A stretch of 64,000 nt of DNA from Streptomyces monomycini (GTDB taxonomy: Bacteria > Actinomycetota > Actinomycetes > Streptomycetales > Streptomycetaceae): positions 1-64,000 of the forward strand of contig NZ_JAFIQY010000040.1 of assembly GCF_022271435.1 (NCBI RefSeq), written 5' to 3'. The position numbers and the translations under genes are program-made. A model generated the notes under the pieces. It worked only from the letters and a program-made list of their open reading frames with translations. It made no database searches and was not told the origin of the DNA. This document shows positions 1-64,000 of the stretch, piece after piece (the stretch's first letter is position 1; every line of letters begins with the position of its first letter).

Positions 1-63
1 CGGCTCGATTCTGGACCACAACTCATCGTCCACCAGCCACGGTCGAGCACTTCGCTTACTCAC
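1..63 (-). CDS. IS5-family transposase, N-terminal fragment running off the window
   Basis: Reading leftward from a GTG at 61-63, 21 codons stay open to the window edge. They contain SARPWLVDDELWSRIEP, which matches the conserved N-terminus of many actinobacterial IS5 transposases (R-P-W-x-V-D-D-x-L-W-x-x-I-E-P). The DDE catalytic residues lie outside the window, so I cannot say whether the gene is intact. No strong Shine-Dalgarno sequence is seen. Confidence 0.6.
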   Translation of the reverse strand, partial: MSKRSARPWLVDDELWSRIEP

Positions 64-127
64 ACCCCAGCAACTGACGCAGCCATCCGAAGGACACGGC
101 TACTTACGTTGCGTTAGGAGCTCTTAG
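1..127 (-). mobile_element. Left-edge end of an IS5-like insertion sequence (partial)
   Basis: Positions 1-63 on the minus strand encode the start of an IS5-type transposase. The roughly 60 bp upstream of that start would be the element's 5' end. The sequence around 111-127 (gcgttaggagctcttag) is where I would expect the terminal inverted repeat, but the other end is outside the window, so the boundary is a guess. The transposase start lies about 60 bp inside the presumed end, a usual layout for IS5 relatives. Confidence 0.45.
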
Positions 128-387
128 AGCGGCATCTGTGATCAGCACGGTGTCATTCCCGTCAGCCGTCACCGGAGGCGCCGCTCCTTGCGCCGATGTC
201 CCGCTGAGCCCCGCCACTGCGCCCCGCCTCTGCGGGGCCATACGCCCGTAATCCCCTGACCTCCCCATTGTTAGGATTTGCCGGACCTAGGGGGGCTCGT
301 ACATTCGTCGGTCGGGAGAGGAATGACCTCTTCCTGCCCTCCGTCGCACACCGTGGCGCTCCGCGCCACGTCTGGCCAGGAGGGCAC
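64..387. other. Intergenic region between IS end and secreted-protein gene
   Basis: There is no credible gene in these 324 bp. They hold the presumed IS end, a stretch with slightly lower GC around 100-160, and the 5' region of the gene starting at 388. Open frames crossing it lack a ribosome site and recognisable protein features. Confidence 0.5.
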
Positions 388-2640
388 ATGAGAAGACGTT
401 CACCCGCACCGGGAGCGAGACGATACGGTCCGTTCGGGAAGCTTCTGGGCGGAGCCGTCGCGCTCGGCCTCGCGGCGAGCGGAGGGGCGCTCGCGTCCCC
501 CGCTGCCGCCGCTCCCGCGGCCCCAGCTCTGAAGATCGCGCCGGGGTCGGAGATCGTGAGCGCCGGCGCCACCGGCTTCCTCTCCGTCGACCCGAAGAAC
601 ACCCTCCGGTGGACGCGTTACGCCGACGGCACGACGACCGAGGTGGGCCAGGACAGCGGCCAGCACACCCAGGACATCGCGCATGGTGCCGCGTCCGACG
701 TGGTGGCGGTGGGCGACAACACCACCATCTCCGCGTCCCGCAAGATCACCCTGCGGGACATGGCCTCGGGGTCGTCCACCCTCGTGGACCTCGGCGCGTA
801 CGGCTACATGTACGAGGGCGCGGTCGGGCCCTGGGTGATCGCGGTCAAGAACCTGGAGGGCCGCCAGGAAGCCCACGTCCTCGGGCTCGTGGACGGCAAG
901 CTCACCGACCGGGAGATCGCCGGGCTGCCGGAGAAGACGCGGAAGTTCACCGCGGTCGCCGGGACGCCGGGCTCGGCCCTGGTGCGGTTCACCTCCGGGA
1001 TCTCGGACCACTCCCCTTACAAGTCCAACGACTACGCGGTGATCGACCTGGCCGCTGCGAAGGTCAGCGACAACGGCGGGCTGATGACCGACGACTGGGC
1101 CGGTGCCGCCCTGTCGCCGACACACATGGCCTCGCTCGGCTCTCTCTACGAGGGCAACCGGCGCGTGACCCTCGCCGTCTCGAAGCGCGGGCCGCAACGG
1201 CAGCCGTGGAGCAAGGAACAGAGCGGCGTCTACAGCAACATGGTCGGCCTGGTCGGCAACTGGGTGCTGCACGGGAACAAGAACAAGGCGTCGGAAGGGT
1301 ACTCCGCGTGGTCCTCGGCCCTCCGCGCCAACTTCACCGGCGGCTCCTTCGCCATGGAACGCAAGGTGCTGGACCACGCCACCTCCACCACGCCCACGCC
1401 CGAGGGTGACCTGCTGGTGATGGGCGGCTCGGTCGACCAGGGCGAGGGCCTCTACCGGGTCTCCCCCGGGGCGGACGGCGCGCCCGTCACCAAGCTCGTC
1501 GCAAGCACCGGCGAACCGACCAGGATCACCCTCCTCAAATCTGCCGTACCCGCAGTCGCCGACCTGGACCGTGGCCGCTGGGAGCCGCGCTGGCAGCTTT
1601 CGCGGCTCAACGCCCACGTGACCCTCACGCTGCGCCACACTGCCTCGGGCAAGGAGCGCGCCATCGATTGGTTCCGGAACGTGAGGGAGCCGGGGCCGCA
1701 GTGGCTGAACATGGAGTGGGACGGTCTGCTCGACTCCGACGGCGAGCCCACGGCCGCTCCCAACGGTGACTACACCTGGAAGCTCACCGCCGAGCCCGAC
1801 AACGAAATCGGCCCCGCAATGAACGCGGAAGGCAAATTCACCGTCCGCCGCAAGGCCGCGCCGCACGACTACACCGACAACGGTTCGCCGGACGTGCTGT
1901 TCCGTGACTCGGCGGGCAACCTGTCGCTCCAGGACACCTACCACGACTCGCGGAACACGCCGCACCTCAAGGGCACGTGGTCGAAGTCGGCCGGCTGGGG
2001 CTGGAACATCTACGACAAGGTCGTCGCAGTCGGTAACGTGGCCGGTGCCTCCGCCGGTGACGTGGTGGCACGGGACTCCGCAGGTGTGCTGTGGCTGTAT
2101 CTCGGCAAGGGTGACGGAACGTTCGACGGACGGCTGAAGATCGGCGCCGGCTGGAACGCGTACGACGAGCTCACCGGCGGCAGCGACCTCAACGGTGACG
2201 GCCGCACCGACCTCCTGGCCCGCGACCGGTCCGGTGTGCTGTGGCTCTATGAGGGCACCGGCAACTGGCGGGCCCCGTTCGCGCCGCGCAAGAAGGTCGG
2301 CGCCGGCTGGGACATCTACGACAACATCACCGCCGTCGGCGATGTGGCCGGTGCCTCCGCCGGAGACCTGGTGGCCCGCGACCGTGACGGCGTCCTGTGG
2401 CTGTTCCTGGGCAAGGGGGACGGAACCCTCGACGGGCGCGTGAAGATCGGTGCCGGCTGGGGCGGCTACCGTCAGATGATCGGCATCGGTGACGCGAACG
2501 GCGACGGCCGTGCCGACCTCCTCGTCACCACGCCGGACGACAGCTCGTACGTCTACCACGGCACGGGCAGCTGGCGAGCCCCGTTCGCCCCGCGCGAGCT
2601 GACCGGCATCAGGACGCCGTCGTACGAGACCATCGTCTGA
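388..2640 (+). CDS. Secreted FG-GAP/VCBS-type repeat protein
   Basis: The ATG at 388 is chosen because AGGAGGG lies just upstream and the protein then begins with a typical signal peptide: basic MRRR start, hydrophobic LLGGAVALGLAASG near residues 19-32, and an Ala-rich cleavage zone. The mature part has an N-terminal region of unknown fold. From about residue 490 come four or five repeats of the form 'GDVVARDSAGVLWLYLGKGDGTF' and 'DLNGDGRTDLLARD' (DxNGDGxxD), the calcium-binding loops of FG-GAP/VCBS beta-propeller blades. The protein of 750 aa is probably extracellular. Such proteins often carry enzymatic or carbohydrate-binding N-terminal parts, but I recognise none here. A strong hairpin follows the stop. 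Confidence 0.8.
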   Translation: MRRRSPAPGARRYGPFGKLLGGAVALGLAASGGALASPAAAAPAAPALKIAPGSEIVSAGATGFLSVDPKNTLRWTRYADGTTTEVGQDSGQHTQDIAHGAASDVVAVGDNTTISASRKITLRDMASGSSTLVDLGAYGYMYEGAVGPWVIAVKNLEGRQEAHVLGLVDGKLTDREIAGLPEKTRKFTAVAGTPGSALVRFTSGISDHSPYKSNDYAVIDLAAAKVSDNGGLMTDDWAGAALSPTHMASLGSLYEGNRRVTLAVSKRGPQRQPWSKEQSGVYSNMVGLVGNWVLHGNKNKASEGYSAWSSALRANFTGGSFAMERKVLDHATSTTPTPEGDLLVMGGSVDQGEGLYRVSPGADGAPVTKLVASTGEPTRITLLKSAVPAVADLDRGRWEPRWQLSRLNAHVTLTLRHTASGKERAIDWFRNVREPGPQWLNMEWDGLLDSDGEPTAAPNGDYTWKLTAEPDNEIGPAMNAEGKFTVRRKAAPHDYTDNGSPDVLFRDSAGNLSLQDTYHDSRNTPHLKGTWSKSAGWGWNIYDKVVAVGNVAGASAGDVVARDSAGVLWLYLGKGDGTFDGRLKIGAGWNAYDELTGGSDLNGDGRTDLLARDRSGVLWLYEGTGNWRAPFAPRKKVGAGWDIYDNITAVGDVAGASAGDLVARDRDGVLWLFLGKGDGTLDGRVKIGAGWGGYRQMIGIGDANGDGRADLLVTTPDDSSYVYHGTGSWRAPFAPRELTGIRTPSYETIV

Positions 2641-2676
2641 CGAGGAACGGCAGCAACGCCGGGCACGCCCGCCCAT

Positions 2677-2727
2677 CGGGGTCGGGACCAGGAGCACTCA
2701 GGTTGTGGGTGCCTGGTCCCGGCCCCG
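2677..2727 (+). terminator. Terminator hairpin after the FG-GAP gene
   Basis: The arms at 2677-2692 and 2712-2727 form a 16-bp stem with a single G-U wobble around a 19-nt loop, 37 bp after the upstream stop. There is no U-tract, which is normal in Streptomyces. Confidence 0.65.
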
Positions 2728-3018
2728 CTGTCGTTCAGAGGGTCGCGCGCAGAGGGCCTCGGCACGGGACGTTCGGTACGTACCCGCCTCCGCTTCGGCG
2801 GTACGCCGCCCCGGCCACGGGAACACCGCAGCGCGCCCCAGTGCTCACTCCTACGACGCGCTCACCGGCGTTTTCGCGCAGGTGCAATGCGTTCTTCACG
2901 GTCGTGCGGCAAAGTAGGCGCTCGCGGCGGACGGTGATCCACGATCTCCGGAGCGGCACGACAGCCGGACGACGACCAGCGCGCGACGCGCGACGGGCTA
3001 CGGAGGGGGCGATCGGGC
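2728..3018 (+). promoter_or_regulatory. Upstream region of the sugar ABC operon
   Basis: Counted from the stop at 2640, the gap before the importer operon is 378 bp. It contains the terminator above, then the presumed operon promoter. I see no clear LacI-type palindrome and no gene. A GGAGGGGG ribosome site sits about ten bases before the ATG at 3019. Confidence 0.35.
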
Positions 3019-4299
3019 ATGACTCGCGACATCGGCAGACGGCGGCTGTTCGGGATGGCCGGAGGGGTGGCTGGAGGAGCGGCCCTCACGGTGGCTCTGG
3101 CGGCCTGTGGGTCCAACACCGGGCGTAGCGGCAAGGGTTCGGGGCCGGCGCTGAGCCAGTGGTACCACCAGTACGGGGAGCCGGGAGCCGAGCAGGCCGT
3201 CAAGCGGTACGCGGCCGCGTACGACAAGGCGCGGGTCAGCGTGCAGTGGCGGCCCGGGGACTACGACCGGCAGACCGCCGCCGCGCTGCTGACGGACTCC
3301 GGTCCGGATGTCTTCGAGGTCAACGGGCCGAAGCTGGACCAGATCAAGGGCGGGCAGGTCGTGGACCTGACGGCGGAGATCGAGGCCGTCAAGGGCGACT
3401 TCAACCAGGCGGTGCTCGCGCCGAAGATCTGGCAGGACAAGGTCTGGGCGATTCCGCAGACCATAGACACGCAGTTGCTGTTCTACCGGAAGAGCATGCT
3501 CAAGGCGGCGGGTGTCGAGCCGCCGCGCAGCGTCGACGAGCTGGTGGAGGCCGCGAAGGCCCTGACCGCGCGGCACCGGAAGGACAAGGTCAAGGGGCTG
3601 TTCCTGGGGAACGACGGCGGGGCGGCGGTGCTGGGCGGTACGCCGCTGTTCGCCGCGGGGCTGAGTCTGATCACGGAGGACGGGAAAGTCGGATTCGACG
3701 ATCCGGCCGCCGCCCGCGTGCTCGGGAAGGTCCGGCAGCTGTACGCCGATGAATCGTTGCTGCTCGGGGCGCCGACGGACTGGTCCGACCCGGCGGCCTT
3801 CGTGCAGGGGCTGGCCGCCATGCAGTGGTCGGGCCTGTGGGCGCTGCCGCAGGTCGAGAAGGCGCTGGGGGACGACTTCGGGGTGCTGCCGTTCCCGAAG
3901 GACGGCGCCGGGAAGCCGGCCGTGCCGGTGGGCGCGTACGGCTCGGCGGTCAGTGCGCGCAGCAAGCACCGCAAGGAGGCCCGGGCGTACGTGAAGTGGC
4001 TCTGGGTGGACGGGACCGACAAGCAGGAGGACTTCGCCCTCGCGTACGGCTTCCACATCCCCGCCCGCACCTCGCTCGCCAAGAAGGCGAAGCAGCTCCA
4101 GGAGGGCGCGGCGGCCGACGCGGTCTCGTACGCCACCGAGTACGGCCACGCCGAGCCGCTGCTGTGGACGACGCCGAGCAGCACCGCCTACCAGGACGCG
4201 CTCAACCGCATCATCAAGGGCGGCGCGAACCCGGAGAGCGAGCTGAAGGGCGTGGTGCGCAAGGTGGAGGCCGAGTTGCAGCGGGCGAAGACGAAGTGA
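3019..4299 (+). CDS. Extracellular solute-binding lipoprotein of a sugar ABC importer
   Basis: This 426-aa protein starts with a Tat-like basic N-region (GRRRLFGMAGG), a hydrophobic stretch and a lipobox (LAAC) near residue 30, so it should be a lipid-anchored binding protein of SBP family 1. The body has the usual layout, including 'DVFEVNGPKLDQIKGGQVVDLT' split motifs and 'WAIPQTIDTQLLFYRK', typical of maltose/oligosaccharide binders. Its stop overlaps the GTG of the first permease by 4 nt (GTGA), so the genes are translationally coupled. The sugar cannot be named from sequence. Confidence 0.9.
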   Translation: MTRDIGRRRLFGMAGGVAGGAALTVALAACGSNTGRSGKGSGPALSQWYHQYGEPGAEQAVKRYAAAYDKARVSVQWRPGDYDRQTAAALLTDSGPDVFEVNGPKLDQIKGGQVVDLTAEIEAVKGDFNQAVLAPKIWQDKVWAIPQTIDTQLLFYRKSMLKAAGVEPPRSVDELVEAAKALTARHRKDKVKGLFLGNDGGAAVLGGTPLFAAGLSLITEDGKVGFDDPAAARVLGKVRQLYADESLLLGAPTDWSDPAAFVQGLAAMQWSGLWALPQVEKALGDDFGVLPFPKDGAGKPAVPVGAYGSAVSARSKHRKEARAYVKWLWVDGTDKQEDFALAYGFHIPARTSLAKKAKQLQEGAAADAVSYATEYGHAEPLLWTTPSSTAYQDALNRIIKGGANPESELKGVVRKVEAELQRAKTK

Positions 4300-5252
4300 G
4301 AGCGACGAAGGCGGCCGCCGGTACGGGTACGGGCGGACTCCTCGCGCGCCTCCGGGGCCGGCAGAACCGGAACCTGTGGTTCTGGGCGTTCGTGGGCCCG
4401 TTCGCGATCGGCCTGGCACTGTTCACGTACGTACCGCTGGCCTGGAGCGTCTACCTCAGCTTCTTCGACGCCCACAACACCGTCACCCCGACGGACTTCG
4501 TCGGGCTGGACAACTACACGGCGATGCTCGGCGACGACGCCTTCGTGAGCAGCCTGGGCACGTTCCTGCTGTTCACGGCGTTCATCGTGCCGGCCACGTA
4601 CGTGCTCTCGCTCGGCCTCGCGCTCATGGTCAACCGGCTGCGCTTCGCCCAGGCGTTCTTCCGCTCGGTCTTCTTCCTGCCGACCGCCTGCTCGTACGTG
4701 GTCGCGGCGCTGGTCTGGAAGCTGTCGATCTTCAACGGGGTACGGTTCGGGCTGGCCAACACCGTGCTCGGGTGGTTCGGCGCGGACCAGACCGCGTGGC
4801 TGTCCACGACCGACCCGCCCTGGTACTGGCTGGTGATCGTGACCGTACGGCTGTGGTTGCAGGCGGGTTTCTTCATGATCCTGTTCCTCGCCGGACTGCA
4901 ACGGATCCCGCCGCGCCTGTACGAGGCCGCCGCGGTGGACGGCGCGCGCCCCGGCTGGCAGACGCTCCGGTACATCACCCTGCCGCAACTGCGCGCCACC
5001 TCGGTCGCCGTCGTCCTGCTGCTGGTGATCAACGCGTTCCAGGCGTTCGACGAGTTCTACAACCTGATGTCCGACGCCCGCGGCTACCCGCCGTACGCCC
5101 GCCCGCCGCTCGTCTACCTCTACTACACCGCCCTCGGGCAGGAACAGAACCTCGGCCTGGGCAGCGCGGGCGCGGTGATCCTGGCCCTGATCATCGCCGT
5201 GGCGACCGTCGTCCAGGCCCGCTGGTTCGGCCTCGGACGGAAGGAGGACTGA
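4296..5252 (+). CDS. Sugar ABC transporter permease, MalF/UgpA type
   Basis: The GTG start at 4296 overlaps the binding-protein stop and gives 318 aa with a short cytoplasmic N-tail and about six membrane segments. The EAA loop that docks the ATPase is clear: 'EAAAVDGARPGWQTLRYITLP' region near residue 210. The second permease follows after 3 nt. A longer reading frame extends upstream of 4296 but overlaps the binding-protein gene and should be ignored. Confidence 0.92.
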   Translation: MRATKAAAGTGTGGLLARLRGRQNRNLWFWAFVGPFAIGLALFTYVPLAWSVYLSFFDAHNTVTPTDFVGLDNYTAMLGDDAFVSSLGTFLLFTAFIVPATYVLSLGLALMVNRLRFAQAFFRSVFFLPTACSYVVAALVWKLSIFNGVRFGLANTVLGWFGADQTAWLSTTDPPWYWLVIVTVRLWLQAGFFMILFLAGLQRIPPRLYEAAAVDGARPGWQTLRYITLPQLRATSVAVVLLLVINAFQAFDEFYNLMSDARGYPPYARPPLVYLYYTALGQEQNLGLGSAGAVILALIIAVATVVQARWFGLGRKED

Positions 5253-5255
5253 GCG

Positions 5256-6161
5256 ATGGCCATCAGACGTACGGAGACGACGTCCAGGTCCACGGAAACG
5301 GGACGGGTACGGAGGGCGCGCGCGCCGCGCGACCCCCGCGTGCGCGCCGGGCGCGCGCTGCGCGTGGTGACCGTCACCGTCCTCGCCGTCCTCTTCCTCA
5401 TCCCGTTCTACCTGCTCGTACGCAACGGCCTGGCCACCGAGCAGGACATCACCGCCCCCGACTGGACGTTCTTCCCGCGCGACCTCCAGTGGTCCAACCT
5501 GACCGAGGTCTTCGGCGACCCGAACCTGCCGATGGCCCGCGCGCTGCTCAATTCCACCCTGATCGCGGTCTCCACGACGGTGGGCACGGTGCTGCTGGCG
5601 TCGCTGGCCGGGTACGGCCTGGCCCGCATCCCGTACCGGCACGCGAACCTCGTCTTCTACGCGATCCTCGGCACCCTGATGGTCCCGGCCGCCGTCACCT
5701 TCGTCCCCAGCTTCGTCCTCGTCTCGTCACTTGGCTGGATCTCGACCCTGCGCGGGCTGATCGTCCCGACGCTCTTCAGCGCCTTCGCCTGCTTCATGTT
5801 CCGCCAGTACTTCCTCGGCTTCCCACGCGAACTGGAGGACGCGGCGCGGGTGGACGGGCTGGGGTACTGGCGCACGTACTGGCGGATCGTGGTGCCCAAC
5901 TCGCGGCCCGTCTTCGCGGCCATCGGCACGATCGTCTTCATCGGCGCCTGGAACGCGTTCCTGTGGCCACTGGTCATCGGCCAGGACCGGGAATCGTGGA
6001 CGGTGCAGGTCGCGCTCTCCACGTTCACCACGGCGCAGAACCTCAACCTGCACGAACTCTTCATCGCCGCGGCGATCTCGATCGCGCCGCTGGTGGTCGT
6101 GTTCGTGCTGTTGCAGCGGTACATCGTGGCCGGGGTGGAGCGGTCGGGGATCGACGACTGA
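5256..6161 (+). CDS. Sugar ABC transporter permease, MalG/UgpE type
   Basis: This 301-aa inner-membrane protein is the second half of the importer. It has an Arg-rich cytoplasmic N-terminus, six predicted membrane segments and the EAA loop 'EDAARVDGLGYWRTYWRIVVP'. The ATG at 5256 lies 3 nt after the previous stop. No ATPase gene follows. In Streptomyces such importers commonly share the ATPase MsiK encoded elsewhere, which is the likely partner here (inference). Confidence 0.92.
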   Translation: MAIRRTETTSRSTETGRVRRARAPRDPRVRAGRALRVVTVTVLAVLFLIPFYLLVRNGLATEQDITAPDWTFFPRDLQWSNLTEVFGDPNLPMARALLNSTLIAVSTTVGTVLLASLAGYGLARIPYRHANLVFYAILGTLMVPAAVTFVPSFVLVSSLGWISTLRGLIVPTLFSAFACFMFRQYFLGFPRELEDAARVDGLGYWRTYWRIVVPNSRPVFAAIGTIVFIGAWNAFLWPLVIGQDRESWTVQVALSTFTTAQNLNLHELFIAAAISIAPLVVVFVLLQRYIVAGVERSGIDD

Positions 6162-6188
6162 GCGAGGGCTGAGGAGCCCACGAGGAGT

Positions 6189-7055
6189 TCACGGCGAGCC
6201 GATGGTTTCGGCCACCGTCGCGCCCGCGTGCGCCATGCCGGTGCCGTTCGGGTGGAACGGGGCCGCCGCCGAGACCGGCAGCAGCCCTTCCATCCACTTC
6301 TCGCCCGGCGCGGCGCACACTCCGTGCTTGGCACTGGGCGTACGGAGATCGACAAAGCCCGCGCCGCCCGCGGCGGCCCGCTCGGCCAGCATGGTGTGCA
6401 ACCGGTCGAAGGTGTTCTGGAGGTAGTCGGCGTCGCCCGCCCAGACGGGCTCCCTGGGCCAGCAGCCGCCCGGCTGGAAGTACGTGCCGTACGAGACGAC
6501 GTACACCTTCGCGCGCGGGGAACGGCGGTGGATCTGTCCGAGGGCAGAAGTGATCCTGGGGGCTGTGCGGGTGATCCGTTCGGCGAGCCGGTCCCGGCCG
6601 CCTGCCGTGTAGACCGACTCGCACGTCCGGCCCAGGCCCGCCGACTGCGGGTGCAGCCGGGCGCAGGACGGCAGGGCGGTACCCAGGCTGATGTCGTTGG
6701 CGCCGACAGCCAGGGTGACCAGGTCGGTGTCCGGCCGCAGCGCGTCCAGCTGGGGCGGTACGAGGACGAGCCGCCGCCCGGCCAGGTCCCTGGTGGTCGC
6801 GCCGCTGCACGTGACGTCGGTGAGGTCGGCGCCGAGGCGTGCGGCGGCGACGGCCGGCCAGTTCCGGTTCGAGCGCAGGCAGGGGAGGCTGGTCTGGGCC
6901 GGGATCAGCGGGCCGGCGGCCGAGGAGTCGCCGAGCGCGACGTAGTGGGGTTGTCGTACGGAGACCGGGTCCGCGACGGCTACGGGCACGCCGAGTGCGG
7001 CCAGTGCGGCGGCCGCCGCGACAACGCATCCGGCACGGCGCGGGTTTCGGGCCAT
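6189..7055 (-). CDS. Secreted SGNH/GDSL-family esterase or lipase
   Basis: The ATG at 7055 has GGAG upstream and opens a signal peptide (RNPRRAGCVVAAAAALAALG). Block I 'YVALGDSSAAG' places the nucleophile at Ser44; block III is 'VGANDISLG'; the C-terminal catalytic His is in 'FHPNGTGM'. The 288-aa length fits Streptomyces SGNH lipases/esterases. Six Cys in the mature part suggest disulfides. It is convergent with the permease gene (27 bp apart) and divergent from the GNAT gene. Substrate is unknown. A longer in-frame start at 7235 would add a tail with no signal peptide and is unlikely. Confidence 0.88.
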   Translation of the reverse strand: MARNPRRAGCVVAAAAALAALGVPVAVADPVSVRQPHYVALGDSSAAGPLIPAQTSLPCLRSNRNWPAVAAARLGADLTDVTCSGATTRDLAGRRLVLVPPQLDALRPDTDLVTLAVGANDISLGTALPSCARLHPQSAGLGRTCESVYTAGGRDRLAERITRTAPRITSALGQIHRRSPRAKVYVVSYGTYFQPGGCWPREPVWAGDADYLQNTFDRLHTMLAERAAAGGAGFVDLRTPSAKHGVCAAPGEKWMEGLLPVSAAAPFHPNGTGMAHAGATVAETIGSP

Positions 7056-7194
7056 CGCACTCTCCTGCTGCTCGTGTGGAGGGACAACCGTGACGACCAC
7101 GGGCAAGGAAGACTCCCCGTCCGGCTCGCCCGCCAAAAGCGCCGGTGCGGAAACTCGGTGGCGATGCGTGGGGAACCTGTGGGAGAACTCAGGC

Positions 7195-7641
7195 ATGAGC
7201 GATGCCACCGCCCCGGCGCAGAAGACGGCACTCACGATCGGCGGTCACGACGCCGGCCTGGACAAGCGCCTGGAGGACGAGCTCGATGCCTTCAATGCCG
7301 CTGCCACGGTCGGCGCCGAGCGGGCCGAGTTCTCGGTGCAGGTGACGGACGCGGAGGGCGAGTTGATCGGCGGGCTGAGCGCCTGGGTGTGGGGCGGGCT
7401 GTGCGGAATCCATCTCCTGTGGGTACGGGAGGACAGCCGGGCGGCCGGCTGGGGCGCGAAGCTGGTGCGCGCCGCGGAGGAAGAGGCGGTGCGGCGCGGC
7501 TGCGACCGGGCCACGGTGTCCTCGTACACGTTCCAGGCGCCGGGGTTCTACGAGCGGCAGGGATACACCGAGGTCGGGCGCGTGCCGGGGATGCCGGGCG
7601 GGCACGCGGACGTGTATCTGTACAAGGAGCTGAAGGGCTGA
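7195..7641 (+). CDS. GNAT-family N-acetyltransferase
   Basis: The 148-aa product has the GNAT core: beta strands 2-4 ('FSVQVTDAEGELIGGLSAWVWGG'), the acetyl-CoA motif A ('LLWVREDSRAAGWGAKLVRAAEEEA') and the motif B end 'APGFYERQGYTEVG'. I prefer ATG 7195 with GGGAGA upstream, because it begins just before the fold; an upstream in-frame ATG at 7090 adds 35 residues without features. The substrate is unknown. Confidence 0.85.
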   Translation: MSDATAPAQKTALTIGGHDAGLDKRLEDELDAFNAAATVGAERAEFSVQVTDAEGELIGGLSAWVWGGLCGIHLLWVREDSRAAGWGAKLVRAAEEEAVRRGCDRATVSSYTFQAPGFYERQGYTEVGRVPGMPGGHADVYLYKELKG

Positions 7642-7703
7642 GGCGGGCGGGGGCGGGCGGTGCCCCGTTCCCCGGGTCTCCCGCATGAGGTACGGTGCGT
7701 GCC

Positions 7704-7844
7704 ATGACCACGTACTCGACCTTCCGTGAGGCGGAGCCGCTGCGCAGCGGCCCCCACGGCGAGTGCGCGCCCCGCGGCATGACGTTTCTGCGCCGCCGCG
7801 GCCGGGTGGGTTCACCCCCGGCCGCCGCTTTCCGCTGTCGGTGA
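7704..7844 (+). CDS. Possible Cys-ending leader peptide upstream of the TauD-like gene
   Basis: A 46-codon frame opens at 7704, seven bases after TACGGT (7691-7696), so the message may be leaderless. An internal ATG at 7779 gives a 21-residue peptide starting MTFLRRRGRV and ending AAFRCR. That form resembles the short Streptomyces leader peptides with an RRR block and a terminal Cys that precede sulfur-assimilation genes. The next gene encodes a TauD-like dioxygenase. This may therefore be a cysteine-sensing upstream ORF, but the classical RRHVDL signature is not intact and no attenuator hairpin is obvious, so the call is tentative. Confidence 0.35.
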   Translation: MTTYSTFREAEPLRSGPHGECAPRGMTFLRRRGRVGSPPAAAFRCR

Positions 7845-8034
7845 CATTCCGGGCGTAACGACCCTCCCGACAGCAGCACCCGCGCACCGCGGCAGCTTCG
7901 CACCCGTACGGCAGCGGCGCCTGATTCCGTGATCCCGGTGTTCCTCGGATGCCGGGTACTGGATGCCGGACGCCGGTACGGGCGTCGCGCGCCTCTCTTC
8001 GTACCTTTCGCTCCTCTCCCACCAGGAGGACCCC

Positions 8035-8982
8035 TTGACGGCCACCGCCGACCACACCGCCCCCGCCTCCGCCTCCGCCGCTCTCCGCGACCACCGCATC
8101 CCCGCCGACGGCCTCTACGAGGGCACCCGTGTCCTGCGCCGCACGCCGGAGGGCTGGGAGGACCGGCCCTACGAGCGGTTCGAGATCGTTCCGCAGGCCG
8201 CGACGATCGGCGCGGAGATCCGCGGTCTCGATCTTTCCCGTCCCCTCGACCCGGCGTTGCGCGAGGAGTTGAACCGTGCGCTCCTGGAGTGGAAGGTGCT
8301 GTTCTTCCGGAGGCAGCACCTCACCTCGGCCGCGCAGCGCGCGTTCGCCCGCAACTGGGGCGAACTGGAGACCAATCCGCTGCTGGCCACGGGGGACGCC
8401 GAGGACGTCGTACGGTTCGACCGCAGCGCGGTGTCCACGTTCGAGAACGTCTGGCACACGGACGTGACGTTCCGCGAACGTCCGGCGCTGGGCGCGGTGT
8501 TGCAGCTGCGCGAGGTGCCGCCGTCCGGCGGCGACACCATGTGGGCGGACATGGCGGCCGCGTACGACGATCTGCCGCAGGACGTACGGGACCGTATCGA
8601 CGGCGCGACCGCCGTGCACGACTTCCTGCCGGGCTTCGCGCGCTTCTACTCCGCCGAGCGGCTGGCGCCGTTCCAGGAGCAATTCCCGCCGGTGGAACAC
8701 CCGGTCGTACGGCGGCATCCGGAGACCGGCCGCCGGATGCTGTTCGTCAACACCTCCTTCACCACCCGCATCGTGGGATGGGAGCGGGCGGAGAGCGACC
8801 GGATGCTGCGGCTGCTCTTCCAGCAGGCGCACGTACCGGAGTTCCAGGTGCGGTTCCGCTGGCAGGCGGGGGACGTCGCCTTCTGGGACAACCGGGCCAC
8901 GCAGCACTACGCGGTCAACGACTACGGGGCGGGGCGCCGGGTCGCCGAGCGGGTGGCGATCACGGGCGATCGGCCGTACTGA
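8035..8982 (+). CDS. TauD/TfdA-family Fe(II)/2-oxoglutarate dioxygenase
   Basis: A TTG start at 8035 is chosen because AGGAGG lies five bases upstream; no ATG or GTG has a comparable site. The 315-aa protein has the iron-binding triad: H141-x-D143 in 'WHTDVTF' and H291 in 'ATQHYAVND', followed by the 2-oxoglutarate-binding Arg in 'GRRVAERVAI'. 'GGDTMWADM' is also typical of TauD. Members release sulfite from taurine or alkyl sulfates, or hydroxylate other small substrates; which one applies is not visible. It converges with the regulator gene ending at 9085. Confidence 0.88.
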   Translation: MTATADHTAPASASAALRDHRIPADGLYEGTRVLRRTPEGWEDRPYERFEIVPQAATIGAEIRGLDLSRPLDPALREELNRALLEWKVLFFRRQHLTSAAQRAFARNWGELETNPLLATGDAEDVVRFDRSAVSTFENVWHTDVTFRERPALGAVLQLREVPPSGGDTMWADMAAAYDDLPQDVRDRIDGATAVHDFLPGFARFYSAERLAPFQEQFPPVEHPVVRRHPETGRRMLFVNTSFTTRIVGWERAESDRMLRLLFQQAHVPEFQVRFRWQAGDVAFWDNRATQHYAVNDYGAGRRVAERVAITGDRPY

Positions 8983-9084
8983 CGCGGGAGGGCGGGAGGC
9001 AGGGGGCGGGTGGAGCGGTTGGCGTCCCCTGCCCGTCCTCCCGGGCGCGGAACCCGAACCGCCCGCCCCCAGACCGCCGGAACG

Positions 9085-10149
9085 TTACTGCACAGCCCCC
9101 GCCCCCGGCACCCGCACATCCGCTCCCCGCGCCTCCAGCGCCGATATCTCCAGCCCCCGGGTGTCCACCCCGCGCACGTCCACCTCCGGACCGCCCCGCA
9201 GCAGCGCCGCCCCCAGCGGCGTCAACGTGTGGAGTACGGCGTTCCCGTGCCGCAGCGTCAGCAGCAGGCCCGCATCCCGCAGCACCGTCGCGTGCTGGCT
9301 GGCCGAGGCCAGTGAGACATCGACGCGGCGCGCCAGTTCGCTCGTCGTGCAGCCGCCGCCCACGCCGTGCAGGATCGCCGAGCGGGTCCGGCCGACGAGC
9401 TTGCCCAGCGAGTGGCCGGGCGCGACCGTCGGCATCACGCGCGGCGCGGGGTGCTCCAGGGGGTAGACGAGGACGGGTGTGAGGTCGGGGTCGGCGAAGG
9501 TGACGGGCGTGTGACGGCAGAAGAACGACGGGAGCAGGAGCAGTCCCCGGCCGTTCAGGAACAGGTCGCGGTCCACCGGGTAGTCCACTTCCAGGACGGG
9601 CGGCCGCCAGCGCATCGCCGGCGGGAGCGAGGCGAGCAGATGGTCCGCGCCACCGTCCAGCAGCGCCCGGCCGCGGGCGGCGCGGTCCGCCTCGATACGG
9701 GCCTGGAGCAGCGGCCAGTACGGCTCGACGGCGTTCTCGTAATAGCTCCGCAGCGCGCCGGCGAGCCGGCCGAGCGCCGCGGAATCGCCCTCGCTCAGTT
9801 CCCGCAGCCATGCCGGCAGCGGCCGGGTCGCGGGCAGTCGCGAAAGTTCGGCGTGCAGTCGGGCGGGCGGGGTTGCGCGGAGCGCCGCCAGCCCTTCGTC
9901 GATGCCGAGCAGCCCCTCCGGAGGCGTCAGGAAATCCGGAAAATAGCCGCGCGTGGGAACGAGCGGCGCCAGCAGCCGTGTTTCACCATTCAACCTGCAA
10001 CGTGCTTCGGAGCGCCATTTGCCGAAGGCCGTGCCGGGCCGCCGGTCGCGTAGTCGGTGAAAACTTAAAACGGTCTCCCACAGCACGTCAGGGCGCGCGG
10101 CAATGCGCACCCGGGCCAGATCCGGTCCACTGAAATGGACGCGTAGCAC
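9085..10149 (-). CDS. DUF5937/ArsR-type winged-helix transcriptional regulator
   Basis: The 354-aa product starts 'VLRVHFSGPDLARVRIA', which matches the N-terminus of the DUF5937 regulators of actinomycetes. It ends with an ArsR-like helix-turn-helix around residues 265-325 ('TTSELARRVDVSLASASQHATVLRDAGLL'). The GTG at 10149 is chosen for this N-terminus and an upstream GGTGGGGG. No metal-binding Cys pair of classical ArsR is present in the recognition helix. Ligand and targets are unknown. Confidence 0.8.
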   Translation of the reverse strand: MLRVHFSGPDLARVRIAARPDVLWETVLSFHRLRDRRPGTAFGKWRSEARCRLNGETRLLAPLVPTRGYFPDFLTPPEGLLGIDEGLAALRATPPARLHAELSRLPATRPLPAWLRELSEGDSAALGRLAGALRSYYENAVEPYWPLLQARIEADRAARGRALLDGGADHLLASLPPAMRWRPPVLEVDYPVDRDLFLNGRGLLLLPSFFCRHTPVTFADPDLTPVLVYPLEHPAPRVMPTVAPGHSLGKLVGRTRSAILHGVGGGCTTSELARRVDVSLASASQHATVLRDAGLLLTLRHGNAVLHTLTPLGAALLRGGPEVDVRGVDTRGLEISALEARGADVRVPGAGAVQ

Positions 10150-10545
10150 CGAACCCCCACCAATGCTCCCTAGTCGACCCCCGGCCATCTGAGTATGCAC
10201 GCAGACACAGCCTGTCACCACGCCCTTTTGGCCAGAGTTGAAAGGGGTCGCGCCAACACGGCGCGCAGGGAAAGCTGTAACTCAATTCGACGGCAGTGCG
10301 AATGGAACGGATTGCTCGATCCCGTGGGGGGTGACGAGGCAATGACCGACCGCTCAGCATTTGCCGTGGAAGGCCGTCAACCAGGCCGACATGGCTGACG
10401 GCAGCTCCCGAGGGGGGAGTCCGGAGAAAAGCGAGGGCGGCACCTCCGCACAGGTGCCGCCCTCGTCGGGTTCCGGAGCCGGTGTCAGGGTGAGGGTCGG
10501 TACGGTCTGACACCAACTCCGGTTGGCCTACCGGGTGTTACGGGT
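10150..10545. other. Intergenic region between regulator and ppdK
   Basis: These 396 bp hold the divergent promoter side of the regulator and the 3' end of ppdK. Short open frames exist (10195-10398 plus; 10339-10398 with a GAGG site), but none shows a recognisable protein. The only clear element is the terminator hairpin near 10432. Confidence 0.45.
10432..10465 (-). terminator. Terminator hairpin for ppdK
   Basis: The arms CGAGGGCGGCACCT (10432-10445) and its perfect complement (10452-10465) enclose a 6-nt loop, about 80 bp past the ppdK stop. The perfect 14-bp stem is strongly stable. Confidence 0.75.
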
Positions 10546-13284
<2,739 letters not shown>

Positions 13285-13522
13285 GGGACTCTCTCCTCGC
13301 CGCGGGCTGCCCTGACGGCGAGGAACATACCCAGATCGAAGGCGTCTGGGTACGTCCACTCGGTCGACATACGCCCGTAACCCGTCGTCGGCCAGCAGAT
13401 CGAAAGTCGCCGCGGACGGAGGTCAGGCTTCACGTCCTGAAGACATGGTGGCGCAGCGCGAGCATCGGCGCGCCGAACGGTTACGGAATGCGATGTTCAC
13501 TTGAACCTGCGAACACGAGATG

Positions 13523-13541
13523 GGTGGCACCCAGTGCCACC
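13523..13541. promoter_or_regulatory. Palindrome GGTGGCAC-cca-GTGCCACC, candidate operator
   Basis: It is a perfect 8-bp inverted repeat with a 3-bp centre, about 240 bp upstream of the ppdK start. Its symmetry and short spacing look like a dimeric repressor site rather than a terminator, since it is far from both neighbouring gene ends. I do not recognise the regulator. Confidence 0.35.
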
Positions 13542-13669
13542 TATTGGAGAGGTGCACTCCCCCGCGAAACGCTCATCTGAGCGTGACCCCTATCAGAGGT
13601 GGCGAGAATCACGCCGTCGCGCCGGGCCCGGCACCGCCGTGCGGACCCGGAATCGGACCTGCCGAAAGC

Positions 13670-13699
13670 CGGGAGGCCGGGCATGCGCCCGGCCTCCCG
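13670..13699 (-). terminator. Terminator hairpin for dusB
   Basis: A perfect 13-bp stem (CGGGAGGCCGGGC with its complement) around a 4-nt loop sits 16 bp beyond the dusB stop. Confidence 0.8.
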
Positions 13700-13714
13700 C
13701 GTCGCGTTTACTCC

Positions 13715-14842
13715 TCAGCCGCCCGAAGTGTCCAGTTCCGCGTCGGCCGTGACGCCCGTACGGTCGTACGGGTCGTCCAGCCAGCCGTCCGGCAGGACCA
13801 CCCGGTTCCGGCCAGATGTGCGGCCACGGGGTCCGTCGGCGCCCACGGGCCAGGGCTGGTCGAGATCCAGCTCGCTCAGCAGAGCGTCCATTTCGTCCAG
13901 CGACGAGGCGATTGCCAGCTTCTTACGGGACTCCGAGCCGATCGAGAAGCCCTTGGTGTACCAGGCGACGTGCTTGCGGAAGTCGATGACACCGCGCGCC
14001 TCGTCCCCGATCCACTCCCCCAGCAGCGTGGCGTGCCGCAGCATCACGGCCGCGACCTCCTTGAGGGTCGGCTTCGCGTACGTACCAGTGCCCTCGAAGG
14101 CCGCCACCAGGTCGCCGAAGAGCCACGGCCGCCCGAGGCAGCCGCGCCCCACGACCACCCCGTCGCAGCCGGTCTCGCGCACCATCCGCAGCGCGTCGTC
14201 CGCCGACCAGATGTCCCCGTTGCCCAGCACCGGGATCTCCGGCACGGCCTCCTTCAGGCGCGCGATGGCCTCCCAGTCGGCCGTACCGCCGTAGTGCTGG
14301 GCCGCGGTCCGGCCGTGCAGCGCGATGGCCGTGACGCCCTCCTGGACCGCGATCCGGCCGGCGTCGAGGAAGGTGATGTGGTCGTCGTCGATGCCCTTGC
14401 GCATCTTCATGGTGACCGGCAGGTCACCCGCGTTGCCCACCGCCTCGCGCAGGATGGAGCGCAGCAGGTGCCGCTTGTACGGGAGGGCCGAGCCGCCGCC
14501 CTTGCGGGTCACCTTCGGTACCGGGCAGCCGAAGTTCAGGTCAATGTGATCGGCCAGGTCCTCCTCGGCGATCATGCGGACGGCCTTGCCGACGGTGTCC
14601 GGGTCGACGCCGTACAGCTGGATGGAGCGCGGCTTCTCCGTCTCGTCGAAGTGGATCAGCTGCATGGTCTTCTCGTTGCGCTCGACCAGCGCCCGCGTCG
14701 TGATCATTTCGCTGACGAACAGGCCCTTGCCGCCCGAGAACTCCCGGCACAGCGTCCGGAAGGGGGCGTTGGTGATCCCGGCCATCGGCGCGAGGACCAC
14801 GGGCGGCTGCACCGCGTGCGGGCCGATCTGCAGCTGAGTCAT
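13715..14842 (-). CDS. dusB: tRNA-dihydrouridine synthase, DusB type
   Basis: This flavoenzyme reduces uridine in tRNA to dihydrouridine using FMN and NADPH. The sequence begins 'MTQLQIGPHAVQPPVVLAPMAGITNAPFR', has 'DLNFGCPVPKVTRKGGGSAL' with the catalytic Cys, 'TMKMRKG', and the FMN-phosphate motif 'GCDGVVVGRGCLGRPW'. It is 375 aa from ATG 14842. A second ATG at 14893 has a better ribosome site (GGGAG) and would add 17 residues; family alignment favours 14842. It is divergent from the MFS gene at 15026. Confidence 0.94.
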   Translation of the reverse strand: MTQLQIGPHAVQPPVVLAPMAGITNAPFRTLCREFSGGKGLFVSEMITTRALVERNEKTMQLIHFDETEKPRSIQLYGVDPDTVGKAVRMIAEEDLADHIDLNFGCPVPKVTRKGGGSALPYKRHLLRSILREAVGNAGDLPVTMKMRKGIDDDHITFLDAGRIAVQEGVTAIALHGRTAAQHYGGTADWEAIARLKEAVPEIPVLGNGDIWSADDALRMVRETGCDGVVVGRGCLGRPWLFGDLVAAFEGTGTYAKPTLKEVAAVMLRHATLLGEWIGDEARGVIDFRKHVAWYTKGFSIGSESRKKLAIASSLDEMDALLSELDLDQPWPVGADGPRGRTSGRNRVVLPDGWLDDPYDRTGVTADAELDTSGG

Positions 14843-15025
14843 GAGGAGCGGGTTTCCTTCGGCGGTCGACGGGCGGACTGAGCGACCTCCCATTGTCGCG
14901 CACTCCCGCGGCTGCTCCGCCAGTGCCGTAGGTCCCCTGGTCACAGGCGCCCGCGGCGGCCCGCCGCGCCCTCGCCCGGCGGCCGCTCCGGAGTCGCCCG
15001 CACCCGTTCGTTGTACCGTTCACCT

Positions 15026-16516
15026 ATGCCCGAGCCGAGTCCCGAGCCGAGTCACCGGCGGCGCCTGCTCGTCCTGGCGATCTGCTGCATGAGCCTGCTG
15101 ATCGTCAGCCTCGACAACACCGTCCTGAACGTCGCCCTGCCGTCCATGCAGAAGGATCTGGACACCTCGGTCTCCGGGATGCAGTGGACGATCGACGCCT
15201 ACACCCTGGTCCTCGCCTCGCTGCTGATGCTGGCCGGCTCCACCGCCGACCGGCTCGGCCGGCGCCGGGTCTTCCAGGCGGGCCTGGTGGTCTTCTCGCT
15301 CGGCTCGCTGCTGTGCAGCCTGGCGCCGAACCTGGAGTGCCTGGTCGCGTTCCGCATGGTGCAGGCCGTCGGCGGCTCGATGCTCAACCCCGTCGCCATG
15401 TCGATCATCACCAACACCTTCACCGAGCCGAAGGAGCGGGCCCGCGCGATCGGTGTGTGGGGCGGCGTGGTCGGCATCAGCATGGCGGCCGGGCCGATCG
15501 TCGGCGGGCTGCTGGTGCAGACCGTCGACTGGCGCGCGATCTTCTGGATCAACGTCCCCATCGGGGCGCTCGCCCTGTTCCTGACCCTGCGCTACGTGCC
15601 GGAGTCGCGCGCGCCCAGGCCGCGGCGCATCGACCCCGTCGGCCAGCTGCTGGTGATCGTGCTGCTCGGCGCGCTCACGTACGCGATCATCGAGGCCCCG
15701 GCCGCCGGCTGGGCCTCGCCGCTGATCCTCGGCTTCGCCGCGGCGGCCGTCGCCGCGCTCGCCGGACTGCTGCTGTACGAGCGGCGCCGCACCGAACCAC
15801 TGATCGACCTGCGGTTCTTCCGCAGCGCGCCGTTCAGCGGCGCCACGGTCGTGGCGGTCTGCGCGTTCGCCGCGCTCAGCGGCTTCCTCTTCGTCAACAC
15901 GCTCTACCTCCAGGACGTGCGGGGCCTGTCCGCCCTGGACGCGGGCCTCTACATGCTGCCGATGGCGGGTATGACGCTGGTCTTCGCGCCGCTGTCCGGG
16001 CGGCTGGTCGGCTCGGTGGGGCCGCGGCTGCCGCTGCTGCTGGCCGGGCTGGCGATGGCGGCCAGCGGGGTGCTGTTCGCGGGCTTCGAGGCGGAGGCGA
16101 GCACACCGCTGCTCTTCACCGGGTACGTGCTCTTCGGCATCGGCTTCGGGCTGGTCAACGCGCCCATCACCAATACGGCGGTGTCCGGCATGCCCCGTAC
16201 CCAGGCCGGTGTGGCCGCGGCCATCGCCTCCACCAGCCGGCAGGTGGGCAGCTCGCTGGGGGTCGCGGTGATCGGCGCCGTACTGGCCGGCGGCACCCGT
16301 GTCGCCGCCACCGGCAGCCGGTTCGTCGAGGCGAGCCGTCCCGCCTGGTGGATCATCGCCGGGTGCGGCGCGGCCGTGCTGCTGCTGGGCGCGCTGACCA
16401 CCGGCCGCTGGGCACAGGGCACGGCGCGCCGTGCCGCGGAACGCCTGGAGTCCACGGGGGACCAGGCCCCGCCGCAGGGACCTGGCGGTCAGCCTTCCGC
16501 GCGGATCAGGGCCTGA
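15026..16516 (+). CDS. MFS drug-efflux transporter, DHA2 (14-TM) family
   Basis: The 496-aa membrane protein carries the DHA2 signature 'SLDNTVLNVALPSM' in TM1, motif A 'STADRLGRRRVF', and motif C 'GPIVGGLL'. About 14 hydrophobic segments are present, matching EmrB/QacA-type proton-driven exporters. There is no Shine-Dalgarno sequence; TACCGT ends 6 nt before the ATG, suggesting a leaderless transcript. Its last 28 bp overlap the convergent regulator gene ending at 16489. The substrate is unknown. Confidence 0.9.
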   Translation: MPEPSPEPSHRRRLLVLAICCMSLLIVSLDNTVLNVALPSMQKDLDTSVSGMQWTIDAYTLVLASLLMLAGSTADRLGRRRVFQAGLVVFSLGSLLCSLAPNLECLVAFRMVQAVGGSMLNPVAMSIITNTFTEPKERARAIGVWGGVVGISMAAGPIVGGLLVQTVDWRAIFWINVPIGALALFLTLRYVPESRAPRPRRIDPVGQLLVIVLLGALTYAIIEAPAAGWASPLILGFAAAAVAALAGLLLYERRRTEPLIDLRFFRSAPFSGATVVAVCAFAALSGFLFVNTLYLQDVRGLSALDAGLYMLPMAGMTLVFAPLSGRLVGSVGPRLPLLLAGLAMAASGVLFAGFEAEASTPLLFTGYVLFGIGFGLVNAPITNTAVSGMPRTQAGVAAAIASTSRQVGSSLGVAVIGAVLAGGTRVAATGSRFVEASRPAWWIIAGCGAAVLLLGALTTGRWAQGTARRAAERLESTGDQAPPQGPGGQPSARIRA

Positions 16517-17403
16517 AGCTGTTCCAGCTTCTCGCGCGTCGCCTCGTCGTCGGGCGTGTAGGTGATCATCTTGGGCCCTGGGCCGGGACCGGTGTACAGG
16601 TTGGTGGAGGACAGCCGCAGCAGGCCGACGTCCCGCTGGCGGAAGAGCTTTGACTGGCTCACCGGCCGTACGACCTCCTGGCGCGCCCAGATCTCGCGGA
16701 ACTCCGGCGAGGCCGCCTCCAGCCGCGCCACCAGCGCCTTCCAGGGCGGCTCGGCGACATGGCCCGCCATCGAGGCGCGGAACTTGGCGGCCATCACGCG
16801 CAGCGTCTTGTCCAGGTCCACCAGGCTCGCCCGCCATTCCGCGTGGGTGAACGCCAGCCACAGGCAGTTGCGGTCCTCTTCGGGCAGCGCGTCCACGTCG
16901 CACAGCAGCCGCCCGTAGGTGCTGTTGTAGGCGAGGAGGTCGAACCGGCTGTTCTGGACGGCGGCGGGGAACGGCGCGAGCCGGTCGAGCATCTGCCGCA
17001 TCGCCGGTGACACGCCCGTGCACTCGCTGCCCCGCACCGGATCGGTCACACCGGCCAGCGCGAAGAGGTGGCCGCGCTCGGCCCGGTCCATCTGGAGCGC
17101 GCGGGCCACGGCGTCCAGCACCTGGGGCGAGACCTTGATGTCGCGCGCCTGCTCCAGCCACGTGTACCAGGTGACACCGACGGCGGAGAGGTGGGCGACC
17201 TCCTCACGGCGCAGGCCCGGTGTACGGCGGCGGAGGCCGCGCGGCAGACCGACCTGCTCCGGGGTGATCCGCTCGCGGCGGCTGCGCAGGAAGGCGGCCA
17301 GCTCGCCGCGCCTGACGTCGCCGTCGGTCCGCGCGGGCCCTGTTCTCTCCGGCGTTCTCTCCGGCGATGTCTCCGGCGATGTCTCCGGCATGGTGGCGGT
17401 CAT
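16489..17403 (-). CDS. MmyB-type XRE-family transcriptional regulator
   Basis: The 304-aa protein has an N-terminal helix-turn-helix around residues 30-95 ('LAAFLRSRRERITPEQVGLP' and 'RTPGLRREEVAHLSAVGVTWYTWLEQ') and the C-terminal MmyB-like PAS-fold ligand domain, standard for this large Streptomyces family. Residues 6-21 are four tetrapeptide repeats of the PE(T/R)(S/T) type, encoded by four 12-bp tandem repeats (17342-17389). It is divergent from an MFS gene whose promoter contains a palindrome, so it probably controls that gene and itself. The ribosome site is weak. Confidence 0.88.
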   Translation of the reverse strand: MTATMPETSPETSPERTPERTGPARTDGDVRRGELAAFLRSRRERITPEQVGLPRGLRRRTPGLRREEVAHLSAVGVTWYTWLEQARDIKVSPQVLDAVARALQMDRAERGHLFALAGVTDPVRGSECTGVSPAMRQMLDRLAPFPAAVQNSRFDLLAYNSTYGRLLCDVDALPEEDRNCLWLAFTHAEWRASLVDLDKTLRVMAAKFRASMAGHVAEPPWKALVARLEAASPEFREIWARQEVVRPVSQSKLFRQRDVGLLRLSSTNLYTGPGPGPKMITYTPDDEATREKLEQLQALIRAEG

Positions 17404-17447
17404 GATCCCAGGATGCCGGAGTGCTCAGCGGGTTGCCAGGTAGCACC

Positions 17448-17475
17448 GGTACCAGGATGAAGAGACTCTGGTACC
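17448..17475. promoter_or_regulatory. Inverted repeat GGTACCAG-N12-CTGGTACC in the XRE/MFS divergent promoter
   Basis: The perfect 8-bp arms (17448-17455 and 17468-17475) lie between the divergent XRE gene (start 17403) and the MFS gene (start 17505). A related half-site (CAGGTAGCACC) sits just to the left at 17438-17447. The position fits an operator for the adjacent XRE regulator (inference). Confidence 0.55.
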
Positions 17476-17504
17476 CCCCTGGGCGGCGGACGATCGTCGT
17501 CCTC

Positions 17505-18971
17505 GTGAGCGATACCGACGTACGCGACGTACGAACCGTCCCGACGCGGGCTCCCGAGCCCGCCCCCATCAGCACCACTCGTTCCACCCACCCCGCACTG
17601 ACCACCCTCGGCCTGGTCACCGTGCTCCTCGGCGCCGCCCTGCCGATGATCGACTTCTTCATCGTCAACGTCGCGCTGCCGACCATCGACCGCGACCTGC
17701 GCGCGGGCCCGGCCCTGCTGGAGATGGTCGTCGCGGGCTACGGCGTCGCGTACGCGGTCCTGCTCGTCGTCGGCGGACGGCTCGGCGACATGGTCGGCCG
17801 GCGCCGGCTCTACCTGTGGGGGCTGGCGGCCTTCGGGCTCACCTCGCTCGCCTGCGGCCTGGCGCCGGACGCCTGGACGCTGGTGGCGGCGCGCGTCGCC
17901 CAGGGCGCGGCGGCCGCGCTGCTGCTGCCGCAGGTGCTGGCCACCATCCAGGCGACGACGAGCGGGGCGCGCCGGGCCAAGGCGGTCAGCCTGTACGGCG
18001 GTACGGCCGGCGTCGCCAGCGCCGTCGGGCAGGTGCTCGGCGGGCTGCTGGTCGCCGCCGACCTCGCCGGGACCGGCTGGCGCGCGGTGTTCCTGGTCAA
18101 CGTGCCGATCGCCGCGGTGGCGCTGCTGCTCGCGCTGCGCACCGTACCCGAGACCCGCTCGCCGCACCCCAGCCGGGTCGACGTGCCCGGCACCGTGCTG
18201 CTGGCCGTCGCGATGGTCAGCCTGCTGCTGCCGCTGACCGAGGGCCGCGCGGCGGGCTGGCCGGTGTGGTCCTGGCTGCTGCCGGTCGTCTTCCCGTTCG
18301 CCGCCGCGGCGTTCGTCGTCGTGGAGCGGCGCGCCGAACGGGCCGGACGCACCCCGCTCGTCCCGCCGTCCCTGCTGCGCCTGCGCTCCGTACGCAGCGG
18401 CCTGAGCGTGATCCTGCCGTTCTCGGTCGGCTTCGGCGGGTTCATGTTCGTGCTGGCCGTCGCCCTCCAGGACGGTCTGCGGTACGGGCCGCTGGCCGCC
18501 GGGCTCGCGCTCGCCCCGCTGTGCGTGACGTTCTTCTTCGCGTCACTGGCCGGACCGCGGCTGGTGGCCCGCTTCGGGCGGCGGGTGGTGCTGGCCGGGT
18601 CGCTGATCCAGGGCGCCGGGCTGCTCGCGCTGGCGCTCGTCTTCCGTACGCAGTGGCCCGGCGTGTCCGCGCCCGCCCTGGCGGCGGCCATGGCGGTGCT
18701 CGGCGTGGGCCAGGGTCTCGTCCTGCCGGTCCTGCTGCGCATCGTCCTCAGCGAACTGCCCGCGGCGCAGGCGGGAGTGGGCAGCGGCGCGATGGTCACC
18801 ACCCAGCAGGCCGGTCTGGCCCTGGGCGTCGCGACGCTCGGCACGCTCTTCCTCACGCTGCTGCCGTCACTGGGCGTGCAGAACGCGCTGATCGTCGCAC
18901 TCCTCGCGCAGGTGGCGACGGTGGGGCTCAATGTGGCGCTCACGTTCCGGTTGCCGCGCGTGGTGCGGTAG
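17505..18971 (+). CDS. MFS drug-efflux transporter, DHA2 family
   Basis: It is a 488-aa, 14-TM exporter: 'PMIDFFIVNVALPTID' in TM1, 'GGRLGDMVGRRRLY' motif A, and 'GSGAMVTTQQAGLALGVA' near the C-terminus. The GTG at 17505 is preferred because the ATG at 17457 lies inside the promoter palindrome. It is transcribed divergently from the MmyB-type regulator, a common pairing in Streptomyces where the regulator controls the pump. Substrate unknown. Confidence 0.88.
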   Translation: MSDTDVRDVRTVPTRAPEPAPISTTRSTHPALTTLGLVTVLLGAALPMIDFFIVNVALPTIDRDLRAGPALLEMVVAGYGVAYAVLLVVGGRLGDMVGRRRLYLWGLAAFGLTSLACGLAPDAWTLVAARVAQGAAAALLLPQVLATIQATTSGARRAKAVSLYGGTAGVASAVGQVLGGLLVAADLAGTGWRAVFLVNVPIAAVALLLALRTVPETRSPHPSRVDVPGTVLLAVAMVSLLLPLTEGRAAGWPVWSWLLPVVFPFAAAAFVVVERRAERAGRTPLVPPSLLRLRSVRSGLSVILPFSVGFGGFMFVLAVALQDGLRYGPLAAGLALAPLCVTFFFASLAGPRLVARFGRRVVLAGSLIQGAGLLALALVFRTQWPGVSAPALAAAMAVLGVGQGLVLPVLLRIVLSELPAAQAGVGSGAMVTTQQAGLALGVATLGTLFLTLLPSLGVQNALIVALLAQVATVGLNVALTFRLPRVVR

Positions 18972-19005
18972 GGGCGGGGGTGCGGGGCGGGGCGGGGGCG
19001 GCTCC

Positions 19006-19061
19006 GACCGGCCGACCGGCTGACCGGCTGACCGGCCGAACGACTGACCGGCCGACCGGCA
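19006..19061. repeat. Seven 8-bp tandem repeats, GACCGGCY
   Basis: Seven adjacent units of GACCGGCC/GACCGGCT run without gaps; the fifth is degenerate (GAACGACT). They lie after the MFS stop and directly before the palindromic operator at 19067, and are not part of a plausible gene. Confidence 0.75.
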
Positions 19062-19066
19062 CCGAA

Positions 19067-19090
19067 ATGACAGATATTGAAATCTGTCAT
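19067..19090. promoter_or_regulatory. TetR-type operator ATGACAGAT-N6-ATCTGTCAT
   Basis: A perfect 9-bp inverted repeat with a 6-bp AT-rich centre stands out in GC-rich DNA. It lies about 105 bp before the aldo/keto reductase start, with a TetR-family gene immediately downstream of that enzyme. Size and symmetry fit a TetR dimer site, most likely bound by the product of 20317-20901 (inference). Confidence 0.6.
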
Positions 19091-19116
19091 CGCACATGCC
19101 ATGGTTGAGGAGGGCC

Positions 19117-19154
19117 GCCGCCACGTGCCGTGTTCCCCCGCGGCACGTGGCGGC
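19117..19154 (+). terminator. Hairpin in the presumed 5' leader of the aldo/keto reductase gene
   Basis: The arms GCCGCCACGTGCCG (19117-19130) and its perfect complement (19141-19154) flank a 10-nt loop. It lies between the operator and the gene. It could be the terminator of the MFS gene ending at 18971, or an attenuator if transcription starts at the operator. Confidence 0.55.
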
Positions 19155-19195
19155 CCGCCACCCACCTCCCCTCCCCCGTTCCTGAGGAGCACCCC

Positions 19196-20203
19196 GTGGA
19201 GACCCGCACCCTCGGCACCACAGGCCCGCAGACTTCGGCCCTCGGCCTCGGCTGCATGGGCATGTCCGCCCTGTACGGCGACCCGGGCGACCGCGGCGAG
19301 TCCGTCGCCACCCTTCACGCGGCCCTCGAAGCCGGCGTCACCCTGCTGGACACCGGCGACTTCTACGGCATGGGCCACAACGAGCTGCTGATCAACGAGG
19401 CGCTGCGCACCGCGCCGGCGGCCCGCCGCGAACAGGCGCTGACCAGCGTCAAGTTCGGCGCGCAGCGCACCGTGGAGGGCGACTTCATCGGCTTCGACGG
19501 CCGGCCCGCCGCGGTGAAGAACTTCGCCGCGTACTCCCTCCAGCGCCTGGGCACCGACCACATCGACATCTACCGGGTGGCCCGCGTCGACCCCGACGTG
19601 CCGATCGAGGAGACGGTCGGCGCCATCGCCGAGCTGGTCGAGGCCGGTCACGTGCGGCACATCGGGCTGTCCGAAGCCGGCGCGGACACCCTGCGCCGGG
19701 CCGCTGCCGTCGCCCCGATCTCCGACCTCCAGATCGAGTACGCGATCATCTCCCGCGGCATCGAGGAGAAGGTCCTGCCCACCGCGCGCGAACTGGGCAT
19801 CGGCATCACCGCGTACGGCGTGCTCTCCCGTGGCCTGCTCAGCGGCCACTTCGCGCGCGACCGCAAGCTGTCCGCCGACGACTACCGCGCGGCGAGCCCG
19901 CGTTTCCAGGGCGAGAACCTGCACCGCAACCTCGACCTGACCGACGCACTGCGCGTGATCGCCGAACAGAAGGGCGTCACGGTCGCGCAGATCGCCATCG
20001 CCTGGGTCCTCGCCCAGGGCGAGGACATCGTGCCGCTGGTGGGCGCCCGTCGCCGGGACCGGCTGACGGAGGCGCTGGGCGCGCTGGACGTCACCCTGGA
20101 CGCCGACGACCTCGCGGCGATCGAGCGCGCCGTCCCGGCGGACGCCGCGGCCGGCGACCGCTACCCCGCACAGCAGATGGCCCTTCTGGACAGCGAGCGC
20201 TGA
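19196..20203 (+). CDS. Aldo/keto reductase, subfamily lacking the canonical catalytic His
   Basis: The 335-aa (alpha/beta)8-barrel oxidoreductase uses NADPH. GTG 19196 has GAGGAG six bases upstream. The catalytic set is D52 and Y57 ('DTGDFYGMG') and K86 ('TSVKFG'). The fourth residue, normally His in 'YxLHRVDP', is Ala129 ('YRVARVDPDVP'). Downstream motifs ('IEETVGAIAELVEAGHVRHIGLSEA', 'LQIEYAI') are typical of the YakC/AKR13-like group. It is probably co-transcribed with the TetR gene 113 bp downstream and controlled from the palindrome at 19067. The substrate is unknown. Confidence 0.88.
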   Translation: METRTLGTTGPQTSALGLGCMGMSALYGDPGDRGESVATLHAALEAGVTLLDTGDFYGMGHNELLINEALRTAPAARREQALTSVKFGAQRTVEGDFIGFDGRPAAVKNFAAYSLQRLGTDHIDIYRVARVDPDVPIEETVGAIAELVEAGHVRHIGLSEAGADTLRRAAAVAPISDLQIEYAIISRGIEEKVLPTARELGIGITAYGVLSRGLLSGHFARDRKLSADDYRAASPRFQGENLHRNLDLTDALRVIAEQKGVTVAQIAIAWVLAQGEDIVPLVGARRRDRLTEALGALDVTLDADDLAAIERAVPADAAAGDRYPAQQMALLDSER

Positions 20204-20316
20204 CCTTAGGGGCACGGTCGGGGAGCGTACGGGTACGGTCCGTGGAAGGACGCCTCCGCGTCCGCACCAGGACGCCCTGCCCGGCGCCCCCGACCCGAAA
20301 GGCCCGTACGCCCGCC

Positions 20317-20901
20317 ATGCCACCAGCCGAGACCCTGACTCCCGAACGCATCCTCGAAGTGACCGAGGACGTGCTGCGCCGCTATGGCCCGGCCAAGGCC
20401 ACCGTCGTCGACGTGGCGCGCGCGCTGGGCGTCAGCCACGGCAGCGTGTACCGGCACTTCCGCACGAAGACGGCGCTGCGCGAAGCGGTCACGCAGCGCT
20501 GGCTGGACCGTGCGAGCAAGCAGCTCCAGGCGATCGTCGCCGAGGACGGCCCGGCGCCGGAACGGCTGAGCCGCTGGGTGCGCACGCTGTTCACCGCGAA
20601 GCAGCACAAGGCGGGCGACGACCCCGAACTGTTCGCGACCTACATGACGCTGGTCGGCGAGAGCGGCGGCGTCGTGGAACAGCACGTCGCCGACCTGACC
20701 GGCCAGCTGGCGGCGATCATCCTCGACGGCATCGAACAGGGCGCTTTCGCGCCGGGCGACTCGGCGACCCTGGCCCGCGCGGTCTTCGACGCGACCGGCC
20801 GCTTCCACGACCCGTGCTACGCGGCGGAGTGGTCGCGGCCGGGGATCGAGGAGGCGCTGGGGGCGGTGGTGGGGTTGGTGTTGCGGGGGTTGCGGAGTTG
20901 A
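20317..20901 (+). CDS. TetR/AcrR-family transcriptional regulator
   Basis: It is 194 aa. The N-terminal helix-turn-helix 'ATVVDVARALGVSHGSVYRHFRTKTALREAV' (residues ~26-56, split here by reference only) is unmistakable; the C-terminal ligand domain resembles the YbiH/TetR_C_11-like group. ATG 20317 is preceded by GAAAGG 14 bases upstream, so the ribosome site is poor, and translation may depend on the upstream gene. It probably represses the aldo/keto reductase gene. Confidence 0.88.
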   Translation: MPPAETLTPERILEVTEDVLRRYGPAKATVVDVARALGVSHGSVYRHFRTKTALREAVTQRWLDRASKQLQAIVAEDGPAPERLSRWVRTLFTAKQHKAGDDPELFATYMTLVGESGGVVEQHVADLTGQLAAIILDGIEQGAFAPGDSATLARAVFDATGRFHDPCYAAEWSRPGIEEALGAVVGLVLRGLRS

Positions 20902-20975
20902 CGTAACGGCGACGATTGTCAGCGGTGCCCACTACGCTGAGTGTTGACTGGATCACTTCGCGGGAAGGGCGCATC

Positions 20976-21596
20976 ATGACAGTGATGCTCGAACGACCGA
21001 AGATCATAGACGTCCCCCACGGCTCGGCAGCCTTCCAGGAGCTGTGCCGCACCGTCCTGAGCATGGACGTGCCCGATGGATACCGGGCGGAAGTCATCGG
21101 GGGAAAGATCGTCATGTCGCCGCGGTCAAGGCCCTACTACTCGGCCATCATGCTCTCGATCGAGGAACAACTGAGGCCGCACGCTCCAGAAGGTCACACC
21201 GTTGCAGGTTTCCCCAACCTGGTCGCTTTCCCCGAGCAGGAGCGATGTTACGGGCCCGATCTCTACGGCGTCCCCAGGAAGGTGTTCAAGGGGAAGCGCC
21301 GGAAGTTCGTCGACCGCGAGGCGCTTTCGCTGGCCGTCGAACTGACCTCTCCCTCAACACGGAACCAGGACTGGAAAGACACGCTCCAGGTGTACGGGAC
21401 AGCTGGTGTGCCGGTGTATCTGCTGGTGGACATGCTGGATGAGATGGTCACCGTGTTCTGGGAGCCGGGTGAGAACGGGTACGCCAAGCGCGACACCGTC
21501 GAGTTCGGCGATCCGCTGCACATCCCCGCCCCCTTCGACTGCCAGCTCGACACGACCGACTTCGTCGATGCCCTCCTGGACGACGAGGAAAAGTAG
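20976..21596 (+). CDS. Uma2-family (DUF820) PD-(D/E)XK-like protein
   Basis: This 206-aa protein has the Uma2 pattern: 'AEVIGGKIVMSPRSRPY' near residue 38, 'CYGPDLYGVPRKV', 'LAVELTSPSTRNQDWKDTLQVYGTAGVPVYLLVD' spread over residues ~115-150, with the acidic and Lys residues of a PD-(D/E)XK nuclease fold. GGGAAGGG lies 6 nt before ATG 20976. The family is widespread in Streptomyces and cyanobacteria, its role unproven. Codon usage is slightly less GC-biased than in its neighbours. Confidence 0.85.
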   Translation: MTVMLERPKIIDVPHGSAAFQELCRTVLSMDVPDGYRAEVIGGKIVMSPRSRPYYSAIMLSIEEQLRPHAPEGHTVAGFPNLVAFPEQERCYGPDLYGVPRKVFKGKRRKFVDREALSLAVELTSPSTRNQDWKDTLQVYGTAGVPVYLLVDMLDEMVTVFWEPGENGYAKRDTVEFGDPLHIPAPFDCQLDTTDFVDALLDDEEK

Positions 21597-21614
21597 GAGA
21601 CGCACGGCGCCCCC

Positions 21615-22280
21615 TCACACCCCCAAGAACCGCAACACCGCCAGCACCCGCCGATGATCCGCGTCCGCCCTCGGCAGGTCCAGCTTGGCGAGGATGTTGT
21701 TGATGTGCTTGGCCACCGCCGACTCGCTCACCACGAGCGCTCCCGCGATGCCCGCGTTCGACCGGCCCTCCGCCATCAGGGCCAGCACCTCCCGTTCGCG
21801 TTCGGTCAGCCGCTCCAGCGGGTCACTGCGGCGCCGTACCAACAGCTGCGCCACGACCTGCGGATCCAGTGCGGTCCCGCCGTCGGCCACCCGGCGCAGC
21901 GCCTCGATGAACTCCTCGACGTCCGCGACCCGTTGCTTGAGCAGATAGCCGATACCACTGGTGTTCGAGGCGAGGAGGTGGGCGGCGTACCGTTCCTCCA
22001 CGTACTGCGACAGCATCAGTACGGCGGTGTCCGGCCACCGCTCCCGGATCTCCAGCGCCGCGCGCACCCCCTCGTCCGTGAAGCCGGGCGGCATCCGTAC
22101 GTCCACCACCGCGAGGTCGGGGCGGTGCTCCGCCACCGCCGTCAGCAGCGCCTGCGCGTCACCCACCTCGGCGGCCACCTCGAAACCGGCCGTCTCCAGC
22201 ACCTTCACCAGCCCGACCCGCAGCAGGACGGAGTCCTCGGCGATCACGGCGCGGCGTACGGCGGGTGTCAGGTCGTGCAC
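21615..22280 (-). CDS. NarL/LuxR-family response regulator
   Basis: The 221-aa protein has a receiver domain with the phospho-acceptor Asp near residue 60 ('LAVVDVRMPPGFTDEG') and a C-terminal LuxR helix-turn-helix ('LTEREREVLALMAEGRSNAGIA', 'VAKHINNILAKLDL'). GTG 22280 overlaps the histidine-kinase stop by 13 nt with GTGGAG upstream, so the two are translationally coupled. Targets are unknown. Confidence 0.93.
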   Translation of the reverse strand: MHDLTPAVRRAVIAEDSVLLRVGLVKVLETAGFEVAAEVGDAQALLTAVAEHRPDLAVVDVRMPPGFTDEGVRAALEIRERWPDTAVLMLSQYVEERYAAHLLASNTSGIGYLLKQRVADVEEFIEALRRVADGGTALDPQVVAQLLVRRRSDPLERLTEREREVLALMAEGRSNAGIAGALVVSESAVAKHINNILAKLDLPRADADHRRVLAVLRFLGV

Positions 22281-23479
22281 GGCAACTCCACGGTCATGGT
22301 GGTCGGGCCCCCGACGGGGCTGCTCATCCGGAACGCCCCGTCCACGGAGCGCACGCGCTGGGCGAGCCCCTTCAGACCGCTCCCCCGTGCCGGATCGGCA
22401 CCGCCCACCCCGTCGTCGGCGACGACCACCCGCAGTATCTCGCCGAGGCGGGTCACGGTCACCTCGGCCCGGGTCGCCTCCGCGTGCTTGGCCACGTTGT
22501 TGAGGGCCTCGGAGACGACGAAGTAGGCGACCGCCTCGACGGCGGGCGCGGCCCGGTCGGGCAGCTCCGTCCACAGCCGCACCGGCAGCGGCGCCCGGAC
22601 CGCCAGCCCCGACAGGGCGGCGTCCAGGCCGAGTTCGTCCAGCACCGCCGGGTGCAGGCCGCGTACCAGGCTGTTCAGCTCCTCGATGGACTCCTTCGCC
22701 TCGCGGTGCGCCTCCTCGATGACCTGCCGCGCCTCGGGCGGCAGGTCCTTGAGCGTGGCCTTGGCCAGCCCCAGGTTGAGCGCGAGCGCGACCAGCCGCT
22801 GCTGCGCGCCGTCGTGCAGGTCCCGTTCGATACGGCGGCGTTCGGCGTCGGCGGCGTCGACCGCTCCGGCCCGGCTCTCGGTCAGGTCCTCGACGCGCCG
22901 TTCCAGTTCCTCGGAGCGGCTGACGCAGAGGACGGCGCGTCCGACGATGTTCTCCAGCCGTACGAGGCCGCCGGCCAGGGCGGGGACGGCGGCCAGGACC
23001 AGCAGGCCCGCGACGGTCGCGTACCCGAGCGGGGTGGCGTACCCGCGGTGCTCCACCCGCCAGTGCCAGTCCACCGCGAAGATCCACACCAGGCTGGTGG
23101 CCGCCGCCAGTGCCGTCACCAGCACCGCCAGCACGGCGAGTTCGAGGAGCCCGAAGAGCGGCCCGATCAGGCAGTTGTAGCCCCACTGCCGCTTCCCCTC
23201 ACGCAGGCGCAACCTTGGCAGGTCCACGCCGCACAGGGACCGGAAGCGCCACCGCTGGGCCTCGGTCAGGCCGTAGGCGGAGAGGACGAGCAGCGTCAGC
23301 GGGATCGGGAGCCCCAACGTTCCCCAGTCGGTCGCCGGCCCGAGGATGTCGCCGACGTGCAGGCATGCCCAGATGCTCAACAGGGGCGGTATGCCGTGCA
23401 ACGGCGCCCCGGCGCCGATGAAGAGAAGGTCGCGGCGCAGCCGTACGAGAACACGGCGCAGCCGCGGCGGAATGGTCAT
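22268..23479 (-). CDS. DesK/NarX-type sensor histidine kinase
   Basis: The 403-aa membrane kinase has about four N-terminal hydrophobic segments, the HisKA_3 phospho-acceptor 'ERDLHDGAQQRLVALAL', and an HATPase domain ('NNVAKHAEATRAEV', 'VADDGVGGADPARGSGLKGLAQR'). The ATG at 23479 has no Shine-Dalgarno sequence, but TACCGT ends six bases before it, suggesting a leaderless message. It partners with the coupled response regulator. The signal is not evident. Confidence 0.92.
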   Translation of the reverse strand: MTIPPRLRRVLVRLRRDLLFIGAGAPLHGIPPLLSIWACLHVGDILGPATDWGTLGLPIPLTLLVLSAYGLTEAQRWRFRSLCGVDLPRLRLREGKRQWGYNCLIGPLFGLLELAVLAVLVTALAAATSLVWIFAVDWHWRVEHRGYATPLGYATVAGLLVLAAVPALAGGLVRLENIVGRAVLCVSRSEELERRVEDLTESRAGAVDAADAERRRIERDLHDGAQQRLVALALNLGLAKATLKDLPPEARQVIEEAHREAKESIEELNSLVRGLHPAVLDELGLDAALSGLAVRAPLPVRLWTELPDRAAPAVEAVAYFVVSEALNNVAKHAEATRAEVTVTRLGEILRVVVADDGVGGADPARGSGLKGLAQRVRSVDGAFRMSSPVGGPTTMTVELPCTT

Positions 23480-23655
23480 GAGCAAACGGTATGCGGATGC
23501 CTGACAGGCGAGCCATGAAGCCACTGCCCGCTCCCGGGGTGCAACTGGTGCCACCCCGAGTCGGACACCGGCGTTACTGACCGCGACCGCTCTCGCCGGG
23601 AGAGTGGATCACGAGCCCGAAAGCCGGGCCGGCCCGACCCGGAAGAGGCGCACCC

Positions 23656-24063
23656 ATGGCACTCATCGCCTTCAACTCCCCTTGCACGGCCCGCCCGTTC
23701 ACCCTCGTGGCGACCCGCCGCATCTGGGCGGGCCGCATCCTGACCGGCGCCGGGCTGGTCCTGCTGCCGTGGATGGGCTATCTCGCGGGGACGCTGCCGC
23801 CCGCGGAGGCGGCGGCGTGGGTGGCGCTGGACGCGGTGGAGGCGGCATGCCTGCTGACCGCCGGTACCCGGCTGATGAACGGGCGGTCCGGTCACCGGGC
23901 CGCCGCGGCGGCGGCAGCGGTGCTGCTCGTCACCGACGCGTACGCCGACGTGGCGACGGCCGGGCCGGGCAGCGAGCTGCTGGGCGCCATAGCCATGGCG
24001 GTCGGCGCCGAGCTGCCGCTGGCAGCGCTGTGCGGGGTGCTCGCCGCGCGGACGGTCCGGTGA
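23656..24063 (+). CDS. Small membrane protein of unknown function
   Basis: It is 135 aa with about four hydrophobic segments (around residues 25-45, 52-68, 80-97 and 108-128). GGAAGAGG lies before the ATG at 23656. It is divergent from the two-component system; it may be a target or unrelated. I recognise no family. Confidence 0.6.
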   Translation: MALIAFNSPCTARPFTLVATRRIWAGRILTGAGLVLLPWMGYLAGTLPPAEAAAWVALDAVEAACLLTAGTRLMNGRSGHRAAAAAAAVLLVTDAYADVATAGPGSELLGAIAMAVGAELPLAALCGVLAARTVR

Positions 24064-24108
24064 AAGACGGCCTCAATCACCGGCCGGGCTGCGATGTCCA
24101 GGCGCACA

Positions 24109-24149
24109 CGCATCGGCCGGGCCGGGGAATCCCCGGCCCGGCCGATGCG
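24109..24149. terminator. Bidirectional terminator between membrane protein and glyS
   Basis: The arms of 20 bp (24109-24128 and 24130-24149) are perfectly complementary around a single central base, ending in ctaaaaa on the plus side. It serves the converging genes ending at 24063 and 24167. Confidence 0.85.
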
Positions 24150-24166
24150 CTAAAAACCGACTGGCG

Positions 24167-25549
<1,383 letters not shown>

Positions 25550-25711
25550 GGTGCTCTCTTCATTGCGACGACGAACGGGTGGACAAGGCGGCGCCCTGCG
25601 CCTCGACGAGGGGCGGCGGTCGGGATACGCGCGGGCGAATAACTCAGGTTACCGGCGGCCCTGCCCCCCGGATCAAATCGGTTCCCCGGCAGCCCTCCCC
25701 GGAGCCCGTTG

Positions 25712-25749
25712 TTGACAATCGTTTCCACTTTTGTTGAAAATGAGTGTCA
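25712..25749 (+). promoter_or_regulatory. znuA promoter with two Zur-box-like sites
   Basis: TTGACA (25712-25717) and TGAAAA (25735-25740) are spaced 17 bp, and the start codon at 25749 lies 8 bp further, giving a leaderless promoter. TGACAATCGTTTCCA (25713-25727) and TGAAAATGAGTGTCA (25735-25749) both resemble the Streptomyces Zur palindrome TGAAAATGATTTTCA and cover the -35 and the -10/start. Zinc-loaded Zur would block polymerase here. Confidence 0.65.
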
Positions 25750-26747
25750 TGAACGTACGACGTCACATACCCACCGCCGTCCTGGCCGGAGCCTCCGTAC
25801 TCGGCATGCTCACCCTCTCCGCCTGCTCCGACTCGGGCGGGGGCAAGGCCGACGGCAAGCTGAACGTGACGGCGTCGTTCTACCCGATGGAGTTCCTCGC
25901 CAAGGAGATCGGCAAGGACCACGTCCAGGTCACCGATCTGACCAAGCCCGGCACCGAGCCCCACGACCTGGAGCTCAGCCCGCGCCAGATCGCCGACCTC
26001 GGCGAATCCGACGCGATCGTCTACCTCAAGGGCGTCCAGCCCGCCGTCGACAAGGCCGTCCAGCAGTCCGGTGTGCAGCACACCGTCGACGCGGCGTCCC
26101 TGACCGAGCTGAAGAAGCACGGCTCGGAGGTCGACGGCCACGACCACACCACCGGCGACAACGGCACCGGCCACGACGAGCACGGGCACGAGGGGCACGA
26201 AGGCCACGATCACGGGGGCGACGGCAACGACCCGCACATCTGGCTCGACCCGGTGAAGCTCGCCCAGGTCGCCAAGGGAGTCGGCAAGACCCTCGCCGAC
26301 GCCGACCCGGCCCACCAGGCCGACTACGCCCGCAACACCGACGACCTGGTCAAGAAGCTCGACGACCTGAACAAGAAGTTCGAGGACGGGCTGAAGAACA
26401 AGAAGTCGGACACCTTCATCACCACCCACGCCGCCTTCGGCTACCTCGCCGAGCGCTACGGCCTGACCGAGGAAGCCATCAACGGCATCGACCCCGAGTC
26501 GGGCGACGTCAGCGGCAGCCGGATGAAGGAACTCCAGAAGCTGGCCAAGGACCACCACGTCAACACGGTCTTCTTCGAGACGCTGACCAGCCCCGCGATG
26601 GCCAAGACGCTCGCCAAGGACCTCGGCGTGCAGACCGCCGTGCTCGACCCCATCGAGGGGATCACCGAGAAGTCGCAGGGCAAGGACTACGTCCAGGTCA
26701 TGGAGGCCAACCTCGCGGCGCTGCAGAAGGCGCTCGGCGCCAAGTGA
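25749..26747 (+). CDS. znuA: Zinc ABC transporter substrate-binding lipoprotein ZnuA
   Basis: The 332-aa cluster A-I metal-binding protein starts MNVRRHIPTAVLAG and has a lipobox (LSAC) near residue 26. A His/Asp-rich loop (residues ~125-160: HDHTTGDNGTGHDEHGHEGH region) is typical of zinc-binding members. Metal-ligand positions are visible in 'PGTEPHDLELSP', 'NDPHIWLDP' and 'THAAFGYLAERYG'. Start 25749 is preferred as leaderless; ATG 25740 and TTG 25731 lie in the promoter. It heads znuA-znuC-znuB. Confidence 0.94.
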   Translation: MNVRRHIPTAVLAGASVLGMLTLSACSDSGGGKADGKLNVTASFYPMEFLAKEIGKDHVQVTDLTKPGTEPHDLELSPRQIADLGESDAIVYLKGVQPAVDKAVQQSGVQHTVDAASLTELKKHGSEVDGHDHTTGDNGTGHDEHGHEGHEGHDHGGDGNDPHIWLDPVKLAQVAKGVGKTLADADPAHQADYARNTDDLVKKLDDLNKKFEDGLKNKKSDTFITTHAAFGYLAERYGLTEEAINGIDPESGDVSGSRMKELQKLAKDHHVNTVFFETLTSPAMAKTLAKDLGVQTAVLDPIEGITEKSQGKDYVQVMEANLAALQKALGAK

Positions 26748-26814
26748 CCGGACGCGCGGAGCGGCCGGGTACCCGGCGGGACACATACGTACGGCACGAC
26801 GGGAGGACCCGGCC

Positions 26815-27588
26815 ATGAAGGACCAGGACACGGTCATATCCCTGCGCGGGGCGGGTGCGGCGCTCGGCGCACGCCCCGTCCTGCGCGGCGTCGATCTGAC
26901 CGTACGGCGCGGCGAGGTGGTGGCCCTGCTCGGCGCCAACGGCTCCGGCAAGTCCACCGCCGTCCGCGCGGTGGTCGGCCAGGTGCCGCTGACCAGCGGC
27001 GAGCTGGAGCTGTTCGGCACCCCGCAGCGCCGGTTCCGGGACTGGGCGCGCATCGGGTACGTCCCGCAGCGCACCACCGCGGCGGGCGGCGTGCCCGCCA
27101 CCGTCCGCGAGATCGTCGCCTCCGGCCGGCTCTCCCGTACGAAGCTGAAGTGGCCCGGGAAGGCCGACCGGGACGCCGTCCACCGGGCCCTGGACCTGGT
27201 GGGCATGGCGGACCGCGCCAAGGACTGCGTCGAGGCGCTCTCCGGCGGCCAGCACCAGCGGGTGCTGATCGCCCGCGCGCTGGTCGCCTCCCCCGAGCTG
27301 CTGATCATGGACGAGCCGATGGCCGGGGTCGACCTGGCCAGCCAGGAGGTGCTGGCCGAGACGCTGCGGGGGCAGGTCGCGGCGGGCGCCACCGTGCTCC
27401 TCGTCCTGCACGAGCTGGGCCCGCTGGAGCCGCTGATCGACCGCGCGGTGGTGCTGCGCGACGGCTGTGTGGTGCACGACGGCCCGCCGCCCGAGGCGGT
27501 CGGCCAGCACGCCCTGCCCGGCCACGACCACGTCCACCCGCACGCGGACCCGGCCGCCGAGCCGGTCCGGACCGGGCTGCTGACCTGA
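26815..27588 (+). CDS. znuC: Zinc ABC transporter ATP-binding protein ZnuC
   Basis: The 257-aa ATPase has Walker A 'LLGANGSGKSTAV', signature 'LSGGQHQRVLIARAL', Walker B 'LLIMDEPMAGVD', and a switch His in 'LVLHELGPLE'. A His-rich tail ('GHDHVHPHADP') may bind zinc. GGAGG lies 8 bases before ATG 26815. The znuA stop is 67 bp upstream and znuB begins 16 bp after its stop. Confidence 0.95.
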   Translation: MKDQDTVISLRGAGAALGARPVLRGVDLTVRRGEVVALLGANGSGKSTAVRAVVGQVPLTSGELELFGTPQRRFRDWARIGYVPQRTTAAGGVPATVREIVASGRLSRTKLKWPGKADRDAVHRALDLVGMADRAKDCVEALSGGQHQRVLIARALVASPELLIMDEPMAGVDLASQEVLAETLRGQVAAGATVLLVLHELGPLEPLIDRAVVLRDGCVVHDGPPPEAVGQHALPGHDHVHPHADPAAEPVRTGLLT

Positions 27589-27604
27589 GACGGACTGACC
27601 TGAC

Positions 27605-28513
27605 ATGGACCTTTTGAACTACGCCTTCATGCAGCGCGCGCTGCTGGCCGCCCTCCTGGTCGGCGTCACCGCGCCGGCCGTCGGCATCTACCTCGTACAG
27701 CGCCGCCAGGCGATCATGGGCGACGGCATCGGCCATGTCGCGCTGACCGGCGTCGCGCTGGGCTTCCTGCTGCGCACCTCGCCCGTGTGGATGGCCGTGC
27801 TGGTCGCCGCGCTCGGCGCGATCGCCATGGAACTGGTGCGCTCCAAGGGCCGTACCCGCGGGGACATCGCGCTGGCGATGCTCTTCTACGGCGGCATGGC
27901 CGGCGGTGTGCTGATCGTCAACCTGGCACCCGGCGGCTCCACCGCCAACCTCACCAGTTTCCTCTTCGGCTCGATCACCAGCGTCTCCGCCGAGGACGTC
28001 ACGGTCACCTGTCTGCTGGCCGCCTTCGTGATGGCCGTCACCCTCGGCCTGCGCCGGCAGCTGTTCGCCGTCTGCCAGGACGAGGAGTTCGCCCGGGTGA
28101 TGGGCCTGCCCGTGCGGTGGCTGAACCTGCTGCTCGCGGTCACCGCCGCGCTCACCGTCACGGTCGCGATGCGCGCCGTCGGTCTGCTCCTGGTCAGCGC
28201 GCTGCTGGTGGTGCCGGTGGCCGCCGCGCAGCAGGCCACCCGCGGCTTCGCCATGACCCTCGCGCTGGCCGTCGCCATCGGCGTCGTCGTCACCCTCTCC
28301 GGTACGGTCTTCTCCTTCTACGTGGACGTGCCGCCCGGCGCGAGCATCGTGCTGCTGGCCATCGCGGTCTTCGCGCTGATGGCGGCACTGGCCGCCCCGC
28401 TGGCCAGAAAGCGCGCGCGGGCCGCCGCCGCGGCCGCCGAACAGTGCACTCTGGATCTGCCCGGCGGCCGCTCCCCCGGCGACGATGTCAGCGTGCAAGG
28501 GGCCAAGGGATAG
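27605..28513 (+). CDS. znuB: Zinc ABC transporter permease ZnuB
   Basis: The 302-aa ABC-3 family integral membrane protein has about eight hydrophobic segments and the family motifs 'GIYLVQRRQAIMGDGIGHVALTGV' region near residue 27 and 'DEEFARVMGLPVRWLNLLL' near 160. It completes the ZnuACB importer. Confidence 0.95.
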   Translation: MDLLNYAFMQRALLAALLVGVTAPAVGIYLVQRRQAIMGDGIGHVALTGVALGFLLRTSPVWMAVLVAALGAIAMELVRSKGRTRGDIALAMLFYGGMAGGVLIVNLAPGGSTANLTSFLFGSITSVSAEDVTVTCLLAAFVMAVTLGLRRQLFAVCQDEEFARVMGLPVRWLNLLLAVTAALTVTVAMRAVGLLLVSALLVVPVAAAQQATRGFAMTLALAVAIGVVVTLSGTVFSFYVDVPPGASIVLLAIAVFALMAALAAPLARKRARAAAAAAEQCTLDLPGGRSPGDDVSVQGAKG

Positions 28514-28612
28514 GTACGTACGCGTAAGCGTTGCACCCGGGCTCCGGTCATCACCTGGCACAATGGCCGGACTGATGTGCAGGGGGACGTCCCGAGACCT
28601 AGGGAGGCAACG

Positions 28613-29041
28613 GTGGCGAGCGCTGGATCTCCGGTGCGCGGCCGGTCGACGCGGCAGCGGGCCGCCGTGGCAGCGGCACTGGACGAAGTGGACGAGTTCC
28701 GCAGCGCGCAGGAACTGCACGACATGCTCAAGCACCGGGGGGACTCGGTCGGCCTGACCACCGTCTACCGGACGTTGCAGTCCCTCGCCGACGCGGGCGA
28801 GGTCGACGTGCTGCGCACCAACGAGGGCGAAGCCGTCTACCGGCGGTGCAGCACCGACGACCACCACCATCACCTGGTGTGCCGCAACTGCGGCAAGGCC
28901 GTCGAGGTGGAGGGCCCGGCCGTGGAGAAGTGGGCGGACCAGATCGCCGCCGAGCACGGCTTCCAGGACGTCGGGCACACCATCGAGATCTTCGGTACGT
29001 GCGGTGAGTGCGCGGCCAAGGCGGCCGCCGGCTCCGCCTGA
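28613..29041 (+). CDS. zur: Zinc uptake regulator Zur (Fur family)
   Basis: The 142-aa repressor has a winged helix ('SAQELHDMLKHRGDSVGLTTVYRTLQSLADAGEVD') and a dimerisation domain with the zinc sites: 'DDHHHHLVCRNCG' and a second Cys pair 'CGEC' near the C-terminus. The start is GTG 28613, five bases after AGGGAGG; an upstream in-frame start at 28577 is less likely. Placement after znuACB and the Zur-like boxes at znuA support Zur over Fur or other paralogues. Confidence 0.93.
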   Translation: MASAGSPVRGRSTRQRAAVAAALDEVDEFRSAQELHDMLKHRGDSVGLTTVYRTLQSLADAGEVDVLRTNEGEAVYRRCSTDDHHHHLVCRNCGKAVEVEGPAVEKWADQIAAEHGFQDVGHTIEIFGTCGECAAKAAAGSA

Positions 29042-29068
29042 CGCGGAGCAGGCCGGCAGCGGCACGGA

Positions 29069-29107
29069 AAAGCGGCCGGGTCCCTGAACCAGGGGCCCGG
29101 CCGCTTT
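29069..29107. terminator. Bidirectional terminator between zur and uppS
   Basis: The 18-bp stem (29069-29086 with 29090-29107, one wobble) has AAA and TTT at its feet and a 3-nt loop, so it looks like an intrinsic terminator in both directions for the converging genes. Confidence 0.88.
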
Positions 29108-29120
29108 CGTACGCGGACTC

Positions 29121-29939
29121 TCACTGCTGCGGCGCGGACTCCGCCTCCGGAGCGGCACCGAAACGGCGGTCCCGCTTGGCGTATTCGAGGCAGGCGTCCC
29201 ACAGGTTCCGCCGGTCGAAATCCGGCCAGAGAATGTCCTGGAACACCATCTCGGCGTAGGCGCTCTGCCAGATCAGATAGTTGGACGTGCGCTGTTCGCC
29301 CGACGGCCGGACGAACAGGTCCACGTCCGGCATGTCCGGGTAGTACAGGTACTTGGCGACGGTCTTCTCGCTGACCTTCGACGGGTCCAGCTTCCCGGCC
29401 CGCACATCGGCCGCGATGGCCGCCGCCGCGTCCGCGATCTCCGCCCGGCCGCCGTAGTTGACGCAGAAATACAGCGTCATGGCGTCGTTGTCCTTGGTCT
29501 GCTCCTGGGCGACCTGGAGCTCCTGCACCACGGACTTCCACAGCTTCGGCATCCGGCCGACCCAGCGGATACGGATGCCCAGCGCGTCCATCTCGTCCCG
29601 GCGGCGGCGGATGACGTCACGGTTGAAGTTCATCAGGAAGCGGACCTCGTCGGGCGAGCGCTTCCAGTTCTCCGTGGAAAAGGCGTACAGCGACAGGTTC
29701 TTGACGCCCATCTCGATGCAGCCCTTGAGCACGTCGAGGACGACGCCCTCGCCGACCTTGTGGCCCTCGGTGCGGGGCAGGCCGCGCTCCTTGGCCCAGC
29801 GGCCGTTGCCGTCCATGACGACCGCCACGTGGTTCGGGACGAGTTCGCCGGGGATCTTCGGGGGACGCGCACCGGACGGGTGCGGCTCGGGCGTCTCGTA
29901 CTCGCGTCGGCCGCGCCCCAGGAATCCGCGTCGTGCCAT
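29121..29939 (-). CDS. uppS: Isoprenyl transferase (undecaprenyl/polyprenyl diphosphate synthase)
   Basis: The 272-aa cis-prenyltransferase makes the polyprenyl carrier for cell-wall synthesis. The signature is '[20 protein letters not shown]' with the catalytic Asp, followed by '[16 protein letters not shown]', and '[25 protein letters not shown]' region 5. ATG 29939 is selected with AGGAG 11 bases upstream; GTG 29948 is too close to that site. It is likely co-transcribed with recO upstream (96 bp). Confidence 0.96.
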
Positions 29940-30035
29940 CCGGTCCACATCTCCTATGCCGTAGTGCGTGGTGCGGTCGGGTCCGAGCCGCCGCCGTCTC
30001 CGGGCGGGCGCTCGCCCCCGAACTGCTGAGCCTAT

Positions 30036-30782
30036 CTATTTCTCTACGTACCGCAGCGAGCGCAGGCCGCGCTCCAGGTGCCAGTGCAGGTAGGCCGCGA
30101 CGAGCCCGCTGCCCTCCCGGACGTGCCGGGGTTCGCACGCGTCCGCCGTCGCCCAGTCGCCGGACAGCAACGCCGCCAGCAGCCCGATGGCCTCGGAGGA
30201 GGGTACGACGCTGCCGGGCACCCGGCAGTCACCGCACACCACACCGCCCGACCCCACGGAGAAGAAACGGTTCGGGCCGGGCAGGCCGCACTTGGCGCAG
30301 CCGTCGAAGCTGGGGGCGTAGCCGTTGACCGCGAGCGAGCGCAGCAGGAAGGCGTCCAGCACCAGGTGCGGTTCGTGCTCGCCGCGCGCGAGCGTGCGCA
30401 GTCCGCCGACCAGCAGCAGGTACTGCTGCACGGCCGGCTCGCCCTCGTGGTCGGTGAACCGCTCGGCGGTCTCCAGCATGGCCGTGCCGGCGGTGTAACG
30501 GGCGTAGTCCGTGACGATGCCGCCCCCGTAGGCGGCGATGGTCTCGCTCTGCGTGCACATGGGCAGTCCGCGTCCGACCAGCTCGCTGCCGCGGGCGTAG
30601 AACTGCACGTCGACGTGGGAGAACGGCTCCAGCCGGGCGCCGAACTTGGACTTCGTACGGCGTACGCCCCGGGCCACGGCGCGTACCCGGCCGTGACCGC
30701 GCGTGAGGAAGGTGATGATCCGGTCCGCCTCGCCCAGCTTCTGGGTGCGCAGCACGACGCCGTCATCGCGGAACAGACTCAT
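30036..30782 (-). CDS. recO: DNA repair protein RecO
   Basis: The 248-aa recombination mediator loads RecA with RecR. The N-terminal OB fold starts 'MSLFRDDGVVLRTQKLGEADRIITFLTRGHG' (first 20 residues typical); a zinc finger follows with 'CAKCG' and 'CGDC'. ATG 30782 matches family starts; ATG 30791 is possible. Neither has a clear ribosome site. The order recO-uppS is usual in actinomycetes. Confidence 0.95.
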   Translation of the reverse strand: MSLFRDDGVVLRTQKLGEADRIITFLTRGHGRVRAVARGVRRTKSKFGARLEPFSHVDVQFYARGSELVGRGLPMCTQSETIAAYGGGIVTDYARYTAGTAMLETAERFTDHEGEPAVQQYLLLVGGLRTLARGEHEPHLVLDAFLLRSLAVNGYAPSFDGCAKCGLPGPNRFFSVGSGGVVCGDCRVPGSVVPSSEAIGLLAALLSGDWATADACEPRHVREGSGLVAAYLHWHLERGLRSLRYVEK

Positions 30783-30839
30783 GCCGTCCATTCTCGCGCA
30801 CCCGGCGGCGGCCCCGGTCCCGGCCGGTCCGCACCGCCC

Positions 30840-31565
30840 TCAGGACGGCGTACGGGCCGCCGCCAGCAGCCGGGCGGTGTCGTCCGGGCACAGCAGCAGG
30901 GCCGCGCCCACGGTGGTCAGGACCTCGCGCTCGGACGGCAGGTACGGGCCGTCGGCCAAGGCGATGCGGGCGCCCTGGAGGAGCAGCGACTCCCGGCCCG
31001 CCGGGGCCAGGTGCGGCGCCAGCGGCTCCAGCGCCTCGTGCAGCTCTATGGCCAGCGCCGTACCGCACGGGTCGAGGCCGCCGCCGGGACGGCCGACGCT
31101 CCCGGAGGCGGCGCGCGACAGGGCGCCGTCGTGCGCGCCGGGCAGCCGGCCGGTGTCCGCGGCGAGCGCGGCGAGCAGCGTCAGCAGCTGGTCCTCCGTG
31201 CAGTCCGCGAAGCCCGCGGCGCGCACCGTGCCCACCGCCGTGCCGCGCACCCCGGGCGAGGCCGTGCCGCCGGCGGCCAGTACGGCCAGCGTGACGGTGT
31301 GCACGGCGTCCCGGAGCATCGCCGAGAAGCGCGTGGTGGTGGGGTGGTCCAGGGCGTCCAGCGCGAAGTGGCCGCGGCAGGCGGAGCACTCGACGACCGG
31401 GCCCGCGGTGCCGCGCGGCAGCAGCGGCACGCCGAGGACGGTCAGACGCCGGCGGCCGGTCCGCCGGAGGTAGTTGCGGTCCCCGCCGCACTCGGGGCAG
31501 AAGAACTCGCCGTCGGCGACGGTGCGCCAGGACGTCCGCACACCCATCACAGCCAGCTTGTGCAT
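30840..31565 (-). CDS. TerB-like protein with N-terminal zinc ribbon
   Basis: The 241-aa protein begins with a zinc-ribbon ('FFCPECGGDRNYLRR' and 'ECSACRGHF') and continues with an all-helical TerB-type domain (around 85-235, 'EDQLLTLLAALAAD', 'GARIALADGPYLPSEREVLTTVG'). ATG 31565 has GGAGGG eight bases upstream. TerB-like proteins are linked to tellurite or stress responses, but the function of this actinobacterial group is unproven. It is 57 bp from recO and may be in the same operon. Confidence 0.75.
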   Translation of the reverse strand: MHKLAVMGVRTSWRTVADGEFFCPECGGDRNYLRRTGRRRLTVLGVPLLPRGTAGPVVECSACRGHFALDALDHPTTTRFSAMLRDAVHTVTLAVLAAGGTASPGVRGTAVGTVRAAGFADCTEDQLLTLLAALAADTGRLPGAHDGALSRAASGSVGRPGGGLDPCGTALAIELHEALEPLAPHLAPAGRESLLLQGARIALADGPYLPSEREVLTTVGAALLLCPDDTARLLAAARTPS

Positions 31566-31686
31566 CACGTCGACCCTCCGTAACGCTCCGGCATCTTTGC
31601 CGCGTTGACGTGATGTTAGCCACATCCGTGATGCGGCGTCAGTAGTGCGGACCGGACAAGACGGCCGTTTAAACCGGTTGAACGCC

Positions 31687-31706
31687 CGAGCGCCCCCCGG
31701 CGCTCG
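31687..31706 (-). terminator. Terminator hairpin, leuA side
   Basis: The 8-bp perfect stem CGAGCGCC/GGCGCTCG (31687-31694, 31699-31706) has a CCCC loop, 110 bp beyond the leuA stop. Confidence 0.5.
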
Positions 31707-31751
31707 CGGAAAGAGCCGGGGGACGCTCGGTACGTCGCAGGTCACAGCCGG

Positions 31752-31803
31752 TGTGCGGCCCGGAGCCCGGTCCGGCCCGCAGGCCGGGGGCGCGGACCGC
31801 ACA
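31752..31803 (-). terminator. Terminator hairpin directly after leuA
   Basis: An outer 7-bp stem TGTGCGG/CCGCACA (31752-31758, 31797-31803) encloses an inner CCGGCC-cgca-GGCCGG hairpin. It starts 13 bp past the leuA stop. Confidence 0.6.
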
Positions 31804-31815
31804 ACGGCCCGGTGA

Positions 31816-33693
<1,878 letters not shown>

Positions 33694-33696
<3 letters not shown>

Positions 33697-33747
33697 CGAC
33701 AACAGACCCTCGCCGCGGCAGCTAAGGAGAAGCAGCCCGTAACGCAT
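33694..33747 (-). CDS. Leucine-rich leader peptide of leuA (attenuation)
   Basis: A 17-residue peptide MRYGLLLLSCRGEGLLS, with six Leu codons of which four are consecutive, ends about 90 bp before leuA. TAGGGT lies 10 nt before its ATG, fitting a -10 element with an almost leaderless start. Downstream, GGCCGAC pairs with GTCGGCC further on, giving the basis for alternative hairpins. Leader-peptide attenuation of leuA has been reported in Streptomyces. Confidence 0.75.
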
Positions 33748-33871
33748 GATGCACAGCACCCTAGCCGAGGTGACGCGGAATCTGCGGCCCCGTATCAGTA
33801 TGCGGGACCGGGCCCACGTAACCCCCGAACAGCGATCTACCACACGTTTTCAGGAATCATGACGCCAGGGC

Positions 33872-33907
33872 GTGACACGCTGATGACCCAGTGCCACATT
33901 GCCGTGC
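33872..33907 (+). promoter_or_regulatory. Putative leaderless promoter of the M4 protease gene
   Basis: GTGACA (33872-33877) and CACATT (33895-33900) are spaced 17 bp and the start codon follows 7 bp later, with no Shine-Dalgarno sequence. Confidence 0.4.
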
Positions 33908-34972
33908 ATGAACCCTGAAGCCACTGAGAGCCACCCGGTCTTCTGCACGATCGTGCCGCCCCACGTCCTCGACCACCTCTCGCAACTGGAGGACGGGGGC
34001 CGTTCCGAGCGCGCCCTGCGCACCCTGGAGCACGACGCCCTGCAGCGCACCCGCCGCCGCATCACCACCGTCCGCGGCATGGCCGCGCCCACCGGCGCCC
34101 CGTCGGACAAGCCGAACCGCACGATCTACGACGCGCGGCACCTGGAGACGCTGCCGGGCAAGAAGGTGCACTCCGAGGACGACAAGCCGTCCAAGGACGC
34201 CTCCGTCAACCGCGCGCACGCGGGCCTCGGCGCCACCTTCGACCTGTACCTGAAGGTCTACGGCCGGCACTCCATCGACGACTCCGGCCTGCCGCTGAAC
34301 GCGACCGTCCACTACGGCGAGAACTACGACAACGCCTTCTGGGACGGCCAGCGCATGGTCTTCGGCGACGGCGACAACGACCTGTTCCTCGACTTCACCA
34401 TCCCGGTCGACGTCATCGGCCACGAGCTGACCCACGGCGTCACCCAGCACACCGCCAACCTGGACTACTTCGGCCAGTCCGGCGCGCTCAACGAGTCCAT
34501 GTCGGACGTCTTCGGCGCCCTGATCAAGCAGTACGCGCTGGGCCAGAACGCCTCCCAGGCCGACTGGCTGATCGGCGCCGGGCTGCTCGGCCCCAACGTC
34601 ACCGGCGAGGCGCTGCGCTCGATGAAGGCCCCGGGCACCGCGTACGACGACGACGTCCTGGGCAAGGACCCGCAGCCCGCGACGATGGACGACTACGTCA
34701 AGACCTCCCGCGACAACGGCGGCGTGCACATCAACTCCGGCATCCCCAACCACGCCTTCTACCTGCTCGCCACGGCCCTCGGCGGCAACGCGTGGGAGCG
34801 GGCCGGACAGATCTGGTACAAGACGCTGACCGGCGGGGAGCTCGACAAGGACGCCCAGTTCGACGACTTCGCACGCCTGACGGTGGCCACCGCGCGCACC
34901 GAGTACGGTGAGGGCGACGTCCTCCAGGCCCTGACGAAGGCATGGTCGCAGGTGGGAGTTCCCACCACCTGA
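33908..34972 (+). CDS. M4 (thermolysin-family) metalloprotease, protealysin-like
   Basis: The 354-aa protein has the zinc site H172-E-L-T-H176 ('VIGHELTHG') with the third ligand E196 ('NESMSD'), exactly 24 residues after His172 as in thermolysin, and the C-terminal catalytic His in 'GGVHINSGIPNHAFYL'. There is no signal peptide. Instead it has the short propeptide of protealysin-like enzymes, with the 'FCTIVPPHVL' motif near residue 15. The next gene encodes an emfourin-type inhibitor, as in protealysin operons. Start 33908 has no ribosome site and looks leaderless. Confidence 0.92.
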   Translation: MNPEATESHPVFCTIVPPHVLDHLSQLEDGGRSERALRTLEHDALQRTRRRITTVRGMAAPTGAPSDKPNRTIYDARHLETLPGKKVHSEDDKPSKDASVNRAHAGLGATFDLYLKVYGRHSIDDSGLPLNATVHYGENYDNAFWDGQRMVFGDGDNDLFLDFTIPVDVIGHELTHGVTQHTANLDYFGQSGALNESMSDVFGALIKQYALGQNASQADWLIGAGLLGPNVTGEALRSMKAPGTAYDDDVLGKDPQPATMDDYVKTSRDNGGVHINSGIPNHAFYLLATALGGNAWERAGQIWYKTLTGGELDKDAQFDDFARLTVATARTEYGEGDVLQALTKAWSQVGVPTT

Positions 34973-35033
34973 TCCGCCACCATCTGGCCCGATCTGTCCG
35001 TTTCCCCGCACCCCACTGGGTAGGAAGCCCGTC

Positions 35034-35300
35034 ATGCGGATTCAAGTACGACGCACCGGCGGCTTCGCCGGTATCGAGCGCCACGCCGAGGTCGACACCT
35101 CCGGCCGCCCCGATGCCGCGGAATGGCACGCCCTGGCCGAGCAGGCAGCCGCCGCCGGCCGGGGCACGCCCCCGGTAGGCGTCCCCGACGGTTTCAGCTA
35201 CCAGATCACCATCGACGGCCACACGGTCTACGCCTCCGACCCCCGGCTCACCACGGAACAGCGCAAGCTGATCAGCAGAGTACTGAAGGAGGGCTGCTGA
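35034..35300 (+). CDS. Emfourin-type protealysin inhibitor
   Basis: This 88-aa protein begins 'MRIQVRRTGGFAGIERHAEVD', of which the first 20 residues match the emfourin pattern (a basic strand followed by GGFAGI), and contains 'FSYQITIDGHTVYASD' and 'LTTEQRKLISRVLKEG'. Emfourin is the slow-tight proteinaceous inhibitor encoded beside protealysin in Serratia. Its position 61 bp after the M4 gene supports the pairing. TAGGAAG lies 7 bases before the ATG. Confidence 0.85.
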   Translation: MRIQVRRTGGFAGIERHAEVDTSGRPDAAEWHALAEQAAAAGRGTPPVGVPDGFSYQITIDGHTVYASDPRLTTEQRKLISRVLKEGC

Positions 35301-35340
35301 CCGGCCGCCCGGCCGGCAACTCCGCTTCCGTGCATGCCCC

Positions 35341-35377
35341 TTGACACAGGTTCCCGCCGGTAACCAGGATCCGGCCC
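35341..35377 (+). promoter_or_regulatory. Promoter TTGACA-N18-CAGGAT, leaderless start
   Basis: TTGACA at 35341-35346 and CAGGAT at 35365-35370 form a good housekeeping promoter; the ATG of the beta-glucosidase gene begins 7 bp after the -10, so the message should lack a leader. Confidence 0.6.
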
Positions 35378-36769
35378 ATGGACGGATCACGTGCGCCGGG
35401 TGGGTCCTCGTCGGGTGCGTTGCCCCGCTTTCCGGCGGGGTTCGTGTGGGGGGTGTCGACGTCCGCGTACCAGATCGAGGGGGCGGTGGACGAGGACGGC
35501 CGCGGGCGGTCGGTGTGGGACGCCTTCGTGGAGCGGGCCGGGCGGGTCAAGGACGGCTCCGACGGCCGGGTGGCGACCGGGCACTACCAGCGGTACCGCG
35601 AGGACGTCGCGCTGATCGAGGAGCTGGGAGTCGGCGCGTACCGGTTCTCGGTGGCCTGGCCCCGGGTGATGCCGGACGGTGGCCCGCGGGTCAACGCGGC
35701 GGGGCTGGACTTCTACGACCGGCTGGTCGACGCGCTGTGCGCGGCGGGCGTCCGGCCGGTGCCGACGCTCTTCCACTGGGACACGCCGGAGGCCGTCGAG
35801 GCGGCGGGCGGGTGGCTGGAGCGGGACACTGCGTCGCGGTTCGCGGCGTACGCGGACGCCGTGGCGGCGCGCCTCGGTGACCGGGTGGACCGGTGGATCA
35901 CGCTCAACGAGCCCGCCGAGCTGACGCTGCTGGGGTACGGGCTGGGGCAGCACGCGCCGGGCCGGGAGCTGGGCTTCGGGGCGCTGCCCGTGGCGCATCA
36001 CCTGCTGCTGGGCCACGGCCTGGCCGTGCAGGCGCTGCGGGCGCGGGGTGCGGGCGGCATCGGGATCGCCAATTCGCACGGGCCGACGTGGGCCGCCTCG
36101 GAGTCGGCCGCCGACCAGGAGGCGGCCGGGCTGTACGACCTGCTGCTGAACCGTCTGTTCGCGGAGCCGGTGCTGCTGGGGCGCTATCCGGAGGAGGAGC
36201 TGACGGCGCCGCTGCTGTCCGGGACCGGTCCGGTGGACGAGGACCTGCGGATCATCGGCGAGCCGCTGGACTGGTACGGGGTGAATTACTACCAGCCGAC
36301 GAAGGTGGGGGCGCCTGCGGCGGAGGGCGCCGGAGGGGGCGACTTCGCGGGGATCGAGCTGCCGCCGGGGCTGCCGTTCGCGCCTCGGGAGATCGAGGGG
36401 TATCCGCGGACGGACTTCGGGTGGCCGGTGGTGCCCGCGGCGCTGACCGAGCTGCTGACCGGGTTCCGCGACCGGTACGGCGACCGGCTGCCGCCCGTGG
36501 TCATCACCGAGAACGGCTGCTCGTACGACGGTGTCGGGGACCGGGAGCGGATCGCCTTCCTGGACGGGCACCTGCGGGCCCTGCACGACGCGATCACCGC
36601 CGGGGTGGACGTGCGCGGCTACTTCGTCTGGTCGCTGCTGGACAACTTCGAGTGGGCGGAGGGGTACGCCCGCAGGTTCGGGCTGGTGCACGTCGACTAC
36701 GACACGCTGGTCCGGACCCCGAAGGCTTCGTACTACTGGCTGCGGGACGCGCTTCGGGCCCAGCGGTGA
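35378..36769 (+). CDS. GH1 beta-glucosidase
   Basis: The 463-aa retaining glycosidase has the acid/base Glu178 in 'TLNEP' and the nucleophile Glu378 in 'ITENG', plus the GH1 N-terminal signature 'FVWGVSTSAYQIEGA' and C-terminal 'DNFEWAEGYARRFGLVHVD' regions. There is no signal peptide, so it acts on imported beta-glucosides such as cellobiose. Its stop overlaps the GTG of the MFS gene (GTGA), a coupled pair of transporter and hydrolase. Confidence 0.95.
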   Translation: MDGSRAPGGSSSGALPRFPAGFVWGVSTSAYQIEGAVDEDGRGRSVWDAFVERAGRVKDGSDGRVATGHYQRYREDVALIEELGVGAYRFSVAWPRVMPDGGPRVNAAGLDFYDRLVDALCAAGVRPVPTLFHWDTPEAVEAAGGWLERDTASRFAAYADAVAARLGDRVDRWITLNEPAELTLLGYGLGQHAPGRELGFGALPVAHHLLLGHGLAVQALRARGAGGIGIANSHGPTWAASESAADQEAAGLYDLLLNRLFAEPVLLGRYPEEELTAPLLSGTGPVDEDLRIIGEPLDWYGVNYYQPTKVGAPAAEGAGGGDFAGIELPPGLPFAPREIEGYPRTDFGWPVVPAALTELLTGFRDRYGDRLPPVVITENGCSYDGVGDRERIAFLDGHLRALHDAITAGVDVRGYFVWSLLDNFEWAEGYARRFGLVHVDYDTLVRTPKASYYWLRDALRAQR

Positions 36770-38067
36770 CCGGTGCGGGGGCCGCGGGCACGCCCGGGGT
36801 CCCCTCGGGCACGCCCGGGGCTCCCGCCGGCACGTCCGGGGCCCTCGCCGAGCCGGTCGAGCGGGTGGGCGGCGGCTGGACCGCGGCGCTGGCGCTGGCC
36901 AACGGGGCGGTCTGGGTCGGCTGGTACGGGCCGATCCAGATCCTGCTGGCTCTCCAGGCGGCCGAGCTGGCGCCGCCGGGCACGTCGAAGGAGTCGGTGC
37001 TGGCGTGGGTGACGGGCCTGGGCGCGGCGGTGTCGCTCGTCGCCAATCCGGTCTTCGGCGCGCTGTCGGACCGTACGGTGTCGCGGTTCGGGCGCCGTAC
37101 GCCGTGGATCGCGGCCGGTGTGCTCGGGGGTGCGGGGGCGCTGTGCCTGTTGGCTGCCGCCCGGAGCGTCGCCGCCATGGCGGCCGGGTGGTGTCTGGTG
37201 CAGCTGGCGCTCAACGCCGCGTTCGCGGCGGTCACCGCGGCCGTACCGGACCGCGTCCCGCACCTCCAGCGCGGCGCGGTGGGCGGCTGGCTGGGCGCGG
37301 CGCAGATCCTGGGCGTGGTGGTTGGTACCGGCCTGGCCACCGCCGCGGGCGGCGTCGCGGCGGGGTACGCGGCCTGCGCCGCTTTCACCGTGCTGGCCAC
37401 GCTGCCGTACGTCCTGCGCTACCGGGACCTGCGGATCGGGCCCGGTGACCGGCCGCCGTTCGCGTGGCGGCCGTTCCTCGCCGGGTTCTGGATCAGTCCG
37501 CGCCGCCACCCCGACCTGGCGTGGGCGTGGCTGACCCGCTTCCTGGTCAACCTCGGCAACGCGATCGCGCTGCTGTACCTGCTCTACTACCTGCGCGATG
37601 TGCTGCACCGGCCCCGCCCGGGGGACGGCGTGCTCATCCTGACCGCCGTCAACGGGGTGATGCTGCTCGCCACCGTCGTCGTCGGCGGGGTGTGGTCGGA
37701 CCGTTCGGGCCGCCGCAAGCCGTTCGTGCTCTGGTCCGGCGTGATCATGGCGGTGGCCACCGCGCTGCTCGCCGGGTGGCAGACCTGGACCGGCGCGCTG
37801 GTCGCCGCCGCGCTGCTGGGCGTCGGCTTCGGCGTCTTCACGTCGGTGGACTTCGCCCTGATGACGGACGTGCTGCCGGCCGCCGCCCACCGGGGCCGGG
37901 ACCTCGGCGTCGTCAACATCGCAAACTCGCTGCCGCAGGTGGCCGCCCCCGCACTGGCCGCGCCCATCGTGACGTACCTGGGCGGCTACCGGACGCTGTA
38001 CCTGGTCGCGGCGGGCATCGGGCTGGCGGGGGCGCTGCTGGTGCGGCGGATCCGCGGGGTGGCGTGA
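36766..38067 (+). CDS. MFS transporter coupled to the beta-glucosidase
   Basis: The GTG at 36766 overlaps the GH1 stop. The 433-aa product has a Gly/Pro-rich N-tail, then about 12 hydrophobic segments with 'GALSDRTVSRFGRRTPWI' (motif A) and 'WSDRSGRRKPFVLW' in the second half. The layout (Asp-Arg-x-x-x-Arg-x-Gly-Arg-Arg-x-P) resembles the sugar-related GPH/SLC45-like MFS groups, so uptake of a glucoside is likely (inference). Confidence 0.85.
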   Translation: MTGAGAAGTPGVPSGTPGAPAGTSGALAEPVERVGGGWTAALALANGAVWVGWYGPIQILLALQAAELAPPGTSKESVLAWVTGLGAAVSLVANPVFGALSDRTVSRFGRRTPWIAAGVLGGAGALCLLAAARSVAAMAAGWCLVQLALNAAFAAVTAAVPDRVPHLQRGAVGGWLGAAQILGVVVGTGLATAAGGVAAGYAACAAFTVLATLPYVLRYRDLRIGPGDRPPFAWRPFLAGFWISPRRHPDLAWAWLTRFLVNLGNAIALLYLLYYLRDVLHRPRPGDGVLILTAVNGVMLLATVVVGGVWSDRSGRRKPFVLWSGVIMAVATALLAGWQTWTGALVAAALLGVGFGVFTSVDFALMTDVLPAAAHRGRDLGVVNIANSLPQVAAPALAAPIVTYLGGYRTLYLVAAGIGLAGALLVRRIRGVA

Positions 38068-38083
38068 GGGCCGGTGCCGCCGG

Positions 38084-39073
38084 TCAGAAGCCCAGCTTGC
38101 GGAGCTGCTTCGGGTCGCGCTGCCAGTCCTTGGCGACCTTCACGTGCAGGTCGAGGAAGACCGGCGTGCCGAGCAGCGCCTCGATGTGCTTGCGGGACTT
38201 CACCCCGACGTCCTTCAGACGCTTGCCCTTCGGGCCGATGATGATGCCCTTCTGGCTGGGCCGCTCGATGTAGACGTTGGCGTGGATGTCCAGCAGCGGC
38301 TTGTCCGCCGGGCGGTCCTCGCGCGGCAGCATCTCCTCGACGACGACCGCGATGGAGTGCGGCAGCTCGTCCCGTACGCCTTCGAGCGCGGCCTCACGGA
38401 TCAGCTCGGCGACCATGACCTGCTCGGGCTCGTCGGTGAGGTCGCCCTCGGGGTAGAGCGGGGGGCTCTCCGGGAGCATCGGCACGAGCAGGTCGGCGAC
38501 GAGCTGCACCTGGCCGGCCCCTCGCCCACCATCACCCCGATCGGAGGGGCTTCGCCCCGCCCCTTCTGATTCCGCCGCCGAGACCGGAATGATCTCCGCC
38601 CACTCGATCCCCAGCTCCCGGCCCAGCTGGTCGACCGCGAGCAGCTGCTCGGCGAGCTGCTTGGAGTCCACCAGGTCGGTCTTGGTGACGATGGCGATCT
38701 TCGGGGTCTTCTTGATGCCGGCCAGCTCGCCCGCGATGAAGCGGTCGCCGGGGCCCAGCTTCTGGTCGGCGGGCAGGCAGAAGCCGATCACGTCGACCTC
38801 GGCCCAGGTGGTCCGTACGACGTCGTTGAGCCGCTCGCCGAGCAGGGTGCGCGGCTTGTGCAGGCCCGGGGTGTCGACCAGGACGAGCTGGGCGTCCGGG
38901 CGGTGCACGATGCCGCGCACGGTGTGCCGGGTGGTCTGCGGGCGGTTGGAGGTGATCGCCACCTTCGTGCCGACCAGAGCGTTCGTGAGGGTCGACTTGC
39001 CCGCGTTCGGGCGGCCGACGAAGCACGCGAAGCCGGCGCGGTGCTGGGCGGAGGACTCTGTACGAACGCTCAT
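38084..39073 (-). CDS. era: GTPase Era with an in-frame insertion
   Basis: Era binds 16S rRNA during 30S assembly. The P-loop is 'GRPNAGKST' (residues 20-28), switch II 'DTPGLHKPRTLLGERL', G4 'TKTD', G5 'VSA', and the KH domain ends with 'PSQKGIIIGPKGKRLK'. The length is 329 aa. Between the G5 motif and the helix 'QVQLVADLLVP' lies a 20-residue insertion (ESEGAGRSPS...GRGAG, codons at 38513-38572) absent from the family pattern I know. ATG 39073 has GACAAT 7 bases upstream and no ribosome site. Confidence 0.94.
   Translation of the reverse strand: MSVRTESSAQHRAGFACFVGRPNAGKSTLTNALVGTKVAITSNRPQTTRHTVRGIVHRPDAQLVLVDTPGLHKPRTLLGERLNDVVRTTWAEVDVIGFCLPADQKLGPGDRFIAGELAGIKKTPKIAIVTKTDLVDSKQLAEQLLAVDQLGRELGIEWAEIIPVSAAESEGAGRSPSDRGDGGRGAGQVQLVADLLVPMLPESPPLYPEGDLTDEPEQVMVAELIREAALEGVRDELPHSIAVVVEEMLPREDRPADKPLLDIHANVYIERPSQKGIIIGPKGKRLKDVGVKSRKHIEALLGTPVFLDLHVKVAKDWQRDPKQLRKLGF
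38513..38572. repeat. REP-like element inserted in frame in era
   Basis: The 60 bp contain GGGGC-ttc-GCCCC (38546-38558) followed by cgcccc, the composition of short palindromic elements common between Streptomyces genes ('ggggcttcgcccc' type). Here it stays in frame and adds 20 Gly/Arg/Ser/Asp-rich residues to Era. Confidence 0.55.
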
Positions 39074-39166
39074 GGCGCCCATTGTCCCCGATCGGCGGGC
39101 GGGCGCGGACCACCAGGTCCGGACGGCGGCCGCACGGGCGGACGGCCCGGCCCCGTACGGCGGGGC

Positions 39167-40435
39167 TCAGGGCGCGGCGCCGACCCGCTCCGCCCGCGTC
39201 CGTCCCGGCGTCCGGCGCGCGTCGAGGCGGTCCCACAGGGTCAGCATCGGGGACGCCATCACCGTCGTCACCAGCGCGACCACGACCAGCACCGCGAACA
39301 TCGACGGGGTGACGATGCCGGCCGCCAGACCGATGTTGATCGCGATGAGCTGCATCAGGCCCCGCGCGTTCATCAGCGTGCCGATGCGCAGCGCCACCCC
39401 GGCCTCCTCGCCGGCCAGCCGCGCGGCCAGCCAGCAGGCACCCAGCTTGCCGAGGACGGCCACGGCGACACAGCCCGCGGTGAACAGCAGCAGTCCTGGC
39501 GAGGCCAGCAGCGCGAAGTCGGTGTTCAGGCCGGAGTAGGTGAAGAACAGGGGCAGGAAGACGATCCGGCTGATCGGCGCGATCGTCTCGACGGCCCGGT
39601 CCACCGCTGCGGAGCGCGGGAAGACCACGCCCAGGCTGAACGCGCCGAAGACGGCGTACAGGCCGATGCGGTCGGTGTACCAGGCGGCGATGAAGAGGAC
39701 CACGATGGTGATCAGCAGCAGCTCGTCGGGACTGCGGCGGTTCACCAGGCCCGTGAGCCGGGTCCCGGAGCGGGCGAGCAGGGCCAGTACGACCACCAGG
39801 CCGGCGCTGCCCACGAGGGCGACGACCAGCGGCCCGGTACCGGTGCCGGTCAGGCCCAGCACCCCGGCGAGCAGCACCCACGCCAGCGCGTCGTCCACCG
39901 CCCCGGACGCCAGGGACAGCGAGCCGAAGCGGGTGCCGGTCAGACCCCGCTCGGTGATGATGCGGGCCAGCATGGGGAACGCGGTGATGGCCAGGGTGAC
40001 GCCGACGAAGAGGGCGGAGACGGTGACGGACACGTCGTCCGGGAAGACGTCGACGCGGCCGTGCACGGCGTAGGTCAGCCCCACACCCAGCGCGAGCGGT
40101 ACGAAGATCCCGGCGCCCGAGATCATCGCGGCCGGCCCGGCCACCGCCCGGATGCCGGCCGACCGGAACTCGTACCCGGTCTGGAACATGAAGACGACCA
40201 GGCCGATCTGCCCGGCGACGTACAGCGCGGGCCGCAGCTCCGGCGGGAACAGGGCCGTCTCCAGACCGGGCGCCAGCAGGCCCAGCACGGACGGCCCGAG
40301 CACCACGCCGGCGACCATCTCCCCCACCACGGGCGGCTGGCCCAGCGCTCGCAGGGCGCGCCCCACGAGCCGGCAGACGAGCAGGATGACGACGACGGCC
40401 AGGAAGAAGACCGGCCCTAACTCCGTGACGGTCAT
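39167..40435 (-). CDS. CPA2-family cation:proton antiporter
   Basis: The 422-aa membrane protein has about 12-13 hydrophobic segments and the Na+/H+ exchanger pattern 'GQPPVVGEMVAGVVLGPSVLG' region near residue 32 and 'ASGAVDDALAWVLLA' with the ion-binding Asp-Asp near residue 183. It belongs to the KefB/CvrA-like group. ATG 40435 has GAAGGA 12 bases upstream. It is the last gene of the minus-strand set beginning at 44685 and may be part of that operon (103-bp gap). Confidence 0.9.
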   Translation of the reverse strand: MTVTELGPVFFLAVVVILLVCRLVGRALRALGQPPVVGEMVAGVVLGPSVLGLLAPGLETALFPPELRPALYVAGQIGLVVFMFQTGYEFRSAGIRAVAGPAAMISGAGIFVPLALGVGLTYAVHGRVDVFPDDVSVTVSALFVGVTLAITAFPMLARIITERGLTGTRFGSLSLASGAVDDALAWVLLAGVLGLTGTGTGPLVVALVGSAGLVVVLALLARSGTRLTGLVNRRSPDELLLITIVVLFIAAWYTDRIGLYAVFGAFSLGVVFPRSAAVDRAVETIAPISRIVFLPLFFTYSGLNTDFALLASPGLLLFTAGCVAVAVLGKLGACWLAARLAGEEAGVALRIGTLMNARGLMQLIAINIGLAAGIVTPSMFAVLVVVALVTTVMASPMLTLWDRLDARRTPGRTRAERVGAAP

Positions 40436-40538
40436 GGCGGAGGGTCCTTCGGCTCATGGGGCTGATGTGGGGGCGAGGCGTACGGGCCGGGGGCGCGGAT
40501 CAGACATACGGACCGGGCGTGTGGTTCAGGCGTACGGC

Positions 40539-41981
40539 TCAGGCGTGCGGGTACGGGCAGCGCGCCGGTCCGCCGGTGCCGGCCGGCAGCGGGGCGCCCT
40601 GGGTGTCGTGGGCGGCGAAGTACCGCTCGGCCGGGCGCAGCCGGCGGGCGTCCAGCACCATCCACGTACCGAGGACGAGCTGGACGCAGCTGCGCCACAC
40701 GTCCTCCCACCGGTCGCGCACCCGCAGGAAGACGCGGGCGGCGAGCAACCGGTGCGGCGGCAGCGGACGGCCGCGCCGGACCAGCAGGCAAGGGGCGCGG
40801 TGCGGGATGGAGCGGGTGTGCGCGACGTCGGAGTGGAGGGTGAAGCGGCTCAGCACCTCGCGGGTCGCGGCGCGCATGACCAGCGGGGCCAGCCGCCAGG
40901 CGGGGCAGGGCCGGTTGGCGGCGACGCCGAACGGGATGTGGTGCTGGTTCTTGGCGACGAGGTGGTCCCAGCGGCCGGGATCGAAGACGTCGGGGTCGGT
41001 GTAGCCGGTGGCGTGGTAGTCGGGGTAGTTGAAGCACAGGACGGAGCCGGCGGGGAGGACGGCGTCCGGGCCGAGCGGGATGTCGTCCGTGCTGATGCGG
41101 TGGGCGACGCCGAAGAGCGGGTAGAGGCGCAGCGTCTCGTCGAGGACGTTGGCGAAGTAGCGGTCGTCGTCGGGCGCGGCGGCCAGCTTCCGCTGTACGT
41201 CCGGGTGTTGGCCGAGGACGAGCAACAGGTGGGCCATGGCCTCGGACAGCTGCACGACGGCCGTGTTGAAGAAGGTGCCCTGGAGGTAGTGGGCCTGCTC
41301 GTCGGGTGAGAGGGAGCCCGGCAGGTGGCGCGGCGGTACGTGCCCGGCGGCGATGCGCTGCCGCAGGTGGCGGGTGAGGCGGGTGCGGCGGGCCAGGTGG
41401 CGTGGCCGGGTGCACTTCAGGGAGTTCACCACGTCCTCGGCGTTGTCGACGATCAGGCGCCGGACGTCGGCCGGGCACGGTTCGCGGAAGACGAGGCCGT
41501 AGAAGAATTCCGCCCAGACCGGCATCATCAGGTCGCGCAGCCGTACGAACGTGGCGCGGCCGACGCCCCGTTCGTCGAGCACGGCGGCGGTACGGCGGGC
41601 CGCCGCCGCGGACAGGTCCTGGCTGGGGCCGGCGAGCACGGTGAGGGTGGTGCGGGCGACGTCGTCGTAGCGCGGGCCGTCCTCCAGGTGTTCCTGGTGC
41701 ACTTCGGGGCCGGGCGCGAGCCAGTACCAGAAGAGGTCCGAGAGGGCGGCGCCGCGGCTGCGGCCGTTGGCGGCCGGGTGGGAGTAGACCTCCTGGAAGC
41801 GTTCGGCGGGGACGGCGGCGTTCGGGAAGGCGATGCCCTCGTCGCCGTTGATCCGGGCGAAGAGCGCGACGCGGGCGGCGACGACCGTGCGCGGCAGCCA
41901 GTACGGGACGGAGAGGGCGGCGGCCGTGGCGGCGAGCAGCCGGAGGGTGCGGGGGCGGGCGGAGAGCCGGGGACGGTTCAT
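40539..41981 (-). CDS. Cytochrome P450
   Basis: The 480-aa haem monooxygenase has the ExxR motif E282-T-L-R285, 'DVFDPGRWD', and the Cys-ligand loop 'IPFGVAANRPCPAW' with Cys359. That loop departs from the usual FGxGxHxCxG: the Gly before and after the Cys are replaced. A hydrophobic stretch near residues 14-34 ('LLAATAAALSVPYWL') may act as a membrane anchor, unusual for bacterial P450s. About 110 residues follow the Cys. ATG 41981 overlaps the stop of the FMN oxidase gene (ATGA) with GGGGAGG upstream. Confidence 0.88.
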   Translation of the reverse strand: MNRPRLSARPRTLRLLAATAAALSVPYWLPRTVVAARVALFARINGDEGIAFPNAAVPAERFQEVYSHPAANGRSRGAALSDLFWYWLAPGPEVHQEHLEDGPRYDDVARTTLTVLAGPSQDLSAAAARRTAAVLDERGVGRATFVRLRDLMMPVWAEFFYGLVFREPCPADVRRLIVDNAEDVVNSLKCTRPRHLARRTRLTRHLRQRIAAGHVPPRHLPGSLSPDEQAHYLQGTFFNTAVVQLSEAMAHLLLVLGQHPDVQRKLAAAPDDDRYFANVLDETLRLYPLFGVAHRISTDDIPLGPDAVLPAGSVLCFNYPDYHATGYTDPDVFDPGRWDHLVAKNQHHIPFGVAANRPCPAWRLAPLVMRAATREVLSRFTLHSDVAHTRSIPHRAPCLLVRRGRPLPPHRLLAARVFLRVRDRWEDVWRSCVQLVLGTWMVLDARRLRPAERYFAAHDTQGAPLPAGTGGPARCPYPHA

Positions 41982-43069
41982 CGGGCCTCCCCGCTCCGGA
42001 CGCTCCCCCGCGCGACGACGAGGTCCGGTCCGAGGTCGGCCGGGCTGCCGCCGCCGCACAGCGCCAGCACGTGGTCGAACTCCGCGCGCAGCAGCTCCAG
42101 TACGTGCCGGACGCCCTTCTCGCCGTCCGCGGCCAGGCCCCACAGCACCGGGCGGCCGACGCCGACGGCCGACGCGCCCAGCGCGAGGGCCACGGCGGCG
42201 TCGGAGCCCCGGCGGACACCGCCGTCCAGCAGGACCGGCACCCGGCCCGCGACGGCCTCGGCCACGGCGGGCAGCGCCTCGACGCTCGCCGGGGCGGCGT
42301 CGAGCTGCCGGCCGCCGTGGTTGGAGACCAGCAGCCCGTCCACGCCCTCGGCGACGGCGATCCGCGCGTCCCCGGGGTGCAGGACGCCCTTGAGCAGCAC
42401 CGGCAGCCGGGTCTGTGCCCGCAGCCTGCGCAGGTCGTCCCAGGAGAGCCCCGGGGACATGGCGATGTCGCGGGGGCGGTCGTCGAGGGCGCCGGGCAGG
42501 CCGCGCATGTTCTCGGCGGTCAGGCCGTCGGGCAGGTCGTCGAAGCCGTGCCGGGCGTCCCGTTCGCGGCGGCCGAAGACGGGTGAGTCGACCGTGACGA
42601 CCAGTGCCGTGCAGCCGGCCCGCTCCGCCCTGCGCACCAGGGCGAGGGTGACCTCCGGTTCGGGCTGGAGGTAGAGCTGGAACCAGACGGCCGCGTCGGC
42701 CTGTACGGCGCGGGCGGCGGCGGTGACCTCGGCCACCGGCACGGTCGCGGCCATGCCGGTGACCAGGACCGTGCCGGCTGCCGCCGTCGCGCGGGCGGTG
42801 GCCAGCTCGCCCTCGGGGTGCGCGAGGCGGTGGAAGGCGGTGGGCGAGACCAGGACGGGCATCGCCAGGCGGTCGCCGCACAGCGTCACGGACAGGTCGC
42901 GGGCGGCCGCCCCGCGCAGGACGCGCGGCAGCAGGGCGAGCCTGCGGAACGCCGCCTCGTTCTCGTGGAGCGCCGTCTCGCCCCCGGCGCCCCCTGCGAA
43001 GAAGTCGTACACCCGCGGGTCCAGCCGCTCCCGGGCCCGCTCGCGCAGGTCGGCGAGGGTGGGGATCAC
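41978..43069 (-). CDS. FMN-dependent alpha-hydroxy acid oxidase
   Basis: The 363-aa enzyme of the lactate/glycolate/mandelate oxidase family shows 'RVYDFFAGGAGGE' near residue 20, 'LLKGVLHPGDA' with the conserved Lys, 'VSNHGGRQLD' with the base His251, and the phosphate loop 'VLLDGGVRRGSDAAVALALGASAVGVGRP' (last two short pieces are the core). GTG 43069 overlaps the previous stop (GTGA) and its own stop overlaps the P450 start, so three genes are tightly coupled. A hydroxy-acid intermediate in a small-molecule pathway is implied. Confidence 0.93.
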   Translation of the reverse strand: MIPTLADLRERARERLDPRVYDFFAGGAGGETALHENEAAFRRLALLPRVLRGAAARDLSVTLCGDRLAMPVLVSPTAFHRLAHPEGELATARATAAAGTVLVTGMAATVPVAEVTAAARAVQADAAVWFQLYLQPEPEVTLALVRRAERAGCTALVVTVDSPVFGRRERDARHGFDDLPDGLTAENMRGLPGALDDRPRDIAMSPGLSWDDLRRLRAQTRLPVLLKGVLHPGDARIAVAEGVDGLLVSNHGGRQLDAAPASVEALPAVAEAVAGRVPVLLDGGVRRGSDAAVALALGASAVGVGRPVLWGLAADGEKGVRHVLELLRAEFDHVLALCGGGSPADLGPDLVVARGSVRSGEAR

Positions 43070-44685
43070 GGCCGGGCCGCCGGTTCCGGGCCGGTGAGCC
43101 GGGGGCGCAGGAAGGACCGCAGGGGTGCGCGGTGGACCTCCTCGCTGTCCCACTCGTTCTCCAGGTTCTCGGTGAGGTGGTGCTCGGCGGTCGCCTTGCC
43201 GGGCGCGGCGCCGTCGAAGACGCGGACCACCGGGTGCAGATAGCGGCCGTCCAGGCCGGTGGTGTCCTGCTGGGAGACCCGGCCGGCGGAGATGTCGAAC
43301 GGGTTGACCTTGTCGTGGCCCTCGCCGTATTCGAGGGTGACGGTGCAGTAGGAGCCGACCTCGCCGAAGCCGCCGTCGGCGACGGCGGTGTGCAGGTGGT
43401 CGACCGGCACTTCCTCGCAGTAGCGGACCGTGCCGTCCCGGTCGACGAGCACCGCGTCGCCGAGGAAACCGAAGACCTGGAAGAGCGCCGAGCTGCGGTT
43501 GACGCGGGCGATCACGGCGTCGGTGACCGCCTCGGCGGTGGCGGGCAGGGCGCGGGCGGGCCAGGGGCGGCCGTGGTGGCGGGCTTCGAGGATGCGGTGC
43601 AGGGCCCGTACGCCGTACCGGAACCCGTGGATGAAACCACTGGTGGATTTCTTGAAATCGCGTACCTGGGTGATGGTGCCGGCGAAGTACAGTCCGGGGA
43701 CGTTCGGCGATTCCCAAGCGTCGGTCTGGGCCGGGAAACGGTCGTTGACGGTGAGTTCGGGGCGGCACTCCGGTGCGAATACCGACGGGTCGAAGCGGAA
43801 TCCGGTGGCGAGGATGACCCGGTCGTAAGTGATGTCCTTGACCACCTCGTTGACCCGGGAAAAGGAAACGGAGACCACGTATGAGCCGTCCGGCTGCTGC
43901 CGGATACGTTCGATGTTTCCGTCCAGCACCGCGTTCTGCAATTTCAGCTGATAGGTGTCGAGGAAGTTGTTGTTGACGGCCCGCAGGTGTCCGACGAAAT
44001 GGGTCTGCCAGGCGAGCTTCAGCGAGCCGGGTCCGGCGACGTGGATGACGGCGGCGGTCTCGATGAGGTTGTCGGCGGTCTCGAACGCGGAGTTGGCACG
44101 GCCGATGATCAGCACGCGCTGCCCGGTGAAGCCGGCCGGGTCGACGGAGACCTCGTCGTAGCGCTCGACCGTCTCGACGCCCTCGATGGCGGGGATGTAC
44201 GGGCGGGTGACGCCGGTCGCCATGATCAGCCGCCGTGCGCGGTAGGCGGTGCCGTCGGCGGCGCGGGCGAGGAAGTCGCCGGGTCCGTCCGGCCCGCCGT
44301 ACGGGCGGGATATCTCGGTGATACGGGTGTGGTGGCGGATGCGCAGGCGGTGGGTGGCGGCGAAGTCGGCGAGGTAGCCGACCATCTCGTCGGCATCCGG
44401 GAAATAGCGTGGGGTACGGGCGGTGAACAGCGGGGTGTGCTCGTCGGAGAGCAGCGAGTTCCAGTCGGTGCGCATGTTCAGCTCGGGGTCGTCCCAGCCG
44501 GTGTGCACCTTGTTGATCGAGATGAGGGTGCGATGGCGGGGGAAGCGGGTGAAGAACTCACCGGGAGCCGCGCCCGACTCCACGATGAGATGACTGCGTC
44601 CGGTCTGTTGCAGGAAATATCCGGCTTGTAATCCCGCGGGGCCGGCGCCGACCACCAGATAGTCCATCGTTTCGTCGTGGCTCAC
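43066..44685 (-). CDS. FAD-dependent oxidoreductase, FOXRED2/flavin-monooxygenase-like
   Basis: The 539-aa protein has an FAD-binding GxGxxG 'YLVVGAGPAGLQAGYFLQQ', a second Rossmann motif 'VLIIGRANSAFETADNL', and 'ILATGFRFD' typical of class B monooxygenases. 'FPRHRTLISINKVHTGWDDPE' is split here but its core (RHRTLISINK) is characteristic of FOXRED2-like proteins. The C-terminal ~140 residues are not part of the classical FMO. GTG 44685 has AGGAG 7 bases upstream. It is the first gene of the minus-strand cluster, divergent from the ligase gene. Confidence 0.88.
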   Translation of the reverse strand: MSHDETMDYLVVGAGPAGLQAGYFLQQTGRSHLIVESGAAPGEFFTRFPRHRTLISINKVHTGWDDPELNMRTDWNSLLSDEHTPLFTARTPRYFPDADEMVGYLADFAATHRLRIRHHTRITEISRPYGGPDGPGDFLARAADGTAYRARRLIMATGVTRPYIPAIEGVETVERYDEVSVDPAGFTGQRVLIIGRANSAFETADNLIETAAVIHVAGPGSLKLAWQTHFVGHLRAVNNNFLDTYQLKLQNAVLDGNIERIRQQPDGSYVVSVSFSRVNEVVKDITYDRVILATGFRFDPSVFAPECRPELTVNDRFPAQTDAWESPNVPGLYFAGTITQVRDFKKSTSGFIHGFRYGVRALHRILEARHHGRPWPARALPATAEAVTDAVIARVNRSSALFQVFGFLGDAVLVDRDGTVRYCEEVPVDHLHTAVADGGFGEVGSYCTVTLEYGEGHDKVNPFDISAGRVSQQDTTGLDGRYLHPVVRVFDGAAPGKATAEHHLTENLENEWDSEEVHRAPLRSFLRPRLTGPEPAARP

Positions 44686-44975
44686 GCAATTCTCCTGTCA
44701 CCTGCGGGGGGTATGGAGATGGAGCGGAATCCGACAGTACTTGAGCATTAAAGAACGACACCAGGGCGCAAATAAGTGATCTGCGTCACACTCAATCCAA
44801 GGTTTACGAGTACGCTGCACAAGCCAGTGTCACAAGGTCCGGGACTTTTACCTGGAACGCCCTTCTGTCGCGTCCCGGCGGGTCGCCGCATTACTCTCCC
44901 GTACTCCCGGCCCCGCTCGCCCCGCCGGTCCCGTGACGCATTTCAGCCGTTCACACCCACCGGAGCGGACACGAA
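44686..44975. promoter_or_regulatory. Divergent promoter region of the oxidative cluster
   Basis: These 290 bp separate the flavin-monooxygenase gene from the ligase gene and contain a less GC-rich zone around 44740-44830 (for example 'attaaagaacgac' and 'aagtgatctgcgtcaca'), the likely place of both promoters. No clear operator palindrome is seen, and no regulator is encoded beside it. Confidence 0.45.
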
Positions 44976-46526
44976 ATGAGCCAGCTCACCGCAAGCCCTT
45001 TCCCGCAAGCCCTCGTCGACGCGTTCCACCGGCAGCCGGACGTACCGGCGTTTGAACATCGGGGGCGCGCCGTTCCGCGCCGCGCGGTCCTGGACCTGAC
45101 CGGCCGTTGTGTGCGCGGGCTGCGCGCGGCGGGCGTCGGCCCGGGGTCGTCCGTCGCGGTGGCCGCCGGCGCCACCCCCGAGGCGTTCGCCCTGCACCTC
45201 GCGGTGCATCTGCTGGGCGCCCGGCTGACCGGCCTCCGTCCCGGCCTGCCGCCGGGCCACCTCGCCCGCGTCCTGGCCGACGGCATCGACGTCCTCGTGC
45301 ACGACGAGCCGTCGGCCACTTCCGAACTCCTCGCGGCGGGCGCCCCCGACACCACCCGGCTCGGCCTGGAGAAAGACCTGCTGAACACGGCGGAACCGGC
45401 CTCCCCCGACGACCTCGTGGCCCGCGGCCGCCCGGACGACCTCGCCCTGATCACCCTGACCAGCGGCAGCACCGGACAGCCCAAGGAGTGCGCGCACACC
45501 TACCGCAGCCTGACCGCGAGCTGGTCGTGGCAGCCCGCCCGCTGGTCCGCGCGGACCAGCGCCCTCGCGGCGGCCTACGCGCGCTTCCTGCTCTTCGGCA
45601 CCCTCACCAGCGCGGTGATCTTCGAGCACCTGGGGCTGTGCCTGCTGGGCGGCGGCACCGCCGTCATCGCGGACCCGCCGCTGTCCTTCCCGGAGGTCTT
45701 CGCACGGCACCGCATCACCGCCTGCCTGCTGACCGTCCCCCGGTTGCACCACATCCTCAACACCCTGCGCACCGACCCCGCCAACACCGTCGATCTCACG
45801 AGCCTCCGAGCTCTGCTCGTGGCCGGATCTCCCCTCTCGCCCCACCGCCTCGCGGAGGCGGCCGAACGGCTCGGCCCGGTCGTGCACCAGGGGTACGGGC
45901 AGACCGAGACCGGCATGCTGACCCTGCTCACCCCCGACGACCTGGCCCGCCGGCCGGACACGGCGTACGGCTCGGTGGGGCGCCCCCTGGACGGGGTGGA
46001 CATCGGCGTGCGGGACCCGGCCGACGGGCGGCCGCTCCCCGAGGGCGCCACCGGTGAGATCTGGGTCCGTACGGCCGGAGCGCTGGCCGGCTACCGCCGG
46101 GACGAGGAGGAGACCCGCGCCGTACTGCGGGACGGCTGGGTCCGCACCCGCGACCTCGGCCGCCTCGACGAGCACGGCTTCCTGCGGCTCACCGGGCGCA
46201 CCCGTGACGTCATCATCGTCAACGCCGTGCTGCATTACGCGGGCGCCGTCGAACAGGCCCTCGCCGGGCACCCGGACGTCGACCAGGCGTACGTCGTGGG
46301 CGCGCCCGACGAGCGGACCGGCGAGGCCGCCCACGCGTTCGTCGTCCCGGCGGCGGACCGGCGGCCCGACCTCACGGCACTGCGCGATCACGTCGCGGCC
46401 GTGCTGGGCCCGGCGAGCGTGCCCGCCACGATCACCGTCATGCGGGAGGTGCCGGTGGCGGCGAGCGGCAAGCCGGACAAGAAGGCGCTGTTGGGGCGGG
46501 TGCGGGCGGGCCGGGCGGCGGAGTGA
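44976..46526 (+). CDS. Adenylate-forming acyl/aryl ligase (ANL family)
   Basis: The 516-aa class I adenylating enzyme has A3 'LTSGSTGQPKE', A5 'YGQTETG', A7/A8 'RTRDLGRLDEHGFLRLTGRTRD', and the A10 region 'VAASGKPDKKAL' with the catalytic Lys. It activates a carboxylate with ATP, perhaps to a CoA thioester or an amide. No carrier-protein gene lies nearby. ATG 44976 has GGAG 11 bases upstream. Divergent placement with the P450/FMN/FAD set suggests a shared pathway. Confidence 0.9.
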   Translation: MSQLTASPFPQALVDAFHRQPDVPAFEHRGRAVPRRAVLDLTGRCVRGLRAAGVGPGSSVAVAAGATPEAFALHLAVHLLGARLTGLRPGLPPGHLARVLADGIDVLVHDEPSATSELLAAGAPDTTRLGLEKDLLNTAEPASPDDLVARGRPDDLALITLTSGSTGQPKECAHTYRSLTASWSWQPARWSARTSALAAAYARFLLFGTLTSAVIFEHLGLCLLGGGTAVIADPPLSFPEVFARHRITACLLTVPRLHHILNTLRTDPANTVDLTSLRALLVAGSPLSPHRLAEAAERLGPVVHQGYGQTETGMLTLLTPDDLARRPDTAYGSVGRPLDGVDIGVRDPADGRPLPEGATGEIWVRTAGALAGYRRDEEETRAVLRDGWVRTRDLGRLDEHGFLRLTGRTRDVIIVNAVLHYAGAVEQALAGHPDVDQAYVVGAPDERTGEAAHAFVVPAADRRPDLTALRDHVAAVLGPASVPATITVMREVPVAASGKPDKKALLGRVRAGRAAE

Positions 46527-46555
46527 GGAGCGCGGCCTCACGCGGGCCCCTTCAC

Positions 46556-46635
46556 CCCGTCAATCCGCCCTGACGCCGGCCGTCGCCCCGTCAGCCGCCC
46601 GGTCCGTCAACCGCCCGGCCCGTCAGCCCGCCTGG
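46556..46635. repeat. Imperfect tandem repeats at the 3' end of the deaminase-like gene
   Basis: Four units of about 16-19 bp ('ccgtcagccgcccgg' type) start at 46556, 46586, 46604 and 46620. The last unit contains the stop codon (46623-46625) and final codons of the minus-strand gene. Confidence 0.55.
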
Positions 46636-46976
46636 ACCGAGGCCCGCAGCGTGCCGTCCGGACCGGCGACCAGCACCGGCGTCCCGGCGCCGCCGAGGTC
46701 TCGTACGGCCGCGCGGTCCTCGTCCGAGGCGGACTCCGCCTCGGTCACCACGGCCGCCGCCTCCAGCGACTGCGCGCCGCTCGCGACGGCCATGGCCACC
46801 GCCGTACGCAACGCGCTGAGCCGCAACGATTCCAGGGCGACGGTCCCCGCGACATAGGTGCGCCCGGTCTCGTCCCGGACGGCGGCGCCCTCCGGCACCC
46901 CGTTGCGGGCGCGCGCGGAACGGGCCAGCGTGATGATCTTGCGGTCTTCCGGGTCCAGCGGTGCGGCTTCGCTCAT
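46623..46976 (-). CDS. Degenerate cytidine-deaminase-like protein
   Basis: The 117-aa product begins 'MSEAAPLDPEDRKIITLARSA' (first 20 residues) and keeps the overall CDA-like layout ('EGAAVRDETGRTYVAGTV'). The zinc and catalytic residues are gone: the CAE segment reads 'RLSALRTAVAMA' and the PCxxC motif is absent. In actinomycetes a deaminase-annotated gene sits beside era and corC; this is its counterpart, but it cannot be a normal cytidine deaminase. TATGCT ends 7 bases before ATG 46976 without a ribosome site. Confidence 0.75.
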   Translation of the reverse strand: MSEAAPLDPEDRKIITLARSARARNGVPEGAAVRDETGRTYVAGTVALESLRLSALRTAVAMAVASGAQSLEAAAVVTEAESASDEDRAAVRDLGGAGTPVLVAGPDGTLRASVQAG

Positions 46977-47062
46977 ACGGGCGAGCATATGCGTCCCGCG
47001 GCCCGGCGGGCACGAAGGGGCGTACGGCGACGGCCGGACCCCGTCACCCCCTCCACCCCCCG

Positions 47063-47995
47063 TCACCCCGCCACCGAGTACATCCCGCCCCGGCGGCCCT
47101 CCGGCGACGTCAGCCACTCCAGCTTCGCCGCCGTGTCGACCTCCGCCGACCGGCGCGGGTTGTGCAGCACGATGGTCAGGTCCGGGCGGGCCGGTACCCG
47201 CAGCTGGGTGGTCTCGAAGAGCAGGGCGCCGACCAGCGGGTGCTCCAGTTCCTTGTGGACCTGCCCGCCGTCCTGGACGTCGCCGCGCGCCCACAGTTCC
47301 GCGAACTCCTCGCTGACCGCGGACAGTTCCCGTACGACCGACTCGTACCCCTCGTCGCCGGGCCGGCCCGACCAGGCCGCCCGGTACTGGGCCACCACCC
47401 CCGGCGCGTTCCGCTCCCAGCTGGCGGCGCGGGCACGGTAGACCGGGTCGGTGAAGAAGGCGATCACGCAGTTCATGGCGACGCCTTCGTGGCCGTGGTT
47501 CAGGACGAGCCGCGCGGCCTCGTTGTAGGCGACGTTGTTCCAGTACGGGTCCAGGATGTGGGCCGGGAACGGCATCCACGCGTCGATCAGCCGCTGGAGC
47601 CCCTCGCACATGTCGAGCACCGCGGGATCCGGGTCCTGCCGCAGCGGCGGGTTGAGCCCGGCCAGCACGTACAGGTGCCGCCGCTCGGTGTCGCTCAGCC
47701 GCAGCACCCGCGCCACGGAGTCCAGCACCTGCGGCGAGACGGTGATGTCACGCCCCTGCTCCAGCCACTGGTACCACGAAGCGCCGACCCCGGCGAGCAC
47801 CGCGACCTCCTCCCGGCGCAGCCCCGGCGTCCGGCGGCGCCCGCCGTCGGGCAGGCCCGCCTCGGCCGGGCTGACCCGGGCGCGGCGGCTCATCAGGAAG
47901 TCCCGCAGCTCCTGGCGACGGCGCGGCTTGGCGCCGGCCGGGCCACCCGTCTCCCCTGTCGTCGGTACGGATGCCGCCCGCGCGGACTCGCTCAC
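47063..47995 (-). CDS. MmyB-type XRE-family transcriptional regulator
   Basis: The 310-aa regulator has the helix-turn-helix 'TPGLRREEVAVLAGVGASWYQWLEQGRDITVS' region near residues 50-85 and a C-terminal MmyB PAS-like domain ('MPFPAHILDPYWNNVAYNEAAR'). GTG 47995 lies 5 bases after AGGGGGAA. It is divergent from an MFS gene, repeating the arrangement seen at 16489-18971. Confidence 0.88.
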   Translation of the reverse strand: MSESARAASVPTTGETGGPAGAKPRRRQELRDFLMSRRARVSPAEAGLPDGGRRRTPGLRREEVAVLAGVGASWYQWLEQGRDITVSPQVLDSVARVLRLSDTERRHLYVLAGLNPPLRQDPDPAVLDMCEGLQRLIDAWMPFPAHILDPYWNNVAYNEAARLVLNHGHEGVAMNCVIAFFTDPVYRARAASWERNAPGVVAQYRAAWSGRPGDEGYESVVRELSAVSEEFAELWARGDVQDGGQVHKELEHPLVGALLFETTQLRVPARPDLTIVLHNPRRSAEVDTAAKLEWLTSPEGRRGGMYSVAG

Positions 47996-48126
47996 GCCGT
48001 TCCCCCTGTTGACCGTGGTTCGCCGGCCGCCGACGCGGCCGCCGCGTCCGGACCGTTCCTGGTGGTCCGGACACCACGATAAGTTCCCGCTCCCCACGCC
48101 GTATTCCTGGGCCGCAGGCTCCTCGT

Positions 48127-49668
48127 ATGCCGACCGAGACACTTCCCTCCCCTCCGCCCGGCCGCACCGGCGAGCCGGCGGCCGCCCCTGTTCCTGGCCC
48201 CGGACCCGCATCCACACCCGCCTCCACGCCCGTTCCCGCCCGGATGACCGGCCGCGCCAAACTGGTTCTTCTCCTGCTCTGCGCCGCGCAGTTCATCGTC
48301 GCGCTGGACTTCTCGATCCTGAACGTGGCGCTCCCGGTCCTCGGCCGGGACCTGGGGATGGGACAGGCCGACCTCCAGTGGGCGATCACCGCGTTCGCGC
48401 TGCCGTCCGGCGGTTTCCTGCTGCTGTTCGGGCGGATCGCCGACCTGTACGGGCGGCGACGGCTCTTCCTCACCGGACTCGCCCTCTTCACGGCGGCCTC
48501 CCTGCTGGCCGCGCTCGCCTGGAGTCCGGCCGTCTTCCTGGCCGGGCGCGCGCTGCAAGGACTGGGCGCCGCGGTCATCGTGCCCACCGGCATGTCCCTG
48601 CTGACCACCACCTTCACCGAGGGCCCGCAGCGCGAACGCGCCCTCGGGATCAGCGGCACCCTGCTCTCGACGGGCTTCACCATCGGCATGGTGCTCGGCG
48701 GTGTGCTGACCGACTCGCTCGGCTGGCGGTCGACGATGGGCGTCCTCGCGGTCGCCGGGATCGCCGTGCTGGCGGTGGCGCCCGCGCTGCTCACCGAATC
48801 CCGGCACCCCGAGCGTCCCCGGATCGACATACCGGGCGCGGTGACCGTCACCGGTGGCCTGCTCGCCCTGATCTACGCCCTGTCCACCGCCGCCGAGGCG
48901 GGCTTCGGCCGCCCGGACGTGCCGGTCACGCTGGTCCTCGGCGCCGTCCTGCTCGTCGCGTTCGCCGTCGTGGAGTCCCGGGCCGCCCAGCCGCTGGTCT
49001 CGCTGCCGATGCTGCGCCGCCCGACGGTGGCGTGGGGCAACCTGGCGGGCCTGGTCACCTTCGCGATGATGAGCGCGGTGATCTTCCTGCTGACGCTCTA
49101 CCTCCAGGAAGTGCTGCACCTCTCCGCCTTCCTCAGCGGCCTGGTCTTCGGCGTGCAGGGACTCTTCGCGGTGGTCGCCGGCCTCGTCGCGCCGAAGGTG
49201 ATCGGATGGATCGGCGCCCGCCGGGCCCTGGCCACCGGACTGGCCGTCCAGGCCGTCTGCACCGCCGCGCTGCTGGGCCTGGGCACCGCCTCGTCCGGCG
49301 TCTGGCTCGCGACGATCGCCACGACGGTCGCCTGCTTCGGCCACCTGTGGGCGATCGTCTCGTACGGAGTGATCGTCACCTCCGGTGTGCCGGACACCGA
49401 ACAGGGCCTGGCCACCGGTCTGGTCACCAGCGCCCAGCAGATCGGCCTCACGGTCGGCATCCCGCTGCTGAGCGCCCTGGCGTCGGCCCGCGTCACGGCC
49501 CTGCGGGAGGACGGCGCGGGATTCGCGGACGCCACGCTCGGCGGCATCAGGCTGGGCCTCGGCGCGGACGCGCTGCTCGTCGCGGCGGTCGCCGTGCCGG
49601 CCGCCGCCGGGCTCTCCCGGGCGGCCCGCCGGTCCCGGTCCCGTACGGACTACGCGCCCGCGAAGTAG
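48127..49668 (+). CDS. MFS drug-efflux transporter, DHA2 family
   Basis: The 513-aa protein has a Pro/Ala-rich N-tail and 14 hydrophobic segments with 'ALDFSILNVALPVLG' in TM1 and 'GRIADLYGRRRLFLTG' motif A. It is divergent from the XRE regulator. Its last 19 bp overlap the convergent AraC-type gene. Substrate unknown. Confidence 0.88.
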   Translation: MPTETLPSPPPGRTGEPAAAPVPGPGPASTPASTPVPARMTGRAKLVLLLLCAAQFIVALDFSILNVALPVLGRDLGMGQADLQWAITAFALPSGGFLLLFGRIADLYGRRRLFLTGLALFTAASLLAALAWSPAVFLAGRALQGLGAAVIVPTGMSLLTTTFTEGPQRERALGISGTLLSTGFTIGMVLGGVLTDSLGWRSTMGVLAVAGIAVLAVAPALLTESRHPERPRIDIPGAVTVTGGLLALIYALSTAAEAGFGRPDVPVTLVLGAVLLVAFAVVESRAAQPLVSLPMLRRPTVAWGNLAGLVTFAMMSAVIFLLTLYLQEVLHLSAFLSGLVFGVQGLFAVVAGLVAPKVIGWIGARRALATGLAVQAVCTAALLGLGTASSGVWLATIATTVACFGHLWAIVSYGVIVTSGVPDTEQGLATGLVTSAQQIGLTVGIPLLSALASARVTALREDGAGFADATLGGIRLGLGADALLVAAVAVPAAAGLSRAARRSRSRTDYAPAK

Positions 49669-50426
49669 GCCGACGGAGTGGTGCCCAGCGCCCGCCGGAA
49701 CATGGCGGTGAAGGCGCTGGGGGTGGCATAGCCGAGGCCGGTGGCGACGGAGGTGACCGGCGTCCCCCTGGCCAGCAGCGTGACCGCGTGGACGAGCCTG
49801 GCCTGCTGCACCCAGCGGGCCGGGCTCATCCCCGTGGCGGCGGCGAACCTGCGGTGCAGGCTGCGCGTGCTCAGATGGGCGCGGGCCGCGGCGTACGGGG
49901 TCGTCCAGTCCTCGCCGGGGCTGCGCCGGATCGCCGCGCACAGGTCGCGCAGCCGGGGGTCGTCCGGGGCGGGCAGGTGCAGGGCCGGTACGGGGCGCGG
50001 CGCGAGTTCGTGCAGGAGCAGGTTCATCACCGTGCCGTCGCGGCCCCGTACGTCGTACTCCACCGGAAGCCGGGTGGCCTCGTCGATCAGCTCCCGCAGC
50101 AGCGGGGAGACCGAGACGACGGTGGGGGCGTCGGGCAGCCGCCAGGCGGACTGCGGCTCGATGTAGAGGGTGCGCATGGCGACCGCGCCCGCGCAGGTCA
50201 TCGCGTGGGTCAGCCCGGCGGGCACCCACACGCCACGGGTGGCCGGCACCACCCACACGCCGTGACCGGTGGCCACCGAGATGGCGCCGGTGGTGCCGTA
50301 GATCAGCTGCGCCCTGAGGTGCCGGTGATCGGGGATGTGGTGGCCGTCGGGCAGGTCACGGGCCATCGCGGCGACCGGCCGGGGCACCTGCTGGTAGTCG
50401 TCCCGGTCCTCGCTCTTGCCGTACAC
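49650..50426 (-). CDS. AraC-family transcriptional regulator with cupin domain
   Basis: The 258-aa regulator has an N-terminal cupin-like ligand domain ('HHIPDHRHLRAQLIYGTTG' near residue 30) and two C-terminal AraC helix-turn-helices ('HLSTRSLHRRFAAATGMSPARWVQQ' region, 'PVTSVATGLGYATPSAFTAMFRRALG' region). GTG 50426 has GAGG 4 bases upstream. It is divergent from the MFS gene at 50530 and probably regulates it. Confidence 0.88.
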   Translation of the reverse strand: MYGKSEDRDDYQQVPRPVAAMARDLPDGHHIPDHRHLRAQLIYGTTGAISVATGHGVWVVPATRGVWVPAGLTHAMTCAGAVAMRTLYIEPQSAWRLPDAPTVVSVSPLLRELIDEATRLPVEYDVRGRDGTVMNLLLHELAPRPVPALHLPAPDDPRLRDLCAAIRRSPGEDWTTPYAAARAHLSTRSLHRRFAAATGMSPARWVQQARLVHAVTLLARGTPVTSVATGLGYATPSAFTAMFRRALGTTPSAYFAGA

Positions 50427-50462
50427 GCCGCCTCGCCTCCCGCCTGCTTCCCCGTCTGGCAC

Positions 50463-50476
50463 GTTCTCGACAGAAC
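50463..50476. promoter_or_regulatory. Short palindrome GTTCT-N4-AGAAC between AraC and MFS genes
   Basis: It is a perfect 5-bp inverted repeat lying in the divergent promoter region, 54 bp before the MFS start. It may be a regulator site. Confidence 0.3.
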
Positions 50477-50529
50477 CTGGCACTCCCGCACAAGCCTGCC
50501 ACGCCCGCCCCGGCCTAGCGTCGGCTCAT

Positions 50530-51762
50530 GTGATCGAACCAGCTTCCGCTCCCCCGCGCACCGACCGCCCGCCCCGCTCCGGCCTGACCCGTCCGACGGC
50601 CCTGCTGCTCGCCGCCACCAGCGCCGTCACCGCCGCCAACGTCTACCTGAACCAGCCGCTGCTGGGCGCCGCCGCCCACTCCTTCGGGGTGGCCCCGGAC
50701 GTCCTCGGCGCGGTGCCCACCGCCACCCAGCTCGGCTACGCGGCGGGCATCCTGCTGCTCGTCCCGGCGGGCGACAGCCACGACCGGCGGCGGCTGATCC
50801 TGGGCCTCGGTGCGGCGTCCGCGCTCGCCCTCGCCGCCTGTGCGCTCGCGCCCAGCGTGACCTGGCTGGTGGTGGCCGGCTTCGCGGTCGGCCTGCTCTC
50901 GCCCGTACCGCAGCTCATCACGCCGCTCGCGGTGGCCCTGGCCGCCGGCGGTGGCAACGCCGACCGGGGCCGGGTCGTCGGCACCGTACAGGCCGGCCTG
51001 CTGGTCGGGGTGCTCGCGTCCCGCGCGTACTCGGGGGCGCTGGCGGAGCAGGTGGGCTGGCGGGCGGTGTTCGGCTGCTCGTGCGTCCTGACGCTGCTGA
51101 CCGTGCTGGTCCTGAGCCGGGCCCTGCCCCGCGTCCCGGCGGCCGCGGCCGCCTCGTACCGCTCGACGCTCGCCTCGCTGCCACGGCTGTTCGCCGCCCA
51201 CCCGCCGGTCCGGCGGATCACCGTGTCCGGCGCGCTGGTGGGGATCGCGTTCGGCGCGTTCTGGACGACCCTGACGTTCCTGCTGGAGGGCGAGTACGGG
51301 TACGGGTCGACCGAGATCGGCCTGTTCGGGCTGGTGGCCGCCGCGAGCGCGCTGGCCTCCCCGTACGCCGGACGGCTGGCCGACCGGCTCGGGCGGCGCG
51401 GCGCGCTCGCGGCGCTGATCGGCCTGGTGATCGCGGGCTGGCTGCTCCTGCTGCCGGGCGGCGGCTCGCTCTGGTGGCTGCTGGCGGGCGTGATCGTGCT
51501 GGACGTCGGGGTCTGGGGCAGCCAGGCCGCCTCGCAGACGTCACTGTTCAGCCTCGACCCGGCCGTGCACAGCCGCCTGAACACCCTCTACTTCACCCTG
51601 CGCTTCTCCGGCATCGCCGTCGGATCGCTGGCCGGCACGGTGGCCTGGTCGGGCGGCGGCTGGCCCGCCGTGGTGATCACCGGGACCACCACGGCGCTCG
51701 CCGGGCTGTGCGTCGCGGCCGGCCCCGACCGCTTCCCGTTCCGCCGCCGCGGTCGGTCCTGA
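50530..51762 (+). CDS. MFS transporter
   Basis: The 410-aa product (from GTG 50530) has about 12 hydrophobic segments, 'PAGDSHDRRRLILG' in place of motif A, and 'ADRLGRRGALAAL' in the second half. It resembles the Bcr/CmlA-like and YdeE-type exporters in general layout. TAGCGT (50516-50521) ends 8 bases before the start, with no ribosome site, so a leaderless start is likely. The region coding for its last 12 residues is repeated 98 bp downstream. Confidence 0.82.
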   Translation: MIEPASAPPRTDRPPRSGLTRPTALLLAATSAVTAANVYLNQPLLGAAAHSFGVAPDVLGAVPTATQLGYAAGILLLVPAGDSHDRRRLILGLGAASALALAACALAPSVTWLVVAGFAVGLLSPVPQLITPLAVALAAGGGNADRGRVVGTVQAGLLVGVLASRAYSGALAEQVGWRAVFGCSCVLTLLTVLVLSRALPRVPAAAAASYRSTLASLPRLFAAHPPVRRITVSGALVGIAFGAFWTTLTFLLEGEYGYGSTEIGLFGLVAAASALASPYAGRLADRLGRRGALAALIGLVIAGWLLLLPGGGSLWWLLAGVIVLDVGVWGSQAASQTSLFSLDPAVHSRLNTLYFTLRFSGIAVGSLAGTVAWSGGGWPAVVITGTTTALAGLCVAAGPDRFPFRRRGRS

Positions 51763-51863
51763 CCGTCACCCCGTCACCGCGGCCAGTGCTGACCGCTTCG
51801 CACCCCGTCATCGCAGCCGTTCCCGACCGCTTCCCGCTCCGCCGCCGCGGTCAGTCCTGACCG
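51727..51863. repeat. 39-bp direct repeat at the MFS/corC junction
   Basis: 51727-51765 and 51825-51863 are 39-bp copies with two differences. The first copy contains the last codons and stop of the MFS gene; the second contains the stop of corC on the other strand. A partial third copy ('gaccgcttcg') lies between. Confidence 0.8.
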
Positions 51864-53167
51864 GCCGCGCCGTCGTCGCCCCTGACCGGCTCGCACAGCA
51901 CCGTGACGATCTTGTTGCGGCGGCCGGCCGGAGCCTCCGCGGTCAGCCGCAGCGCCTTCGGCGAGAGCGCGGACGCGTTCTCGCTGAGGTCGATCTCGGC
52001 CGTGGCACCCGCGATCGGCACCCGGCCCAGATGCTTGGCGAGCAGCCCGCCGACCGTCTCCACGTCCTCGTCGTCCAGCTCCGCGAAGCCGTACAGCTCA
52101 CCGAGGTCGCCGATGTCCAGCCGCGCGGTCACCCGGTAGCGCCCGTCGCCCAGGTCCTCCACGGGCGGCAGCTCCCGGTCGTACTCGTCGGTGATCTCGC
52201 CGACGATCTCCTCCAGGATGTCCTCGATCGTCACGATGCCGGCCGTACCGCCGTACTCGTCGATGACCACCGCGACGTGATTGCGGTCCTGCTGCATCTC
52301 GCGCAGCAGGTCGCCGGCGTTCTTCGTGTCGGGCACGAAGACGGCGGGCCGCATCGCCGTGGAGACCAGCTCGGTCTCCGCGTCCCGGCTGATGTGCACC
52401 TTGCGGGCCAGGTCCTTCACGTACACGACGCCCACCACGTCGTCCTCGTTCTCGCCGGTCACCGGGATACGGGAGAACCCGGAGCGCAGCGCGAGGGTCA
52501 GCGCCTGGCGGATGGTCTTGAACCGCTCGACCGAGATCAGGTCCGTCCGCGGCACCATCACCTCCCGCACCAGGGTGTCGCCGAGCTGGAAGACGGAGTG
52601 GACCATACGGCGCTCCTCGTCCTCGATCAGCGACTCCTTCTCCGCGAGGTCCACCAGCGAGCGCAGCTCGGCCTCGGAGGCGAAGGGGCCCTGGCGGAAG
52701 CCCTTGCCCGGGGTCAGCGCGTTGCCCAGCAGGATCAGCAGCCGCGGGATCGGCCCCATGATCCGGGCCAGCGGCAGCAGCACGTACGCCGCGGCGGTGG
52801 CGGTGTTCAGCGGATGCTGGCGGCCGATCGTACGAGGAGAGACGCCCACCGCGACGTACGAGACCAGCACCATCACCGCGATGGCCACAGTCAGCGCCTG
52901 CCACGTCTGCTCGAAGGAGCGCAGACAGGCGTACGTCACCAGCACCCCGGCCGCCATCTCGCAGCCGACGCGCACCAGCAGCGCGACATTCAGATAGCGC
53001 ACGGGATCGGCGGCGACGGCGGCCAGCTTCGCGCTGCCCCGCCGCCCCGACCGCACGGCTTCCTCGGCACGGAAGCTGGTCGTACGGGCGAGCCCCGCCT
53101 CGGCACACGCCGCGAGCCACGCGACGACGACGAGCAGGACCGCGACCGCGATCAGCTGGGTGGTCAC
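51851..53167 (-). CDS. corC: CorC/HlyC-family (CNNM-like) protein
   Basis: The 438-aa protein has an N-terminal DUF21 membrane domain (about residues 1-150, four hydrophobic segments), a CBS pair ('[14 protein letters not shown]' and '[17 protein letters not shown]'), and a C-terminal CorC/HlyC domain ('[21 protein letters not shown]' region). The family is linked to magnesium/cobalt export. GTG 53167 has GGGAG 7 bases upstream. It follows ybeY by 14 bp in the phoH-ybeY-corC order. Confidence 0.93.
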
Positions 53168-53181
53168 CGGATCTCCCGCCG

Positions 53182-53679
53182 TCAGGTGACGGTCGGGGCC
53201 GGCGACGGACCCGTCAGCCCGCGCTCGGCACGCCAGCCGTCGACGATCGCCGCCTGGAGGCCGAACATCTCGGCCTTCTCCGAAGGCTCCTCGTGGTCGT
53301 ACCCGAGCAGGTGCAGGACGCCGTGCACGGTCAGCAGCTGGAGCTCCTCGTCCATGCTGTGCCCGGTCGGCGCCTCCTCCCCCTGCTTCTTGGCGACCTC
53401 CGGGCAGAGCACGATGTCACCGAGGAGCCCCTGCGGGGGCTCCTCGTCGTCCTTGGCCGGCGGACGCAGCTCGTCCATCGGGAAGGACATGACATCGGTC
53501 GGACCCGGCAGGTCCATCCACTGGAGGTGGAGCTGTTCCATGGCGTCGGCGTCGACGACGATGACCGACAGCTCGGAAAGCGGGTGGATACGCATCCGGG
53601 CCACGGCGTAGCGGGCGACGTCCAGGATCGCCTGCTCGTCGATGTCCGTTCCGGACTCGTTGTTGACGTCGATCGACAT
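53182..53679 (-). CDS. ybeY: Endoribonuclease YbeY
   Basis: The 165-aa metalloenzyme acts in 16S rRNA 3'-end maturation. Its zinc site '[11 protein letters not shown]' (H-x3-H-x5-H) is complete, and '[12 protein letters not shown]' is a conserved motif. ATG 53679 lies 20 bp after phoH on the same strand. Confidence 0.96.
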
Positions 53680-53699
53680 GTGGTGCTGCTTCTCGTTTC

Positions 53700-54728
53700 T
53701 CAGGTGCGCCGGCCGTTGTGGCTGTTCTGGCCGTTCTGGCTGTCGTACTTCTCGTACGCATCGACAATACGGCCGACGAGCTTGTGCCGGACGACGTCCT
53801 GGCTGCTGAGCCGCGAGAAGTGCACGTCGTCCAGTCCCTCCAGGATCTCCTGGACCTGCCGCAGCCCGCTCTTCGTACCGCCCGGGAGGTCGATCTGCGT
53901 GACGTCACCGGTGATGACGATCTTCGAGTCGAACCCGAGGCGGGTGAGGAACATCTTCATCTGCTCGGGGCTGGTGTTCTGCGCCTCGTCGAGGATGATG
54001 AAGGCGTCATTAAGCGTACGTCCCCGCATATATGCGAGCGGCGCCACCTCGATCGTCCCCGCCGCCATCAGCCGCGGGATCGAGTCCGGGTCGAGCATGT
54101 CGTGCAGGGCGTCGTACAGCGGGCGCAGATACGGGTCGATCTTCTCGTAGAGGGTGCCGGGGAGGAAGCCCAGGCGTTCGCCGGCCTCGACGGCGGGGCG
54201 GGTCAGGATGATGCGGTTGACCTGCTTGGACTGCAGGGCCTGGACCGCCTTGGCCATGGCGAGGTAGGTCTTGCCCGTGCCGGCGGGACCGATGCCGAAG
54301 ACGACCGTGTGGTGGTCGATGGCGTCGACGTAGCGCTTCTGGTTCAGGGTCTTGGGTCGGATGGTGCGGCCGCGGTTGGAGAGGATGTTCTGGGTGAGCA
54401 CCTCGGCGGGGGTCTCGCTCGTCGCGCCCTCGCCGTCCGCCGCCGAGCGCAGCATGGCGATGGAGCGTTCCACCCCGTCCTCGGTCATCGGCTGGCCGGT
54501 GCGCAGCACCAGCATCATCTCGTCGAAGAGGCGCTGGACGAGGGCGACTTCCGCGGGGTCGCCGGTCGCCCGGATCTCGTTGCCCCGGACATGGATGTCG
54601 GTGGCCGGGAAGGCGTTCTCGATGACCCGCAGCAGGGCGTCTCCGGACCCCAGGACCGTCACCATCGGGTGCTTGGCGGGGACGGTGAACTGGGCGTGCG
54701 CCTGCGGTCGTGTAGGTGTCTGAGTCAT
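53700..54728 (-). CDS. phoH: PhoH-family ATPase (PhoL)
   Basis: The 342-aa protein has Walker A '[13 protein letters not shown]', Walker B '[15 protein letters not shown]', and '[16 protein letters not shown]', the PhoH core, preceded by a KH-like N-terminal domain. In bacteria with the phoH-ybeY pair it acts with YbeY in RNA metabolism. ATG 54728 is preferred (AGAGAG eight bases upstream); ATG 54752 is possible. Confidence 0.95.
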
Positions 54729-54957
54729 GGGCCGGCTCTCTGGCCTGCTCATCCCCCATTCGTTGCGCTGCAAAGACGGTGCCCGGCAGCTCGGCTCCTT
54801 GGGACACCCAGGGTACGACGGTGCACTGACAAGCCCGAAGCCTTTTCCGGCGTTCTCCTGTTCTCGTGTTCCTCCGGTGACGGAGTGCGCACGGGCGCGC
54901 GTTCCGCGGTTGGCCGGCCGTTCACGCGGGGCGCGCGGCACCGCCGCACGCGGGCTC

Positions 54958-56172
54958 TCACGCGGGGCGGCGGAAGCCGAGCGTCGGGAGGGCGCGGGCC
55001 AGCGGCCAGGTGCGGTCCGCGGTGGGCAGCAGGGCGTCCAGGAAGGCGTAGCGGCGGCGCAGCGCGGCCGCGTCCTGGGCGCAGGCCGCCGAGGTGGCGC
55101 AGCCGTCCGGGGGGCGTCCGTACGCCTCCGCCCGCACGACGCGCTGCCACCAGGCGGCGATCTCCACCCAGCCCGGCGCGGACAGCGAGCCGCCGAATTC
55201 CTGTACGGAGAGGGCGGCGGTCAGTCCGGCGAAGGCGAGCCGGTCGGCCAGCGGCCAGCCGGCCAGTGAGCCGGTGACGAAGCCCGCCACGAAGACGTCG
55301 CCGGCGCCGGTCGGGTCCATGGCCTCCACCGCGATGGCGGGCACCTCGGCGGTCTCGCCGGTGCGCCCGTCGACCGCGTACGCGCCCTCGGCGCCCAGGG
55401 TGACCACGGCGATCGGCACCCGGTCGGCCAGCTTGCGCGCGGCGGCGCGCGGGCAGTCCAGGCGGGTGTAGCGCATGGCCTCCTCCGCGTTAGGCAGGAA
55501 GGCCTCGCAGTGCTCCAGTTCGGCGAGGTCGGCCGGGTCCCAGCGGCCGGAGTCGTCCCAGCCCACGTCGGCGAAGACGCGGCTGCCGCGGCGGGCCGCG
55601 CAGCCGAGCCAGCCCTCGGGGCGGCCCGGCTCCAGCGAGGCGACACAGGCCCGGGACGGCGGCGGGCAGCCCGGCGCGTGCTTGCCGTCGAAGGCGGTGC
55701 GGGCGGGGCCGCTGGGCGCTTCGTGGCCGTGCGAGACCATGGTGCGCTCGCCCTCGTACGCCATGGAGACGGTGACGGGTGAGTGCCAGCCCGCGACGGT
55801 GCGGGACAGCGACAGGTCGACGTGTTCGCCGCGCTCCAGCGCCTCCCAGCAGTACTCGCCGTACATGTCGTCGCCGAAGGCCGCGGCGAGCGAGGTGCGC
55901 AGGCCGAGGCGGGCCAGCGCGGTGGCCATGTTGGCGACGCCGCCGGGGCTGGAGCCCATGCCGCGGGCCCAGGACTCCGTGCCGCGTACCGGGGCGGAGT
56001 CCAGGCCGGTGAAGATGATGTCCAGGAAGACCGTGCCGGTGAGGTACACGTCGGTGGCCGGATCGCCTCCGGTCCGTACGGCGGCCAGGGGGTCGAGCGC
56101 GGGCGCGGGGCCCGGCGGGACGTGACCGGCCGGGCCGTTGCCCGGGGTCCGCTGGACATCGTGTGCGCTCAC
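54958..56172 (-). CDS. PfkB-family carbohydrate kinase
   Basis: The 404-aa kinase has the first signature 'SSPGGVANMATALARLG' and the second 'MDPTGAGDVFVAGF' with the catalytic Asp. 'VYLTGTVFLDIIFTGL' starts the fold. GTG 56172 has GAGGGG 7 bases upstream. It is divergent (66 bp) from a GH4 phospho-glycosidase gene, so a phosphorylated sugar is likely shared. The C-terminal ~70 residues beyond the fold contain four Cys and have no match I recognise. Confidence 0.9.
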   Translation of the reverse strand: MSAHDVQRTPGNGPAGHVPPGPAPALDPLAAVRTGGDPATDVYLTGTVFLDIIFTGLDSAPVRGTESWARGMGSSPGGVANMATALARLGLRTSLAAAFGDDMYGEYCWEALERGEHVDLSLSRTVAGWHSPVTVSMAYEGERTMVSHGHEAPSGPARTAFDGKHAPGCPPPSRACVASLEPGRPEGWLGCAARRGSRVFADVGWDDSGRWDPADLAELEHCEAFLPNAEEAMRYTRLDCPRAAARKLADRVPIAVVTLGAEGAYAVDGRTGETAEVPAIAVEAMDPTGAGDVFVAGFVTGSLAGWPLADRLAFAGLTAALSVQEFGGSLSAPGWVEIAAWWQRVVRAEAYGRPPDGCATSAACAQDAAALRRRYAFLDALLPTADRTWPLARALPTLGFRRPA

Positions 56173-56238
56173 CGTGCCTGCCCCTCTCATCCGTGCGCGT
56201 GACGCCAGTCTGCCCGATGCTGGGGTACGTTCCGGCCC

Positions 56239-57576
56239 ATGAGGCTCACGATTTTGGGCGGCGGGGGTTTCCGGGTACCGCTCGTGCACCGCGCGCTCCT
56301 GGACGATCCCGCGCAGGCCGTCACCGAAGTGACCCTGTACGACACCGATCAGCGGCGGGTGGCCGTCATCGCCTCCGTGCTGGCCCGGCAGGCCGAGCGG
56401 CGGGCCGGGCCGGGCCGGCCGTCCCCCGTCCGCGTACGGGTCGCCGCGTCGCTCGACGACGCGCTGCGCGGCACCGACTTCGTCTTCTCCGCGATCCGCG
56501 TCGGCGGCACCGCGGGGCGGATCGCGGACGAGCGGATTCCGCTGGACGCGGGGGTGCTGGGGCAGGAGACGGTGGGGGCGGGCGGTGTGCTGTACGGGCT
56601 GCGCACGGTGCCCGTCGCGCTGCACATCGCGGAGCGGGTGGCGGCGCTGGCGCCGGACGCCTGGGTCGTCAACTTCACCAATCCGGCCGGGATCGTCACC
56701 GAGGCGATGGCGCAGGTGCTGGGCGATCGGGTGATCGGTATCTGTGACTCGCCGGTCGGGCTGGTGCGGCGCGCCGCGCGCGCGGCGGGCGCCGATCCGG
56801 ACCGGGTGACGTACGACTACGTGGGTCTCAACCACCTGGGCTGGCTGCGCTCGTTGACCGCGGAGGACGGCACGGACCTGCTGAAGGGCCTGCTGTCGGA
56901 TGCCGATGCGCTCACCTCGTTCGAGGAGGGCAAGCTGTTCGGAGCCGACTGGCTGCGCGCGCTGGGCTCCATCCCCAACGAGTACCTGCACTACTACTAC
57001 TTCCGCCGCGAGACGCTCGCCTCCGTACGGAACACGTCAGAAACCCGTGGAGAGTTCCTGGACCAGCAGCAGGGCGGCTTCTTCGAGGCGGCCTCCGGCG
57101 TCTCGCCCGAGGAGGCGTACGCGCTCTGGGAGCGCACCCGGCAGGAGCGCGAGGAGACGTACATGGCCCACAGCCGGGAGGCGTCCGGCGGCTGGGAGCG
57201 CGACACCTGTGACATGGAGGAGGGCGGCGGCTACGACCAGGTGGCGCTGGCCGTCATGCGTGCGGTCTCGGGTGACCGGCACGCGCGTCTCATCCTGAAC
57301 GTGCGCAACGGCACGACCGTGCCGCAGCTCGCGCCCGAGGCGATCATCGAGACGGTGTGCGAGGTGGACGCGGACGGCGCGCGGCCGCTGCCGTGCGCGC
57401 CCCTGCGCGAGGATCAGCTGGGGCTGATGCTCCAGGTCAAGGCCGTCGAGCTGGCGACGGTCGAGGCGGCGGAGTTCAAGGACCGGGACGCGGCGCTGCG
57501 CGCGATGGCGCTGCATCCGCTGGTGGATTCCCCGGCGGTGGCCGCCCGCATCCTGGAGCGGGCGGCCACGGACTGA
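56239..57576 (+). CDS. GH4-family 6-phospho-beta-glucosidase
   Basis: The 445-aa enzyme uses NAD+ and a divalent metal. It has the NAD motif 'LTILGGGGFRVP', 'GTAGRIADERIPLDAGVLGQETVGAGG' region, the metal-site 'ICDSPVG' and 'GLNHLGWLRSL', which are GH4 hallmarks. TACGTT ends 7 bases before the ATG at 56239 without a ribosome site. A 19-bp tandem repeat covers its stop. Confidence 0.93.
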   Translation: MRLTILGGGGFRVPLVHRALLDDPAQAVTEVTLYDTDQRRVAVIASVLARQAERRAGPGRPSPVRVRVAASLDDALRGTDFVFSAIRVGGTAGRIADERIPLDAGVLGQETVGAGGVLYGLRTVPVALHIAERVAALAPDAWVVNFTNPAGIVTEAMAQVLGDRVIGICDSPVGLVRRAARAAGADPDRVTYDYVGLNHLGWLRSLTAEDGTDLLKGLLSDADALTSFEEGKLFGADWLRALGSIPNEYLHYYYFRRETLASVRNTSETRGEFLDQQQGGFFEAASGVSPEEAYALWERTRQEREETYMAHSREASGGWERDTCDMEEGGGYDQVALAVMRAVSGDRHARLILNVRNGTTVPQLAPEAIIETVCEVDADGARPLPCAPLREDQLGLMLQVKAVELATVEAAEFKDRDAALRAMALHPLVDSPAVAARILERAATD

Positions 57577-57598
57577 CCCGGCGGCCACGGGCTGACCG
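57561..57598. repeat. 19-bp tandem repeat across the GH4 stop codon
   Basis: 'ggcggccacggactgaccc' (57561-57579) is followed directly by 'ggcggccacgggctgaccg' (57580-57598). The first copy carries the GH4 stop. Confidence 0.7.
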
Positions 57599-57607
57599 GG
57601 CGGGGGC

Positions 57608-58246
57608 TCAGTGCCCCCGCTTCACCCACTCGTCCAGGTGCGGCGCCTCGGCGCCGATCGTCGTCCCGTCGCCGTGTCCGGTACGGACCTCGGTCCGCGG
57701 GGGCAGCGTCAGCAGCCGGTCCCGGATCGAGCCGACGATGGTCGGGAAGTCGGAGAACGACCGGCCGGTGGCGCCGGGGCCGCCCTGGAAGAGGGTGTCG
57801 CCGGTGAAGACCGTGCCGTGTTCCCCCAGGTCCGGTGCGTACAGGCAGACCGCGCCCGGCGCGTGGCCGGGGGTGTGCAGCACGGTCAGGTCGACGCCGG
57901 CGATGGTGAGCACCTGACCGTCCGCCAGTGCCTCCTCCGGTGCCCGGCCCGGGTGGGTCTGCTGCCAGAGCGGCAGGTCGTCCGGGTGCAGGTGGACGGG
58001 GGCGCCGGTGCGGTCGGCGAGGGCCGGGGCCGCGTCGATGTGGTCGTTGTGCGCGTGGGTGCAGATGATGGCGCGCAGCGTACGGCCGTCGAGCGCGGCG
58101 AAGATCGCGTCGGCGTCGTGGGCGGCGTCGATGACGACGGCCTCGATGTCGTCGCCGACGATCCACACGTTGTTGTCGACGTCCCAGGTGCCGCCGTCGA
58201 GCGCGAAGGTGCCGGACGTGACGAGGTGGTCGACGCGGGCCGCCAT
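57608..58246 (-). CDS. MBL-fold hydrolase coupled to mscR
   Basis: The 212-aa protein has the metallo-beta-lactamase motif 'THAHNDHIDA' (HxHxDH), 'HTPGHAPG' and 'FTGDTLF', as in glyoxalase II. Its ATG (58244-58246) overlaps the mscR stop (ATGA). In actinobacteria this partner of MscR probably hydrolyses S-formylmycothiol or a related thioester. Confidence 0.92.
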   Translation of the reverse strand: MAARVDHLVTSGTFALDGGTWDVDNNVWIVGDDIEAVVIDAAHDADAIFAALDGRTLRAIICTHAHNDHIDAAPALADRTGAPVHLHPDDLPLWQQTHPGRAPEEALADGQVLTIAGVDLTVLHTPGHAPGAVCLYAPDLGEHGTVFTGDTLFQGGPGATGRSFSDFPTIVGSIRDRLLTLPPRTEVRTGHGDGTTIGAEAPHLDEWVKRGH

Positions 58247-59331
58247 CAGAGCGTCACCACCGAACGCAGCACGTCGCCCTGGTGCATCCGCTCGAACGCC
58301 TGCTCGATGCCGTCGATGCCGATGGTCTCCGTGACGAAGCCCGCCAGGTCGATCCGGCCCTGCTGGTGCAGGTCGACCAGCATCGGGAAGTCGCGGGACG
58401 GCAGGCAGTCGCCGTACCAGGACGACTTCAGCGCGCCGCCCCGGCCGAACACGTCCAGCAGCGGCAGCTCCAGCTTCATCTCCGGCGTCGGCACGCCGAC
58501 CAGGACCACCGTGCCGGCCAGGTCGCGGGCGTAGAACGCCTGCCGGTAGGTCTCCGGGCGGCCCACCGCGTCGATCACCACGTCGGCGCCGAAGCCGCCG
58601 GTCAGCTCGCGGATCGCCTCGACGGGGTCGGCGGCGCGCGAGTTCACGGTGTGGGTGGCGCCCATCGTCTTGGCCATGGAGAGCTTGCGGTCCTCCACGT
58701 CCACGGCGATGATCCGCGCCGCGCCGGCCAGCCGGGCGCCGGCGATCGCCGCGTCACCCACGCCGCCGCAGCCGATCACCGCGACGGTGTCGCCGCGGCT
58801 CACGGCGCCCGTGTTGATCGCCGCGCCGATGCCGGCCATCACGCCGCAGCCCAGCAGCCCGGCCACGGCGGGCGACACCTCGGGATCGACCTTGGTGCAC
58901 TGTCCGGCCGCGACCAGCGTCTTGTCGGCGAACGCGCCGATGCCGAGGGCGGGGGTCAGCTCCGTGCCGTCCTTCAGCGTCATCTTCTGCCGCGCGTTGT
59001 GGGTGTCGAAACAGTACTGCGGCCGTCCGCGCTTGCAGGCGCGGCACTTGCCGCACACCGCACGCCAGTTGAGGATGACGAAGTCCCCGGGCTCGACGTC
59101 GGTCACGCCCGCCCCGACGGACTCCACGACGCCCGCCGCCTCGTGCCCGAGCAGGAACGGGAACTCGTCGTTGATCCCGCCCTGCTTGTAGTGCAGGTCC
59201 GTGTGGCACACCCCGCACGCCTGCACCTTCACCACGGCCTCGCCCGGTCCGGGATCCGGCACCAGGATGGTCTCCAGCCGCACCGGCTCGTTCTTCCCCG
59301 GCGCGATGACGCCGCGCACTTCCTGTGCCAT
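58246..59331 (-). CDS. mscR: S-(hydroxymethyl)mycothiol dehydrogenase
   Basis: The 361-aa zinc-dependent medium-chain alcohol dehydrogenase oxidises the formaldehyde-mycothiol adduct. It has '[17 protein letters not shown]' with the catalytic Cys, '[12 protein letters not shown]', the structural-zinc Cys cluster '[15 protein letters not shown]', and NAD motif '[14 protein letters not shown]'. '[16 protein letters not shown]' is typical of MscR. ATG 59331 has GGAGGGAG upstream. Confidence 0.93.
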
Positions 59332-59435
59332 CGGGACAGCTCCCTCCAAAGATCACGTACGGGATGAATACGGTACGCGTCCCCGGCGCCGGAAGCGCCG
59401 GTGCGTGGGTGCTCCGGGCGGTCACGGGGCGCCGC

Positions 59436-60779
59436 TCACCACCGCGGCACCCGGGGTGTCACCCACCCCGGGCCGGCGGCCCGCATCGCCGCCGCGTCGT
59501 CGCGGTCGCGGAACGTGCCGTCGTCGGCCAGCCAGCGCGCGTGCAGGGCCGCCAAACGGTCACGGTCGAGCGTGACGCCGAGGCCCGGGGCGTCGGACAC
59601 CGGCAGTGCGCCGTCGGTGAAGGCGAGGCGTTCGGTGAGGACGTCCTCCGTCTGCCAGGGGTAGTGGGTGTCGCAGGCGTAGCGCAGGTCGGGGACGGTC
59701 GCGGCGACGTGGTTCATGGCGGCGAGGCTGATGCCGAGGTGGGTGTTGGAGTGCATGGACAGGCCGACGCCGAAGGCGCGGCAGATCGCGGCGAGTTCAC
59801 GGGTGTTGCGCAGGCCGCCCCAGTAGTGGTGGTCGGAGAGGACGACCTGGACGGCGTTCCGGGTGAACGCTTCCCGGATCTCGGCGAAGGTGGTCACGCA
59901 CATGTTCGTGGCGAGCGGAAGAGACGTACGGGAGGCGACCTCGGCCATGTGGGCGGTGGTGGCGGCGGGGTCCTCCAGGTACTCGAGGACGTCCTGGAGC
60001 TCGTGGGCGACCTTCAGCGACGTCGGAACGCTCCATGCGCCGTTCGGGTCCAGGCGCAGCGGGTGGCCGGGGAAGGCGGCGGCCAGCGCCCGGACTGCGG
60101 CGGTCTCCTGCGCGGGCTCGAAGACGCCGCCCTTGAGCTTGAAGGAGCGGAAGCCGTACGTGTCACGGAAGCGGCGGGCCTGGGCGACGATGCCGGGCGG
60201 GTCGAGGGCCGCGCCCCAGTCGTCGGGTTCGCCGCGGCCGCCGGGGTGTGCGGCCCAGCGGTAGAAGAGATAGGCGCTGTAGTCGACACGGTCGCGGACC
60301 TTGCCGCCGAGCAGGGCGTGGACGGGCAGGCCGGTGAGCCGCCCCCAGGCGTCCAGGCAGGCGACCTCGAAGCCGGAGAGGACGGAGAGCCGCAGCTTGT
60401 CGGCGGTCTGCACACCGCGCAGGCCGCCCGCGGTGACCGCACCGGCCCCGGTGGCCGCCGGGGAGTCGCCGCACACCTCGGCGGCCAGACGCGGCAGTAC
60501 GTTCAGGTCCGTGACCGGGCGGCCGATCAGCGCGTCGGCCAGCGGACCCGCCAGGTCGAGGTACTTCGTGTCCCCGTAGGTCTCGCCGAGGCCGGTCGCC
60601 CCGCCCGCCGTGGTCACCTCGACGATCAGGCGGGGCGTGTAGGGCTGGTGGACGCCCTGGGTGTTCAGCAGGGGCGGGTCGGCCACGAGGACCGGGGTGA
60701 GCCGGATGGCGGTGATGGTGGTGGGAGCGGCCGGCGCCGGGGGCGCCTCTGTCTGCGTATGTAGACGTGATCCGTCCAT
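59436..60779 (-). CDS. Enolase-superfamily dehydratase, probably glucarate dehydratase
   Basis: The 447-aa protein has the KxK pair 'FKLKGG', metal ligands in 'LDPNGAW', 'EYLEDPA' and 'LATNMCVT', and the general base Asp-His pair in 'VLSDHHYWGG' and 'SMHSNTHLG', the GlucD pattern. It would convert D-glucarate to 5-dehydro-4-deoxyglucarate. ATG 60779 has no ribosome site; TACTCT ends 8 bases upstream. No glucarate transporter is adjacent. Confidence 0.88.
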   Translation of the reverse strand: MDGSRLHTQTEAPPAPAAPTTITAIRLTPVLVADPPLLNTQGVHQPYTPRLIVEVTTAGGATGLGETYGDTKYLDLAGPLADALIGRPVTDLNVLPRLAAEVCGDSPAATGAGAVTAGGLRGVQTADKLRLSVLSGFEVACLDAWGRLTGLPVHALLGGKVRDRVDYSAYLFYRWAAHPGGRGEPDDWGAALDPPGIVAQARRFRDTYGFRSFKLKGGVFEPAQETAAVRALAAAFPGHPLRLDPNGAWSVPTSLKVAHELQDVLEYLEDPAATTAHMAEVASRTSLPLATNMCVTTFAEIREAFTRNAVQVVLSDHHYWGGLRNTRELAAICRAFGVGLSMHSNTHLGISLAAMNHVAATVPDLRYACDTHYPWQTEDVLTERLAFTDGALPVSDAPGLGVTLDRDRLAALHARWLADDGTFRDRDDAAAMRAAGPGWVTPRVPRW

Positions 60780-60933
60780 GAGGACGGAGAGTAGGGAGGC
60801 GGGTCCTCGGGCGTCAATGGGGGCTCGCGCAAGTCCGGCGGGGAGATGGCGAGTTGGGTGCGGCACCGGCGGTGCGGTTCCGGCGGACGCGGCTCCGGTG
60901 GGCGGTTCCGGCGGACGGCTCCGGCGGGCGCGG

Positions 60934-61575
60934 CTACGCGTCGCGGGGCGTCTGTGTGCGGTACGAGTGCCCCAGCTCCGGCCCGAGTCCGAAGTAGTGG
61001 CGGAAGTTGTAGACGAGCGGGCTCCAGGCGGCGGGGTCGATGTGGTCGGTGCCGGGGACGACGATGCGGGGATCGGCGTGGACCACGCTCACGACGGTCT
61101 CGACGAGGACGAAGTCGCCGGAGACGTCCGGCCGCACCCGTTCGGCGCGGGCCTCCATCTGGAGCGGGCACTCGGCGACGCGGGGCGGCCGTACCGAGCG
61201 GGACGGTACGGCGGTGAGCCCGGCAGCGCCGAACTTGTCCGGCTCGTAGCGGCAGCCGGCGGGCTTGCCCGGCGGCACCGGGTCGCGGCCGGTGAGCGGC
61301 GCCAGCCGCTCCACCGCGGGCCACAGCCCGGGGCCCGGCAGGCTGAGCACCAGCCCGGGCCGGCTGCCGAGGTTGTGCGCGGTCTGCCCTTCGCGGCCGA
61401 GTCCGAGGACGACGGTCCGGCCGAGTGCCCAGACGGAGGAGAGGGGAGCGAGGTTGAACGTTCCGTCCTCGTTCTCCGTGGACACCAGGACCACCGGTGT
61501 CCCGAAGTACAGGACGCTGGGCGCTATCTCCAGGTGGGTGGCGGCGGGCGCGGCGGCAGGGGGTGCGGTGTTCAT
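60934..61575 (-). CDS. Flavin reductase-like (FMN-binding) protein
   Basis: The 213-aa protein contains 'VLYFGTPVVLVSTENEDGTFNLAPLSSVWALG' (residues ~18-50, cited in part) and 'TAHNLGSRPGLVLSLP', the split-barrel FMN-binding pattern. It is likely an FMN-binding reductase or oxygenase partner. TAGGCT ends 7 bases before ATG 61575 with no clear ribosome site. Confidence 0.82.
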   Translation of the reverse strand: MNTAPPAAAPAATHLEIAPSVLYFGTPVVLVSTENEDGTFNLAPLSSVWALGRTVVLGLGREGQTAHNLGSRPGLVLSLPGPGLWPAVERLAPLTGRDPVPPGKPAGCRYEPDKFGAAGLTAVPSRSVRPPRVAECPLQMEARAERVRPDVSGDFVLVETVVSVVHADPRIVVPGTDHIDPAAWSPLVYNFRHYFGLGPELGHSYRTQTPRDA

Positions 61576-61708
61576 GGCGGGGAGCCTAGGAGCCGGTCGT
61601 TTCGGTGCGGACCGAAGCGTCAGCACGCCCGGCACTGGTCCATTCGGGCCAGCCTTTGCCAATCGTTGAATCTTCGCGCGTAGATGTCCGTGTAAACGCT
61701 CTGTTAAA

Positions 61709-61737
61709 CCTAGGTGGCCCCCACCGGTCCACCTAGG
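61709..61737 (+). promoter_or_regulatory. 5'-leader hairpin covering the phosphatase ribosome site
   Basis: CCTAGGTGG (61709-61717) and CCACCTAGG (61729-61737) form a perfect 9-bp stem with an 11-nt loop. The right arm includes the beginning of the AGGAG Shine-Dalgarno (61735-61739), so pairing would hinder translation. Confidence 0.5.
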
Positions 61738-61745
61738 AGCAGCAC

Positions 61746-62549
61746 ATGCGCCACCCTCTCCTCTCCCGTCGCGGTGTCCGTCTCGGTGCCGCGGCCGCCA
61801 CAGCGGTCGTCGCCGGTACCGCGGCGTTCGGCGTCGGCCAGGCCACCGCCGAGCACTCCGTACCGCGTACGGACAAGGAGATCCCCAACCTCACCCAGGT
61901 GCAGGACAAGATCAAGGCGTACTACGGCGACACGGTGACCGCGGACGGGCAGCACTACGCCTCGCCGCGCAGCAACTACGCCAAGCAGGTGCGCGGCATC
62001 ACGGACTCGGCCCGGCGCTACCTCGACAAGGTCGCCAAGGACGCCGGCAAGCACCACCACGGCAAGAAGCCCGCCATCGTCCTGGACATGGACGACACCA
62101 CGCTGCTCACCTACAACTACGAGCTCCAGGTCGGTTTCCACCACACCGAGGCGGCCCAGGACAAGTACCTGGCGAGCACCGACATGGAAGCGGTCTACGG
62201 CATGGACCGCCTCGTCAACCGGGCGCACCGCCAGGGCATCGAGGTCTTCTTCGTCACCGGCCGCAAGGAGGCGCAGCGCGAGTGGAGCGTGCGCAACCTC
62301 AAGAACGTCGGTTACGGCGTTCCGCTCGACCGCGCGCACGTCTACCTCAAGGACAAGAAGAACCCGCCGGCCTACCTGCCGTGCGGCGCGAAGTGCTCGA
62401 CGGTCGAGTACAAGGCGGGCACCCGTAAGCACATCGAGTCGCGCGGCTACAACATCGTCGCCAACTTCGGCGACCAGTACAGCGACCTGAACGGCGGCTA
62501 CGGCGACAAGACGTTCAAGCTGCCGAACCCGATGTACTTCCTGCCCTGA
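61746..62549 (+). CDS. Secreted HAD-family acid phosphatase (class B/III type)
   Basis: The 267-aa protein has a signal peptide (LLSRRGVRLGAAAATAVVAG with Tat-like SRRGVRL) and the DDDD phosphatase nucleophile motif 'VLDMDDTTLL'. 'FFVTGRKEAQREWSVRNL' supplies the second motif, and 'IVANFGDQYSDLNGG' the acidic motif. It is a non-specific extracellular phosphatase. AGGAG lies 6 bases before ATG 61746. Confidence 0.9.
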   Translation: MRHPLLSRRGVRLGAAAATAVVAGTAAFGVGQATAEHSVPRTDKEIPNLTQVQDKIKAYYGDTVTADGQHYASPRSNYAKQVRGITDSARRYLDKVAKDAGKHHHGKKPAIVLDMDDTTLLTYNYELQVGFHHTEAAQDKYLASTDMEAVYGMDRLVNRAHRQGIEVFFVTGRKEAQREWSVRNLKNVGYGVPLDRAHVYLKDKKNPPAYLPCGAKCSTVEYKAGTRKHIESRGYNIVANFGDQYSDLNGGYGDKTFKLPNPMYFLP

Positions 62550-62572
62550 CCCGGCACGGCCCCCGGGCCGGG
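62550..62572. terminator. Weak hairpin between phosphatase and rnz
   Basis: CCCGGC (62550-62555) and GCCGGG (62567-62572) form a 6-bp stem with an 11-nt loop immediately after the phosphatase stop. Confidence 0.35.
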
Positions 62573-62579
62573 AAGCTCC

Positions 62580-63485
62580 TCAGGTGCGCTTGGGCACCGG
62601 GACGCGCATCAGGTCGCGGGCGATGGTGAGTTCGCCCGCGAAACCGGCCGCCCGTGCCTGCCGCTCGAACTCCGAAGGGTCCGAGTAGCGCTGCGAGAAG
62701 TGGGTGAGGACCAGGTGGCGCACGCCCGCGCCGGCCGCGGCGCGCGCCGCCTGGCCCGCCGTCAGGTGCCCGTGGTCGGCGGCCAGCCGCTCGTCCTCGT
62801 CGAGGAACGTCGACTCGATGACCAGCAGGTCGCAGCCCTCGGCGAGGGCGTGCACCCCGTCGCACAGCCGGGTGTCCATGACGAAGGCGAAGCGCTGGCC
62901 CCGCCGTACCTCGCTGACGTCGTCGAGGGCGACGCCGTTCAGCTCGCCCTCGCGCTGGAGCCGGCCGACGTCCGGCCCGGTGATGCCGTGCGCGGCGAGC
63001 CGCTCCGGCAGTATCCGGCGCCCGTCCGGCTCGACGAGGCGGTAGCCGAACGACTCGACCGGGTGGGAGAGCTTGCGCGCCTCCAGGACGTACGACGGGG
63101 TACGGGCCAGCACCCCGTCGGCGGCCACCGGCTCCTCGCCCAGCCGTACCGTCTCGCGGTAGGCGGTGGCGTACCGCAGCCGGTCGAAGAAGCGCTGCCC
63201 GCTCGCCGGGTAGTGCGCGGTGACCGGATGCGGCACCCGGTCGAGATTGATGCGCTGGATGACGCCGGCGAGCCCCAGCGAGTGGTCACCGTGGAAGTGG
63301 GTGACGCAGATCCGGTGCAGGTCGTGCGCGGCGACCCCGGCCCGCAGCATCTGCCGCTGGGTGCCCTCACCGGGGTCGAACATGATGCCCTCGCCGTCCC
63401 AGCGCAGCACGTAACCGTTGTGGTTACGGTGCCGGGTGGGCACCTGGCTGGCGGTGCCGAGGACGACGAACTCGCGGACGGACAC
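62580..63485 (-). CDS. rnz: Ribonuclease Z
   Basis: The 301-aa tRNA 3'-processing endonuclease starts '[22 protein letters not shown]' (first 20 given) and has the MBL motif '[14 protein letters not shown]'. Further motifs are 'MDTRLC', 'ESTFLDED' and the C-terminal 'LTHFSQRY'. GTG 63485 has AAGGAG 11 bases upstream. It is convergent with the phosphatase gene, with a short hairpin at 62550-62572 between them. Confidence 0.94.
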
Positions 63486-63509
63486 GGTGCTGCGGCTCCT
63501 TCGCCCCGG

Positions 63510-63866
63510 TCAGACCAGGTGCTGGAGGTCGCGGCCGCCCAGCACGTGCGCATGGGCGTGGAAGACGGTCTGGCCCGCGCCCGGGCCGGTGTTGAAGATG
63601 ATCCGGTAGCCGGTCGCGTCGACCTTCTCGTCGGCGGCCACCGCGGCGGCCTCGCTCAGCACCTCACCGGCGATCCGCGGCTCGGCGGCGGCCAGCTCCC
63701 CGGCGTTCGCGTAGTGCACCTTGGGGATGACCAGCACATGGGTCGGCGCCTGTGGGCTGATGTCCCGGAAGGCGACGGTCGTCTCGGTCTCCCGCACGAT
63801 CGTCGCGGGCACCTCGCCTGCCACGATCTTGCAGAACAGGCAGTCGGCCTGCGGTTCTCCCGCCAC
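63510..63866 (-). CDS. HIT-family (histidine triad) nucleotide-binding protein
   Basis: The 118-aa protein has 'CLFCKIVAGEVPA' at the N-terminus and the triad 'FHAHAHVLGG' near residue 103. The group hydrolyses adenylated or nucleotide-phosphoramidate substrates. GTG 63866 has GGGAGGAG 7 bases upstream. It is 24 bp upstream of rnz on the same strand. Confidence 0.94.
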   Translation of the reverse strand: MAGEPQADCLFCKIVAGEVPATIVRETETTVAFRDISPQAPTHVLVIPKVHYANAGELAAAEPRIAGEVLSEAAAVAADEKVDATGYRIIFNTGPGAGQTVFHAHAHVLGGRDLQHLV

Positions 63867-64000
63867 CGGTGGGCTCCTCCCGGGTCGCCGGCCGGCACGC
63901 GGCGGCCCCGTCCGTCCGGAGCCGGGCCGCCCGTACCGCGCCGTGTCACATCACCATCACGTCTACGGGACCGGATGTTACCGGGCCGCCCGTGGGCGGT
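63867..64000. other. Right-edge region upstream of the HIT gene
   Basis: These 134 bp contain the promoter side of the HIT gene and no recognisable coding start. They continue outside the window. Confidence 0.4.

Follow-up and report, generated by a model that had tools for sequence, protein, structure and literature searches.

A conserved actinobacterial cassette of oxidative genes with a divergent P450, and a tentative pathway for it

Three oxidative enzymes of different kinds, a transporter and a ligase are encoded side by side in the genome of Streptomyces monomycini, within a window (the whole stretch of DNA analysed) of 64,000 nucleotides, and their proximity raises the question of whether they work together and, if so, on what. 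In full-text searches of the open-licence papers in PMC, no description of such a cassette was found among the papers listed. We report here that the cassette is a real conserved unit and argue, from the sequences of its members and their relatives, that it probably encodes a pathway without PKS or NRPS for a metabolite derived from an aromatic acid.

Gene order, genomic setting and shared promoter

The five cassette ORFs of the window are all intact and the five proteins all exceed the Pfam gathering score. Together with the elements of the promoter region, they are arranged as follows:

39167-40435, minus strand: CPA2-type cation:proton antiporter (PF00999, 169 bits)
40539-41981, minus strand: divergent P450 (PF00067, 52.9 bits), Cys loop HIPFGVAANRPCPA
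41978-43069, minus strand: FMN-dependent alpha-hydroxy-acid oxidase (PF01070, 401 bits), GTG start
43066-44685, minus strand: FAD protein with two dinucleotide domains (flavin monooxygenase / YpdA type) and a C-terminal extension (PF13738, 155 bits), GTG start
44686-44975, no strand: shared divergent promoter region, aligned across 34 window-type loci
44738-44753, minus strand: second conserved element, CTTTAA-N3-TCAAGTA, on the FAD side, from the promoter alignment
44775-44790, no strand: CRP/GlxR-type palindrome, TGTGA-N6-TCACA, with one mismatch in the window
44976-46526, plus strand: adenylate-forming ligase, nearest McbA (PF00501, 199 bits)

These coordinates confirm the layout described in an earlier sequence-only reading of this DNA: the FAD and FMN genes, like the FMN and P450 genes, share 4 nt, the antiporter begins 103 nt past the P450 stop, so that three genes overlap and the antiporter lies outside, and the ligase diverges from the FAD gene across the 290 bp of the promoter region. 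The remark that PKS, NRPS and carrier proteins are absent holds for the five cassette genes. As that reading had also proposed, the set parts era from its usual neighbour: in the window and in loci L029 and L030, the cassette has era on one side and a cytidine-deaminase-like ORF (so named from its translation) on the other, and this ORF lies within 1.5 kb of era in 16 of 30 era loci (a set that counts the window, L145 and L147) retrieved from a search of 61 genomes. The antiporter itself adjoins era in L145 and L147, and insertion sites differ between genomes.

In the window alone, the CRP pattern is not significant (one found versus 0.73 expected). Across the 34 window-type promoters, the box is present with at most one mismatch in 32, 17 of them exact, against 0.165 of 34 in 200 base shuffles; it was not found in the remaining two (L047 and L058). 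It also occurs in L010 and L181, outside the 34. One-mismatch sites outside these promoters are found, in a scan of positions 2000-20000, in L057, L073 (before its regulator gene) and L107, with a further one in L174.

Co-inheritance of the core genes

The cassette is syntenic in Streptomyces, Actinacidiphila, Lentzea, Saccharothrix, Amycolatopsis, Nocardia, Nonomuraea and others among the best 80 of 187 loci, which were ranked by FAD similarity, so that counts lean to window-like loci. In these 80, the FAD gene is present in 80, the P450 in 79, the ligase in 77 and the FMN oxidase in 76, counts that rest on tblastn (other gene calls, made with a simple GC3 script, include merged or antisense ORFs). 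Close relatives of the FMN oxidase and of the P450 share one set of 17 genomes out of 61, every one of them within the 18 that have the FAD gene (P = 3.4e-14 for the 17 P450 genomes, treating as independent genomes that are not). Because of this overlap and the synteny, the grouping is not attributable to chance. A 19th FAD-like gene, in genome G006 (44% identity), stands alone, the other cassette genes being absent. Within the genus of the window, the P450 is patchy, with presence in 7 of 36 other genomes. In four Nonomuraea-type loci the FMN gene is missing from its place, and the absence of the P450 from L037 is explained by the end of the contig.

The ligase is missing from L098, L102 and L104, within the best 80 of 187, and from stretches L173-L179, where the core is present. 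Since some lineages do without it, the core consists of the FAD, FMN, P450 and transporter genes, and three layouts can be distinguished: with ligase, with lyase (see below) and ligase, and core alone. An obligate five-gene unit is ruled out by the separable ligase; the conservation of all five genes together, on which the earlier proposal depended, is upheld for the FAD, FMN and P450 genes, the ligase not being obligatory.

The aligned sets, window included, contain 76 P450s, 71 FMN oxidases, 77 ligases and 114 FAD proteins, after removal of frames with stops and of matches below 250 bits (regulator and kinase excepted); A1 took 48 of 66 P450s and A2 took 46 of 114 FAD proteins. In a quick-method tree of the FAD proteins, type B first copies form two groups, the Streptomyces ones standing beside second copies. 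A plasmid search with the FAD protein returned one record, from Nonomuraea gerenzanensis (11.9 Mb), with no annotated feature under the match. Several recurrent ORF clusters are confined to related Lentzea.

Predicted activities of the enzymes

The FMN enzyme possesses both the FMN_dh domain and the His-Gly-Gly-Arg segment, and VSNHGGRQ is kept in at least 90% of the 71 aligned FMN oxidases. Among solved structures it matches lactate, glycolate and hydroxyacid oxidases best, with 4-hydroxymandelate oxidase lower in the list, and its predicted reaction is the oxidation of a 2-hydroxy acid to the 2-oxo acid with formation of H2O2.

The P450 (AlphaFold model, pTM 0.88) has the fold (Z 27.1 to 1wiy_A, rmsd 2.9, 324 aligned), the ExxR motif and the axial Cys of its superfamily, Cys359 and ExxR being invariant in the 76 aligned P450s (window included), together with conserved C-terminal helices at about 409-457. 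The Cys loop is indeed atypical, as first suspected. The membrane anchor suggested at the same time has been dropped, the best 19-residue Kyte-Doolittle mean being 1.1 and the pLDDT block means there 53-75. In the HMMER alignment, S246 stands opposite the first Ser that follows the acid–alcohol pair of CYP3A7, a motif lying just upstream of that Ser. The pair therefore corresponds to V243-Q244, which do not vary across the 76 sequences. The I-helix acid–alcohol pair of O2-activating monooxygenases was thus found in none of the 76 aligned P450s and, with these residues replaced, the chemistry of the enzyme may be unusual. P450s without this pair include the CYP152 peroxygenases, which have Arg-Pro at this position, and CYP74-type hydroperoxide enzymes. 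The Arg-Pro of CYP152 was not found at positions 243-244, occupied by Val-Gln, and in the fold search P450BSbeta and CYP152K6 stand high (Z 25.2-25.4), level with ordinary P450s. A CYP74-like reading from the segments FFNT and ANRPC, which resemble CYP74 in a register off by one or two residues, was set aside. Because it has no acid–alcohol pair, the P450 probably does not carry out ordinary O2-activating hydroxylation, and it would instead use peroxide or catalyze an isomerase- or dehydratase-type step. One could imagine a relay in which H2O2 from the FMN oxidase, or a derived hydroperoxide, feeds a new peroxide-using or isomerase-type P450, with no dedicated ferredoxin gene and possibly with CoA-free amide linking, although we consider this specific version rather unlikely.

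The model of the FAD protein (pTM 0.81, mean pLDDT 75.5) matches the reductase YpdA (7a7b, Z 24.9) and a flavin monooxygenase (4a9w, Z 23.5) in a fold search that barely covers the C-terminal part. The sequence-only reading had raised N–N or diazo chemistry while noting that a nitrosuccinate-lyase gene was missing. PF00206, the superfamily to which nitrosuccinate lyase belongs, has no match on the 83.9-kb contig of the window and five elsewhere in the genome. N–N or diazo chemistry thus gains no support, a result that leaves N-oxidation in general untouched. A variant without nitrosuccinate, in which N-hydroxylation of an amine or amino acid by the FAD protein would lead to an oxime that the P450 dehydrates to a nitrile or similar product, agrees with the flavin monooxygenase among the best fold matches and with a P450 whose missing acid–alcohol pair would suit a dehydratase. 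However, it leaves the FMN 2-hydroxy-acid oxidase without a role, the YpdA-type reductase is slightly ahead for the FAD model and the contig is devoid of a PF00206 gene, so that we regard it as quite unlikely.

For the ligase, the best solved matches are 6sq8 and 6h1b (227 and 224 bits), which we take to be McbA (the PDB entry name reads 'fatty acid CoA ligase'). They are followed by 8pyy, 8pyx and 8ppp (188-193 bits), which we infer to be ShABS, and by the CoA ligases FadD8 (162 bits), feruloyl-CoA synthetase (143 bits) and 4-coumarate:CoA ligase (99 bits), and in this PDB search, the basis of the comparison, the cassette ligase appears nearer to amide bond synthetases than to CoA ligases. 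This identification is supported by 6h1b, in which the A10 lysine is replaced by Ala, matching the K483A structure described in PMC6282839. The GKPDK motif is conserved in the cassette ligases. In McbA, according to PMC10804368, the amine tunnel is lined by E400 and Y402. Neither residue is kept in the window ligase: N416 occupies the E400 position in 73 of 77 ligases (window included) and V418 that of Y402, where the 77 mostly have N, I or V, under a position matching that assumes a tag offset of 3. The ligase would most likely convert an acid into an acyl-AMP that is then joined to an amine and not to CoA and, since the core is found without it, ligation would come as an addition and would not open the pathway.

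The general ligase models point elsewhere: the best NCBIfam matches are all fatty acyl-CoA ligase models, all below cut-off (PRK06187, 223 bits vs 476). Along with FadD8 among the better PDB matches and the presence of the set in 14 Lentzea records (best 80 of 187 loci), they would fit a role in redox or cofactor metabolism or in the modification of cell-envelope lipids, with a fatty acyl ligase and an antiporter for pH or ion balance. Such a role is nevertheless very unlikely in view of the patchiness of the P450 in the genus, the varying insertion sites, a transporter slot that an unrelated family can fill and the dispensable ligase.

Possible aromatic link, proposed pathway and known systems

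Two features of related loci suggest a connection of the cassette with aromatic acids. The first is a TAL-like MIO ammonia-lyase, present in 37 of the best 80 of 187 loci, most of which also contain a second FAD gene and a two-component system. One representative lyase has its best match (235 bits) in 2o6y, listed as a putative histidine ammonia-lyase, which we take to be the Rhodobacter TAL, and its His-Leu pair, a determinant of selectivity in these lyases, aligns with that of 2o6y; it reaches none of the curated TAL/HAL cut-offs, and its highest scores come from general models of histidine ammonia-lyase. The lyase is absent from the window locus, and a TAL-family lyase at 54% identity or more occurs in 5 of 32 other window-type genomes and is lacking in 27 of them; the aromatic link is therefore drawn from related loci and not from the window. 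The window genome does contain a TAL-like gene on another contig (C11), which shares 51-64% identity (in most cases about 55%) with the lyases of related loci. We rejected it as a supplier of the cassette, given its scarcity in window-type genomes and its position beside other biosynthetic ORFs (a different P450, a ketosynthase-like ORF and a different ligase).

The second is the transporter slot, filled by the antiporter in 65 of the best 80 of 187 loci, by an MFS protein in 9, by neither in 6 and by both in none. The antiporter scores 120 bits against TIGR00932, below its cut-off of 238, and the replacing MFS protein (one scanned, L077) scores 130 bits against the aromatic acid/H+ symport model TIGR00895 (cut-off 418.55), which makes it at best a distant relative of these symporters. 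As a family, the aromatic acid/H+ symporters are mostly importers, and the exchange of antiporter and MFS protein leaves the direction of transport unfixed. Import would agree with a catabolic or detoxifying cassette that handles or takes up a plant aromatic acid and oxidises it, and the CRP-type box of window-type promoters could then tie expression to carbon supply. Yet an acid of this kind would be produced by the lyase found in 37 of the 80 loci, the nearest match to the ligase is an amide synthetase and none of the recurrent genes identified encodes ring cleavage; we therefore think catabolism improbable.

Our preferred reading, in which we place somewhat less than even confidence, is a compact specialised-metabolite pathway that the S. 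rimosus group gained horizontally. Its core would comprise the FAD protein, the FMN alpha-hydroxy-acid oxidase, the P450 and the transporter, the last probably for product export, and the window version would add the divergent ligase. Its substrate or product would most likely be an aromatic acid of the tyrosine family, because 37 loci carry the TAL-like lyase and the MFS replacement is distantly related to aromatic-acid carriers. The co-inherited set is compatible with the small acid-derived metabolite proposed at the outset. Conserved in many soil actinobacteria (the best 80 of 187 loci) and itself free of PKS and NRPS genes, which makes it easy for mining rules to overlook, the cassette is a promising starting point for a small metabolite class. 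Its P450 family departs invariantly from O2-activating P450s, and the three layouts offer a ready comparison for sorting out the roles of the enzymes.

The combination of a ligase and an FAD protein resembles the cre diazo clusters, with ligase-like CreM and with CreE, a flavin monooxygenase. CreM of the cremeomycin (cre) clusters is presented as ligase-like in PMC11705231; unlike these clusters, the contig of the window has no PF00206 gene. The 37 lyase-bearing loci resemble hydroxycinnamate pathways with bacterial TALs (bagremycin/ferroverdin and flexirubin), whereas the scanned lyase falls short of all curated TAL/HAL cut-offs and the window locus has none. Among the ANL superfamily, McbA-type amide bond synthetases are the closest parallel to the ligase, with GKPDK kept, although the amine-tunnel residues differ, beta-carboline scaffold genes are absent and amide formation is a prediction. 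The P450 shares with CYP152/CYP74-type enzymes the loss of the acid–alcohol residues and differs from CYP152 in its Val-Gln and conserved C-terminal helices, with ordinary P450s scoring as high. Finally, the FMN enzyme belongs, by its FMN_dh family and His-Gly-Gly-Arg segment, with the (S)-2-hydroxy-acid oxidases acting on glycolate, lactate and 4-hydroxymandelate but, in contrast with them, its gene sits between FAD and P450 genes that it overlaps by 4 nt on either side.

A widespread cassette inherited as a unit

All five genes of the cassette were found at the places and on the strands given by the sequence-only reading, with 4-nt overlaps among the FAD protein, FMN oxidase and P450 genes:

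39167-40435, minus strand, antiporter (Pfam PF00999)
40539-41981, minus strand, P450 (Pfam PF00067, matching the C-terminal half only)
41978-43069, minus strand, FMN oxidase (Pfam PF01070, 401 bits)
43066-44685, minus strand, FAD protein (Pfam PF13738)
44976-46526, plus strand, ligase (Pfam PF00501/PF13193)

The cassette is real and widespread and, as far as the literature searched shows, undescribed. A contig search with the FAD protein yielded 187 relatives, the best 80 of which were kept with their flanks and their genes counted by tblastn. Among these 80 named loci, the FAD gene is present in all, the P450 in 79 (the exception, L037, is at a contig edge), the ligase in 77 and the FMN oxidase in 76. 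Four Nonomuraea-type loci (L090, L091, L094 and L107) keep FAD, P450, ligase and antiporter genes, but the position between the first two lacks an FMN oxidase. The named loci nearest to the host are those of Streptomyces sp. CB02923 and S. rimosus, with 89-95% identity to the window cassette proteins (83% for the S. rimosus ligase).

In a set of 61 genomes, made up of the window genome and 60 relatives, the P450 (E≤1e-60) occurs in 17 and the FAD gene (≥57% identity) in 18, including all 17; the FMN oxidase at ≥55% is found in exactly the 17 P450 genomes, three more passing E≤1e-80 with proteins of only 49-51%. In the one FAD genome outside these 17, G050, the FAD gene sits at a contig edge, and a nineteenth (G006) has an FAD-like gene of 44% identity and none of the other cassette genes. 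The probability of the P450/FAD overlap arising by chance is 3.4e-14, assuming independent genomes, which related genomes are not. Co-occurrence of the five genes, for which the sequence-only reading had proposed a search, thus holds for FAD, FMN and P450 and less strictly for the ligase, which at E≤1e-80 occurs in 9 of the 17 P450 genomes (the G038 copy far from the core) and also in two genomes without the P450. The cassette is one unit.

It does separate era from its usual neighbour, as had been claimed, in the window, L029 and L030, where it lies between era and a cytidine-deaminase-like ORF; L029 and L030 are the only ones of the best 80 loci with either gene near the cassette. The antiporter adjoins era in L145 and L147. 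Thirty era loci were retrieved, and 16 of them have the cytidine-deaminase-like ORF within 1.5 kb of era. This pattern is consistent with acquisition by horizontal transfer in the S. rimosus group.

Locus layouts and promoter elements

The best 80 loci fall into several layouts. In type A (the window and 33 named loci), the ligase is divergent from FAD-FMN-P450-transporter and no lyase is present; 27 of the 33 have all five genes, and queries for regulator and kinase genes matched none. Type B (37 loci) has a MIO-type ammonia-lyase beside ligase, FAD, FMN, P450 and transporter genes; 36 of these loci also encode an OmpR-type regulator and a sensor kinase (the exception, L066, is truncated), and 35 encode a second FAD protein. 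Type C has neither ligase nor lyase: L104 reads FAD-FMN-P450-transporter-regulator-kinase, L098 and L102 have an MFS protein, and six of ten further stretches (L173-L178) share this layout; L179 has the four core genes, regulators absent. The other seven of the 80 loci, from Nocardia, the Nonomuraea type and Labedaea, contain the ligase and no lyase. Type C shows that the core can stand without a ligase, which makes ligation a step that can be added or exchanged. In the Actinoallomurus loci L098 (8776-9951) and L102 (7551-8435), a common ORF is divergent from the FAD gene, at the place of the ligase or lyase elsewhere. Actinacidiphila oryziradicis carries two window-type cassettes in one genome.

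A tree built by a quick method from 114 FAD proteins sets the window type apart on one side of a branch with 98% SH-aLRT support, and the type B second copies on another (100% SH-aLRT); type B first copies fall into two groups, Pseudonocardiaceae beside the window type and Streptomyces beside the second copies.

The divergent promoter contains a CRP/GlxR-type palindrome, TGTGA-N6-TCACA (window 44775-44790), exact in 17 of the 34 window-type promoters and with at most one mismatch in 32. In 200 base shuffles, the expectation is 0 of 34 for exact copies and 0.165 of 34 within one mismatch. In all, the 80 loci (1.65 Mb) hold 17 exact palindromes, every one inside a window-type promoter. Allowing one mismatch, the total is 39, of which 31 lie in those promoters; L010 and L181, outside the 34, also carry one. 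In the lyase-bearing layout, a two-component system takes the place of the palindrome; the cassette promoters of its 37 loci show none except one before the L073 regulator gene. PMC10033298 reports the motif GTG(N)6GNCAC for a Streptomyces species. The putative site could also serve other proteins of the CRP/FNR family. A second conserved element, CTTTAA-N3-TCAAGTA (window 44738-44753), lies on the FAD side, 21 bp from the CRP-type box.

Oxidative enzymes and transport

The AlphaFold model of the P450 (alignment of 48, pTM 0.88) has a P450 fold, closest to 1wiy_A (Z 27.1, 324 aligned, rmsd 2.9); other matches reach at most Z 25.8, CYP152 peroxygenases (25.2-25.4) being tied with CYP17, CYP90B1 and others. 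In a HMMER alignment to CYP3A7, V243-Q244 occupy the I-helix acid-alcohol position and, like N356, R357, C359, P360 and A361, are invariant in 76 of 76 aligned P450s. Compared with CYP3A7, the Cys loop has one extra residue. The C-terminus (window 40539-40757) extends ~70 residues past the heme domain, with conserved modelled helices at about 409-457, beyond the range 31-407 covered by most matched known structures.

The FMN protein counts as a full homologue of the 2-hydroxy-acid oxidases. Against residues 1-370 of the FAD protein, YpdA reaches Z 24.9 and the monooxygenase 4a9w Z 23.5, a close fit for both. The FAD protein has three cysteines, at 307, 423 and 447, and no CxxC motif; this argues against a dithiol reductase without proving a monooxygenase. 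The N-N/diazo chemistry put forward earlier is without support, and the mechanism offered here is an informed proposal.

By tblastn, the best 80 loci have an antiporter in 65, an MFS protein in nine, both together in none and neither in six. Given this exchange, the antiporter would move a pathway compound and not merely balance ions. An MFS protein from L077, the single one scanned, is distantly related to aromatic acid/H+ symporters, scoring 130 bits where the cut-off is 418.55.

Candidate substrates and the ligase

The one type B lyase scanned (L057) best matches 2o6y (235 bits, His-Leu pair aligned), which we take to be the Rhodobacter tyrosine ammonia-lyase (TAL); the L057 protein falls under every curated TAL/HAL cut-off, histidine ammonia-lyase models scoring highest. 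A lyase of this family (~55% identity) occurs on another contig (C11) of the window genome, and at ≥54% in five of 32 other type A genomes. Its C11 neighbours (~80-89 kb; L111 ~4400-13000), named from translations, are a P450, a ketosynthase-like ORF, an acyl ligase, a DeoR-like regulator and an MFS protein, and the region looks like a separate hydroxycinnamate-type pathway. An aromatic substrate for the window cassette is a guess, because the lyase evidence sits in relatives.

The top solved structures matching the ligase are 6sq8 and 6h1b (227 and 224 bits), listed as fatty acid CoA ligase and presumably the amide bond synthetase McbA. For 6h1b this identity is backed by a Lys-to-Ala change at the A10 lysine, which agrees with the K483A crystal described in PMC6282839. 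Second-ranked are 8pyy, 8pyx and 8ppp (188-193 bits), which we infer to be the ShABS of PMC10804368. FadD8 (162 bits), feruloyl-CoA synthetase (143) and 4-coumarate:CoA ligase (99) score lower, and fatty-acyl CoA ligase models are best in NCBIfam, below cut-off. Amide formation is a good guess from these similarities for the cassette ligase, which differs from McbA at two amine-tunnel positions.
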